Source of the DNA: Branchiostoma floridae
Lineage: Eukaryota; Chordata; Leptocardii; Amphioxiformes; Branchiostomatidae
DNA: 64,000 nucleotides
Reading direction: 5' to 3'
Assembly: GCF_000003815.2 (NCBI RefSeq)
Contig: NC_049995.1
Span: forward strand, 4,769,213-4,833,212
Shown: positions 1 through 64,000 of the stretch, one piece after another
Numbering within the stretch: the first letter of the stretch is position 1
Layout of the letters: every line of letters starts with the position of its first letter
The notes under the pieces: generated by a model
Told to the model about the DNA's origin: nothing
The model's database searches: none
Seen by the model: only the letters and a program-made list of their open reading frames with translations
Position numbers and translations under genes: made by a program

Positions 1-93
1 TCTCTAGGGCATTGGCGAAAGTGTTTTTTTGGGGGGGGGGGGTTATCCGGGAATACGACGGGGGAGAAAATATGCCGGGAAAGGAAAAATGCC

Positions 94-193
94 NNNNNNN
101 NNNNNNNNNNNNNNNNNNNNNNNNNNNNNNNNNNNNNNNNNNNNNNNNNNNNNNNNNNNNNNNNNNNNNNNNNNNNNNNNNNNNNNNNNNNNN
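94..193. other. Assembly gap (100 N)
   Basis: One hundred N, the usual placeholder for a gap of unknown size. The sequence resumes exactly at the outer end of a large palindrome, so the palindrome may have caused the assembly break. Confidence 0.99.
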
Positions 194-852
194 CAGACAC
201 TTGTGACAGTCGTATTGAGGTCACCTGAGTGGCGCCCAATGGCAGCTCGCTCCAGATCCTTGCGATTCAGCCCCGCCTATTGTAAGCTCCTCGCAATTCA
301 GCCCATGGCTGCAAAGAGTGAGTAGTCGGCCCACCCAATAACAAGAACAACAACCATAACAAACAAGTAGTACACATTACTTTGATTGTAATATCTAAGT
401 TGATTATATGGTCTTGTGTAATATTAGATCTGTTATTGGAAGTGTGAAGCTATATGTAATACCTATCAAAATGGTAGTCTCCTCCGGGAGAGGAGTATAT
501 ACCGGGGGTCTTGTACCGGCCCTAGCACGGTACAAGCCCCCCGGTATATACTCCTCTCCCGGAGGAGACTACCATTTTGATAGGTATTACATATAGCTTC
601 ACACTTCCAATAACAGATCTAATATTACACAAGACCATATAATCAACTTAGATATTACAATCAAAGTAATGTGTACTACTTGTTTGTTATGGTTGTTGTT
701 CTTGTTATTGGGTGGGCCGACTACTCACTCTTTGCAGCCATGGGCTGAATTGCGAGGAGCTTACAATAGGCGGGGCTGAATCGCAAGGGTCTGGAGCGAG
801 CTGCCATTGGGCGCCACTCAGGTGACCTCAATACGACTGTCACAAGTGTCTG
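194..852. repeat. Near-perfect 325-bp inverted repeat (palindrome)
   Basis: The left arm 194-518 and right arm 528-852 are almost exact reverse complements around a 9-base spacer (519-527). I noticed only a couple of mismatches (for example near 255 and 510). The left arm starts on the first base after the N gap. The core beside the spacer reads CCGGGAGAGGAGTATATACC and resembles the CCGGGAGGGACGTAAACCGG core of the SINE near 55.49 kb, so SINE sequence seems to be included. It is either a young foldback or hairpin duplication, or an assembly artefact in which one strand was joined to its complement at the gap. Confidence 0.9.
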
Positions 853-896
853 GAGTGAGCTGCCATTCGGCGCCACTCAGGTGACCCCAATACGAC
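792..896. repeat. Short direct duplication at the palindrome edge
   Basis: The segment 792-837 (TGGAGCGAGCTGCCATTGGG and onwards) is repeated with a few changes at 851-896. The second copy lies just outside the palindrome, so the duplication and the palindrome boundary share one breakpoint region. Confidence 0.75.
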
Positions 897-904
897 AATG
901 ATTG

Positions 905-1190
905 CCCCAGGTGCGGCCAAGGTACTGTAGGTTTTTGAACCACTCACACCGCACCATCGCACGTGTGGCGGGTTCTTTAACGTGCCTGTGGTATGGCTTT
1001 CCCCAGACACGGGACCTCCATTTTACGTCGTATCCGAGGAACGGCCCTAGCCAAAGCTAGGTACTCATTTTCACCCGAGTTAAGTGAGGAAAGTCGTGTA
1101 AAGTGCCTTCTATCGCCTGGGTACCATCCGATGATTACCGGAGTAACAAGCGTGCAGCGAGCGTAACAAGCCCTTGCAATCGGGTGGTAC
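905..1190 (-). repeat. SINE with conserved central domain, reverse orientation
   Basis: Read on the minus strand, the stretch around 965-1045 carries a deeply conserved SINE core: a GGAGGTCCCGTGTC-like block followed by CACGTTAAAGAACC. The same core recurs at 6356-6440 (minus), 26240-26300 (minus) and 24690-24720 (plus). The companion block TTTACACGACTTTCCTCAC lies near 1085-1100. The tRNA-like head is not clear in this copy. The domain resembles the conserved central domain described for many metazoan SINEs; the exact family name is not assigned. Confidence 0.6.
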
Positions 1191-1290
1191 CCAAGCTAGT
1201 GTTTTTGCTAATTTTGGGTCTGTTTTCACAGCTATATATTTATATATGCTTATCACGTATACCTAAGGTAACAGAAGGTGATTAATAGGC

Positions 1291-1765
1291 ACCTTTGCGT
1301 AATCAATGAACTGCAATCAAACAAAAAGTAATTAAACAAATTTGAGACTTCGTTTCAAACAAATTTGATATCGTACATGAGCCAGACATTTAAACAAACT
1401 TCAGCAAATTACGTCCATAATTTTGACAGCCTATCAATCATACCTGTAAACTTTATGTAATAAAATGTTGTATATTCCAAACTATGTCATAATCTGTTTT
1501 TCCCGCACATTAAGTGACGAAACGCCGAAAGATAATCCGTTTAACCAGTAGCTCAATACCCAACTGTTTTTGATCAGACGAGGAATGAACACATTGAACA
1601 GTCAGACGATATTCCCTGGGGAATTGTAATGTGCATCAGGCCATTACTGTAATGATTTTAATCATCTCTATTTCTATTCTCTCATATTTGATTACCAGCA
1701 ATTAGTGGATATGTATAACAGGTCCATTTCATCTGGACTGATACAATTATGTTTATGTTATTACC
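1291..1765. other. No gene or clear element seen
   Basis: AT-rich sequence with no coding exon, tRNA or recognisable terminal repeat on either strand. Confidence 0.5.
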
Positions 1766-2060
1766 TCCATGAAATGTCATGGAGGTTATATTTTACCCTG
1801 CGTCTGTCTGTCTGTCTGTCTGTCTGTCAACAAGATAACTCAAGAACGGCTGATCATGAGTGGATTGGTTTTATACTTGGTGTGTTGGTAGTGTGTGATG
1901 AAAGCTGGAAATGATTTTGGGCCCCCTAGCGGCCTCCCTTGGTACTGCAGTGCAACTTCTGGTTTTGCTATGTCGTGCTCCGTGTCAAGCTATGGTCACG
2001 AATTTTGAGTATTATATATATATATATTGTGCTCAGGAATAAGTTTGGGCCCCCTAGCGA
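1766..2060 (+). repeat. Dispersed repeat with (GTCT)n tract
   Basis: It opens with a short hairpin (ACCTCCATGAAATGTCATGG), then GGTTATATTTTACCCTGCGT and a (GTCT)n run at 1804-1828, then AACGGCTGATCATGAGTGGA and a block ending near GCCCCCTAGCGGCCTCCCTT. A diverged copy of the same order lies inverted at 44640-44880 in an intron of gene B, which shows this is a dispersed family. Confidence 0.65.
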
Positions 2061-2149
2061 CTAGTTAGTTGTACGGCGTTGCTGTCTATATGCAACAATG
2101 TATATGTACACTAGAAAGGCCGACATTTGCTTGGGAGCAAATACAGCAT

Positions 2150-3000
2150 ATTTCAGCCATCTCCCCCCTCATGTAACGATAGACTGTTCCAAAATCACCC
2201 ATGTGCAAAAATGGAACACTTCTGCTTAAAATGACTTCTAACTACTAATCACACTTATGAGCAAAAATGAATCTTACAAAACCCCCTTCAAGAATGGACT
2301 CTTCTAGTGCACCCCATGTAGAAAGGTATAATAGACGACTCCAAAAACACTTCCGCTAAGAAACAGAATTTTGAATCATCAGCCGTCCAAAACCATATTT
2401 GAAAAAAAACCTCTGTGCAAGAATCGACTCTGTCTGTTATACCCCTATGTAAAGTGGAGCGATCCAAAAATACATCAGCTAAAATAGGACATCGACATAA
2501 TCACCAAAGTCCACAAAATGAATTTAGAAAAATACTCCCTTCGTCGAAGAATGGAATCTCCCAGCACACCCTGTTTAAAATTGCACAATAGACAAGTCCA
2601 GAAATACTCACAGTACATGGCCTTTTGTATAATAAGCAACCCAGTCCAAAACTGAATTTTAAAAAAGTCCCCCGTGCATGAATGGACTATTCCAGATAAC
2701 ACCAGGCTTGCTGATTGGCTGCCAAATCCTCCTCATGTTCAGTCTTCAGGTGGGGGTCAACTTCCATTCAACAAATGGAATTCGGAATCATCACCCATGT
2801 CCAAAACTGATTTTTTTTAAAATCCCCCCTATGTGCAAAAATGGACTGTCCCAGTAGTAGTCTTATGTCAAGTGGTTCAGTGAAAAAACACTTCCGCTAA
2901 AAAAACAATGGCATTATCACCAAAGTCTAAAAGTAAATTTAAAAAAACACCCCCTGTCCAACAATGGACTCTTCCAGCAAAATGAGCTCGCTCATTGGCT
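2150..3000. repeat. Degenerate tandem repeat, about 130-150 bp period
   Basis: Recurring phrases such as AATGGACTCTTCCAG, CCAAAAACACTTCCGCTAA and ATCACCAAAGTCCA appear in the same order about six times with many substitutions. No ORF of interest is present. This is an old, decayed minisatellite-like array. Confidence 0.6.
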
Positions 3001-3039
3001 GGTCATTAATTGGATTTACCTTGTCCTCCAACCACCTGG

Positions 3040-3481
3040 ATGTCTATGGACTAGGTAGGTAGGTAGATAATTGGATCTACCTGACACACCTGTGGCCCTG
3101 ACACACCAGAATGACCTAGAGGTCGTTGACCTCGGCACTTCAACCTTACATATCCAAAACTCTCCCACAAAAACCTCCTTAAGGAGCCATTTTGAAGTGA
3201 TTTATACCAAATATTATACATGGATCCTTTGAATAAGTATCTAGGGCACCTCTGTCCCAAATTTCAGGTCATTTGGATGTAATACCATGGTACAGGGGGA
3301 CAAATTATACAGCTTTGGTCGAAAAGTTGCAATAAAACCTCAATAAAATCATTTAAGGAGCAGATATGAAAAAAATGAAAAAAAAACACATTTGGGTATT
3401 AGCCCACTCTACCCTTGTGCCAAATTCCAAGTCATTTGGTCAAGGAACGGCGGAGATGAATCGCTTTGAAAATTTGACAGG

Positions 3482-3528
<47 letters not shown>

Positions 3529-3535
3529 AACATTA
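3040..3535. repeat. Repeat with TAGG tract and (GAAA)n tail
   Basis: A TAGGTAGGTAGGTAG run lies near 3054-3067. Two related sentences follow (CAAATTTCAGGTCATTTGG near 3257, CAAATTCCAAGTCATTTGG near 3421), and the block ends in a (GAAA)n run at 3483-3529. The order (body, then simple tail) suits the 3' end of a retroelement. The 71-residue ORF through the GAAA run is only simple repeat. Confidence 0.5.
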
Positions 3536-4276
3536 CGAATACAATATATTTCACCATACCTATGGTATGGCTGAAATATAATAAATCATGAAGTATGGTA
3601 TACACAGCTGACGCAGTTGAAAATGAAACACATCTCAATTGTTTTCCTCCTATTTATGAGGCATAGACCAACTTTCCGAAACAACTAAAACAATCTCTAC
3701 ATGCATTCACTATCTAAAAGACTTCCAAATTAATCCGAAGGATGATAATATAGTTCCGAATCTCAACCAAAAATAAGGCACACAACTCAATTTTTGCACA
3801 ATTGTATAGTATGGAGCCTTTTATCAATATACAATAAATTTCGAATCATTATTATTATTACTCTGCTTTGCAGACGACACCCAGCAATATCCGTTGAGCG
3901 AGAATATAAAAAGAAAATTAAAAACAAACAAACAGAAAAACATGGACAAATGAGCCACGGTATATGTGCGGGTCGGCTTGCTTTTCTGAAAGCCGGATAC
4001 AGGCCCTTTTCTAGTCGAAATAGGAAGCCAATTCTCATTAAAAATTTTGACAATGTCTCCGTAGATTTATTAGCGTGAGGAATACGACCCACACAGCTCT
4101 AATCACAGTTCACCCTCGTCTTTCTTGCCAATTACTGATCTGCAAAAGGACCCCCCCCCCCCCCAAGTAATGACTGCACGGATTTTAAATCTGATGGATA
4201 ACAATGAAAAGCTTTATAACTTTGCTACGAAATTTAAGCCACGCAACATATTTCTGTGTGAAACCAAAAACTTATG
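3536..4276. other. No gene recognised
   Basis: Contains a homopolymer C run near 4150-4164 just before the next gap. Overlapping ORFs on both strands at 3787-4092 show no family motif or consistent splice sites, so no exon is claimed. Confidence 0.5.
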
Positions 4277-4575
4277 NNNNNNNNNNNNNNNNNNNNNNNN
4301 NNNNNNNNNNNNNNNNNNNNNNNNNNNNNNNNNNNNNNNNNNNNNNNNNNNNNNNNNNNNNNNNNNNNNNNNNNNNNNNNNNNNNNNNNNNNNNNNNNNN
4401 NNNNNNNNNNNNNNNNNNNNNNNNNNNNNNNNNNNNNNNNNNNNNNNNNNNNNNNNNNNNNNNNNNNNNNNNNNNNNNNNNNNNNNNNNNNNNNNNNNNN
4501 NNNNNNNNNNNNNNNNNNNNNNNNNNNNNNNNNNNNNNNNNNNNNNNNNNNNNNNNNNNNNNNNNNNNNNNNNNN
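4277..4575. other. Assembly gap (299 N)
   Basis: Run of N. It may hide downstream exons of the minus-strand GPCR whose first exon is at 5048-5255. Confidence 0.99.
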
Positions 4576-4639
4576 CAGCATGAAATAGTTATATTTACCA
4601 GGGCTTCTAAAACGTATACAGTACAAACTTGGTCTAAAA

Positions 4640-4985
4640 CGGAGGCAATCAGCGTTGTTTACATGCTTTTAAAATGCCTATAAACATTGGATATTCTACC
4701 AAACAGAATCCTGCAAAATGCATCATTATTTTGAGTATTGCCCATTCACAATTAGGTCCAGGTTCAGGTCCGGACCTGGACCTGATCTTCCGGACCTGGA
4801 CCATACCTGGACCTGGATTTTCGGTACCGGTACCCAAACCTATCCAAGACAGTTCGCTACGCAAGGCACACACACACTGGTTGAAATCCAGAACTGGACC
4901 TGATCTTCTGGACCTGGACCGGACCTGGACCTGAATTATCTGTACCGATACCCAACCTATCCAAGACAGTTCGCTACGCAAGGCA
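4640..4985. mobile_element. hAT-type MITE remnants (two partial copies)
   Basis: The palindrome-rich CAGGTCCGGACCTGGACCTG block and the GGTACCGGTACCCA end block occur at 4755-4860 and again, after a short CA tract, at 4897-4985. The two copies share the flanking phrase CCTATCCAAGACAGTTCGCT. The same blocks form the right half of the complete hAT-type MITE at 13508-13940, which identifies the family. No intact target duplication is visible here. Confidence 0.65.
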
Positions 4986-5047
4986 AGCACACGTACGCAC
5001 ACGCACACACGTTCCCAACAAGGCATCCACACCGCAACACTACTCAC

Positions 5048-5255
5048 CTACTACGTTATACGGATCCACAATAATCGTCACGAACAAGTCCGCTATGGCC
5101 AGGTTGATAATGAAGGTGTTGGTCGTGGTCCAGAGGTCCTTGGTAAGAGAGATGACGAGTATGATTGACAAGTTGCCGACAGTTCCCAACAAAATGAGAA
5201 TAACCACGAGTATGATCATGAGCACTCGCGGTAACTCCGTTTCTACCACCGCCAT
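5048..5255 (-). CDS. First coding exon of a rhodopsin-class GPCR (partial)
   Basis: Sixty-nine codons start at an ATG (5255-5253) and end at a good splice donor (GTAG then GTGAGTAG; exon end 5048, one base of a split codon left over). The peptide has TM1 with GTVGN (the conserved TM1 Asn) and TM2 with NLAIADL (the conserved TM2 Asp), preceded by a very short extracellular N-terminus. This is diagnostic of a class A, rhodopsin-like receptor of the amine/melatonin/moody-like type; the ligand is unknown. No later membrane segments are visible toward coordinate 1, so the rest lies in the 299-N gap, left of the window, or is missing. The MITE remnants at 4640-4985 sit in what would be intron 1. 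Confidence 0.75.
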
Positions 5256-5447
5256 GTCAAAATTACCCGATGATATATACCTTCATAATAAACATAACAT
5301 TTCTATGTGGATAATCAGGTAGAAAAAATGAATGGTCATGATACTAGCTAGTAGTAAATCATTTTGCGCCCGCGACAGTTTTGCTTGACAGCCGAGTGGG
5401 GATGTGTAGGCGGACTGTGGATAATGAATTCCCCTGGGAACGCGGGT

Positions 5448-5765
5448 GGTCACATGGATGAACTTATAAGTGTTTCAAAGCTGGGAATATGATTTCCGTC
5501 TTTACGCAAGCGCAGTGGATTAAGTCCCATATCCCGGACAGAATTAGGGTCTTAAAGAAGGACAATTTTTCATGTTGTTTGGTTCTAGAGAGCTTGTCAC
5601 TTTATTTTTCATGGTCACATGGATAAACTTATAAGTGTTTCAAAGCTTGGAATATGATTTCCGTTTTCAAACGCAAGTTCGGTAGATTTTGCTCCCACAT
5701 ACTGGATAGAATTATAGTCTTAAAGAAGGAGAACATTTTCATGTTGTTTGTTTCTAGAGAATGTT
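5448..5765. repeat. Tandem duplication, about 165-bp unit
   Basis: GGTCACATGGATGAACTTAT through TTCTAGAGAGCTTG (5448-5595) is repeated, diverged, at 5613-5765. Both units keep the phrase CTTATAAGTGTTTCAAAGCT. It lies just upstream of the GPCR exon on its strand; no coding content is seen. Confidence 0.75.
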
Positions 5766-5923
5766 GGTGACTGTGTTGTTTTTTTAACTATGTCAGTAAA
5801 CATATGATTTTTGTTACGTCTTGGTTATTGGGTAAATGATCATATATTTATTGGATATTGATTTCTGAGGCCTATTGATATTGTTGGGAGATATGGGCAT
5901 TATTTGGTTCATATCGTGAGAAA

Positions 5924-6135
5924 TACTGTAAATGCATTTAAGTTCGCGGGATTTAATTTCGCGGTAGCGGGGAAAATGACTTCTCGCGGTGGATTTAAGT
6001 TGGCGGTAACACCGTAGACTGCAGTCTAATACCATTATAGAAAAAATGTTCGCGGTGGATTTAAGTTCGCGGTGAAGTGGTCACCGCGAAAACCGCGAAC
6101 ATTAATCCACCGCGAACATCTCTGCATTTACAGTA
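5924..6135. mobile_element. MITE, TACTGTAAATGCA terminal repeats
   Basis: The 212-bp element starts TACTGTAAATGCA and ends with its complement TGCATTTACAGTA. The interior is rich in TTCGCGGTGGATTTAAGTT-type repeats in both orientations, so it can fold back. A second copy in the opposite orientation lies at 21073-21283. Both copies begin and end in TA, which would fit a TA target. The superfamily is not proven. Confidence 0.8.
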
Positions 6136-6355
6136 AATCCAAGGTGAGCGTAGGGTGTTTCGGGCGCAGGTGTAAAACGTAGATGAAGGTGAAAAGCGCA
6201 CGCACATGCATTGTATTTAATAATCGTACAGGCAGGCGTAAGACTACAATCATTGACATTACCTGGTGTAAAACGTACAAGAAGGGAAAACGTTTTGTAA
6301 TTTGTATTGCTAGGTTCATATATATGGACTCAGAAGAACCCCTACACTTTTCGAT

Positions 6356-6612
6356 AAGTGGGTGGGATCTTTAACGTGCTCGAGGTGTGGCTCTCCTCAA
6401 ACACGGGACCTCCATTTAACGTCCTATCCCAGGGACAGTCCTAACCAAAACCAGATACTCATTTACACCTGTATAAAGGTTAAAAAAAAGTCGTGTCAAG
6501 TGTCTTTCAAGGGCACAACATCGGGACGAATCAGCGGTTTCGAACCCGTTACCTCTGGGGTCTGGGTCAAACACCTTGACGATTGCGCCACTTGCATATA
6601 TACTTGTAAATT
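6356..6612 (-). repeat. SINE with conserved core and tRNA-like head, reverse
   Basis: On the minus strand the order is a tRNA-like promoter region (about 6605-6535, with a B-box-like GGTAACGGGTTCGAAACC), then the TTGAAAGACACTTGACACGA block, then the conserved core (GGAGGTCCCGTGTTTGAGGA at about 6413-6394) and CACGTTAAAGATCC. It is the most complete copy of this SINE family in the window. Confidence 0.65.
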
Positions 6613-8150
6613 AAACCTTCTGCTATATATGAGATCGGAGTCTCTTTATTATGGATTGTTCACGATATAATGACAAACGCACAGAGCTGTTCACATTTCT
6701 TTCCGCTTACTTTAAAGAATTTGCTTTCTCTGTTCGATAGATAAATTCAACTACATTCTGGGAGGCGATAACCCTTACTGTGTACAGGTAGGCAAATACG
6801 ATATCCACGAATGTTTATACCGTAGAATCAATAGTGTAAATGACATGCTAGACCCTATATGCTGACTTATTCATACCTGTAGATATCCATATATGTCTGT
6901 TTAGTTGTACTGTAAGTAGTCGCTATAGACCTTACAAAACTCGCTATACTTTTGTCGTCTCAATAAAGATTTCATATACATGTATCATTATCTCAGTGGA
7001 CGCAGGTGCGAAATTCGCGAGAAACAAGCCGAACAACGTGTTTGCCTCCTAGTAGTGCTTCTTTAAAGCATTATTAACCTTCTCTTCTAATTGAAGCCCG
7101 AAGATATGAAGCATGATCTGGTCGAAAAACTGCTTTGATTCATTAATGATACTGATATATGATATAAAAATGACGTCATTTGCCCACCAGATGCAAGAAA
7201 CTACTTTGAATATTTCTTTGATGGCATTATCATTTTTGCCGGATTTTGGTTTCAATGCTAAGAGCGCTTATTAGGATATTAAAAAAATAACGTCATTTGC
7301 CCACTAGGTACAAAAACATACTTTGAATATTTCTTTGATAAATATGGTATTAGGGTTTCAAAGGATGATATTATCCACTGTAAACAGATTTCATAGACTG
7401 CTTGTTCATTGATGGTCTAGTTTTTTCAAATCATGTTATCTTAGCTATATGCCGGGCTGAATTTCTTAGAATTCCAATAAAGTTCTTTCTTTTGAATTTA
7501 ATCCGATTTCTGAAAGAGTAATTACTATGGTCACAGATGTTGGACTGTGTTTTTGAAGTATCCGCGCAGTGTTTCAAGAGAATTATCACAATTATTTGAG
7601 ATCTAAAGCTAACTTCACTTCTAAAGCATTTTCATTTTTAAGATTTGTGTCCATCGAAGCATTAATTTCTATAGCTACTAGTCTTTGCCAGACTGACTAC
7701 ACTGGCTGTTATAGCATCTGTTTTAGATGACAGGTATCGCTAGTTGATGACCTTTATTTCACTTTTTGATCATTTTGCTATTGTATACTATACCGTATTA
7801 TCATCGTCATTATATTTCCATGTATATTCTTCTTAGTAAAAAATCCTTAGTGTTTAGTTGGCCACCATCGTCTTGCTGATGTTTCTGCCACACTTAACAG
7901 AGGTGCTGGTACAGAAGGTTGTCTGTCGTAGCTTGAGGTATAACGGTCCGTTTTGGGGGTCTAGTGTCAGTGTAAGTTTAAATTTGCCACCTTATTCCTG
8001 AAGGATTCCAGGGATGGGGCAGTCACCATCTCTGCAGGAAGCAGGTTCCATATTTGCAATTAGTCTTCGGGCATGAATTTGCAATATATTAAAGATTCAT
8101 TCGTTATAGGGAGAATATCACGGAGAATTTGTCCCTATTTGGCCAAATTC
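6613..8150. other. Intergenic, no gene seen
   Basis: AT-rich. The only structure noticed is a short direct repeat: TTTGCCCACCAGATGCAAGA with ACTTTGAATATTTCTTTGAT near 7178-7222 recurs, diverged, near 7286-7340. No exon or RNA gene is supported. Confidence 0.5.
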
Positions 8151-8154
8151 TTTT

Positions 8155-8485
8155 CTCACACCTGCGTATATATTTAAATCCGTATGAGGCGCGCATGGGA
8201 GTATTTACCTCCACCAGGTTCCACAGGTCGTTGATATTACAATAATATAATATAAATATAATAGAAATTGGACAAACGTAAACAGGTAACATGTCAGACG
8301 AGTTAGCTGGGTCGCTAACCATGCTTTTCGGTCAGCTAACTCATCTGGCATGTTATGTATCTATGTTTGTCCAATTTGTACTATTTTTCCCGCGGCCTGT
8401 GGAGCCTGCTGGTAGAGACCAAAAGCGCCATACGCACCTCAAACGGACTTGAATATATATATATACGCATGTGTGACCCCACCTT
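8155..8485. repeat. Diverged palindromic element
   Basis: Two arms of roughly 160 bp face each other around about 8320. The inner arms are ATTGGACAAACGTAAACAGG (from about 8267) and its complement ending near 8377. The outer arms pair CTGCGTATATATTTAAATCC (8162) with a complementary stretch near 8450-8470. Arms are clearly diverged, so this is an old foldback or MITE. Confidence 0.65.
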
Positions 8486-8562
8486 TAGCATGGACTTGAT
8501 CTCCTGGCCAATTTTTCTCATTTATTTTGCCGGCTCCTTGTGCGGGCTAGATTTCTACTAGT

Positions 8563-9152
8563 CTCCAAGCAGACCCTACGGTGCCTTAGAGATAGTATCA
8601 AAGCTCGCAAAGGAGTATAGCAGACCCTACGGTACCTTAGACTTTTAGAGATAGTGTCTGTATCTTTATCTTTATAGCCGGTATAACCGACGTTCGGCAT
8701 AACACACCAACTTCGCAGGCCCGCGGCGCGGCAGCAGCTGGTTATATCACACCGAACAACCCGTCACACCTAACTTTTGCACATCTATCTGTAAGCGTTC
8801 TTTAAAACTACCCAGAGAAGATGCCCCTACTGTACTTGGTGATACCAAATTCCACTATACGATAGTTCTGGGAAAATACGAATTTTTAAACACATCAATC
8901 CTAGGTTGGTAACTCTCTGGTATTTGAATTCATAACTGTTTCTTGTTCTTTTTTTTTGAGCTGGTATTAGATACTTGGTAACACTAGAATCCCTGTCCTT
9001 TAGATAGTATCAAAGCTGGCAAAGGAGTAGAGCGGGCACCCGTTGGACTCCCTTTGGCTTAAGCTATACTCCTTTGCCAGCTTTGATACTATCTCTAACT
9101 CTAACCAAGGATCTTTTATATTACAGGCACCGTAGGGTTTGCTTGGAGACTA
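8563..9152. mobile_element. Composite inverted-repeat element (CTCCAAGCAGA family)
   Basis: It starts TCTCCAAGCAGACCCTACGG and ends with the complement (CCGTAGGGTTTGCTTGGAGA). Inner arms GATAGTATCAAAGCTGGCAA (9003) and its complement near 9078-9097 form a hairpin, and partial copies of the same words recur at 8590-8645. The same terminal words bound part of the palindromic composite at 50.28-50.72 kb. A LINE 3' fragment lies inside. No transposase is visible. Confidence 0.6.
8650..8985 (-). mobile_element. LINE 3'-end fragment, reverse orientation
   Basis: This is the reverse complement, with substitutions, of 15315-15632. On the coding strand the conserved end of a non-LTR reverse transcriptase can still be read as a FPRTI-x-WN-like phrase, followed by a 3' UTR and a short tail. 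The two copies diverge by many substitutions and both are dead fragments. Confidence 0.65.
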
Positions 9153-9621
9153 GATTTCTATCACTCTTCAACCAATCTACAGAGACTATTTTTGAGACGG
9201 GGGATATGAGATGCTCTGGACCTAGTGTGAAGTCATCTACGTCGCTCGTCACTTTCAGGGCGCCGGCTTTCCGGCTGCAAGAGGTGCCAGATTACGGTTT
9301 GACGCAGTGTATCCCCCTTGAGCCAAGCAATATAGCGCGGTAAAGGGTCAAAATAACCTGCCAGCATACATCATGAGCAATGCTGTATATACCGTAGACG
9401 TGCCGTGGACGAAAATGTGTCGGTTATAGTTCTGAACAAGCCAGATGGGAGCCAATATATGATCATAAATATACGACTAGTGCCACACGCTTCCCTGCAG
9501 GATTTGCGTTACGCATCTGTGGTGTGTGTTTCTTCTACTGTAAATTGCCTTTCTTTGCACTTGAGACGGCCCCAGATCGTTGTAGATCTGCCTGAAAGTA
9601 GCCATCGTCATTTTAAACCCT

Positions 9622-9882
9622 TAAGGTGGTATCTCACTGCACTTGGTGCACCGGTGCGGCACTGTGGGGTTCGAAAGATGTAACTCAACGAATTCCAGAA
9701 ATAAAGAACGAATTTGTTTTTACGTTTTGTGTATTTTTTTGCCCTCTTAGTCAGACTTTTACGTATTACGCAATATCTAATATTATATAAAAATCGGCGA
9801 AAATAACACAACAGTGCCGCAGTGAACGAACCCTGCAGTGCCACAACGGTGCCCCAAGTGCAATGAGAGAACACCTTTGCGT
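9622..9882. mobile_element. MITE with about 40-bp imperfect terminal inverted repeats
   Basis: The left end AAGGTGGTATCTCACTGCAC (9622) with TTGGTGCACCGGTGCGGCAC pairs with the right end (GTGCCGCAGTG...GTGCCCCAAGTGCAATGAGA, ending near 9882). The interior of about 180 bp is AT-rich. No clear target duplication was found. ORFs across it are by-products of the inverted arms. Confidence 0.65.
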
Positions 9883-9949
9883 ACAATACTGCCAAAAATG
9901 ATTTTTCTTATTTTGCTTACCCCATGGACAATTCTCATATGAAGAAAAA

Positions 9950-10395
9950 TATTCTTGCAAAAAGAAAATGTAGAATAAAACTCAAGCAAAACAAGAAACT
10001 GCAAAAAAAATTCTGAAAAGTCAAGCAAAATCTTCTCCTTTTTGTCTTATTATGCAAGAAAAAAAAATCTAGAAATTCTTGCTTTGTTTTAGAACTAGAT
10101 TAAACTTTCAAGAAATACAAGAGTTTTTTCTTCCCTTTCTCCGAATATGACAGGACTTAATTCCTAGAAGAAAAATTTTCTGTGAGGAAGCAAATCAAGA
10201 TAAACAAGAAAAAGCATTTTTGGCATTGTAAGAAAACGAATTTCAAATCGTCTTAAAAACTTAATAAGCAAAAATTTGCAAAATAAGCAAACATTTTTCT
10301 AAGATTTCTTAGGGACAAAATAATTTTCTTCCTGGAAGATAAGTTTTCTGTGAGGAAGCAAAACAAGATAAACAAGAAAAAACATTTTGGCAGTG
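9950..10395. repeat. A-rich duplicated repeat
   Basis: TTTTCTGTGAGGAAGCAAAT with CAAGATAAACAAGAAAAAGC (about 10177-10220) recurs at 10348-10390. The surrounding sequence is built from CAAGAAA and GCAAAA words. No coding content. Confidence 0.6.
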
Positions 10396-12390
10396 AACAC
10401 GCGTACGCGCGCTGTCAGAGTCCACAAAGGGTCAAGATATGGGATCACCAATTTTCTCCGACAAATTGCTGACAAATCGCTGATGCAAATAGCCGATTTC
10501 TACTGTACAACGTTGGACGCAGCGGGAGTCCCATGTCTGTGTGTGTGAACAGGAATCTGACGCACAATATGACTTCGTCGTACGCCACCCCTGTCACTTT
10601 TCCTTCAACCAAATGAGGCACCTCGATATGAGCATGACTTTTTTCACAGGGCAGCTATACCATAGCGTCATATCCGGAGTTACAATGAAATCGAATGACG
10701 TCATTTCCTGAGTTACAAAGGAATTGATATACCGTTTTACAAACGACATACTGGTTTAGAAACGAGATAGCACTTTTAGAAATCGTATACATTACAAGAT
10801 TTGAAAGCAGTATCAACTTTTTAAATTCATAGCACCACAGGTGTATTGTCTGCTCAAAAATGGTATTCTTTTTTCAAAACATATATGCGATTTTCAACAA
10901 TACATGTTCAATTTTAAATTTCATATGTATTCTATTCGAAAATGTATATATTGTATTTTTGACACTATTTCTGCCCCATAGTAGGAAGCCGTATAAACTG
11001 CCAATCAGTCGTACTTCAAGGCACAAAAACTTATTTGCGGCGAGGACAACGAAAGATTTACTGAACCTAGTTTGACTTCCATGTGCGATATCGTGCGCTT
11101 ACCTTTGCCCATATGTATACATGTATTCTGTTGTTTTGTTATCGTCTTGTTGGTATAACGTCAATGAAGAGGTTTTCATTAATTAACACATGAAATAGTT
11201 TTAACTTATTCATGTATTTTAACAATCAATTTTAATTGCAATCTATGTATGTAAAATCAACGCAATTCAGTCTGATTGACTGCCAAGTTGAGTTTGATTT
11301 GGTTTGATTTGCCATCGTCCCATGGAACAGAAAATTTTCATTCTGTGAATTAAGCCTCATCTGCTAAAATAATTCCAGAAAGTCCCCCAAATATGGTCAC
11401 GTACTTCAGTTCCTGTTATCTAAGCATCATAATCAGTCCATAATCCTGAGGAGTATGACGATATTTACTGCGATCCAATTTCAGGAAACAACTTCAAAGT
11501 AACACATTGTACTGTCAGTTCTCTCACATGTCGATTCCAAATTTGGGGTTAGCCCTTTCCAACCAAGGACCCTAGAGAACTCTTTCAGCATCTTAGATTG
11601 ATAAGGTGCAGGGAAGAGAAGCATCGCAGCCATTAGCGTATAATTGCATGCATTTCTCGTGCATTGGCGGGCTTCTTTGACTTACGTTTCCTTAGAAGTG
11701 GTGCAGGCAATTACACGAATAGAGGTTAAGTCCCCGGAGGGGTTAGGTAGGTTCTCACATGGCTCAGACATGTGTAAAACGCAGGGACGTTTAGTTAAGC
11801 CCCGGTCTTACCGCCAAGGAGCTTCAGTCGTACTTGTGATCCTCAAAAGGTTCGCAGAGAGCATATTTTACACACCTGATAAACAAATAGGGACTACGAA
11901 TCTTCCATGGCTAGCCTTTTGATCCTGATGAGTTCAGTTAGTAGTAATACAAATGTATATCTTATTGCATTATTCAGAATATGTAACGGTAATATTGGCA
12001 ATTATTTAGTTCCATGTTACTGATTTAGATATCAATTTCGTCGTTTGTTTATGGAGCTTGTTTGTATGTAATTTGTTGGTCTTATCTTTAAGGTATCAAT
12101 CTTTACTGATGCGGGCATGTGAATAACAAAAACAAAACTTTGACAAGAACGTTTTTGTGGTCAAGTGTGTTGAAAATATGACTGAACACACAGAGTACGG
12201 TCTTGGAGTGCGATGTACTACGATTTGTGAAATTGCAAAATTAACACCAGCATCATCAGTTTTGTTATTCCCACCTTCAAGCTCTTTGGTGCAAACGCCT
12301 TTTCCCGTCATTTCTTTTATTGGGGAAAAAATGAAATATGCAAATAGCACAGAATCATTTTGAAACTGGTGTGTAACATGGGCCAAAAGC
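10396..12390. other. Intergenic, no gene recognised
   Basis: No exon with paired splice sites, no RNA gene and no clear terminal repeats were found. ORFs at 11644-11922 and 12096-12392 have no family features. Confidence 0.5.
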
Positions 12391-12394
12391 AACG

Positions 12395-12705
12395 CCTATT
12401 GCAGAGCCGTGTAAGGAGCCTCCTAGTAGCGTCAGTGAGTATTGCATTATACAAAGCCTGAAAAGCATGACCGCAAAAGTTGCAGTAACGCCATCAATAT
12501 GATTGCTGTAAATACAGATAAATCTATAACGCGATTACGGTCTACAACATCAACAGGTGGCAGCACTACAGATGACCTGTACAAGAGCGCCTCCTAGCAG
12601 TTTGGGTAAGTATTGCGTCTTACATAGCCTACGAAGCATGGTCACATCTTGCAACAACACCAAATAAATGTGCTTCTCAGTAAATACAGATTACAACCAA
12701 AGTAC
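12395..12705. repeat. Two diverged direct repeats, about 180-bp unit
   Basis: The order CCTCCTAGTAGCGTCAGTGA, GTATTGCATTATACAAAGCC, AAGCATGACCGCA, then CAGTAAATACAGAT-like words occurs at 12418-12525 and again at 12589-12695 (CCTCCTAGCAGTTTGGGTAA and so on). It is probably an old dispersed element duplicated in tandem. Confidence 0.6.
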
Positions 12706-12799
12706 ACGAGCGCCACGAAAAAGTCCTGTCGATGTCACTTTTTGAATTTCCCTGATTTTCCTGTGACTCATCCGGGAATCCCCGAAGTTTCACCCTATC

Positions 12800-12998
12800 G
12801 CTCTGGTCACGTGATCATTACCATATTAGGGAAAGTGAAACCAACGTGACGTCAGTTCCGGGGTTGTAGCAGTGAGGAAGAAGTTGCATGTAGTTGGCAC
12901 GTCTTCCAGGATTTAGTGAGCTGTTTCTTCTTTAATCTCCGCCAAGTTCAATGTCACAGGCCGGACCAACCCCGTGTTCCCCTCCCAACATCGCGGTG
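12800..12998 (+). promoter_or_regulatory. Candidate promoter and 5' UTR exon of gene A
   Basis: A CRE-like TGACGTCA lies at 12847-12854, just downstream of a CACGTG E-box near 12808. A GC-richer stretch ends at 12998 in a strong splice donor (GCGGTG then GTAAGTTA). Joining it to the next acceptor (exon at 20756) would make a 5' UTR with a short upstream ORF that stops at once after the junction. The assignment to gene A is inference from position, strand and the donor; no transcript supports it and the 7.8-kb intron would span a LINE. Confidence 0.3.
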
Positions 12999-13147
12999 GT
13001 AAGTTAGCTACATGTTTCCTGTTTGTAAAACAGCCTGAAATGCAGAATTTGTGAAACAGTGCTCTACTCTACTCTACTCTAAAACTTTTGTCGCCAGTAT
13101 GATGATTGACATATGACATGTGGCTGTAACTATAAAAGTAGAGCGAG

Positions 13148-13275
13148 GCTATTGACACACCCAGTGTGTCAATAGCCTAAACAGGCTATTGACACACTGA
13201 GTGTGTCGATAGCCTGTTTAGGCTATTGGCACACTCAGTGTGGCGATAGCCTGTTTAGGCTATTGACACACCCAG
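13148..13275. repeat. Array of GGCTATTGACACAC inverted words, left side
   Basis: Five facing copies of GGCTATTGACACAC with its complement GTGTGTCAATAGCC form stacked hairpins. The same words return once at 14531-14583. The interval between them contains the hAT MITE (13508-13940) and a tRNA-like repeat, so the two ends may be termini of a larger element of about 1.4 kb. I could not find a convincing target duplication. Confidence 0.7.
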
Positions 13276-13507
13276 TGCTAGAAACCACTAAAATGAGGAA
13301 ATCTTACGATTATATTTGACAATCAACACTCTGAAAAATACAAATGGCATCCTGTGTCCATTATCAACCCAAAATACGATCTTTTTCACGTGTTTACGGC
13401 ACAATTTTAAACATCGGAATCTGCTATCATATACTATGATATAGGGTGCTAGTTTTACTGTCACCGCATGTGATCATGGCAGCCATGTTGGATCGGTTAG
13501 GAACACG

Positions 13508-13940
13508 TAGGGCTGGGTATCGGTACAGCGTACCGGTACGAAACCGGTTTTTCTTATTGGACCGGTCCAGAAAAACCGGACCTGAAAAAATTAGGTGGAC
13601 CGGATGTTGGACCAATTGGAAAATTATCAGATTATTTTATCAGGTATTCACACGTTTTGGCGCTTGCAGATGGAAGAAAATAACAAGAGTGAAGTAGAGT
13701 AGAGTTTATATTAATTTCTACCAAGTTTTACAGCCAATCGTACATGTGCAGTTAGCGTTGTAGGATTTTAAAACGCCAGTGTAAGTCTAATATTCCACCA
13801 AACAGATTTCTTTGTAGTGAAATGGACCATTGGTAAGAGTCATACTGCATCAGGTCCAGGTTCAGGTCCGGACCTGGACCTGATCCTTTGGACCTGAACC
13901 GGACCTGGACCTGAATTTTCTGTACCGGTACCCAGCCCTA
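13508..13940. mobile_element. Complete non-autonomous hAT element with 8-bp TSD
   Basis: The left terminus TAGGGCTGGGTATCGGTAC is matched by the right terminus GTACCGGTACCCAGCCCTA. Both ends are flanked by the same 8 bases, GGAACACG (13500-13507 and 13941-13948). Eight-base target duplications and this terminus type are characteristic of the hAT superfamily. The 433-bp interior is non-coding and rich in GGACCTG/CAGGTCC palindromes. Related fragments lie at 4640-4985 and near 60150-60490. Confidence 0.9.
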
Positions 13941-14265
13941 GGAACACGTTTTCAGCTGTGTTTACCGACGAATTCCTGCCGTATTGGAGAATTGGCGGCC
14001 TCAAAACTTATATCACTAAGGAAGCGAAGTTATAGTTGTTGTTTTACCTCCATTATTTTTAATGTGAAAGAAATATCCTTCCGAGTCGCTGCCGATAGCG
14101 CCGGAACCACACGGCCGAAAATTATGACATGTTTTGTGGTCAGTGTTATTTTTGGTTTATGATGTTAACAGAAACTTTAAAAGTTGTTTATATATAAAAT
14201 ATTCTTATATCAAATGGATGTTTAAAAAGGGACAAGAAAAATTAAAAAAAAAAAAAATTAAAAAA

Positions 14266-14342
14266 TCCCCGGCGGGGACTCGAACCGGGTCGTAACTGTT
14301 ATCACGAATTCCCGGCTCATCGCTCTATCCACTACGCTACGC
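14266..14342 (-). repeat. tRNA-like sequence (SINE head or tRNA pseudogene)
   Basis: The minus strand has an A box (TAGCGTAGTGGATAGAGCG) and a perfect B box (GGTTCGAGTCC) at proper spacing, followed by T residues. The acceptor strands do not pair (GGCGTAG against CGGGGAT) and the middle is too irregular for an anticodon arm. It is therefore read as tRNA-derived, not as a working tRNA gene. Confidence 0.55.
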
Positions 14343-14530
14343 CAAACATACACGATGAGGGCTGTATTAACAGGTATCCAAATGTAGGGCATAACTTGAA
14401 TACGTCCGTTCATTCCAAGATTCAAAGATTCCAATGTCTAATCTTCCGAACAATGTCTAATCAACTATTGCTTGTGTAAAATATTGCCGGAAAGGCATGT
14501 TACAAGCTCTGATTGGCTGACTGGCATCTC

Positions 14531-14583
14531 GGTGTGTCAATAGCCTGTTTGGCTATTGGCACACTGAGTGTGTCAATAGCCAC
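14531..14583. repeat. GGCTATTGACACAC inverted words, right side
   Basis: GTGTGTCAATAGCC, then GGCTATTGGCACACTGAGTG and TGTCAATAGCC: the same facing words as at 13148-13275, in one copy. Confidence 0.7.
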
Positions 14584-15314
14584 AGCGATATTAAAGTATA
14601 ATAGTTCAATCAAGTAAGACACAGCATGCAGTACTTGGGACCTGGTTGCAGGTTGTTTGTTAGTAAGTTATCTTGTACATGTAATTTGCTAAAAAAACAA
14701 GAAATAACTGAATTTGCTAACACACAGTACGTTTAGACAGAGCCCTGGTTTGCAACTTACTGTTACAACATTTTTATTGTGATTCATACTCGATGATTCA
14801 TGATCAATGCATCCACAATGCTTTAAAAACAGAACTGAGTCTATGTTTCAGTATGTACGTAGGTTAGGGCATGTAGAATCATGGTATGCTGATTTTTAGT
14901 GTTAAACGTTGGAGGGGGAGGGGGTTATAATATTTCTCAGAGCAGTCAGGTTGATGGGGAAAGTCGTGACCTAATTTTTGCACCCCTCCATTCTCAAATT
15001 GTAAGCTATGTATATGTTTACATCTACAGTACTGTATGGATTAAAGGATCAATATGGTGATAAATTGTCTATCATGTAGACATACATGTACATGTTCTTC
15101 AACTTCAATTTGACAGTAAACAATGAGTGATCACTATAGATTCTTATTTTTTAAATTAATATTTATCATGTCATGCTTGTGTCAATGGGAAGAATTACGT
15201 CAAGTGACAAAAAGCGGTCTTGTTAGCCATTGTAAAGTTGTATTGCAACGGTTTTAGTTTTTTTTACTGATTCTTGCGATTTTTTACGATATAATGTAAT
15301 AGTCTGATAAGTAT
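14584..15314. other. No gene recognised
   Basis: AT-rich intergenic sequence with no ORF, splice-site pair or repeat termini worth claiming. Confidence 0.5.
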
Positions 15315-15632
15315 CTAATTCCAGCTCAAAAAAGAACAAGAAACAGTCATGCCTTCAAATACCAGAGTTACCGACCTAGAATTGATGTGTTCAAAAATTC
15401 TTACTTTCCCAGAACTATCATAGAGTGGAATTTGTTATCACCAAGTAGTACGTAGGGGCATCTTCTCTTGGTAGTTTTAAAGAACGCTTGCAGATAGATG
15501 TGCAAAGTTAGGTGTGATGGGTTGTTCAGTGTAATATAACCAGCTGCTGCCACGCCGTGTGCCTGCGAAGCTGGTGTGTTACGCCGAACGGCAGTTATAC
15601 CGGCTATGTAGATACAGATACAGATACAGTCT
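15315..15632 (+). mobile_element. LINE 3'-end fragment with (GATACA)n tail
   Basis: Plus-strand copy of the fragment at 8650-8985. The last codons of a non-LTR reverse transcriptase ORF are readable in pieces around 15400-15480, then a 3' UTR (GGTGTGTTACGCCGAACGGC) and a GATACAGATACAGATACAG tail at about 15611-15629, as is usual for LINE insertions. It is 5'-truncated and not coding. Confidence 0.7.
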
Positions 15633-15839
15633 TTGTATAACAGTCATTTCAACAATTTAGGTCATGTTACCTTTTCTACGTTAGATTATATAACTACATA
15701 AACCCCAACTGTTTATGCATATGATTGACAGAAAGCTTGGATAAGTTGGCTGTTCCATTCTCAGTGCTAAATTAACTGTAACTAATATGTTTCCTCCACA
15801 TTCAAGTGGATTTACCAGTGCTTGCTTAGGGCTGTCCGT

Positions 15840-18800
15840 CGTTGCCGACGATGACGTCACGTTCGGTTGACCGCATGTGTTCTTTGGTGGCTGGTAAGTC
15901 CGATTCTGGATTTGCACGTCCTGCCGCACTCTTCGCATATGTGGTTGCTGGAAGTGGATGTGTTGCTAGTTGGCAGGTGCCGGCGTCGTCTTCTTTCTTC
16001 GTACTGCTGGTTGAAGCTGGCGGTGAATCTTGCAGCCCCCGCAGCACACTCCTGTCTCCATCTGTTTCTGTCAGCTGCAGAGGTCTCGAGGCCCTGCGGA
16101 GGTATGCCACACTTCTTGAGGTTTGCTTTCAGGTTGTCCTTGAAGCGTTTATGCTGTCCCCCTACTGTTCGTTTACCCTTGGTGAGTTCCCCGTACAGCA
16201 TGTGTCTAGGTAGGCGATTGCCAGGCATGCGTATGACATGGCCGGCCCACCTGAGTTGCCTCTGGAGGAGCAGTGTTTCCAGTGGTTCGGTGTCAGCCCT
16301 GCGTCGAATCTCGGCATGTGGGACCTTGTGCCACCACTTAAGTCCAAGTATTCTTTGCAGACATCTCGTGTGGAACTGCTCGAGCATGCGAATGTGCCGT
16401 CTGTATGGTGTCCAGGCCTCACTAGCGTACAAGAGGATAGACAGACAGATGGCTTTGTACACTGCCACTTTGGTTTTAATTGTGAGGTCCTTGTTGAGAA
16501 ATACCCTGGATGCAAGTCTCCCAAAGGATGAAGAGGCTAGCCCGATGCGTCTCTGCACCTCATCCGTGATGTCGCCTGTGACACTTAGCACCGATCCTAA
16601 GTAGGTGAATGCTGGGACACTCTTCAGTGCTGTGTCTTTGATGGAGAACGCGGCAGGCTCTGTACCAGGCCGACCCAGGTCCATGGCCTCCGTCTTACCA
16701 CAGTTAATGAGAAGCCCAGCCCGTGTATAGGTATCATCCAGCGTGTTGAGGTTTCTCTGTAGTCCTGCAGCTGTTGAGCCAGTAACGGCGGCATCATCAG
16801 CATATTGTAGCTCCAGTATGTCCTCTTGTGTGACCCTCGTGTGAGCTTTCAGCCTGCGCAGGTTGAACAGGTTGCCGTCCAGCCGGTATGTGAGAGAGAT
16901 GCAGTCCTCGGGTTTTATTCGCTGCTTGGCTGCCAACATCACTGCAGCGAGGAATAAGTTGAAGATCACTGGGGCAATGACGCATCCTTGTCTAACACCT
17001 GTGCAGACTTCGAAGGGATCGGACTTGCCCCCGCCGCCTATGACTCTCACTCTAGCTCCATCGTGCAGTGCTTTAAGGACCCTTAGGAACCTGTCGGGAC
17101 AGCCAAATCTCCCCAGTACCTCCCACAGCAACGGCCTGTTTACTGTATCAAAGGCCTTGGTTAGGTCTATAAAGACCATGTAGAGATCCTGGTGTTGTTC
17201 CCTGCATTTCTCCTGAACTTGTCTAAGTACGAAGATCATGTCGACAGTGCTGCGGTCCTTTCTGAAGCCGCACTGGCTTTCTGGGAGGACCTCTTCCGCT
17301 ACTGCCTTGATGAGTCTCAGGAGCATGATCCTAGAGAGCACCTTGCCCGCGCTTGACAGGAGTGAGATGCCACGACTGTTGCTACAGGATGCCCTATCTC
17401 CCTTCTTCTTGTAGATGCTGACAAGGTCTGCGTCTTTCCATTGCTGAGGGACACAGCCTGAGTTCCAGCAAGCCACCACGAAGGAATGTAGACAGAGGGC
17501 AACTGCCTCACCTCCGTGCCGCAGGATTTCACCTGGAACTTCATCAGGGCCTGCTGCCTTGTTGTTTTTGAGGGAGTTCACTGATGCCTGCACCTCTTCA
17601 AGTGTTGGGGGATCATCGAGGCTCTCCAGCACTGGGAGCTTTGGGACATCGTCCAGGACGCTGTCATCGACTTCTGTGTGTCTATTCAGGAGCTGTCTGT
17701 AATGTTCTGCCCATCGGGCCAGAATGGCAGCTTTCTCGGTTATAAGGGTTGTTCCATCTGCGCTTCGGACTGGGAAGTTTGAACCTCGCCTTGGCCCGTA
17801 GGCAGCCTTCAGAGCACAGTAGAATTGTTGCTGGTTTCCCTTGTCCGCGTAGCCCTGTATTTCTGTGGCGAGGCGGGTCCACCATTCGTTTTTCATTTTC
17901 CTAATTTCTCGCTGTGCTTGAGACCGGACTTCAGCAAGCCTGGCTCTGTTAGCTGGTGATGGGCTCCTTAGGACGGCGGCATGAGCGGAGTGTTGCTCCC
18001 TTAGGAGGGTGTGTATGTCCTCTCTCTGCTCGTCAAACCAGTCTCTGTTCCGTTTGGTGGTGGTGCCAAGTACTTGGCGTGCAGTGGTGTTGAGGGTGCT
18101 GGCTACTGCTTCCCAGGCAGTGGTCAGGAGCTCTGTGTCTGCAGTCAAGTCTTCCAGTGCGTGGGAAAGACGACTGGCCAGTGCCGTTTGTAGTTCTTCT
18201 CTTTTGCCACTGTCTTCTAGGGCCCTGGTGTTAAGTTTTCCAGCATGTGCATTCTTACGTGCGTGTTTCTTGATGTGTATTTCAAGTCTTGTGCGTACCA
18301 TTCTATGGTCAGTCCATCCTTGTGCTCCTCTCATAACTCGTGTGATTTTAACGTCTTTCCGGTCAAGTTGCCGTACTAGGACATAGTCCAGCATGTGCCA
18401 TCTTTTTGACCTTGGATGCATCCATGTGGTCTTGTGCATTGTGCGCAGTTGAAAAAGTGTATTTGTGATCACGAGGTCGTGCTCAGCACAGAAGGAGAGG
18501 AGGCGCAGTCCGTTGTCGTTACACTTGCCTACGCCGTGGACTCCCATCACTCTCTGCCACAGGTGATGGCTGTTTCCAACTCGGGCGTTGAAGTCCCCTA
18601 GTATGGCCAGTTTGTCTGCATGTGGAACTGCTCTTACGGCTGTGTTTAAGGCCTCGTAGAATGAGTCTTTTTCCGCATCACTAGCAACAAGTGTGGGTGC
18701 GTATGTGCTTATCAGAGTCAGGTATCTGTTGTTCTGTAGAGGTATACGCCATGTCATTATCCTTTCACTTAGTCCTTGAGGGTCTTCCTTTGCTACTTTC

Positions 18801-19560
18801 AGGAGTTCTGTTCGAATTGCAAAACCTACTCCATATAGCCTTCTTTCATCCTCAGGGAGGCCTTTCCAGAAGAAGGTGTAACCTTCGCCTTCCTCAGTCA
18901 ACGAACCCTCCTCTGCTAGTCGTGTCTCTGAGAGTGCAGCTATGTCTATGTTGTACCTGCCTAATTCAGCTGCGATCAGTGCGGTACGCCGTTCAGGACA
19001 TTCAGATTGGTCATTGTCAAGTAATGTTCTTATATTCCAGCTTGCAAGTGTTAGGTTTATTCTCTTCTTCTTGTTGCGACCGCATATGTGGGACGCCACG
19101 ACAGGTACGGCCGCCTGCCCGTGGTAAGTTGGAGCGAACAATGTTTAGGCCACCTTTTCTAGGCCCTTCCCCAGCTTTGGGGTGGGCAGTGTGATCCCTG
19201 AAAAGGGCTGCCCAGACGCTTCAGGCGCTGCCTTCGGGGGCTGTCGCTCCTCTTCCAGCCATCCGACGACCATCAGCACTGAAGCCGCCACACGTGCAGG
19301 TTAAGAGCTGAGAGCTTCTGGTTGCGTCTCACCTGCTCCCGTCACTCCGCCCCTATCGCCGTGGGACTTGAGACTTGGTGCGGAAATGCTTCTGTGACAT
19401 GCGGTCGGTAGAAGTGAAGCATGTGCTTGAGAGGTTTTAAGTGTAGAGGGAGCGCACGAGCCCAATCCACTGTCTTGACCGTCCTGGCGAGTGCTCCAGT
19501 ACCACTCCCTGCCATTTACCAGTACCACTTAAATAAGCTGCCATTGTAATTTCAAAACTG
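15840..19560 (-). mobile_element. Non-LTR retrotransposon (LINE), apparently full ORF
   Basis: The element runs on the minus strand from about 19560 (5' region of some 420 bp upstream of the ORF) to just past the stop at 15857. It carries one uninterrupted ORF with endonuclease, reverse transcriptase and a C-terminal zinc finger. The exact ends and target duplication could not be fixed. It lies between gene A's candidate 5' UTR exon and its first coding exon, in the opposite orientation. Confidence 0.75.
15857..19141 (-). CDS. LINE ORF: EEP endonuclease, reverse transcriptase, C2H2 finger
   Basis: This is a 1094-residue polyprotein with no frameshift or stop. Residues about 30-280 form an endonuclease/exonuclease/phosphatase fold: LASWN (metal-binding Asn), ALSETR (catalytic Glu), GDFNARVG at 182-189 and TDH near 277 in place of the usual SDH. 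Residues about 500-830 are the reverse transcriptase: DLTKAFD at 659-665 and YADD at 780-783, the catalytic Asp motifs. A single zinc finger (CEECGRTCKSRIGLTSHQRT) starts at about 1069, near the end. Such proteins nick DNA and prime reverse transcription at the nick. The endonuclease resembles RTE/BovB-type proteins (often annotated as craniofacial development protein 2-like), but the clade was not tested. An intact frame suggests a young, possibly active copy. Confidence 0.93.
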   Translation of the reverse strand: MFAPTYHGQAAVPVVASHICGRNKKKRINLTLASWNIRTLLDNDQSECPERRTALIAAELGRYNIDIAALSETRLAEEGSLTEEGEGYTFFWKGLPEDERRLYGVGFAIRTELLKVAKEDPQGLSERIMTWRIPLQNNRYLTLISTYAPTLVASDAEKDSFYEALNTAVRAVPHADKLAILGDFNARVGNSHHLWQRVMGVHGVGKCNDNGLRLLSFCAEHDLVITNTLFQLRTMHKTTWMHPRSKRWHMLDYVLVRQLDRKDVKITRVMRGAQGWTDHRMVRTRLEIHIKKHARKNAHAGKLNTRALEDSGKREELQTALASRLSHALEDLTADTELLTTAWEAVASTLNTTARQVLGTTTKRNRDWFDEQREDIHTLLREQHSAHAAVLRSPSPANRARLAEVRSQAQREIRKMKNEWWTRLATEIQGYADKGNQQQFYCALKAAYGPRRGSNFPVRSADGTTLITEKAAILARWAEHYRQLLNRHTEVDDSVLDDVPKLPVLESLDDPPTLEEVQASVNSLKNNKAAGPDEVPGEILRHGGEAVALCLHSFVVACWNSGCVPQQWKDADLVSIYKKKGDRASCSNSRGISLLSSAGKVLSRIMLLRLIKAVAEEVLPESQCGFRKDRSTVDMIFVLRQVQEKCREQHQDLYMVFIDLTKAFDTVNRPLLWEVLGRFGCPDRFLRVLKALHDGARVRVIGGGGKSDPFEVCTGVRQGCVIAPVIFNLFLAAVMLAAKQRIKPEDCISLTYRLDGNLFNLRRLKAHTRVTQEDILELQYADDAAVTGSTAAGLQRNLNTLDDTYTRAGLLINCGKTEAMDLGRPGTEPAAFSIKDTALKSVPAFTYLGSVLSVTGDITDEVQRRIGLASSSFGRLASRVFLNKDLTIKTKVAVYKAICLSILLYASEAWTPYRRHIRMLEQFHTRCLQRILGLKWWHKVPHAEIRRRADTEPLETLLLQRQLRWAGHVIRMPGNRLPRHMLYGELTKGKRTVGGQHKRFKDNLKANLKKCGIPPQGLETSAADRNRWRQECAAGAARFTASFNQQYEERRRRRHLPTSNTSTSSNHICEECGRTCKSRIGLTSHQRTHAVNRT

Positions 19561-19600
19561 ACTTGTTCACAGAGTCAACAATTTTGAGCCCTATCACTTA

Positions 19601-19973
19601 GGCCACACCAATTTAATTCCTTGGTTCACGGATTCGCTCGTTCCTATTTTTTGGAAAAAAAAAATAAAAATAAGAATTACCACTCAGCAAATTTTCACCA
19701 TTAATGAAACCATTCACCAATTTTCTGGTGTAGCAAATTGGCCTTTATAATAAATTATATCATAAGCTCCTTAAAGTGTGGGTACAGGTGCTGTTACTGT
19801 ACAATAATAGTGTTTTTGTACTTTTTTCAAGCTGAAAACTTTTTTTCTTTATGTTTGGGATTAGCCGTTACCTTTCCCTGAACCATTTTACAATTTTTAT
19901 TTTTATTTCGCCCTCTCGCTCCATATTTTTTATGAAAAAATCCGTGAACCAAGAAATTAAATTGGTGTGGCCT
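19601..19973. mobile_element. MITE with 34-bp terminal repeats and TTA target duplication
   Basis: The left terminus GGCCACACCAATTTAATTCC and the complementary right terminus match over about 34 bases with one mismatch. TTA flanks both sides (19598-19600, 19974-19976). A three-base TWA duplication with such termini suits the PIF/Harbinger superfamily. The 373-bp interior is non-coding. It lies just upstream of the LINE 5' region. Confidence 0.85.
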
Positions 19974-20786
19974 TAGGCTAACAATAAGTGAATAACTCCC
20001 CTATTAAATTCTATACCTATGTTATAAAAAATATGATTTTAACCATGCAGAAAGTTTGCTTGAACCAAAGTTTCACGTGTTAAAAGTTTAGTTTGATTTG
20101 AATTGATATTTTTCACATTTGGTATTTTCCCAAACTTGATACAAAATAAATTAATAGGTATATGTGTATAATGAATAGGCATGTGTAACGGTATATCAAG
20201 TTGTTTGCTTGGTAAACAATTATTTTCGCTGTCAATACTGTACATAAACAACAAATATCTACTTTCAAAGTTTACAGGAGAGAGAATGCAACATGCATGT
20301 ATATTCAGTCTATGTAAAAAATGTTGTTTTTCCTGTTTCAGTCCAGAAAAAGTTAGGGTCAGTAGGTAGGGTTTATCTTTTTTTCTTGTCATTTTTTAGG
20401 CTGGTCAAAGTCCAGTGATTACAATGAGAGTTGAACAAAGTAAACTGAAATGTGTGAGGACACTTGAAGTTGTCTTTCAATGTCAAACTTTAATTTTGTG
20501 CATAATAGATTCATCTATCCTTCATTAGATAGGACAAGCAGTGTTTTTACTTCAATAGGAAGCAGGCTGAGGAAAAAAATTCTAACTGGAAGCCATGTGA
20601 CTCCACTGCCCACCCCCCCAAAAAAGTTTGGGGTCAGCAGGTTTTTCTATGGTAGGTAGGGAAACAGGAAACACAACATTTTTTTCCTAGGTAGGTAATC
20701 AGATGTACAATAAGTGCGAGTTGTTTTAACTTTCCTTATTTGTTTCCGCGTGCAGACATGAATACAGCTGCTGTACCCTGTCAACA

Positions 20787-23700
20787 ATGGCCGACACGGA
20801 AATGGGAACAGGTCAAAGGTCATCCCAGCGGCAAGGTGAGAAAGTTTGTTTACTCAGTGTCAATAACAAACAGGTACAGGAAGTTTTGACTGTGCCCAGA
20901 CTTTCGATCGTGACTCAGTGGTCGCGGGAAACCTATATGTAATCCTTTCACTGGTTCTACACTGTTGTACACTGTAGATTTATTTCCTTTTGTAGTGGTT
21001 TTATTTCAGGGTAGGAGGAAAAATGAGCCTTTGGTTGGGTTTCAAGTTTGTGGTTGGAAAAGTTCCATATAGTACTGTAAATGCAGAAACTTTCGCGGTG
21101 GATTAATGTTCACGGTTTTCGCGACGGCCGCTGCACCGCAAATTTAAAACCACCGCGAACATTTAATCATGGCAGTAAGAGACTGCAGTGTATGGTGCTA
21201 CCGCGAAATTAAAACCACCGCGAAAAGTCCATTTCCCGCTACCGCGAAATTAAATCTCCGCGAAATTAAATGTATTTACAGTATACAAGGGAAATTCGCA
21301 ATGAAATTTGGATGAATGTGCCTTGCCATTAAAAAACTGTCACAGTTGGAAGAAAGTAAATGTAGTAACTGCAATGAAGAGGTCAATTAATGAAACCACT
21401 GCAAACGTTTCATGATTTACAGTAACTAACAATATAATCCTTGATCATATAGACCTGCCATTGGCAATTCTATTCTTTTCCCATTTTAAAAATGTATCCT
21501 AGCTTCCAGGGGATTTTAGTCACTAGCCCAACTTATGAGCACAAGAAAAGGTACCATTTTAAAGACAGAATTAAAGATCTCCAAATGTTGCCATACAATA
21601 TAAAAGTGAATTACTGTTATAAACAGAAAGACAGCCTTAAGTTTATCCAGTGTACCCTAGTTTCGGCCCACAATGGCCAGTTGCAAGCCCGCCCACCTAT
21701 TTAACTGAAACTTGAATTTGTCACTGAAACCTGGGGACAAAAAAATCCAACTTCTTTGTTGTACAACTTGTAGTCATGTAACTGTCTATGTTAGACAGTA
21801 ACAATTACATTTACATGGGGAAACCTTGGGGAACTAATATTTTTCATGACTTTGACCGTGATGACTTTTTTTTGTATGAAAATACATCCTATTTCAGTAT
21901 GTTGTACTACTAGACAGTACTACTAGTTGTGTATCAGACACTAGCAGATGATTATAGTCATTAAATTTTGTAAAGTGGGCTGTTTACTTTTACTAACTCA
22001 TGATCAGAAATGATTTCCACTTTATCTTATCATTTTAAATGGACAGGTAAGAAAACATCAACTTTTTTGTAGTTTCATAGATATTTATTTATTTATTTAT
22101 TGGTTTGGCTGCACCGAACACACAGCCAGGGCTGCCCAACTAGCCTATGGCTATTACAAAGGGCTAGCCCTGCTGACAAACACATAAACAATACAAATTT
22201 TAAAAAAAAAGAACATTTGTATGTACATGGTGTAGGATAACTTACATATCATCTAATCATAGATATTAAGGCATAATTATTTCTAAACAAGTTTTTGGTC
22301 AATTATCACGTTTTTTTATAAATCTTATAGTTGTAGTACATTATAATAGGGCCTGAAAGTCATCTTTGGAGACACGTTACCTAAATAGGAAATTATGAAA
22401 GTTGATGTTAACGCTAGTTTACCTTTATCCTTGGGGTAACCTATATCCATTGCTTTTCAAAGGTTGTTTCCAATTGTAATATTTTCAAAATAAAGCGGTT
22501 AGAACTCACATTTCGTCAGCATGATAGCTCTAAATTCCCTGCTTTTGAAAACAACGAATATAGGTTACACCATGGATAAAGGTGAACTAGCGTTACATAT
22601 TTTTTCTTCATTTAACAGCGTACATGGTGTGGTCGTGCCTACTGGTCCTACTGGCCACAACTACAGTCTTAGGGGAGGACAAAAACGAATCCTTTAGCAT
22701 CATCGTGAAAGAAGGAGAAGACGTCATTCTCAACAATTGTACGTCCCAGGACCAGGGCGTCATCTGGACGTACAAAAAGCCTGGCGCCGCGTCGTACACA
22801 CCGCAGTCGTGTCCGCAGGAGTGCGACAACCGTTGCCAGGGGCGCGATGACGTCATCAACCTTCCCGCGGTCAGTCGAACGTGCGGCGGGTCCTATCAGT
22901 ACGTCTCTTCTGGCGACGATGCAGGAATCCGTTGGAAGTGTACCTACCACTTACAAGTACACTGTGAGTTTTGTTTGCTACCCTTACAATTTTCAACTGA
23001 TCTTAAACTGTATTCACACGGGAAGTCATGTGCTTCTTAACCCTTATAGTTTCAGCCCTATAAAATGCTACCAGTGCCAGGGTTGGCCGCTGACCTCCAA
23101 AAAGAAACCCCTGAGCAAGGCCGAAGTCCCCAACTTCCAGGGCTCATGCACTACACGCTCCCAAAGCTGCTACTTTGGGGGAATACGCTATCCTGGATAT
23201 ATCCGGGCTCAGCACACAGGGCATGTATATGTGTGCCAGATATATCCGGGTTTGGCAGTTTAAGGTTTAAGATCAAACTTCAACAAAATTTATGTAAGAC
23301 CTAGGAAAAAAGTTTCCTGTTTCCAGGTACCAACCCTGGAAAAACCTGCCAACCCAAAATTTTTGTCAAACTTATGATCAATAAAAAACTTTCGTCAAAC
23401 TTATGATCAATAATTCCGATATTTTTCTGTCTGTAATCCACAGACTTGCCCCTCCCAGTCAACATCAGGAACCCCACCCCAGCTGTGTTCGAGAACGACC
23501 GCGTGGCCATCACGTGCCAAACTGACGACCTGGGGAATCCGCCAGCGAGTTTCACCAGTCCGGACTTTCCTCCAACGTCAGGTTCCGAGCCCAGCACGAC
23601 CCAAATTATCCAGTCTGCTAACAGGGATGATAACGGGACAACCTTCACTTGTACCCTTGAGTATGAAGGTCAAGATCAAAATGCTGAAGCCTTCACTCGG

Positions 23701-26700
23701 ACATATGAGGAGACCACCAGTCTTATTGTATACTGTAAGTTCAGACCTTCCTGTTTTTTAATTACTAAAAGTAGAACAGTTAAATTCAGCGCTCCCCATC
23801 TTTAAGATACAACAGTCCTACACTTTTCCGAAAGTAGATAGACTTTTGTTAGGAATGCTGCGACTATCAAAATACACAATAGATACAGATACTGTATATA
23901 TTTATATATATATATATATATATATAAGTGTAAGAGTGTGTGTGTGTGTGTATGAGTATGTATGTGTGTGTAGGGGTGTATGTGCATGTGTGTGTACATG
24001 TATAAAAAAAATACTGTTGCTCTAAAAGTTGACAATTTTTCCCCAGATCTTCCAAGAGAAGTCACCATAAAAGTCCACAATAACAACGCAACTCTGGAAG
24101 AAGGGGACAACGTCATCTTAGAATGCGTTTTCGGGGACTCTTATCCTCGACCCAGTGTAACGTGGTGGAAGAACGGCAGAAAACTGCCAGGAGAAACTTC
24201 AACGACCTTGGAGTTGCGTTCCTTGAAGGTCGTAGACAAAGGAGAGTACATGTGTGACACAACAGTGAATGCTCTTGGCCAAGAGAGATCTAAGAGAAGT
24301 GCAGCAGTGTTTCTGAATGTCACTGGTACTCCCAATACTGGAACGGGTAAGAATGAAAAGTCCTAATTTGTTGTAATTCATGTTTTATCAGACTGTAGAC
24401 TGATATAATTCTGAATCAACAATGTTACCTTCATGCACAACACATGCACTGACATGCTCCAATGTTGTGCCCTTGGGAAAGGCACTTTACACAAATTTCC
24501 TCACTTCACTCAAGTGGAAATGATTATAGTGTAATTGGACTAGTCCCAAGGGACTCATTTGCGCTTCCCGCATATTCATTACCCTTTGATATGTACTCAG
24601 TGGAGTTATGGACTGAAGTCCAGAATTAGAATGTTTTTCCATAATTAAAGTGATGCCTGTTGTACCTAGCCACAGTTAGGTTCATCCCTCGGATAGGATG
24701 TTAAATGGAGGTGCTGTGTCATGTAAAATAAACCTACAACATTCATCAAAAAGAGTAGGGGTGCTTCCTGGTGTGAGTGGACCAAATAAATCTGTCCGGA
24801 TATGCAGCTTGTACTTTTGAGAACAAACCTGGTGTGTTACGCCTAGATGTGGTTTACCAGGTACTACATGTGAATGGGTATACAAACAAATTCAGTGTTA
24901 TTCAAACAACACAGACTACCTCTGTCAATGTTCTTAATCGTAAACAAGAGAAATTGAAATTTTGATCACAATGAAAGTCATGTTGTAAATCTTTGTTTTG
25001 CTACTTTTATGCATAAAGGTTATGAAATTCTATTGGTAATGTATTCTACTTAAACTAAGTTAAAGTAAAAGTGCACGGGTGACTTTTTGCATTTTTCTGT
25101 AACTGCAGGTCCTCCAATTGTACCATCTGCACTTCCTTTCACCAGTGGCCTTCCAGTATCCACTATTGGCACCATAGCAGGTTTGCTTGACTGTTTTGTT
25201 TTGCCTAAGATAAGAAAGAACCACCTTAAGACATACATTCTAACATGTACACATCTGGTTCTGTTCTGAGACTGTGCACAGAGTACAAGCTGCAATTAAA
25301 ATTAAGATCATACTTTAAAGGTCTACTACGCAGTTTTTTGCGCTCAAATTTGAAATATTCTAGAACTAAGAAATCTCAGATTTACTACTAACTTTTTGAT
25401 ACTTTTTGACACTTTTGTGTCATTATTTCACGTTTGCAACGTAGAGAATTAGCCTACAAACATTTCGTCCTACGCACGCTGTAACTTGTTGACCCCCCTA
25501 GTTAGGCACTGGTGAGAATTCAAACAAGAATTAATCATCAACGGTTATTGGTCGGGAATCTCCGGTGAGTTCCGGGTGCGTGAAAGGTCACGGTGAACCA
25601 CGTGACCAATCTCCGGGTAGGCTCGGGCAGACTCGGGACTACTCGGATTTCGTCAGTGAAGAAACAAAATGGCTGAAACCCAGCGCGGGCGTGCAGATTC
25701 CCAGGTTTTCAAACGCGCTCGCACGGGGAAAATATCGACTCCTGACATGCCTTGAGTAGTGTTCCGTAACATGGTAGGCTTGATTCAACTAACTATATAA
25801 AGAAATGGCCGGAAAATGGATTTTTTGTTTTCAGTTTGAAGCGCAAATAACTGCGTAGTAGACCTTTAATATGGTTTGATACACTCGCACTGAAATGGAC
25901 TATTACTCCAGGGCTCTAGCCAGCGTCCGTCTTTCCGTCAATTGACGGAAATTCGCTGCGTCTGACGGAAAGGTTTTAAAACCAATCCGTCAACCTTGAC
26001 AGACAAAAATCCTTGTTGGAAGCTATAGGCGGCTGTTTGTTTTGCTATTGTTATTATTGTTGACGAAGTGTGTCGGCGCCCTTTCGCATACGATAATCTC
26101 ATTAAAAACCTGTTTTTCAAGGTCTCAGTTCAGTCTTTCTAACTCCTGGAATAGTGTTTTCGCGGTTTTCGCGACAATGGGAATTGGCTGACGGAAAAAA
26201 AATTCGAGCTGGCTAGAGCCCTGTATTACTCTAAGTGTGGGAGGATTTTTATCATGCTCGAGGTGTGGCTCTCCTCAAACACTGGACCTCTAACTTTATG
26301 TCCCATCCATAGGAGTGGTGTAATTTTTCCCAAGGGCACATTACATTCAGTGACTGCTAAGGATTTGAACCCAGCACCTTTAAGATTCTGACGTCAAGAC
26401 CATCATCATCATCTAAAGTCAACAACTCTAACGACAAGACTACCTTTCTTCTAGGTGTCGCAGGTGTTCTACTACTAGTTGTCATTGCTATAGCGTCAGT
26501 CATCTGTATACGCCAGAAAAGGAGGAACCCTGATCGTGGAGGTAGGTTTTCTGTTAATGTGTCACACTCTTTATAAGAAACAGTTATTGTAACAATAAGG
26601 CCACAGCAAGTAAATTTTATAGATGACATCAGCGCGCGCATCAATTTTCGCCTGATTTCAGAAGAGAAAAAAATTTTTTTTCTTCTGCAGGGATGGTTAA

Positions 26701-29700
26701 CATGACGATAAAGTACCAAAATGAGCAAATATGTTGTATTGCATTTATTGTAGCCTAATAATTGTACTTGTAGAAGTGACACTTGAGAGGTACCCAGGGC
26801 TGTAGTTGTAGAAATAAAACTTATTGGATAGTTGTAAAAGTGACACCAATATGGAAGCCATGAGTATGGTTACCAACTTTGTTGGTGATGCCAGTCTACC
26901 ACACTAGTGTCACTAGTACATGTCTTGAATACAGGAATGAATGCCTTGTTGGCTCTGATACCATGTTTTGTCCCTTTAATTCTTGTTACAACATTCATCA
27001 CAACTTTATGGTGCCTATTTTTGAAAATGTAGCCATCTTGTTTATTTTCACCCAATCTTGTTTTTTTTCGCCCTATCACACTATTTTTGCAGTCTGCAGA
27101 GTATGTCATCCATAGAATTAACTTGCTGTGGCCTAATTGACACATCAAATTCACTCTATTTTTGCACCACTTAACAATGTTGATATCAAGAACTTCATAT
27201 TGAACACTGTTAGCTAAATTGACTTTGTTGCTCTATTTCAGGTGAGGAGCAAATAGATGGAAGACACTCGAATGTTCGCTATCAGCCAAATGGAGGCTGC
27301 CAAATTGGACAAGATGTTGTAAGTTCACAAGATTGTCTAATAAAACTGAGAACTTGGCATTATAGGTTATCTGACATTCTACATGTCCTTTTGTTGTGCA
27401 CCAAAGATTTTGTTTGTGCACCTAAATCTAAGGTAAGTTGCGCCAGTGCACCTTGAGTTTTTATTGTCTTATTCAAAAGGACATTGTGGTTTATATCTTA
27501 AAGTTTGTAGAAAACTGTATATAGGCCCAAGTCAATTGTAAATGTCATACATGTAGATAGAAGTTATAAGAAAACAACTTACATGTACAACGCAGTAAGC
27601 ACATAATTAGAATTTTTCATTGCCAATGAAACATATTTTCTGTTTATTCTGCAGAGACCCTTGCTGGGCAACTCAATTGGTAACTATTTTTCTTCTGTAT
27701 GTTTTTTGCAATTATACTCACACAGACAATTGCCTTTAAGTTTATGATTTAACTGGTGAGACTATGGTGCTGTAACAGTGGGGTTCAAGTGCCGCCAAAC
27801 TGACCATGCCAAAGGGCCAGGCTTTTAGCTAGGATTTTAAAATAGGGAGTAGAAACTTATTGGTGAGTCACGGTAAGTGACTATTGTAGGGGGGTCCGGG
27901 GGCATCCACCTTCCATGTTGCAGAGTTTTTGATGATTTTAAGTTTAAAAAGTGCATTCTTAGGTATCCCAAGAGGCAAAAATACTGTTCCAGAGGTCACA
28001 GTAGAAGACTGTGACCACAGATGACCTGGTAGCATCCCTGGTCAATCAGAATTTCATGCTTGTCAGTCAATTTTCTCCCAGTGTAAGGGCGTCCAAGGGC
28101 ATCAAATTTCTTGTTATTCTAAGAAAAGTGCGTCCAGATGACGCGTTGACGCATGCCTGGCTAAAAGCCTGCAAAGGGCCCAACCTTCTGGTGTAGTGGT
28201 TGGCGGCATTGGGTTTGTGAGTTGGTAGCCCGGGTTTGGTACGGGTTCGAATCTCAGGAGCCAGGAGACTGTTTCTCAATGCCACAGATAGTAAAAATTT
28301 ATTTACAATTCTATAATAACATTAGACCAATTTCATCTTAAAATCTATCTTTAATGAATTAGCTGCTGATCAAGACTTCAGTCACAGATCATCTAACAGT
28401 TCACACAGCAACGGAGCGAAAGGACACAAAATCATCATTGAGTGCAGGGATGCAAAAATCTACCAATCACAAGCCTGTAAGTATCAACTGGTTATCATTA
28501 TTTAGACTTAAGTTCTTGGGACTAGGAGGACTTACACGCTGGTCCGTTGCTAGGCTATTCTTCTCGTTGCTATGCTAATAGGCCACACCCACAGGCGGGT
28601 CTGAAGTGCCGCACGGCATATATACAGAAAGCAGCAGAAGTGTTTCCCAAGATTACGATCGATTAGTTTATGATATAAATTAACAAAAGTATATACATGA
28701 TAAATGAAAATGTCAGCCTTGGAACGACGTAAAACTTAAAAAATGTCAGTGTAATACAGTGCTCAAATCCCCGCTTTCACGGAACGTGGCAAAAGTGACT
28801 TTCGGTCGCTGAACTCTGAACCCCACCGACTTTTTTCTCTCATTTACGTTGGAATCAAACATTTATACCATTATCTAAGCTCAAACTTTCTAAAATCAAT
28901 TTCTACTGTGTAGTTTTTTATGTCTGATACATTTAAAATCATGTTCCTATTTACCAATACTTTTTTCTCCCATAATTCCTGAACGCACCGATAGAAAAAC
29001 AAATACGAAAACCAAGATGGCGGGCGGCTTTTGCTCTTTCAAATGGAGTAGTTTTTGTTTCATTTTATCGGTAGGATCGGAAGATATCGGTCAAAATATG
29101 AAATGTGCACTTTATTCAGAGTTTTCACGCTGAAAAAGAGATGTTTTGAAGCTATAATGAGGCGGTGTTGGCATAGATGACAGAGCCTTATTAGCGCCCC
29201 TTTGTCTTCGCGGGCACTTTCATGCAAATCGCCCCTTTGTGTCTGTGCTGGGAGCGGGGTTTTCAACTGTAAATCAAGGTTACGGTCGCATTTGTCTCGT
29301 CACGAAAATGCAAATGAGCAAACGCCCGATTTCACGACCACGAAATTGGAATATGACCTGACGTTGCGACGCCGCACGTGAGTTGCCCAATCCCGGCACG
29401 CGAGGAAGCCCAGGACAGCGATCGTGCCCCACGACGTATGTCTATGATTCTCAAACTGACAACATACAATTGACGAATCGCTGGGAAAAATGATGCCCCA
29501 CTACGTAACGTTATGTCTATGATTCTCAAACTGACAACATACAATAATTGACGAATCGCTGGGAAAAATGATGCCCCACGACGTATGTCTATGATTCTCA
29601 AACTGACAACATACAATTGACGAATCGCTGGGGAAAATGATGCCCCACGACGTATGTCTATGATTCTCAAACTGACAACATACAATAATTGACGAATCGC

Positions 29701-32700
29701 TGGGAAAAATGATGCCCCACGACGTATGTCTATGATTCTCAAACTGACAACATACAATTGACGAATCGCTGGGAAAAATGATGCCCCACGACGTATAGCT
29801 ATGTCTATGATTCTCAAACTGACAACATACAATTGACGAATCGCTGGGAAAAATGATGCCCCACGACGTATGTCTATGATTCTCAAACTGACAACATACA
29901 ATTGACGAATCGCTGGGAAAAATGATGCCCCACGACGTATGTCTATGATTCTCAAACTGACAACATACAATTGACGAATCGCTGGGAAAAAATGATGCCC
30001 CACGACGTAACGTTATGTCTATGATTCTCAAACTGACAACATACAATAATTGACGAATCGCTGGGAAAAATGATGCCCCACGACGTATGTCTATGATTCT
30101 CAAACTGACAACAAACAATTGACGAATCGCTGGGAAAAATGATGCCCCACGACGTATGTCTATGATTCTCAAACTGACAACATACAATTGACGAATCGCT
30201 GGGAAAAATGATGCCCCACGACGTATGTCTATGATTCTCAAACTGACAACTTTGTCATCTGCCCTACTATGATTTTAAATCTAGTAACATCTCACAATGG
30301 TCCTTACAACCGGTGTCAGATTTTTTATCTAAGATCTGACATTGGCCCTTACACCATGTCAGGTTTTCAATCTAACATCTGACATTTGTCCTTACGCCAT
30401 GTCAGATTTTTAATCTAACACCTGACATTTTTCATATTATTGTCAGATTTCCTGTCTGACATCTGACAATCATCCTCCCAATGTAAGATTTCTAGTCTAA
30501 CATCTGACACTTTTTGTAGCACTGTCAGATTTTTTAATCAAACATCAAACATTCGTCTTCAAACAGTCAGATTATTTCAATCTAAAATCTGATTTAAAAA
30601 TCTGACATGGCGCAAGGACCAATGTCAGATGTTATATTAAAAACCTGACTTGGTGTAAGGACCAATGTCAGATGTTAGATAAAAAATCTGACTTGGTGTA
30701 AGGACCAATGTCAGATGTTAGATTAAAAACCTGACTTGGTGTAAGGACCAATGTCAGATGTTAGATTAAAAACCTGACTTGGTGTAAGGACCAATGTCAG
30801 ATGTTAGATTAAAAACCTGATACCGGTTGTAAGGACCATTGTCAGATGTTAGATGTTAAAATCATAGGTCATATTTTAGGTCATCATAGTAGGGCAGATG
30901 ACAGAATTAGTTCTTCGCATTGTCATATGTCACATATTCACATCATTACGGTTGTCAGATGTGAAATCAGATATGACAGAACTGATGTATGTTGTTAGTT
31001 TGAGAATCATAGACATACGTCGTGGGGCATCATTTTTCCCAGCGATTCGTCAATTGTATGTTGTCAGTTTGAGAATCATAGACATACGTCGTGGGGCATC
31101 ATTTTTCCCAGCGATTCGTCAATTATTGTATGTTGTCAGTTTGAGAATCATAGACATAACGTTACGTCGTGGGGCATCATTTTTCCCAGCGATTCGTCAA
31201 TTATTGTATGTTGTCAGTTTGAGAATCATAGACATACGTCGTGGGGCATCATTTTTCCCAGCGATTCGTCAATTCACCTCCTTGGTCAATTGTATGTTGT
31301 CAGTTTGAGAATCATAGACGTACGTCGTGGGGCATCATTTTTCCCAGCGATTCGTCAATTATTGTATGTTGTCGGTTTGAGAATCATAGACATAACGTTA
31401 CGTAGTGGGGCATCATTTTCCCCAGCGATTCGTCAATTGTATGTTGTCAGTTTGAGAATCATAGACATACGTCGTGGGGCACGATCGCTGTCCTGGGCTT
31501 CCTCGCGTGCCGGGATTGGGCAACTCACGTGCGGCGTCGCAACGTCAGGTCATATTCCAATTTCGTGTTCGTGAAACCGGGCGTTTGCTCATTTGCATTT
31601 TCGTGACGAGACAAATGCGACCGTAACCTAAATCAAAGTCTCTGAAATCGTTTGGTGCGTGTATTCAGTACTTTTGCCCTGTAAGTTACAAGCAAGAAAT
31701 TTTGGTCAAAGCTGCTTGTTTTGAGCTAAATTTGGACGAACCACGTTTTTTTTTCACTATCGTTCCGTAATTTGATTTGATCAGCAACTATATTCTGGGC
31801 ATCGGTTACATGAATCAGACTTAAGTTTTATTCCTCCTAAGTTGTGTGTGTTTTGTGTATGCTTGTGTATTTTTCCTTCTTTATTCTGTTTTTGGGTCGA
31901 GTTTTCGTGACCGCTTGGGAAATCAAACATGACGCCCGCCAGTTCATCTCAGGTCAATGGGATAGTCTACTGTATTGTGGTGGGAAATGTTGCGTGCGGT
32001 TTCGGATTGTTTTCTTTATTAAACTAAACACAACGTTAGTTAATTCATTCCAGGACTTTTTTTCAAAATGACCAGAACACATTTCAAAGAATATGTGACT
32101 CAATTAGATAATTGGTCTCAAAATAAATGGTGCCTGTGTTTTTTTAATGTACAACTCACCCATGCTGCTACAAATGATGTTACCCAAGCGGGATGATTGT
32201 TGTCAAGAACTGACGGCGTCGGTATTATAATTCGTAACAATTTACAAGGCACCTTTTTAAAAAGGTCTAAAATGCCAGTTCAGGATTACAAATAAACTTT
32301 ACGGTTGGTCTACAACCTGGGCAATGATTGGAGAGAAAAACATACAAACTGTACAAACTCAATGTAAACAAGAGAAATTGAAATTTTGATCACAATGAAA
32401 GTCATGTTGTAAATCTTTGTTTTGCTACTTTTATGCATAAAGGTTATGAAATTCCATTGGTAATGTATTCTACTTAAACTAAGTTAAAGTAAAAGTGCAC
32501 GGGTGACTTTTTGCATTTTTCTTTAACTGCAGGTCCTCCAATTGTACCATCTGCACTTCCTTTCACCAGTGGCCTTCCAGTATCCACTATTGGCACCATA
32601 GCAGATTTGCTTGACTGTTTTGTTTTGCCTAAGATAAGAAAGAACAACCTTAAGACATACATTCTAACATGTACACATCTGGTTCTGTTCTGAGACTGTG

Positions 32701-35700
32701 CACAGAGTACAAGCTGCAATTAAAATTAAGATCATACTTTAAAGGTCTACTACGCAGTTTTTTGTGCTCAAATTTGAAATATTCTAGAACTAAGAAATCT
32801 CAGATTTACTACTAACTTTTTGATACTTTTTGACACTTTTGTGTCATTATTTCACGTTTGCAACGTAGAGAATTAGCCTACAAACATTTCGTCCTACGCA
32901 CGCTGTAACTTGTTGACCCCCCTAGTTAGGCACTGGTGAGAATTCAAACAAGAATTAATCATCAACGGTTATTGGTCGGGAATCTCCGGTGAGTTCCGGG
33001 TGCGTGAAAGGTCACGGTGAACCACGTGACCAATCTCCGGGTAGGCTCGGGCAGACTCGGGACTACTCGGATTTCGTCAGTGAAGAAACAAAATGGCTGA
33101 AACCCAGCGCGGGCGTGCAGATTCCCAGGTTTTCAAACGCGCTCGCACGGGGAAAATATCGACTCCTGACATGCCTTGAGTAGTGTTCCGTAACATGGTA
33201 GGCTTGATTCAACTAACTATATAAAGAAATGGCCGGAAAATGGATTTTTTGTTTTCAGTTTGAAGCGCAAATAACTGCGTAGTAGACCTTTAATATGGTT
33301 TGATACACTCGCACTGAAATGGACTATTACTCCAGGGCTCTAGCCAGCGTCCGTCTTTCCGTCAATTGACGGAAATTCGCTGCGTCTGACGGAAAGGTTT
33401 TAAAACCAATCCGTCAACCTTGACAGACAAAAATCCTTGTTGGAAGCTATAGGCGGCTGTTTGTTTTGCTATTGTTATTATTGTTGACGAAGTGTGTCGG
33501 CGCCCTTTCGCATACGATAATCTCATTAAAAACCTGTTTTTCAAGGTCTCAGTTCAGTCTTTCTAACTCCTGGAATAGTGTATGAAAAACATACAAACTG
33601 GGACTGGCCATGGACAGTTTAATAAATGGTGTCTTCTATTTGAGCACAGTGGCGCTCGGTGCAACTTGGTGCAACCAATCCGTTCCAACTGTTGCGCTAT
33701 CTTGTTCTATTTTATCGGAAGGAACTTTCAACCCGTATCCTGTCAATAATTTGTCGCTGAAAAGTGGCTTGGTAAAGCTGTTTATATTACAAATACGTTC
33801 AGTTTGGAATATTTTACTACTACTAGCGCCACATTGAATCTTTTGCCGTCGAAACCCAGCACTAGTAAATCGTCCAACTTCACCAGCGGCGAGCTGACTG
33901 ATATATATATTTTTTTTGATGATGGAATATCTTTGGGTATTTTGACCGTCAGATAGACAAAACTATACTGAAAATCCTGTTGGTTTTGAGTCAGGCAACG
34001 AATTGGTATTGTTAAAACGTGCTAATGTAATAACAATTGGAACCAGCGGCAGGTAACGCATATGAATAGCGACGTTGACACAGGGGAGATATCGTAACAT
34101 AAACATTACTACGGCCCGCCTTTTGAATTTTTAACCAATCACGGACAGTTTCCAATGGAGACAACAGTGACTGGCATGTAATTATCATCAATATTCATGT
34201 CCCACAAGTGGGGATTTTTCATGCCCTTTTGGACCATCGTGTTATAAAAGAGATTGGAATGATAGCTTTTATATTTTACATCTTTTGTGTATCTATATTT
34301 CTAGGTTATTCTGTTGCAATGTATGAAAAGTTTCTACACATGATCAAGACATTTGAAAGGATGGTCTCTCATTTAACATTAACAACTGTAATGAAATCTA
34401 AACTTTAACTCAACTTTTACGAGCATTGACTATTATCTATATTATAAGGAATGTGATTTTTTTTCAATAATAAGCAGTTCCTAATCCTTTGCATCTAATA
34501 CAGGTGATGCAGAGTCCTTGGAAACCCCCTCAGAGCCATCCATGCAGCTGTCAACCCTTAGTCCATCCTCACTTCCGTATGACACCTCCAGTAGTGTGGA
34601 ACCTCGGAGTGATACCACCCCCAAGCGGGCCCCATCAGACCTCTCCCTGACCAATGAGAAGCTACCGTATCACCGCCACGAATCGAGCAACAACGACTTG
34701 TCCCAGGACACAAGAAGCCCTGACATGTCCCCAACATCCGAGAAGTTACTGTACCAAAAGGAGGACTCGAGCAGTGGCGGCTACCCAAAAACAGTAACAA
34801 GCACAGAAGGTGGCGACCACACTTCTTTCTCGCTTTCATCCAATCTCGAGGAAAGCACCAACCCAAAGCGAACTGCAGACTCCAGTGATCCACTGTCTCT
34901 CCAATCGCACTCTTCCTTGCCGGACAATTTGAATGTCGCTGATATGATAAGTATAGATAGCGACAACGCATCTAGGCAAACCAACTCAAACCCTAACATA
35001 CTGGACAACGGTACATCCAACATCACAGGTGTCCCCGCAGACAGTAATAACCTGAACAAACCAGTCAACAAACCACAACCGGACAAAAGCTCGGCAATCA
35101 AAAACCTGTCAGAGAGCTCGGAAAGTATGGAAGAGTCCATTGTACTTTTGGGGGCTGGAGGGACAGACCAAGAAGACCCGCCACCCATGAATGAAGATGT
35201 TGACTCTCTGAGGGAAAAAGGAGATGAGGTAAGAGCTTTTCATGCTTTGCTTATGCTTTGAATCAGGCAAAAAGGATGTTTGGTATGTCCCCATGTAGAA
35301 ACTTCAATTTCAAAGGTTAAGTTCTCTGAATCAGAAGATCTTGTAGACTTCAAATCTTTTAGAATATCTTAATTATAAATTCCTACAGTCCAGTATGAAG
35401 TGTATAGTTTTGTTTAACATTATTTATAGTATTTTACATACTGCATTATTTAAGACTGTATACGTACATGTAGACAAAAACATTTTTCTAGATCTAGCTA
35501 TTGATAACTTTTATTACTCTTTAATGTATTTCTACAGGTGGCCATCACTATAGACCTGATGTTGAAGAAGACACCACTGAAGACAGACCACCTTGGCGTT
35601 TCTTTTCTTAGGTTGACAGAACTGTATGTAAACCTGTCATACGCTGGCCACGGCCTCAATGATTGGAAAATGTTTGCTCATAAACTTGGTAAGTTCTGCC

Positions 35701-36696
35701 AGCATTTCTTAACACATGCTCTATACCTTGATGCTTGTTTTACTTCCATTATTCTTAGTGACTCTGCAACAGACCTGAATCAGCTTACAGATGTGCCCTA
35801 TGTGGCAGGGACTGTCATTCTCTTATAGGACTGTTTAGCCACAGTCGACGCTGTAGGGCGGATATCAATTAGGATTTTATCATGCTCAATATTGACCGAA
35901 GGAGGCCATATAGCTTAGTGACATACATAATGAAAGTAAGATTTAGATTATTGTGAAATCTGTTTTTCAATAATGGCATATTGATTCTAATAGCAACATG
36001 ATTCACACTGTTAAAAAGTTGATGTGACTTGGTCTTGAAGAAATTGAGGTATTCATTTCTAAATTTCTTCTCCTTAAAAGTTGCATGACCCATACACAAC
36101 ATGAATAAAATCAAACAAAGACAATGTAATTATAATCATTACCATTCTTTCTGCAGTATTGTACTGGACTGATTTTTCCATCAACTCTTTCAAACCACAT
36201 GGTGCATTGGGCATCGCCCATCTCTGTTTCAGCAGCCCAGGGCCACACAACTTTGTGCAATCACTACAACAAGGGGCTAGTCCACTGCCTGGTAGTAGTG
36301 TGTGCTCGAGTACCTTACTTTTTTCCAACTGATTTCTAAACAGAGAAAGCAGTACATTGTGTATGTACCATTCTTATGTCAATGGTACATGGCATGATAC
36401 GGCCAAGGATCGAACTCACTACCTACCAAATGCAAAGCAAACACTCTACCCACTCAGCACTGATGTATCAACCCTAGTATTCTTTTATCTTTCCAGGTTT
36501 GGACAGTCTGCATATCCAGGTGATTGACGGTTGTAGCTCCAAGCACAACTTAAAGCCAGCAGAGATTGTTGTCTACCACTGGCAGCGCATGGCAGACAGA
36601 GAGGGCAGCATTCCTTGTAGCAAAGAGAAACTAAGAGAGATTCTGGAGGAAATTGAAAGGCATGACTTAATTGCCATATTAGATGGGGAACAATAA
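20787..36696 (+). CDS. Gene A: three-Ig transmembrane receptor with Death domain
   Basis: Model: coding exons 20787-20835, 22619-22963, 23444-23734, 24047-24346, 25109-25180, 26455-26541, 27242-27318, 27655-27679, 28363-28476, 34504-35228, 35538-35688, 36497-36696. The total is 2436 nt, 811 residues, all joins in frame. The start is the second ATG of its exon (MADTEMGTGQRSSQRQ); the first, at 20758, is out of frame. Met19 before a hydrophobic signal-like run is the alternative start. Residues about 36-131 form an Ig-like domain with six Cys. About 132-228 is an Ig domain with TDDLGNPP, and 229-328 an I-set-like Ig with VTWWKNG. A TM segment lies near 353-372 (GVLLLVVIAIASVIC), then Arg/Lys, then a Ser/Thr-rich tail with two EKL-x-Y repeats and NVADMIS. 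A Death domain occupies about 737-808 (DWKMFAHKLGL to ERHDLIAIL). Death domains recruit adaptors in apoptosis or NF-kB signalling; here that role is inferred. No orthologue name is claimed. Confidence 0.85.
21073..21283. mobile_element. MITE, TACTGTAAATGCA family, second copy
   Basis: Starts TACTGTAAATGCA, ends TGTATTTACAGTA. The interior has CCGCGAAATTAAAACCACCG-type words and is in the opposite orientation to the copy at 5924-6135. It lies in the first coding intron of gene A. Confidence 0.8.
22080..22215 (-). repeat. Dispersed repeat tail, probably LINE 3' end
   Basis: A (TTTA)n run at the left edge, then a conserved-looking stretch (GGTTTGGCTGCACCGAACAC, GCCCAACTAGCCTATGGCTA) ending in A-rich sequence. 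The TTTA run read on the minus strand would be the (TAAA)n tail of a retroelement. The family is not identified. Confidence 0.4.
22409..22595. mobile_element. MITE ending 23 bases before a gene A exon
   Basis: The left arm TAACGCTAGTTTACCTTTAT (22409) pairs with the right arm ATAAAGGTGAACTAGCGTTA (ending 22595). Arms are about 40 bases with small differences. Only the 23-base tract ATATTTTTTCTTCATTTAACAG plus one base separates it from the exon starting at 22619, so the branch-point region of that intron lies in or at the edge of the MITE. Confidence 0.8.
23881..24000. repeat. (TA)n and (TG)n microsatellites in gene A intron
   Basis: TA-rich run at about 23899-23926 followed by TG-rich tracts to 23998, some 45 bases upstream of the third Ig exon acceptor. 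Confidence 0.85.
24425..24740 (+). repeat. SINE with conserved core, forward, in gene A intron
   Basis: CCCTTGGGAAAGGCACTTTA at about 24471 and TTCCTCACTTCACTC near 24498 precede the core word GATAGGATGTTAAATGGAGG near 24693-24715. These are the same blocks seen reversed at 905-1190, 6356-6612 and 26236-26402. The tRNA-like head is weak. Confidence 0.55.
24940..26157 (+). repeat. Source copy of a 1218-bp segmental duplication in gene A
   Basis: This segment is repeated without indels at 32364-33581 (constant offset 7424) with only about five substitutions noticed. It contains the 72-bp exon 25109-25180, coding for the stalk before the membrane segment, and most of the hAT-type MITE 25909-26223. 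Its position in the collinear gene shows this is the original. Confidence 0.93.
25909..26223. mobile_element. Complete hAT-type MITE with 8-bp TSD TATTACTC
   Basis: The left terminus CAGGGCTCTAGCCAGC and right terminus GCTGGCTAGAGCCCTG are perfect inverted repeats. TATTACTC flanks both ends (25901-25908, 26224-26231), the 8-base duplication of hAT elements. The 315-bp interior contains repeated CCGTCAA/TTGACGG words. The copy at 33333-33581 is cut off inside the element. Confidence 0.9.
26236..26402 (-). repeat. SINE with conserved core, reverse, in gene A intron
   Basis: Minus-strand copy of the core (TTTGAGGAGAGCCACACCTC at about 26279-26260) with the CCTTGGGAAAAATTAC block and a degraded tRNA-like end. 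It directly follows the hAT-type MITE's target duplication. Confidence 0.6.
26599..27133. mobile_element. MITE with TAA target duplication, GGCCACAGC termini
   Basis: The left terminus GGCCACAGCAAGTAAATTTT pairs with the right terminus AATTAACTTGCTGTGGCC; arms extend through ATAGATGACAT. TAA flanks both ends (26596-26598, 27134-27136). Termini and duplication resemble those at 19601-19973 and 59916-60680, suggesting one Harbinger-like group. It is in a gene A intron. Confidence 0.82.
27818..28171. mobile_element. hAT-type MITE with 8-bp TSD CAAAGGGC
   Basis: The left end CAGGCTTTTAGCTAGG and right end CCTGGCTAAAAGCCTG are inverted repeats with one base shifted. CAAAGGGC flanks both sides (27810-27817, 28172-28179). 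The interior (354 bp) includes GGGGGGTCCGGGGGCATCCA. Termini resemble those of the MITE at 25909-26223. Confidence 0.85.
28190..28275 (+). repeat. tRNA-like SINE head
   Basis: A box (TGGTGTAGTGGTTGGCG) and B box (GGTTCGAATCTC) lie about 45 bases apart in the right order. The sequence does not close an acceptor stem, so this is a SINE promoter region and not a tRNA gene. It lies in the gene A intron before exon 28363. Confidence 0.6.
28477..29277. other. Gene A intron, no further exon seen
   Basis: No coding exon with matching phase was found between the splice donor at 28477 and the foldback element. Confidence 0.5.
29278..31628. mobile_element. Complete foldback transposon with 8-bp TSD TAAATCAA
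   Basis: This 2351-bp element lies inside the 6-kb gene A intron. It has outer arms of about 150 bp (GGTTACGGTCGCATTTGTCT from 29278, complementary end at 31628) and then facing minisatellite arrays built on a 69-bp unit (CTATGATTCTCAAACTGACA with GAATCGCTGGGAAAAATGAT): about 12 units on the left (29430-30250) and 7 on the right (30985-31490). The core (30250-30985) is itself inverted and made of TCAGATGTTAGATTAAAAAC words. TAAATCAA flanks both sides (29270-29277, 31629-31636). The plan matches Foldback-type elements with long, internally repetitive inverted arms. No transposase ORF is present, so movement would need a partner. ORFs of 223 and 246 codons are translations of the 69-bp array. 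Confidence 0.92.
31637..32363. other. Gene A intron between foldback element and duplicated segment
   Basis: No exon or element termini recognised. Confidence 0.5.
32364..33581 (+). repeat. Inserted copy of the 1218-bp gene A segment
   Basis: Indel-free copy of 24940-26157. Differences seen include T to C in the word ATTCTATTGG, G to T in the polypyrimidine tract before the exon (TTCTGTAAC to TTCTTTAAC), G to A at 32605, C to A in GAACCACC and C to T in TTGCGCTC. The near identity means the duplication is recent. It ends inside the hAT-type MITE, so the MITE was already present when it was copied. Confidence 0.93.
32533..32604 (+). pseudogene. Duplicated stalk exon with destroyed splice donor
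   Basis: This is a copy of the gene A exon 25109-25180. The acceptor (AACTGCAG) is kept, and the coding sequence looks unchanged except at its end, where the donor GT has become AT (CAG/GTTTGC in the source, CAG/ATTTGC here). Without the donor the exon cannot splice normally. It also lies out of order, after the membrane and part of the cytoplasmic exons. It is a dead exon copy, or at most a cryptic or terminal exon. Confidence 0.85.
33582..34503. other. Gene A intron, right part
   Basis: No family features. It ends with the acceptor TCTAATACAG of the large cytoplasmic exon. Confidence 0.5.
36150..36475 (-). repeat. tRNA-derived SINE, reverse, in last gene A intron
   Basis: At the right end the minus strand shows an A-box-like GTGCTGAGTGGGTAGAGTG and a B box GAGTTCGATCCTTGG (about 36468-36388), followed by a body that includes TGGTACATACACAATGTACT. 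It ends some 20 bases upstream of the final exon acceptor. Confidence 0.6.
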
Positions 36697-38285
36697 GAAA
36701 CATTTTATCATTGTATTTGTAAATATTACGATTGTAATGATGATATGCAAATTTATGAATGCCACTTGCATGTAAATTGCTGTTTGGGGGAAAATGTCTT
36801 ATTGTGTGGAAAAAGTTTTCATTTTCACTGGTTGGAGATGAACTGGATTGCGTTAGTGAAAGCAGTCCGTAATTTTGGTCGCATATAAGCACAGTGACTA
36901 CTAGTATATTAAGTGAGGAATAACATTTTTCTTGCAATTTTACTGTACAGACAATATAATAGCTTTTATTACTTATAATCAAAAAGTATGCTTCTGTAAG
37001 AAAAGTTCTGCTACTTGGAAAATTGAAATGGTGAATGAAGGTAGAGTTTGTATTTGCTATTCTATTTTTATATTCTGAAACAAATAATATGTGGATTGAC
37101 AATAGTTATAGGAATGCTATGCAAGAATTTTGTTGTGTTTGGATAAAGTTTTTTTCCCATGATTGCTTTGCATATTTTTCTTTGATGGAAAAAGTTTGTT
37201 ACAATGTAGCTGAATAGTATTGTCTATTTGGATGTGTTAAGTTCCTGCAAAATGTATGTTTTCTGCAATTATTGTACAATATATTTGTATCTTAGAAAAC
37301 TACATGTGATATCAGCATAAATATGATTTTGACTGTATCATTGCTGATATTCTAGATAACAACTATATGTGAAGTTTGTTGTATTAAAAGTTATCATACA
37401 ATATGAGATTATAGGACAAAATATGCAGCATCAGCAAAATGTACTTACGTCAAGGGCACATACAGAAAAGCTGATTTGGTGTCAAATAATTAGATTAACA
37501 TTATTATGACACAATTGATACTAGAGTGTTAAGCAAGTCTTAAACAGTCTTCCAAATTGAATTTTTGATGGACAACTGAAATGTGTGAAAACTTTGTTCT
37601 ATTTTCATGATAACTTTTTCAATGGTAACAAAAGTGATCAGGATAGGTTGTTTAGGAATCGGTGCTTTTATATTTGCTACTACATGTACACATGTACATG
37701 TTTTTAACGTTACATCTACAATGTAGGTCTAGCGTTGATTCCTAATAACATGACATTTACTAACAATGATATTGGTGAAACATACTTATAAACTGTTGCA
37801 AACAAAGCTAAGAAACAAACTTATAGTGAACTAAAAAGTAACAATCTTTTTTTTTAATGTACATGTACTTCAAGACAGTACACTTATGCTGTGCTTTGAC
37901 CTGTTCTAGTCTAAGAGTAATTACATAACTTTGTAAGATGCATGTAATCATTTCTTTGTGTACAAATGCTACTACAAAAATATTGTGTATTCAACTGAAT
38001 TTTTTATTTTACTATTACAAAAATGGTCAAATTTTTCTGCATGTTTACATCAAAATTGTTTGCAATTTCCAAATTGTTTTGTATAATCTAGGCTTGGTGT
38101 GTACTTGAATGAAACAATATTTCAAGTTTGCCAGTAACATATGATATGATATGTTGTCAAACAACAGATATCAAATAGTAGCCAATGTTAGTATTGAGTC
38201 TAAAATTAAACAGTATTACGATTGCTTCCATTATTAAAAGTAGCTCTCACCTATTGATACCCTTTACTCAGTGATACATTGATAT
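36697..38285 (+). other. Probable 3' UTR of gene A, then AT-rich spacer
   Basis: AT-rich sequence after the Death-domain stop codon. No ORF or repeat termini are evident. The end of the transcript could not be placed. Confidence 0.4.
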
Positions 38286-38289
38286 TAAT

Positions 38290-38580
38290 GAATGGATGAA
38301 CTTTATTGCAGACAATTGTACATGGTACAATGTATGGCAACAACTATTACACAAGGTGCAAAATAGAGGTCTAGAGTAAAAACTTCCTAATTACTATGAT
38401 AACAATTATTGCAAGCCTGGGGCTATTCAGTGAAACAACCAGAGGGGCGAGTAGAACAGAAAGAAACAACATGCCCCCACCCGGGATCAAATCCCGGGGC
38501 GGCAGATCACAGATCATGACTGTTATCGCTGTCGCCACAAAAGCCTGGCGCTATGTAACCTTCACCAAAGGCCTGTGTGG
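38290..38580 (-). repeat. SINE with L2-like tail, reverse
   Basis: The minus strand reads a weak tRNA-like head (TTTGTGGCGACAGCG and GGGATTTGATCCCGG, about 38545-38475), a unique body, and a tail GCAATAAAGTTCATCCATTC near 38314-38295, a form typical of SINEs that borrow LINE 3' ends. Confidence 0.45.
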
Positions 38581-39379
38581 GGACCTCCATATATACATTT
38601 AAATGCCAAGCAAGTACACCCTCACAGGGTTGTCAACGCTAATATAAATGTAACTTTGTGTAGCAGCTTGAATTTCTTGCGTCTTTTGTGTTAAAATGCT
38701 TGAAATGTAGCCTTGCAAAGATACTCAGTTTTTAAGCCAGTGTATTTTCTTTTTTTGAAGCCAGTGTATTTTCTTTTACATTAAAGATGGTGTGAAAAAA
38801 TGGTGTTACTGTTTGTTTGATATCAGTAGAATTAATCAAAGGGAGATGCATGGTAAAGCAACTTTGTGAAGCAATTTTTACATATTTCACTCTTTTCTCA
38901 TAAAAAGAAAAGGCTGTGGGTTATCCATGTCCATCTTTGAAATAGAATTTTCAAATCTTACCACAAATTTACGATACAGAAATAAATATCAAGCTGATGT
39001 TAATTAGAAAGGGATAAATTTTGTTTTGTTTGGGGGAGGAGATTATTATTGATAATGACTCATTGATAATGAATATACGTCTACGAATAATTGTTTTGTC
39101 GCTGCCCGTATCTCTCATATACTTGAGATTCCTTTTGTGAAATGTTTTTGTGATTGAGATATAACCATCAATATTGCAGGACTACACAATGAATCAAAGT
39201 ATATGCTCAACTATTATATCATATTGGAAAAATTCAACAAAAACAACACAAGTACACTAAAATTTGGAGAGATTTTATTACAGCATTCAGAGTACCTTTG
39301 CTTGTTCCTTTTTTTTTTTTTTTAATGCTATCTACATCCTAAACATCATGTCAACGTGTTTCTGCTATTTAGTGCCAGG
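38581..39379. other. Intergenic spacer between genes A and B
   Basis: No gene or element recognised. A short direct repeat (AGCCAGTGTATTTTCTTTT) lies near 38737-38776. Confidence 0.5.
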
Positions 39380-39815
39380 TTTGTCTTTTAATATGATAAA
39401 GCCGCGCGCAATAACAATATCAGACGTCACTTCGTCTTGACCAGCAGGCCTTGGGGAAAGCCCATCCCTGAATGTTATTGGAACGTTGACGTCATCTAAC
39501 CAATGGACTGTTCCATTCTGCTATCCCACGGGGGGGGGGGGGGACATGCAAGCCCAATCGAAACATAATGACGTCAAATGTTTATACGACCGAAGTCCTT
39601 GATGTAATTGTGTTTTTACTGTTCTTCTTTGTTTTATCATTCTAACGGTGCTGAGTAATTGTTTTGAGCCCCCTTTTCAAAAGTGGAATAGTCTTCTGAG
39701 TAACAGGTTTCGGTAGGTTGTTCTCTTGTACTCTACTTCCGCCTTTAGGTTCGTGTATAAGTAAATGTGTGTGGTACGAGTGTATAACTGTAGTCTTACA
39801 GCAGCCCAACTTAAG
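39380..39815 (+). promoter_or_regulatory. Candidate promoter and 5' UTR exon of gene B
   Basis: Two TGACGTCA sites (39487-39494, 39569-39576), a CCAAT box (39500-39504) and a G run precede a splice donor at 39816 (CTTAAG then GTAAGATG). The exon starting at 40597 has a strong acceptor (TTGCCTTTCAG) and could be the next exon. Gene A's candidate promoter also has a TGACGTCA. Position and motifs only; no transcript. Confidence 0.3.
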
Positions 39816-40240
39816 GTAAGATGACACTTTCCAACCTTTTTATTCTCGATGCTTATTCTAAGTGCGTTCTTTAGGCACTAGAAGGGCCAGAAACTTTATT
39901 TGCACGCAACAGGCTAGTCTGCCTGTAACAAGTTTAAGGGTATTTCACGCAATGACCGTCATTCATTCATTGTAAAAGGTTACTGTTTCAAATACGTTTC
40001 TAATCGTTGAAAACAATAGTCTCAACGTTTGATTGTATGCTTCCCTTTATATGTGTAGCGATCTGTTTGAAAACTATGGATATGGTTGAGTAGGGTACAT
40101 GGTTTGCTTATATGTAGTGTAACGTTATATCATATACAACAACGTCGGCGTAGACTGAAACTCAGAACGGAAGTACTGATAGTGATAGTCCACCCTGCCC
40201 TAATCACACAAACTCAAGAATATCAGTTTGTTCTAGTAAT

Positions 40241-40498
40241 AAGGCCCCCTTTCCACTAGACGGCGATCGCGCTGCGCTCTCACTGCGACCTAAATATAAA
40301 ATAGGATAAGTGTATCCTTCGCTTTCACACTATATAGATATATCGTACAAAATGCAAAAGTGTTACCGAGCAGACGACAAAACACACAAAGTGTTAAGTG
40401 ATTCGTTTCTTTTCTATACAATTCGTTGAGCGATATGTCAAATTTCAGGTCGCAGAGAGAGCGCGGTGAGAGCACTGTCCTTGTGGAAATGGGGTATA
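40241..40498. mobile_element. MITE with about 50-bp imperfect terminal repeats
   Basis: The left end GGCCCCCTTTCCACTAGACG with GCGCTCTCACTGCGACCT pairs with the right end (AGGTCGCAGAGAGAGCGCGG, ending CTTGTGGAAATGGGGT). The 160-bp interior is AT-rich. The target duplication is unclear. It lies immediately upstream of gene B's first coding exon. Confidence 0.7.
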
Positions 40499-40648
40499 AG
40501 GTAATAACTTGCAAAATTATGTCCGAAATTGTGTCAAAACAATCAAAGTCCAAGATAGTAACGTAATCGTAATCACTGTTGCTTGTTGCCTTTCAGTAGA
40601 AAATGAAAATGAATTCTGTTAACTCCTCCTGACAGCGAAATGTTATAA

Positions 40649-43600
40649 ATGGCTATAAAAACGAAACCTGATTCGTCCTGGAATTGCCAAAGGGGGTGTG
40701 TGAGTCATCAAGGTAGGTTTGGTTCTTAGTAAATGGTGTATTTATGATTAATATTGTAATCTAGTTTAACGGTAATATTTGTAATTGTGACATATTTTAT
40801 CATAGATTAAACACGAAGATGCGACCGAACCGTGTAAATATGACTGTGTAGACCACAGGAAGAATAGCCTCTTATGAGGCCAATTGTGAATCTAAAAAAA
40901 CTCAACTCAACCGAACGTTTAAATATATAACATCCATTGGCATAATACCGGTCGGTTTACTGCAATTTCTCAAGCAATGCTAATTTGGCAAATGATCAAC
41001 GCATCATTTTCTCCAGTTACATGTTGCTGTTACAGCTTACCTTTGCCACTTCTTCTGTGTAAATTATTTTGTCTCTCTGGTCCTGCTAAAAACATAATAT
41101 CGTAATTGGAACACACCGCGGAATTGCACGGAGAACGGGCGCGTGGTTGGAAGGGGGTGCACTATACCGGTCGAACGAAACACGGCACAATTAACTGCCG
41201 CTATGTACCTTTATACATCCTCTGTTGTTCCTTTCTTTCCTGTTAGTAGTTGCACAAAACAAAAATCTGCATGAGCATACAAAAAGTCATGAGAAAATGG
41301 GCGTATACTGACAAGAATTTTCATTTAATTTTGATCCGTCACAACCGCTATGACGTAAAACTTTACTGCTGGCCGTAGCATTAAAAATGGCGGGAAAATG
41401 GCGGCGTACGTTCAATTTGACCCATTCAGCCGTAGATCCGGGCGATAATGCAACGGTTCCTCACACTTTTACACGAGTTGTAGGTCACCAAAAGAAATTC
41501 AAGATTGCTGTTGAATCATGCTCGTCTTGTGCCGTGAGGACATGTGATTATTATCTACAAATCTGGCGCTGAACGTGACAGTGTGTTTGTCCCACGACGA
41601 GCTCGCCTGCCCCGAAAATGACCTGAAAACTTTTGGCCTTGTTGTCTTCGTATGCATTGCTATCGATGCTTTGTAAATGATGTATTGGACACCTAGATGT
41701 CTGAAATGTGCATACCTCAGAAATAACTATTGTTGCATGTGTAGATCTCTTTAAGTTCCACTATTTTTAATCGACCGGTATAAGGCTTATGACCGGTATT
41801 ATGCCAATGCATGTTACATTGCATGAATGACCGGTTTATAACTTCTCCCAACAGTGATCCTGGTCATCCTTGCTCTGTTGCCTGCTATTGTACAATCCCG
41901 GATTGCTTACAGCCAGCATCATCTGGTTGTACAAGAAGGGGAGAATGTGGTATTTGATCAGTGCCCATCGCCACCAGACTCAGACGGTCACTGGGGATAT
42001 AAAAGGAGTCTTGAGACCAAGGATTATAGCGAATGTTGGGGAAAGTGTAGCACGTGTTCGTCACGTGTACTCATCATCTCTGACGTCATCAGAAGTTGTG
42101 GTGGATATTATCAGTACAACACGTCACCGGATAGCAATGGCACAAGATGGAGATGTGATTTACAGTTGGACGTATACTGTAAGTAAACGTTCTGGCTAAA
42201 AACAATATGGCTGCGCCCATGAGGGCCAACCAAAACAAGAGAGTTTTAACACACGTCAAACCTGAAATTCATACACTAAATTCCGGAATTTCATATACTT
42301 CCAGCATTTGGAAGTGATTATGAACGACCTTCAACATAAATCATGACAATCAGGACATCGTTTGCATAATAAGGAATTTCTAGAATAGCTTTTTATGTCA
42401 AGATAAAATGTTATACTTTAGGCGAAAAACTCTACTTCCAGGGTTTGTCACGTAACTTAAGCCGTTCATGTTAGAATGGAATCAAAAGTTTCTCGCATAG
42501 TTTTAAAATAGAGAATTCAGTACCTATAAATAATTTCACGAAAGTCCCCATCTTTCTTACGATATCATGCCTATACCTCACGTTATAATAATTGGTCGTG
42601 GAGGAACTTTCATGAATATGATTGAATGATCGATATATATATATGTTTCATCCGGTAATTTTTTGTTTTGATTATGGTGCATGTAATATTCTTATCATAT
42701 GAATTTATAGTAAAAATTGGTATTTCCATCCCAGACCCTCCGAGCCCAATTCATATAGACAATCCTCAACCTCAGGTGTTTGAGGGTGATGACGTCACGA
42801 TGACGTGTAGCACTGATGACGTAGGCAACCCTCCTGGTAACTTCACCGGACGACAGTTTCCTAAAACCATGGGAACTCAAAACTCCACCAGTCTGCGTCT
42901 GCAAGCTACGAGGGAGCAGGACGGAGAAGAAATCGTTTGTGAATTTCAGTACAGACGCTTCAACCAAACGAGGAGTAACACGACGACTACAATGTTAACA
43001 GTGTTCTGTGAGTAATTATTGTTTTGTGAGGAATTCAGATTTCGTGAGAAATTCGTGAAAATAATATTATAGTAGAAAACAATCTGAACCGTTCAATTTC
43101 TTTCTTCAATTTAAACTGTTATGTCGAAAGTTTTCCAACGAAAACAAAACAACTTTTAGAAAAATATGGTAATCACATTAAATGTAGTCATTAAAATGTT
43201 TATTTATTTTTACCAAAACAGATTATATATTACATCATGACACTATTCACAGATAACAGCTACACTAATGTACAGTTTTTATTTCAAACAGATCTTCCCG
43301 AAACTGTGTCAATCAAAGAACAACATTCCGTTACCACATTCAACGTTGGTGACAACGTTACACTGCAGTGCATCATGGGAAGCTCTAATCCCGACGTCCC
43401 TACAATATCATGGTGGAAGGATGACGTCATATTACGAGGCGAAACTTTCAGAATCTTTTCGAAAAACTCTGTTAGCGTGCAAGATAGCGGGAAGTACAAA
43501 TGTAAAGCTACCATCCAAGCTCTCGGTCAACAGAAATCCAAGGAAAGCAAAGGAGTTTACATCAGTGTGACGTCACCAGGTGAGTTCATCCATGAACGTT

Positions 43601-45235
43601 TTGACATTACTTTTTTAATGACTCTGATAATAATCGTAACACATTTTGCATCCGCTTCCCATTCCAATTAAGAAAGTACTTAATTGTTTTTAAGGAAACA
43701 GACTATAGGTGAACTTCTTATTACAATCATTATCGTGAATTCCTTACTATCCAGTTCCGTTCATGCATTTCCTGCGTATACAACTTTGAACCCTAGCCAA
43801 GCCAATCTTCCGCTGTAGAACACATGACATCCTCGTGAATTTGAACCCGTACCATCTCCACTTCCTGCCACTCATCAGTTGAAACGACTTGAAACCTAAG
43901 CCAATTCTGGACCCAGCCGGCCAGCGGAAACAAACATAAACACACACCACGACAACTTGTGACAAACAGACAAACCTTAAAGATTGCCCACGTTTTTCAC
44001 CTTAGTAACAGTCATTAACCAATATTTATGTCCATCCCATAGACCCAACCCATGGGACGCCATCTTCGAATACTGGAGCAATCGCGCTGTTGACAACGAT
44101 AGATCTCATCATCATAGGCGGTGCCGCCTTTGTTGTCATGGTGATCATCCTCGTTGTAACAGCACTCCTTTGTTTCTGGAAACGGCGAGAGTCACGAGAC
44201 AATAGAACACAGACTCTTCAAGCCAACGGTATGGATTACGCTGATTATTATGCATTTTTGATATAATTTTTACAGTCAATGTGATTTTATAATGGTAGAA
44301 AGAAATGAAAATATTGCAGAAATAGATTTCACCATCTTTTTCTAGGTTCTTTCCATCTTGTGCCATCCCGTCCCACGGATGACGTCATGGTCCCCGGAAG
44401 TGACCGAGGTAACCTTGATGGTGAAGAATTCGAACCCCAGCCTCCTCCGTACTCAAGTAAGTTCCTCAAAGTTGCATTCAAGGTTTGGGCTGATGGGGTT
44501 TAGGTTTACACACCGTAATTGTCTTATAAATGATAGCACGTAGAATAATACATACACTTACAAACACACACACACACACACATGCAAGAACAAACGCTTG
44601 GTTTACTTTTGATATACTTTTCTTCAACTTGCCCGTTAAAAAAACGTAACCAAAGCTTGTTCAGAACACGAGATATCAGACCCGGAGTTCTGCTGCAGTA
44701 CCAAGAGAAGCCGCTAGGCGTCACAAAATCTATTCATTTGTTGTTTACACACCAAGTTTGAGACCAATCCATCCAGCCGTTCATGAATAAACTTAAGCTT
44801 GTTGACGAACAGACAGACTCGATTGAAAACATAACCTCCATGACATACTTCATGGGGGTAATAACGGTGAAAACCGTACTTCTATTTGCTGCAGGAGTTA
44901 ACCCTGACCCGAGGTTCCCCACCACACAGACGTGTCCGTGGGCAGACGGAGCCTGTCACCTTCCACTGGTGACACATTATCAGTCACCCGGAACAACTTT
45001 AACACTCAACGAAGAAACCAATAACGGTACCATTCCTTCAGCTGCAGCATCTGTACCGTCTGTAACAGAGGGAACCAGGCCGAAGGTGACGGGTGATGGT
45101 CCGACCCCGAGGAGTGTGGAGGACTCCAGTATACCGGATAAACCCGGCTCCTTGCGGTCTCATCCTGAGTTACATGTACCCCGGCCTCTTCCTGCCAACC
45201 TTACCATCAGCGATATGATCAGCGAAGGCTCTTAA
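40649..45235 (+). CDS. Gene B: three-Ig transmembrane protein, paralogue of gene A
   Basis: Model: coding exons 40649-40712, 41855-42178, 42735-43007, 43292-43579, 44043-44228, 44346-44456, 44895-45235. The total is 1587 nt, 528 residues, all in frame and with the same phase-1 joins as gene A's ectodomain. The first exon (MAIKTKPDSS) is inferred from a strong acceptor, a donor and matching phase; the rest is firm. After a hydrophobic signal-like run come a six-Cys Ig-like domain (IRSCGGYYQY and TRWRC), an Ig domain with TDDVGNPPGNFT, and an Ig with ISWWKDD. A TM segment lies near 335-360, then WKRR. The tail is short, with a PPPY (PPxY) motif near 413 and a C-terminus NLTISDMISEGS. There is no Death domain. 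The tail matches gene A up to the DMIS motif and then stops. Likely a cell-surface receptor or adhesion protein; ligand unknown. Confidence 0.8.
44640..44880 (-). repeat. Dispersed repeat with GTCT-type word, reverse
   Basis: Minus-strand copy of the family at 1766-2060: TCATGGAGGTTATGTTTTCA, then GTCTGTCTGTTCGTCAACAA, ACGGCTGGATGGATTGGTCT and CGCCTAGCGGCTTCTCTTGG in the same order. It sits just upstream of gene B's last exon acceptor (44894). Confidence 0.7.
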
Positions 45236-48200
45236 ATAAGTCCCAAACTCTAGCTTTTTACCTTTGGGAATAGTAACGTAAACACATGCAGATCACCTAC
45301 AAAACAATACGTTTAGGCAATTCAATTCAGCTTGTTTTATGTCTAGCTTGTGAACTTTGATACTTATACTTGTTACTTTGATAGAGTATGATAGAAAGCT
45401 TTGAAAATGTAATGAAATTACAGTAACACAAAGCTGCTCACTTTGAGACAATTTAGTTAGGGCTGGTCCCTCATGTTTGAGGTAGTCAGACTTGCCTTCG
45501 CTTCAGAATGGTTTGTAAATGCTTAATAGATCTTAGTAGCGCCGCTTAGCGATTGTGTACATAACAGCAGTTGTGGTGCATTTCTTTATCGAAGCAAATC
45601 ATTTGAGGTGTGCAATACATCTTGTATGTACATATAGAAATGTAATCTAGCCATCATAGTTAAGTTAACTGTTTCCCTGCCTAAACGTTTCAGACTTTAA
45701 AACACTATGTCGTTCTTCTTTTTTTGCCAAATAACAATAGCAATGAACTGTATATATGCATAAACATAATATATTTAGAATTACTACATTTTTCATATAG
45801 TTCGCAATACTCATTTGTAACACGTGGTGAATATCAAAACTGGAGAATGCAAACACGGTCTGTTTACTGACTCAAGTATTGGTTTGGTCTTCGTTTTTCT
45901 CATACATTAATTACATTTATTTTACAAACAGGTAAAATGATGTTGTTAGGTACACAGTGCAATGTTTTCAGTTAAGAAGTCTATATAGCCAGTCTATATT
46001 TTACAGGAACATTATTTTGTGGTCTAATGTCCGAGGCAAAGGTTGTCACAGGAAATTGGACCAAGGAGGTTCCCTTTTCAACCTCCTTGATTGGACAATG
46101 TCTGCAAACAGATGTTAAGGTGAAAGATCGTCATGTCTTCTGAGTGATGGTTTTGCTTCTCTGACAGTCCTTACATACCCTTATAAGCATAAAGCAGTTA
46201 AATGAAAGACCCAAGATCTTAAGGGATATAGAATAATGTTAGCAGATGTCTTTGAACCACTCAAAACGTTAAATAAGCGAAGTGTGTATGAATACAGGCG
46301 GCGCTTCTTACGGCGACTAGGGTGTTACCCGAGCTCCTCGAGCGGCACTTGAAAATTGACATTTCTCATGTTGACTCGTGTTTTTAAAAGTCTGAAAGGT
46401 GATTCAAGATGCACGCGAAGACATCGGGACCTGTTTGAGAAAGAATTCACTGCCTTTTAGTCTATTGTTTTGCGTATTTTGACGTTTGTACAAGTCGGGG
46501 TGATAAACCCAATGAGAGCCCAACCTGCAGTACCGCCCCCGGCCGCGACAAGAAAAGTTGCTAAAACGACCGCCAAATTGCCAAATTTCCGTCTTTTGGG
46601 GAATGGGGAAATCTCGAAAGACTCTCAAAGGGGTTTGAATTTTTAAAGGTTCTGTATGTTTTTGTTCAATAATTCGACAATAAATAAGGCTATAAACAAA
46701 GAATAACAGCATTTCAAACGTTTCATAAAGAAAATTAAGGGATTTAGGCCATAAATGACGCAAATTTTCTTTCCAATTTACCAATTGAAGTCATTGAGTA
46801 TCCGTTTTCTTATCATGATAACTGTCACGTTCTGATGGACTGATATGCACATCAAAATGCCAATGTTATTTAATAGAATAAGAATACGTTGAACAAATAT
46901 AATTGAACTGCGTTGTTTGTAACATGTTGATTGATTGCCGACATACAACGGAGTTATATATCCAGCTTAGATTACAGTCACTTGCAATTGTGTTCATGGG
47001 TACTCATGAGCATAATTCATCCAATTTACACAAGCGAAAGATACAATCAGTGGGTGGTGGAAACATTTGCGATGATCGATATCCGAGAAAGAGCCTTTGG
47101 CTCACCTTGTAGCATCCAGTTTGACATAAAACTTTAGATTGAAAAAAAACGGGCTCAGTATAACTTGAGGGAAGATGGGATTAAAAGGAAAGAGGGCTGA
47201 GATGAATAAGAGGAAATACAGGATTGTTATAAAGAATATCTCTGACAATTTCTTTGTGACTTGGGGAACATTTTTGCTATAAAGTTTGGGTAGATGCAAC
47301 GTTGTTGTAGTTGCAACGTTGTTGTCATTCTTAGGGACGTTCTACCTGTAAGGGGATATGGGGTCTAAGATCTTAAGATGACCTAAGACACTAAGTTCCC
47401 AAGTCAGGGAGCTTGTAATGTATAATCACATCATTTCAGGCTACAATATGAAAATCTGACGTGTATACTTGAAACTGATGCTCTAAGGTAGGAAGCAACA
47501 TAACTATAGATACACACACTCAAGACTTTGCATGTAAGTAGAACTCTGAAACTTTTACATATGGTTGGTTTAGTNNNNNNNNNNNNNNNNNNNNNNNNNN
47601 NNNNNNNNNNNNNNNNNNNNNNNNNNNNNNNNNNNNNNNNNNNNNNNNNNNNNNNNNNNNNNNNNNNNNNNNNNTTTTTAAACACAATAGCATCATCGTA
47701 ATGTCATTTTGCTTCAAGAAGTTTATTTCAATTACCTTCCGTCAAAATGATATTTACAAAATCACATCCCAGCATCTGTTTGGAGGCCTTACATGTTTTT
47801 TTATATAATAAAGTGTTCTGCGTGTTCAATTATTAGCTGTATTCTACAATCTTCGTCATCTCATAGAATCTAGTCAATGAGGCCTGAACATAACGTATGA
47901 AATAGCTGATCTACTAGATACATCTCTGCTTTTCTTACTACTCTCCTAGCTCAATAACTCATACTACAGATTTAAAAATTGGAAACGGTAACAAAACTTA
48001 AAACATAACACAAAAACTAGTTCCAAAATTCCATGATGAAAAAAACTGTACAATTTTAAGCCGTGATGTCTGTAATGAGCAAACAGATCTATTCTTACAT
48101 GTCTGTAGATAATGTACTGTAATGTAAGTAAGTACTGTCATGTTTAAAAGCTCAATAGCAACGTATCTGCTTTCGTCAGCATTATTTGCGTGGATATTAA

Positions 48201-48320
48201 ACTTATCTATATTAATAATCAAAACTTCAGTGTAAAAAGCATTTGAAAATAAACAACATCTAACGTCTACATCATCATACATTTACATCCAGGTTTTTAT
48301 ACATATCCAGCATGTCCTTG
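45236..48320. other. 3' UTR of gene B and convergent spacer, with a 100-N gap
   Basis: Genes B (plus) and C (minus) converge here. N gap at 47575-47674. No exon, RNA gene or clear element was recognised; the ORF at 46404-46784 (minus) has no family features. Transcript ends could not be placed. Confidence 0.5.
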
Positions 48321-48324
48321 GTGC

Positions 48325-48440
48325 AACTAAAAATCCCCACACCTCTACGGTATCTTTAAACACTACTAGATATCAGCGACAAGTTTCTACGCTTTGCTAA
48401 AAGACGGAGAAGTTTTTAAACTAATTCCCTGGGGGAATTG
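48325..48440 (-). pseudogene. Duplicate of the C-terminal coding end of gene C
   Basis: Downstream of gene C's stop, the minus strand again encodes PQGISLKTSPSFSKA followed by TAG, against PQGISLKPSPSVSKA at the true C-terminus (48564-48606). Flanking sequence is also repeated (ACTAGATATCAG against ACAAGATATTAG). It is a local duplication of the gene's end. The in-frame stop and mostly conservative changes leave open an alternative last exon, since a CCCCCAG/GG acceptor-like site precedes it. Confidence 0.7.
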
Positions 48441-48561
48441 AGCTTGAAACGTATGTCCATTGCATTCCACCGTTCGTGGTGAAACTAATAATTCCTACAC
48501 CTCCACGATATTACGAAGACTAGACTAAGTACAAGATATTAGTGACTAGTTTTCACAGCGA

Positions 48562-51500
48562 CTACGCTTTGCTAACAGACGGAGAAGGTTTCAAACTAAT
48601 TCCCTGAGGCGTTCGCGTGGCAGACGATGAAAACGTACTCCTATTGACAACATAATGATTCTTCTTCTTTCCTTTACAAAGGAACTCCTTTCTCCACTTC
48701 TGAACGTCTTCTCGCATGACGCAATGGAAGAGGAAGATGAAGAGACCTTGTAGAGTGTTAAAGATGCAGAAGAGGTAGGCGAAGACTGTCCGGGCGGTGT
48801 TGTCGTCGATGACGAAGAAGAAACCGAAGAGCCAGGTGAGACCGAACAGGACCATGATGCTAAAGGCACGCCGTAAATGTCGGAGCACCCACTGGTGGTC
48901 TGCCTCGTTTTTCTTAGCACCTGCGTTACAAACACATTCATTATAATCATTACGTGGCTACAACTTGTAGTAAACCATCGGTAAAACTTCGGTAAATTAT
49001 GCAGCAAAAGTTTTATTTCCTTGCAAGCTTGAATGGTTAATATTATTTTGTTTTCTTCGACATTATTAACAAACAAATTAATTCATTTGCTGCAATAGTT
49101 AGATGGCAAATACGATAGCATATCACATAGCTAAATGATTATATGTATGCAAATCTACGGCCGGAAACATTTTTGTTGCAAGACATCTTGTTCCTGTCAT
49201 ACTTTCAGGTCACGTGACAGAAAAGAGTTGTCAGTTTTTGTGAAGAAGGCCAAATTACAGTTTGAACCTTCGGGATGTGTTTGGAGTAAAGTTTGAATCT
49301 CGATGAATTTCTTCTAAAAAAACTTTTTGTTTGAAGCTCATGTTTAAACATTACCTGTTAACTTTTTCTGTTTCTTCTCCCTCTTCAGCAGTTTGTACAT
49401 GACGATGGAGAACACCACCACGTTGAACAGCAGGATGAGACCCGCTGGCAGCAGAAACGCGTACTGTAGTGGAATTCTTGCTAACCAGCAGCTGTGGACA
49501 GGGGGGGGGGGCGGTAGAAGAAATTTTTAGAAAAATCCAAGAAATGAAAGTATATCTAGTAGTTAGTTGTTTCTATTTTCATTTGACAAACAGTATGACA
49601 TGATATCTAATAATATACACTCGTTGCAACCGTGATGACGGGGGAAGGGGGATACAAGTTCAGTCACGTGTTGAACCGCATCATTTCCCACTGAAGCGCC
49701 ACCTAGCTGCAGTGAGAAGCAGAACAAGTCCGCATTGCCCTGTTGAAGGTGCCAGACTGTTCACGGAAACGACGGCAGTTGAAAATCGGTAATGTACAAA
49801 GAATTTTGTTTGCCAGTATTCAATCGTATTGAAGATGCTGCTGCTGCTTGAGAAGCCACCGCAAAATGTACGAAAACAACAAACAATGGCAAGGGAAAAG
49901 TCTTGAAAATGCAGCAGAAAATACACTTACTATTTGTTGCTCCTGTATTCGTAGAGATTTGAAGGACCAGCAGTTGATAGGGCAAGGAGAAAAGGGAAGC
50001 CTGGAAAAAAATTCAAATTATGTTGTTGTTTGAGATTGTTTATTCTTACTTGACCCCCCCCCCTTACTTAACTGTAATCTAATGCTATCTTGAGCTCGTT
50101 AAAGAACCCACCACATTTAAAAGATCAGGAGCCTATATCCCTATTAGTATGTGAGTGGTTCAAACCTTACAGTCCGGCCTTACACAACTTGTACTTACTG
50201 TATCAAACTACCGGAAATAGTTTCATCAAGTTGGTAGAATACAGGATGAAGGAGAATTCTTGTTACACAACCAGTGGGTACTTACTAATCTCCAAGCAGA
50301 TCCTACGGTAGCATAAGACAGTATTAAAAGCTGCCAGAGGAGTGAAGCTGGCTTAGGAGTGTGTTTTGCTACCAGGGATCTGCCCCCAGTCGGCTAGAAC
50401 AAAGGCTATTAACATCCAATTGTTTCCCATTCAAACTATGCTTGCAGTGTAGGTGCTAATTGCCCTCCTTCCTGTTTGGTGTTAACTTCCAACTGGGACA
50501 TGTGATGGTCACTGACTTGACCCAGTGTAATTCGCTCATAAAATAATTAGCACATGGCAACAGGGTGGGGCAGCAACACCATTGTTGAATAGAAATGCTC
50601 CTCCCTGTTTCAGTGGAGGCAGATCCCCGGTAGCAAAACACACTCCTAAGCCGGCTTCACTCCTCTGGCAGCTTTTGATCCTGTCTTATGCTACCGTAGG
50701 ATCTGCTTGGAGATTAGGTACTTACATAGCTTACGTTTCGATGTCTCTCAGACACCTTCATCACTTCTAACTACTGCTGCTTCTCACCGCTATATGTAGC
50801 CGATGTGAACCGGGACGAGGGAGGATACAAGCTAAGCCATGTTTGGGACTGTTTTCTCACCGCAAAAGCGCCACCTACATCGGCTACATATAGCGGTGAG
50901 AAGCAGAACTCCAGTTAGAAGCTCTGACGAAGGTGTCTGAGAGACATCGAAACGTAAGCTAAGTAAGTACCCACTGGTTGTGTAACAAGAATTCTCTTTC
51001 ATCCTGTATCAAACTGGTGTATTACTCCTAAAGATGTTCTACTGGTTAAGATACACAGCAAACAAACAAAATTGATCACCCCATGCTACTGCAGCAGCCT
51101 TGTATATAAAGTTCCTGGTGACGTAATGATCAAACACCATCACGGTCGCCAGGTAGATGTTCACGGCCTCCATCGCCATCCAGATCAGGGCAGCCAATAG
51201 GAAGAAGTGTAAGAACGCCGCCGCGACGGTGCAGCCAATGGGAGAAGCCGTCTGATTGATGCCGGCGAGGAAGGTGACGAGGATAGCTAACAAGGCCACG
51301 CATAGGTTGATGAGAACGAGGCGCTGATTCTTCGCGTGAGCTCCGACTATACGACGGTTATATTTCCTAGAGTCAAAGACATTTGAAACCGCACATTCAA
51401 GTTTATGAACTGAAAATACCTGGCGTTGTAAGGCCATCTTGACTTGATTATATGCATGGATGGCATCCACTGGGACCCCAACAACTGATGCGAGCGTGCG

Positions 51501-54500
51501 ATTAAAAAAACGAATTAGCCAAAAAAAGTTGCATTCATTATGAAATCTAAGTGGCCAGGAAGGTGGTCATAGAACAAATGACCAAAACTCAGAGTACGGT
51601 ATACCGAACAATATATCCTTCGTTTTCGTTATATCACTTCTTCTCATATGATCTTGGAATTGACCTTGCCATTATATGACATTAGTAAACGTTTTCCGAT
51701 TTTTTTTCTTTCTACAGCATATCTTTGCTCATTCTAATTACGATTTACAGTATGATTGAAAACTTTTCTTTGAGGGGGGGGGGGATTGATGTCATACGGA
51801 TGCCACCCATATAATCAAATCATGTAATATTTAAGTTTCTAAGCTTCTAGACTTCCTTTGCCTACATGCACCAATACATGCATATTTCTAACATCTACAG
51901 TTCCATTCTCTACATTCTAAGCATCACCTACCCTGGAAACCCGATTTTAGCTAGGGAATCTGTCCGGCAGTGAAGGCAGGTCTTCCCGAGTACCTTAGAT
52001 AAGCACACCGGGAGGCGTCATGCAGGGAGAGTTTGCCGGTCTAGCTACGAGCATGCGCCACCTTATATCCTTCCGCCAATAGGAGTGAACCTTTTTACTT
52101 TGTTTTCTGGATCTTGGTTCCCCCTAGTCCAGATTTGGAATCGTCCGACTGTTGAATATCTGAACCAACTCTAGATCTTCTTCTCGGAACCTCATACCTT
52201 CATATTTTTATGGCCAAACGCAAGGAAATTTCGAAAATCGTTAGATATGAATTTTTCCTTGTCTTTCTTTTCTAATCTTTCATTCCAATTCAGTGTTTTA
52301 TGCTAAATCCAAAGACGAAATTGTTACAAAGAGTCTAGATAGTAGCAGAGTAGAAAGGAAATGATTGGAACAGTTGACCTTTGTTTACTTCCGAAACGTC
52401 CAGAAGTAAATCTCCGTTTATATCCAGTTGTAGAGATTGAATTGTATTAAGATTATGTTTACCTGGATGTCTAACCTTCATAAACGATATCTTTACTACC
52501 ACTGAAAAAAATATCATGATTAGATACTACTTTAAATAATGTAATGGAAAATATTTCATATTTAGATAAAACCAAATATTTTCTTTATGATCATAACTTA
52601 CGTAGTAACGATGAATGACAGTAGAGTCAGAACCAGACCAGTGATAGACACGATGCAGCCGATAGTGGTGATGATCTCCAATACTCTTTCGTGGTCTCCG
52701 AATCCGTCTTTCAGATCCTGGAAAATGAATAATGTACACATTACTCTAGGCAAAGAAGTTCAATTTTTTTTTACACCCAGCTCTTCAAAAAGTAGTGACA
52801 TAGAAAAGAAGAGTCAGTGCGTTTTTTCTGTTGTGACATGAAACTTATAAAATGTTGTACTATGGCCAGTAAGACAGTTGCTATTCACTTATTGTGATCC
52901 CTAAACGTCTTGAAAACCAGCTGTATTTGCTGTCGTCCCCGATTAGCATTAAAGGATCATTTATCTGTACCATGTCTTTGCCATAGCTGTAAAGCACGAC
53001 CTTAGCATGACCAAAACAAGAGATATAAACAGTTGAAGTTCCACTGCAGTGACGTAGGAAGACATTGATATTAATTTTGCTCAATCCCTAACCACCAAAT
53101 ATCCTACGAAGGCATTCAAGTACCACATTTCCACATTTGCAGTAATGCTGTTTATTTACAAACAAACACAAAAAAGGTACCGAAAACATCTTCCCAACGA
53201 ATGTAATCATTGAAATGAAATAATGTTTTCTTGACTCACAAAGAAGACGGCAAAGTTGGTGAGGTGGTTGAAGCTACAGGTGTACCGTCCGTTGTCTTCT
53301 GTTTGGTCCACACACCCCTCATTTGACCACGCCCCCTGGCCTGCCTCAGCCTCGAAATCCCAGAACACACAGCGGACGTTCCGAACACCATCAGGTGAAA
53401 AATCCTGAAATGTAAAAGTAAGTCATTTACTTAAGATTTTGAAAAGACAAAGGCAAATAATATATCCAGAGTACTAGTAATGTACAACTATGCCTGCCTA
53501 TGTCGCAGTATGTGCTTACTAATAGTATACTGTCGCAGTATGTGCTTACTTACACAAGTTACTAAAAAAGTTAAATAACAAGATGCAGTTGATATGCAAA
53601 AAGTTTTGCAGCCATCGGCAAATTTGAAGTGTTAGTATTCTAAGGATATGGTTCTTCAACATTATCATGCAGACCTATTACTGGTGCAATGACATGGACA
53701 AGACGATCTTGTCCTCTTAAAAAAGCTCTTAAGGACATGAATCAAGCATCAAATCGAGGCCAAACAAGCTTCCATGTTATAGGGCTTCACATTCAATCCT
53801 TTTTAATCTTTTTTATCGAAAATCCTTCGAGGCAATACATGGGGCGCAAGAGAACTTGCTTATTACGACGTTTAGTTACCTGCAGAGGCGTGAAGGTCAC
53901 GATGACCGGCTGGGTCAGGTTCTTCATCGGCAAGCCCGCGATTCTGCTGCCGACGATTCGGGTTCCCACTGCACCCTGGGAAGGCTGAACGAACAGGCTG
54001 CTGTCGTTGTACAGGGTATAACTCACTCGCACATCTGTAAACAGGGTAACTTTTATTTCAAATCTCATGTTTTAGTTGTTGTTCTTGTTCATAGATAAAT
54101 GTATTAAACGACATATATCATTTAGAAATAAAGACGACATACCCATTTGTTTATGACATAAATGCACACAAAAATATGTCAATTTATCAACATAAATTCA
54201 AGGTTCAAATATTCCGAAATCGTGTTTGGCATAACATTCCCTTAAAAGACGGGGGACGCTACAAACTTCCTGTAACTTATGAATTGCTGCTCACCGAATC
54301 ACGTATCTATCTGCATAACATGACGTCACAGAAACGGTCTATTGCTCAATTCTTGACAAATACTGGTTCTCTACTGTTCAGTCGAAATTTTTACTTCTGT
54401 TCAACTTTACAGATTAATCATTTCATAATAAATATTTCAACAAAAACAAATCTTGCAAAAGTACTTCTTACCTGCAGTGTTGTTGATCTGTACCATGGTT

Positions 54501-56297
54501 GATATGTTAGCAGGTAGAGTTATGGAGATGTCGGCAGTCTCTAGAGGTTCTCTCACATCGTCAACAGTGAAGCCGGAAACACTGCCTTCAGCCAAGCCGT
54601 CAGAACGGTTTCCACTCGGATAGAAAGAAAATCCTAAAGAGAACAGTCAATCTTTTTGGTTAACTTATCCGTTGTTTTTTTTTTTTTCATTTTATTTCAT
54701 AGCTCAAAACTCAGAGAAATTGAAAAAAAAATCAATGAACATGGTCACATTCAACATGGTGGCGCCCACGGATACCTACGAAATCAATACAGGTTCTGCT
54801 ATCGCAAACCTATAAATTTGCGTTAACATAATGCTAACCTTGCCCCTTGTCTAGCTCGTCTACGCTGATGTCCGATGCCTGCAGTGCCACACCTGGCCGC
54901 AGGGAGGTGTAACTATCTCCAGTCAGTGCCAATGTGTCTGAAAATGTCTCTAACGACCGGACAACTCTGAAGAAAGCAAAATGAAACGTATTTCAATACA
55001 TCACATTGTAACATAAACTCTTCTTTTCTCTTCGCTGTTTCCTTCTTTTAAGAAGGTAATTTAAACTAACCTTTAAATCTTGAGTCAGAAATGACTCCTA
55101 GACGTTTGACTTTACTTTAAGACAGGCTGTATACTAGTATGTTTGGTAATCAAAAGCGTCATGTGATGCAATGACGAAAGTTTTCAATAGTTCCTGTACC
55201 TAGTCGGTCCTCCTCTATCCTGTTGACTCTGTTCCAGCACGGCTGAATCCACCTTCATCAAGTTGTCTATAGTTGTCAGGATAGAATCTCCGATCTAAAA
55301 CAAAAATTATACAAAGTTCTATATCATAGCTACGGCCGCGTGGCGCGTTGGTACACCCGATCCCTCGATCTCGGAAGTTAAGCAACGCGCGGTCCGGACA
55401 GTGCTTGGATGGGGGGCCAACCAAGGACGTCTGGATTGCTGTAGCCTCACGAAGTTTTCCACGAAATCGTCTTCCGGGAGGGACGTAAACCGGGGGTCCC
55501 GTGCTCGAGGAGGTGCCTCGACCACGTTAAACAGCCTCATTACTCATACTTGGGGTACCTACTGGTTGGCAAAATACACCAGATGATTATTATCATAGTA
55601 GTATCCGAGACACCCCGAAACATTCATAAAGATACCTTCATATCTAATTCCATATCCGCGGTCTTTAATTTGCTGTGGTTTGAAACTAACCCGTTATGAC
55701 TACGACACTTACACAACAAGAAATTGAATACCCTACACCTCTGTGAAATATCTTAAGTTTTTAAAAAAGTATTTCGTTCTATTCAAACACAGATTTCTCA
55801 ACAATTCTGTTGTTCTGTTTATTCACATCTAAATTTATATTCTATCTATTCGGACACACACGAGTGCAAACAAACATACAGGCGGAAGAATAGCTGTTTT
55901 GATAGTAATCAATACGACTAGAACATTGTAGGACGCTATTATATATAGTAAAATTTACATACCTCTTCAGTTTGACTCACGTTGATAATTTGCTGTATCA
56001 ACATGCTGGTCAGAGTGACGTCATCAGACGAGAGGTTGTCAGGTTGTGACGTAAGCACCTGCAGTTGCGTGGCCACCGCTAGGGCCGCTTCTGCGGTCGC
56101 TACTATAATCTGTGATCAACAAAATACAGTTTGTTCATAAGCAAGATGCTACTACTTATTAAAATCATCGTTGGTGTTATGCATGCTATGTAGCATGTAT
56201 TTGTGACATAAAAAGTATGATGTTGAAAAATTGAGTGCGTGAGCGAGTCAGTCAGTCAGTCACTCACTCACTCACTCACTCACTTCACTCACTCACT

Positions 56298-56351
<54 letters not shown>

Positions 56352-56354
56352 TTG

Positions 56355-56404
<50 letters not shown>

Positions 56405-59400
56405 ACTCTGTTTGTTTGTTTGTTTGTTTGTGACGGTACGCTGGAGACAAATATCTACCTGAGACAAGTTCCGTAAGCTGACGTCACATGTAAGGAAGAC
56501 AGGTGGGTCCCACACCGCAGTTCCAGCCGAAGTAATCCGACAGAAGCGAGAGGCCCGGGGCTTCTCTGTTCAATAGAGCATTCCGAAAAACACAAATGTT
56601 AAAATTCTATATAAAAACGATACTGCATTTTAAAGTCAAAAGTCCTAACAAAACAACGTACAGCGATTTCTTAGACCTTCATCAGATGTCTGATTCTCTG
56701 CGCTGTCTTTCCGGAATTTGTTTATATATATATAGTTACTTGCCTGGGAAAGAGGGGCAGCGTTCTACGGAGTATGAGAAATCTCCGCCCTCAGTACGCG
56801 GGAAGACAACCGGTTCGGTCTCCGTCTCAACAACGGCCTCCGGACAGTAGCCTGAATAGTTACAGAGTGATGATTATGTAATGGCAGTAATAACATAAAG
56901 GACCATAAAAAGTAAACATCAAAGTGAACATCGCCATGGGTTGGTATTGGTATGTACAACATCGAAGATCACCACAAAACAAGTCTCATTGAGCCACCCT
57001 TGCTGTCAAAAAGACTACAAAATACGACAGACAAACTTAGATGTATTGTTGATATCGATATCGTGCCTTTTCAGTAGCTTTCAACAGTCTGGTTACAGTA
57101 CTGGATTCTGAAGACAGATGTTTGTTAACCCTCGTCTTAACTTTCTAATACGTAAAGCCTTTACCTTTACTAAAGGTGTTGTTACTATTTTGAATTAAAA
57201 AAAATACCTCTTCATTAGATATTTGAAGTCTGTTCTAAAACTTCCTTAAGCAATAGATGGAAGCTACATACGCGAATAAACTTTCTTTTTATACACATGC
57301 TTCTAAACTCTTCATTTTCCACATTTTCCTCGAGCTTTCTGCCTTCTGAAATGGTGCGCTCTTTTACCTTGTGTATCCATGGTTGTTACAGTCATCTGCA
57401 CCGTTGTAGCTGTTGTATTTCCCGGTTGTACGCAGCTGTACCCCACTTCCAGGTACTTGTGCGTGCCCACACAGGGATCGCCGAACACCGAGTTAGACGC
57501 CAGTATGGAGCAATGCGTTTCCCCATTACACGTTTCAGAAACTATATCTTGACTGGTTTCGGAGGTACAGTCGGTGTCGGTAACGCGGGGGCCCTGTTGG
57601 AATAAGACGAAAGAAAAGCAAACATTACTTAATCTATCTCCATAGTATCCAAAAACTCATGATGATCCCTCAACTCCTCCTTTAGTTATTCTCTTTCAAA
57701 GTCCGAAACTAAACCAGCAGTACTAAAAAAAGTTAAAAGAGGGCCAAATCATACTCCACTTACTGTCTGCCACAAGATCTATGTACATATCATAAATCAT
57801 GACCATAGCATGTCTAGAACTCAAGATATTAAAACCGCAAGTTACACTGTATTGCCGTCAGAGGTCGGCAGGTGGCCCTAATCTATTCATTCAATGTATT
57901 ATCAACACCTTCCTACATATCAAGTATCAAATGAATACAATCCTTCTTATGATTACGATGGTGGTGATAATGTTGATAATCGTGGTGATGATGATGACGT
58001 TTATCAGCTATCGTGAACTTTCGGGTGTTCTCGTGTGTTTCGTGTGTTCTCGTGACCGTTCGGCCGGGTGCTCTCGTTTTCATTCAGAGTACTGAAACCT
58101 GTTTGCCAGAATGCAGAACCACTCCCCGTTTCTGCATACATGTACACTGTGCTTACCTCAGTACAGTATGTGGATGAGGTGCGCCCATAGTTTGCGTGTG
58201 AAACAAGGATAGTTCCTCCTTCGGCACATGTGATCGTCAGCCATTCTCTTTCGCACGCTCGACCAACTTCAGTACCTGTATAAAAAAGGAAGTTATTGCC
58301 TTTCGTATAAGTTCAAATTCACACAGTAACTCTATACTATGTTCCATATAGTTGCCTATGATATATTCTTTGTATTCATCGAAAGATGTTTCCATTTAGT
58401 GTTGCTGTTGTTAGTTTCAGATTGTTTGAATTTGGAGGAATAGTTATTCAATGATATCACCAATATTCAAAATAATCGTTAATTTTCCCTTTGTTTTCCC
58501 TTCGTCTTTGTCTGAGCTGCATACACCTAAAGGTGGTTATTCAAAGATGGCAGAATGTCACTGAAATGTTAAAAATAGAAATAGGGACCCCAATATGGCG
58601 ATTGATTCACTCATGACGTCACGTGAATTGGGTTCATTTTAGGAAGGCCGACATCGTATCTAGTACGCTCTAACCCTAAAAAAAGACATATTTATATTTG
58701 TACTTGTATTTGCACCATAGTAACCTACGTGGGCGTAGTAATTGTAAGGATGTCACAAAGTAGTTCTGCATATATAGAAGCGCTCCAGGCTTTGAACAAT
58801 AGAACGGTGTTTGGTAAACAAAGATTAGTGGTGACACATGTCACGTACGCTTGTCTCTCGCGTTGTGGGAAAATACAGAACTATATTCACAGAAAACAGT
58901 CACGTAGTAAAGATGACTTCATCGGCACAATTTACTGCGAAACAAGTGAGTAGCTTTCAACAGAGTCAGGAGCTTCTACATATTGTAATACCTGACACAC
59001 AGCAACACATTTATAGTGATAAGCGTTAAGGTGTATTAAAGAATCATTAAACATACACATACCCAGTTGACAGATAAATCCCCAGGTACGGTCACAAGGT
59101 GCATCATTCCAGGCGTGTTCGGAAGTATAGATTTGTGCACAGTCCTCGCCGCGACGCCCAAGATCGTTCGGCTCCCCGCGTTTCCAGTTGCTGTAGCTGG
59201 CTTCCTCCAGGGTTTGGCCGTCCTCAAACACAAACTGGCCTTCGTTGTTGATGTCATTTAACCCAATCCAACGTATAGCACCACCAGACAGATCGTGGAT
59301 AAAGGTGTTGATGGCGTCGTCTTTCGGCATGGCTAGCAGTCCACCGTCCCTGGCACATGTCTGTCTGGCCTCTTCGTAGGTTTTTTCCTCGGCAAAGTCC

Positions 59401-59446
59401 TTGTAGCAAATTCCGTTGAAACTGACGTAGTCTGCTTCCGAACATC
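48562..59446 (-). CDS. Gene C: adhesion GPCR with C-type lectin, SUEL, HRM, GAIN/GPS (5' partial)
   Basis: Exons from 5': 59446-59063, 58275-58157, 57593-57368, 56851-56744, 56565-56459, 56109-55963, 55294-55200, 54966-54839, 54633-54472, 54034-53880, 53404-53240, 52717-52602, 51366-51080, 50000-49931, 49491-49355, 48920-48562. The sum keeps frame: 920 residues after a split first codon. Residues about 1-127: C-type lectin (GEPND, WNDAPC). About 130-225: SUEL/galactose-binding lectin (ASNSVFGDPC, KYLEVGYSC). About 243-314: HRM-like, Cys/Trp-rich. Then GAIN, with a GPS at 544-598 whose HL/T cleavage site is 590-592 and whose Stachel begins TNFAVFF. Then seven membrane segments (NLCVALL, HFFLLAALIWM, YCWLA, GLTWLFGFFF). 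Such receptors self-cleave at the GPS and signal through a tethered agonist. The domain order resembles latrophilins without olfactomedin. The first exon(s) with signal peptide were not found. Confidence 0.9.
49640..49732. repeat. Diverged copy of the palindromic composite's inner block
   Basis: The order GATGACGGGGGAAGGGGGAT, ACAAG, then AAGCGCCACCTAGCTGCAGT and GAGAAGCAGAACAAG parallels 50818-50912. It lies in a gene C intron. Confidence 0.6.
50224..51020. mobile_element. Nested palindromic composite with hammerhead-like motif
   Basis: Outer arms: AATACAGGATGAAGGAGAAT (about 50238) with CTTGTTACACAACCAGTGGG facing their complements at 50965-51012. Inside are arms CTCCAAGCAGATCCTACGGT to GTGTGTTTTGCTACC (50287-50373) facing 50630-50716, and arms GCTTCTCACCGCTATATGTA facing 50880-50910. 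On the plus strand 50924-50952 reads CTGACGA, a 7-bp stem (GGTGTCT/AGACATC), then GAAA and ACGT; the inverted partner lies at 50728-50758. That layout resembles the hammerhead ribozymes of Penelope-like retroelements. The whole lies in the gene C intron between exons 51080 and 50000. Confidence 0.7.
51431..51832. mobile_element. Diverged MITE, AAGGCCATnTTGA termini
   Basis: AAGGCCATCTTGACTTGATT with ATATGCATGGATGGCATCC (from 51432) faces GGATGCCACCCATATAATCA (near 51798-51817). The same termini, better kept, bound the element 59916-60680. Confidence 0.6.
55329..55585 (+). repeat. 5S rRNA-derived SINE
   Basis: 55329-55446 follows a 5S rRNA from end to end: GCTACGGCC start, GATCTCGGAAGTTAAGCA (A-box region), GTGCTTGGATGGGGGGCC (C-box region) and TGCTGTAGCC end, with many substitutions elsewhere. 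It continues into a SINE body (CCGGGAGGGACGTAAACCGG, CACGTTAAA). A 5S head fused to a conserved body is the SINE3-type structure. It lies in a gene C intron, antisense to the gene. It is not a working 5S gene. Confidence 0.75.
56256..56432. repeat. (CTCA)n, (CT)n and (GTTT)n microsatellites
   Basis: CACT repeats at about 56261-56290, a long CT tract 56300-56400 with a few interruptions, and GTTT repeats 56409-56430, ending 27 bases from the gene C splice donor next to 56459. ORFs through it encode only Ser/Leu runs. Confidence 0.95.
57003..57076. repeat. Dispersed repeat copy shared with 63475-63545
   Basis: GCTGTCAAAAAGACTACAAA, ACGACAGACAAACTTAGATG and TATTGTTGATATCG recur in the same order and orientation at 63475-63545. 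It is a short dispersed family; boundaries are unknown. Confidence 0.65.
58805..58990. repeat. Outlying unit of the 62-63 kb repeat array
   Basis: GTTTGGTAAACAAAG, a GTGACACATGTCACG-like palindrome, CAGTCACGTAGTAAAGATGA, and GAGTAGCTTTCAACAG follow the same order as the array at 61970-63020, with many differences. It is in the gene C intron after the lectin exon. Confidence 0.6.
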
Positions 59447-59915
59447 CTGTAGAACATGTACAAGACATAGATGATTTTTAACTGTCTCAAATTTTGAGTT
59501 TAAATAGTGTATTTTAATTGTGAATTCAAATTGTGAATTTCCTGTGATGCCATAGTCCTAACCATATACAGATGTTAGTGATACTCCCCTTTTAGCCTTC
59601 GTCCCTAATCAATCCCAGCTATGTCCCTCCCAAAAGGAGTTATTGGTCATCCCCATTCCATGGGGTCAGCTGACCAGCTGTCCATGGGCGATGCCACATA
59701 ATTTTTAGCAAGGGGGTGTTGATCTGCAAGGTTGCATTACCTGAAAGTACTCTTAGGACTGGAAGTCTAAAATTGCCCTACTTCTTTGATACTTACAAAA
59801 ACTACTTACGATCAAAAATCTATACTAAACTATTAAAACGATCTTGAGTTACAGATGCAACACGCACACATACATAACCAAAAACAGTACCCCTGAACAT
59901 TTTTTCCGGAGGTAA
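59447..59915. other. Upstream of gene C's first visible exon
   Basis: The TTCTACAG acceptor implies an earlier exon at higher coordinates on the minus strand, but no signal-peptide exon could be recognised between here and 64000. Confidence 0.5.
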
Positions 59916-60680
59916 GGCCATGTTGATTTGATTATATGGATGACATCCGAGCTCGCACCAATTTTCAGTCGTTTCCAAAAAAAAAGTCTTTAACTACACA
60001 GTAAATTGTGCAAAGCAGCTGTAAAATGAGCACATATATGCTGTAGATTGAAGAAAAAGTATCAGAAAACATATAACTAATGCCATAGAATGCCAAAATA
60101 AATCTAAAGTCAAAGAATAAGATGTGAAAGGACAGAATTTAAAAAGTACAGAAAATTCAGTACAGTACAGAAAATTCAGGTGTAAGTCCTGTTCAGGTCC
60201 AAAGGATCATTTCCAGATCCGGACCTGAGCCTGATTGTATGTGGAAACTTGAGAATTGGGAATACTCAAAACAATGGTAATTGGTCAATTTTGCTACAAA
60301 GGAATCTGTTTGGTGGACTCCCATTCTAAAATCCCATCTCCATGTAATAAATGCTGTCTCTCTACCTTTGACTGTAGAAACTTGGTACAATTTTATAATT
60401 GGCAAAACCCGTTCCACTGATTTTTTTTCAGGTCTGTTTTTATTGGATCGGTCCAAGAAGAAAAAAATGTTTTGCACCTGTACAATGTACTGGTCCCTAC
60501 ACTTCAGAGTGTTGTTATACCATACTATGTGTTTTTAGTCCTATGTTCAATCTTCCTGACCACTTAGATTTCATACTGAAGGCAACTTTTTTTTTGGCCA
60601 AACTTTTTTTTTATTCGCTCGCTCGCATCAATTTTGGAGTTCCCAGAGGATGTCATCCATATAATCAAATCAACATAGCC
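59916..60680. mobile_element. MITE with TAA duplication, interrupted by a hAT-like MITE
   Basis: The left terminus GGCCATGTTGATTTGATTAT with ATGGATGACATCC and its complement at the right end match over about 35 bases. TAA flanks both (59913-59915, 60681-60683). Between about 60150 and 60490 it contains the CAGGTCC/GGACCTG words and TTTTTATTGGATCGGTCC of the hAT MITE family of 13508-13940, in reverse orientation, so one element probably inserted in the other. Confidence 0.75.
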
Positions 60681-60683
60681 TAA

Positions 60684-61107
60684 CAAAAAAATAAAGACGC
60701 CTTGATGACACGCGATTCTTTCTCCCCAAAATGTGCGTAAAGGGACAAGCTCCTGTTCCAATATACCCTCGTACCAAAATGTCAGATCATATCATTCTAA
60801 GATTCAATTTACACTACTGAACAATCAATTGTAAGTTTTAAGTGACGTCATGTAAATAGGGTCTATTTAAAACGGCTGTCCTACTCTAACCCTAAACATC
60901 AGTTTATATTTGTGCATTTGTACATTTGAAAAAGAAGTCAAACATAATACGATACAGATTAGCGTTAGGTTTTTAGACCAGAGTAGTTGCTTACTATACT
61001 GTGTACAATTGTCTGTATGTCATTTTTTGTCACTTACAATTAGACCTCGAGCAAGAACTTGCAATTAAGGTATCTATCTATTGAACATTACCTGCTTGTA
61101 CGTGTGC
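60684..61107. other. No gene recognised
   Basis: AT-rich spacer without ORF or termini. Confidence 0.5.
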
Positions 61108-61110
61108 TTA

Positions 61111-61926
61111 TACCCCCTTCACAATAGGCGCGATTCGATCGGAAGACTAGTTTACGAACTCTGAATGACATTTTCGTGAGTAAGACGTCCGGTGTTCTCA
61201 CGATCATCTTGCGATTTTTACGGATCGCCGGCAGTTTTCAGGAGTCTTACGACGGTCGCGGTGCAGCGAAACATGTTCTTAACATATGCGACTAGTCGAA
61301 GGAAATCTCCAAAATCGCACAGCTCGTTACCGAGTCGCAGATTGTGCGTACAAATCGTGCGTACCTTGCAAGGGTATCGGTCAATAGTCTTGCGTCAATC
61401 CAACGATTGAAGATCGATAGGCGAGCAAAGACATAGTTATTAATCATCGAACGCAAATCGGATGGCGAACGCCCGTCAGTTGGGCAACGTTCGGGCGACG
61501 TTCGCCCGACTTCCGTTTGTTTACAAANNNNNNNNNNNNNNNNNNNNNNNNNNNNNNNNNNNNNNNNNNNNNNNNNNNNNNNNNNNNNNNNNNNNNNNNN
61601 NNNNNNNNNNNNNNNNNNNNNNNNNNNNNNNNNNNNNNNNNNNNNNNNNNNNNNNNNNNNNNNNNNNNNNNNNNNNNNNNNNNNNNNNNNNNNNNNNNNN
61701 NNNNNNNNNNNNNNNNNNNNNNNNNNNNNNNTGTCCGCGTGCAAGAGGTCATGGGAGGTTTATTATCATAGATTTATTCACCGTCGATCTCACGAGCCTC
61801 GCGTATATGTGAGGGGGACAGTTTTGAGGCGAAAAATACGCAAGACCATCTTAAGATCTTAAAATCAGCCGACCTTCCTGCGATCGCGAAGAACGTCCGA
61901 AGATCGTATATAATGTGAAGGGGGTA
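61111..61926. mobile_element. Harbinger-like MITE with TTA duplication, containing a gap
   Basis: Starts TACCCCCTTCACA and ends TGTGAAGGGGGTA, with TTA on both sides (61108-61110, 61927-61929). The interior is rich in GATCG and GTCCG words in both orientations. The N gap 61528-61731 lies in the middle, as expected if the two arms confused assembly. Confidence 0.75.
61528..61731. other. Assembly gap (204 N)
   Basis: Run of N inside the palindromic element. Confidence 0.99.
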
Positions 61927-61969
61927 TTAGCACTTGTAAGGAATTTTATCACCATAGCAATTAGTACTA

Positions 61970-63020
61970 AATAGTAGTGTCTGCCAAGAAGGCCTCCAGA
62001 CGCTAAACAATGGAACAATGTTTGGTAAACAAAGTGTAGGAGCGACAGATGGCACACACGCGTGTGTCACGCTTTATCAAAAAAGGACTATTAATAGATA
62101 ACAGCCACGAAGTAAAATGCACGTCACTGGCTTAGTTTACTAAGGAACGAATGAGTACCTTTTAACGAAGTCCGGAACTATTGTTGTCACCTAATACCTT
62201 TTTTTTACCTCATCACCATGTTTGGCAGCAATAACAGTTGGAATATTTGGTAAACATTGCTACGTACGTGACAAATTGCATGTTTTGAGTTTGACATAAC
62301 GAGAAAGGATGAGCCTATTCATAGAGGTACAGTCATGAAGTAAAATGGACGTCACTGGCATAGTTTACTAAGAAACAGATACGTAGCTTTTAACAGTCCG
62401 GAACTCCGATATATTGTTGTCACACTTTCAACCTCTCCGTGTTTTATAAGTTGTAATCCGTGAAATATTTGGTAAACAGTTAGTACGTGACAAATTACTG
62501 GTTTGTTACAGTCACGATGTAAAATGCACGTCTCTGATAAAGTAGTTTACGTATAGACGAATGAGTAGCTTTTAACAGTCCGGAACTCCGACAGATTGTA
62601 ATCACCCGATACCTGTTCTATCTCATCGCCGTGATTTTTAACTAGCGGTTGTAACGTTAAGATATTTGGTTAACAGTTAGTACGTGACAAATAACAGATT
62701 TTGTTTCTGACATGAGGAGAAAAGACAAGATTATTTATAGAGTTACAGTCACGATGTAAAACAGAACGTCATTGGTCACGTTTGCCGTGAAAGAAATGAG
62801 TCGACATATTGTAGTTAACCTATACACTTCACTTGACAGTCGTATACATTGAAATATATGGTAAATAGACGGTACGTGACAACTCATATAGATTTTGTCT
62901 TTGGCATTGTTGAAAGACATGATTTATATAGTTACCGTCATGAAGTAAAACAGAACGTCGTTGGCATAGCATACCTAGAAATAAATTAATAGCACGGAAA
63001 TCCGACATATTGTCCGGTCA
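61970..63020. repeat. Degenerate tandem array, about 180-230-bp unit, five units
   Basis: GAAGTAAAA or GATGTAAAA followed by a (G)CACGTC or ACGTC word and GTTTAC begins units near 62112, 62338, 62517, 62753 and 62938. Each continues with a TAGCTTTTAACAGTCCGGAA-like phrase, and most with a TTTGGTAAACA word and a TACGTGACAA word. No coding content. Confidence 0.75.
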
Positions 63021-64000
63021 TCGGACAAACTCTCTTGTGTACTTGAACGCATATTATGAAAACTATTTCACTCAGTTTAAATGAATGCGCTCAACACATT
63101 ATACTTATTGTTGTTGTTGCTCACTTTGTAGTGCTTAGTGACGAATAGGTCAGCAAATTTCCTTGTTGTTACATCTATTGTAGCAGGGTATGTTTCTACA
63201 GTGGGGTTAGCCACTCCCCTAACACATTATACGGTAACATCTAAATATTATTTTGCTATACATTGCAAATTACACTTAATGTCATTCGTTGTATGTATTT
63301 CGTTTCCTTGAAAATTATTCAAATTCATCCAAAAAAATCTGTTTTAGACCATTTTCGCTGTTAGAATTTTTCAATAGTAACGTATACAATATGACAAATG
63401 TTTTCGTTTGCATAATGACATAAATATTTTAGATATGAGACTTAGAAAACACTTTTTATAAAGTGTTATGGGCGGCTGTCAAAAAGGATACGTAATACGA
63501 CAGACAATCTTAGATGTATTGTTGATATCGCGCCTTCTCAAGTCACCATACACTGACGACTAAGTCTTGGTTATTGGTTCTGTATTATACTGCTAATACC
63601 CTAAGCTGTCCTCAATCATGTTCTTTTGCATTCAATAGAACTGGTCATACTTCTGAAAAGAAAGAAAAGTTGACTGAAATTGCTGTGTCTATCCTATTTT
63701 GTGAAAGACCGGTAGTTCTTGTTATGTTCCACACTTAAATCAAGGGGTTTGAGTGGATCTGTGGCTGAGTGCTAACAACAGTTTAGTTCATAGCAAACTC
63801 TTGCTACAATCGCACAATGTAACAAGAAAGGGGACAGACAAAAAATTAAACAAATAGTGTAGAACAGTATAGAGTATGCCTGTTCCAGTCTGAAAGCTAA
63901 CTCTAAACTGTAACTTTGTAGGTTCGACTTCTTTTACTGAAACAGTGTAAGACGAAAGATCCAAATTTTCCAAAATGTGTGGGTTCTGTGATGTTAGGGA
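63021..64000. other. No gene recognised at the right edge
   Basis: AT-rich. Contains the second copy of the dispersed repeat (63475-63545). ORF 63788-63973 (minus) has no family features. Confidence 0.5.

Follow-up and report, generated by a model that had tools for sequence, protein, structure and literature searches.

A gene in the Branchiostoma floridae genome probably encodes a type I receptor in which immunoglobulin-like (Ig) domains outside the cell are wired directly to a Death domain inside it. The gene (gene A) is located in a stretch of 64,000 nt (GCF_000003815.2, NC_049995.1:4,769,213-4,833,212, forward strand), referred to as the window. Its likely product consists of a signal peptide, a V-set-like and two further Ig domains, a transmembrane (TM) segment, a tail rich in Ser and, at the C-terminus, a Death domain, and would be one member of a small Ig death receptor family that signals via ligand-clustered Death domains. 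As predicted from sequence, the family known here comprises the Death-bearing genes A, C and D, all on one contig, and the Death-less tandem gene B.

Rebuilt from the genomic letters alone, gene A comprises 12 exons (20787-36696, + strand). All 11 introns have GT-AG borders and compatible phases, and the joined frame yields 811 aa plus stop, confirming the original prediction of twelve exons joining in frame. The exons and the large ninth intron are as follows:

20787..20835 (+), exon 1: possible start MADTEMGTGQRSSQRQ; GT donor, in frame with exon 2
22619..22963 (+), exon 2: signal-like run (ATG at 22624) and Ig1, Cys-rich and V-set-like; from hydropathy and homology to Ig1 of genes B and C
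23444..23734 (+), exon 3: Ig2; Pfam Ig_2, E 2e-6, 28.4 bits versus a curated cut-off of 27
24047..24346 (+), exon 4: Ig3 of the Ig_3/I-set type; Pfam Ig_3, E 1.2e-12
25109..25180 (+), exon 5: extracellular stalk; in-frame join, GT-AG
26455..26541 (+), exon 6: TM segment and basic stop-transfer; from hydropathy
27242..27318 (+), exon 7: juxtamembrane tail; in-frame join
27655..27679 (+), exon 8: mini-exon of 25 nt; in-frame join
28363..28476 (+), exon 9: tail; in-frame join
28477..34503 (+), intron 9: 6 kb, with an inverted-repeat block and a 1.2-kb duplicate
34504..35228 (+), exon 10: Ser-rich tail (~20 % Ser), carrying the SLxSH..LPxNLxxxDMIS motif common to gene B
35538..35688 (+), exon 11: segment preceding the Death domain and first part of the latter; exon border LG|L as in genes C and D
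36497..36696 (+), exon 12: remainder of the Death domain and stop; from Pfam Death (exons 11-12) and homology to genes C and D

Exon 10 (725 nt) is free of stops in the used frame, whereas the two alternative forward frames contain 9 and 17. Hydropathy of the protein is highest in the TM segment (mean 2.98 over the 19 residues starting at 353) and next highest in the signal-like run (mean 1.79, starting at 17), in accord with the proposed order of signal-like run, single TM segment and long Ser-rich tail ahead of the Death domain. The start of the 811 residues in exon 1 agrees with the in-frame join to exon 2; translation may actually begin with residue 19, the Met encoded at 22624 in exon 2, just before the signal-like run, since inspection by eye of the sequences of genes C and D suggests the same start. 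Exon 1 may represent 5' UTR or an N-terminal extension.

Gene B, the tandem neighbour of gene A and absent from the original prediction, was delineated as follows:

41855..45235 (+), gene B, tandem paralogue: three Ig domains, TM segment and tail; ends before any Death domain
41855-42178, 42735-43007 and 43292-43579 (+), Ig exons, like those of gene A
44043-44228 (+), TM exon; from hydropathy
44346-44456 (+), short exon between TM and tail exons
44895-45235 (+), tail exon, ending with LPANLTISDMISEGS and then stop

The five introns of gene B each measure less than 600 nt. No Death domain was found in gene B, the tail motif forming its very C-terminus. The identified exons of gene B do not include a first exon; an A ending such an exon 1 would, judged by eye, create a Met equivalent to that in exon 2 of gene A. 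Further features observed in the window are:

15857-19144 (-), open reading frame of 1095 aa resembling non-LTR retrotransposons (RVT_1, E 2e-33; Exo_endo_phos, E 6e-13)
48562-48957 and 51039-51566 (-), 7tm_2 exons (E 9e-11 and 1e-11), perhaps of an adhesion-type GPCR
57312-57656 (-), SUEL lectin exon (E 1e-16), which may be part of the 7tm_2 gene
58932-59477 (-), C-type lectin exon (Lectin_C, E 1e-19)

Relatives of gene A were searched for in the entire genome (513 Mb, 431 contigs; the window is on contig C17), with match counts for large families representing lower bounds. The gene A protein from residue 19 onward (793 aa) retrieved at least 27 matches at E ≤0.01 (57 of 78 candidates scored). 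Eleven of these are gene A's own exons, one being a duplicated exon 5, three are the Ig exons of gene B, two are relatives of exon 12 elsewhere on contig C17, and the other 11 are scattered Ig domains of 33-44 % identity (E 4e-5 or worse). Plasmid DNA searched with exon 10 of gene A gave no match. The two relatives of exon 12 define gene C (C17:12.43 Mb, 42 % identity, E 1.6e-8), located 7.6 Mb from gene A, and gene D (C17:17.42 Mb, 52 % identity, E 8e-8). This genome-wide query (E up to 0.01) retrieved no Ig exons of gene C or D. In local tblastn searches, gene A matched gene C at exon 12 (E 1e-11), an Ig3-like region (E 1e-4) and an Ig1-like region (E 0.075), and gene D at exon 12 (E 1e-12) and an Ig-like piece (E 0.28).

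The models of genes C and D, whose open frames and splice borders were determined by a combination of scripted and visual reading, both start with a signal-like run, followed by Ig exons, one TM-like and one short juxtamembrane exon, a tail exon of ~0.9 kb and two Death exons, with the Ig, TM-like and tail exons located upstream of the Death exons on the same strand. No convincing mini-exons were found between the juxtamembrane and tail exons, so that continuity of the two models in frame is presumed at this point. Gene A has three Ig domains, the gene C model two and the gene D model one or two. Besides a V-set match, the ectodomain of gene C contains an Ig_3 match (E 9e-12). That of gene D has one Ig_3 match (E 1e-7), where PKD likewise passes its threshold (27.8 versus 23.5 bits), and no Pfam match in the region preceding it.

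Two of the three predicted Ig domains of gene A, Ig2 and Ig3, were recovered by Pfam, the best match in the whole protein being Ig_3 on Ig3 (E 3e-14, 53.6 bits versus a cut-off of 30); by these ectodomain profile matches gene A is a member of the immunoglobulin superfamily. For Ig1, the assignment is supported through homology. The Ig1 exon in isolation has no Pfam match at E up to 10, and by eye the usual position of the second Cys is absent. It is 35 % identical to Ig1 of gene B and matches the first Ig region of gene C (hhalign 93 %, E 3e-7), itself the V-set match (E 3e-6). Judged by these comparisons, Ig1 is homologous in genes A, B and C.

The Death domain (PF00531, curated cut-off 22.6 bits) was matched by gene A at E 0.01 in the whole protein and at E 3.3e-4 in the last 119 residues (exons 11-12), the latter with 21.1 bits, i.e., 1.5 bits under the cut-off. 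Compared as a single sequence with solved Death structures, gene A matched RIPK1 best (E 0.16). Folding of the exon 12 fragment (65 residues, no alignment) resulted in three short strands and one helix at a mean pLDDT of 49, which speaks neither for nor against a Death fold. Judged from gene A by itself, a Death domain would be probable and not settled. Its homologues in genes C and D pass the cut-off, both as isolated domains (34.3 and 30.3 bits, respectively) and scanned together with their tails (30.3 and 26.1 bits). The Death exons of genes A, C and D are split at the identical point (LG|L), and 39 columns are invariant across the three domains. A profile built from the three aligned with eight further Death domains of the genome (hhalign 89 %, E 2e-6); among solved structures, the Death domains of RIPK1 were closest by sequence, the match being weak (E 0.003). 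The C-terminal Death domain that had been placed at residues 737-808 is supported by the match of exons 11-12 and by these homologues; by eye, the domain appears to start further upstream, in exon 11, before residue 737.

Death domains are abundant in this genome, with at least 150 exceeding the cut-off (150 of 588 candidates scored, 150 of 150 passing). Distant from the window, dense clusters of Death matches at C17:18.36-18.90 Mb and on contig C215 suggest tandem arrays of Death genes. The Death query of gene D retrieved six matches at E ≤1, namely the two Death exons each of genes D and C, exon 12 of gene A and one weak match on contig C16 (E 0.48). Conversely, the three Ig domains of gene B retrieved 11 matches at E ≤0.01, consisting of the three gene B exons, the three gene A exons, Ig3 of gene C and four scattered Ig domains. 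Here, Ig3 of gene C (E 5e-8) ranked next after gene A, the scattered domains following at E 1e-4 or worse. Searches started from the Ig side and from the Death side thus converge on gene C, a result difficult to account for if the two halves of A and C were parts of separate genes. Ig exons of gene D were absent from the matches of the gene B query (genome-wide, E up to 0.01); for gene D, the link between Ig and Death is suggested by position and Pfam matches. Neither this weaker Ig evidence for gene D nor the failure of the gene A query to retrieve the Ig exons of genes C and D affects the link between genes A, B and C, on which the reading as a family is based.

A further shared element is found in the tails. 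A motif of the form PxSLxS....P..L..DMIS (34504-35228 in gene A, 44895-45235 in gene B) precedes the Death domain in genes A, C and D. Exon 10 of gene A carries LPDNLNVADMIS, and genes C and D contain LDEMIS and LEDMIS, respectively, each after EPHSL. In shuffling experiments with the tails, the real score was reached in 10 of 1000 shuffles for the pair A-B and in none of 1000 for B-D as well as C-D. Tail similarity was not significant for A-C (262/1000), A-D (251/1000) and B-C (102/1000). The link between the tails accordingly relies on the motif and the C-D pair, not on overall similarity.

Death domains can act in receptors clustered by ligand, where they stack with those of an adaptor and trigger caspase or NF-kB signalling. 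If expressed, gene A would operate by the same principle: its Ig domains would bind a ligand on a partner cell, on a microbe or in solution, binding would cluster the receptors, and the clustered Death domains would nucleate homotypic assembly with a cytosolic Death adaptor (FADD-, RIPK1- or MyD88-like), so that caspases would be activated or NF-kB signalling set off. Gene B could recognise that ligand or a similar one without Death output and so serve as decoy or brake. RIPK1 as the nearest solved Death domain leans weakly towards an output in cell death or inflammation. The best matches of the ectodomain to solved structures, obtained mostly with Ig3 and partly with Ig2, are DSCAM, CD22, CD166 and SYG-2, i.e., adhesion-type or Siglec chains of the Ig superfamily, and make a cell-bound ligand plausible. 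These matches also favour another, less likely though serious reading of gene A as a receptor for adhesion or guidance, whose Death domain would form a scaffold module involved in neither killing nor inflammation. Such a function has precedents, as Death domains are not always apoptotic (e.g., in ankyrins and UNC5). It is countered by the proximity to the RIPK1 structures, weak as this match is, and a Cys-rich, diverging ectodomain together with a Death-less tandem copy would suit immune receptors at least equally well. The receptor may have the immune or cell-death role originally proposed.

The long intron 9 separates the Ig-encoding from the Death-encoding exons. More than half of it is occupied by two elements. 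An inverted-repeat block (29277-31629) contains tandem units mostly 69-75 bp apart, its longest arms measuring 348 nt at 98 % complementarity. The region 24933-26157 (~1.2 kb) is copied at 32358-33581 with 99.4 % identity. The copy includes exon 5 with the donor changed from GGTTT to GATTT, and should, having lost the GT, not be spliced; on these grounds, alternative splicing to this exon 5 copy (near 32.5 kb) was ruled out. The repeat block and the recent duplication, as well as a Met within exon 10 at which a separate protein could begin, would fit a misjoining of two adjacent genes, one for an Ig adhesion receptor (exons 1-9) and one for a tail-Death protein (exons 10-12), on either side of a repeat-rich 6-kb intron. 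This is nevertheless very improbable: exon 10 opens at an in-phase acceptor, with no in-frame ATG between the latter and the stop before it, gene B links a motif-bearing tail exon to similar Ig exons across short introns, the succession Ig-TM-tail-Death is found again in genes C and D, and both the Ig-only and the Death query arrive at gene C. In view of the paralogues, the join of 28476 to 34504 is very probably real. Hardly credible is decay of gene A into a pseudogene with a repeat-invaded intron, a notion prompted by the repeat load of intron 9 and the donor-less exon 5 duplicate, since open frames and splice sites are preserved in all 12 exons and the damaged exon 5 is the duplicate rather than the exon in use.

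The combination of an Ig ectodomain with a Death domain in the absence of a TNFR, ZU5/UPA or kinase module had been proposed as the distinguishing trait of gene A; none of these modules was matched by Pfam, and two paralogues show the same Ig-TM-tail-Death arrangement. Known death-domain surface receptors used for comparison read TNF-like, neurotrophin or netrin ligands. UNC5 proteins are type I netrin receptors that, as predicted for gene A, carry extracellular Ig domains and end in an intracellular Death domain, and additionally possess thrombospondin (TSP1) repeats and a ZU5-UPA module before the Death domain. Membership in this family was rejected, with no TSP1 or ZU5-UPA in gene A (811 aa, E ≤10), in the ectodomains of genes B, C and D (E ≤0.05) or in the tails of genes C and D (E ≤1). 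The TNFR-superfamily death receptors Fas, TNFR1 and p75NTR have the single-pass topology and the cytosolic Death domain predicted for gene A, the ectodomain of which is of Ig type instead; no TNFR Cys-rich repeat was detected in gene A (Pfam, E up to 10), which excludes it from this superfamily. The IL-1R family (three Ig domains in IL-1R) and invertebrate IgTIR proteins combine an Ig ectodomain, one TM segment and a homotypic signalling domain in the tail. Gene A follows the same plan with Death in place of TIR, and was not assigned to this group, having no TIR match (Pfam, E up to 10). MALT1/paracaspase likewise unites Death and Ig domains, in a cytosolic protein with N-terminal Death and a caspase-like domain; in contrast, gene A has a signal-like run, a TM segment and a C-terminal Death domain, and no protease match (Pfam, E up to 10), so that this membership was dismissed as well. 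The main survey of immune genes is reportedly that by Huang et al. 2008.

In the literature searched (listed titles and beginnings of abstracts, and main-text passages), no single-pass lancelet receptor with Ig and Death domains was found. Passages of one study describe amphioxus hybrids of the types TNFR-caspase, death-caspase, death-NACHT, DED-NACHT and TIR-SAM, and regard amphioxus as seemingly unique in the scale of such domain rearrangement (PMC2575513). Like gene A, these hybrids join receptor and death modules, and no Ig-Death receptor is named among them in these passages (PMC2575513). The apoptosis repertoire of amphioxus is stated to be expanded (PMC2246300) and its caspase family is the subject of another report (PMC3196919); the word immunoglobulin is absent from the main texts of both. 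Neurotrophin receptors and p75NTR are the topic of PMC2772990. Among the dispensable genes of two lancelets, Death was the most over-represented domain according to a passage of PMC12373286. In oysters, passages on TRADD-N expansions mention one group with Cys-rich ectodomain, TM segment and cytosolic DED, and another with immunoglobulin repeats and DED-TRADD-N, an HEPN RNase at the start and no TM mentioned (PMC8195603); these groups carry DED and TRADD-N, versus the terminal Death domain of gene A.

By its predicted architecture, the gene A family would be a variant among death receptors and not a separate kind of system. It is conceivable, as a tentative extension, that the family arose in lancelets by combining a conserved tail-Death half with diverging Ig halves and a Death-less tandem decoy, constituting a paired activating/decoy system for immunity or self-recognition that kills without TNFR or TIR. 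If the proposed receptor is real, Ig recognition wired straight to a Death domain would represent a further cell-surface route to cell death in a chordate outgroup, and comparison with the Death-less tandem gene B would be a straightforward genetic means of gauging the contribution of the Death domain.
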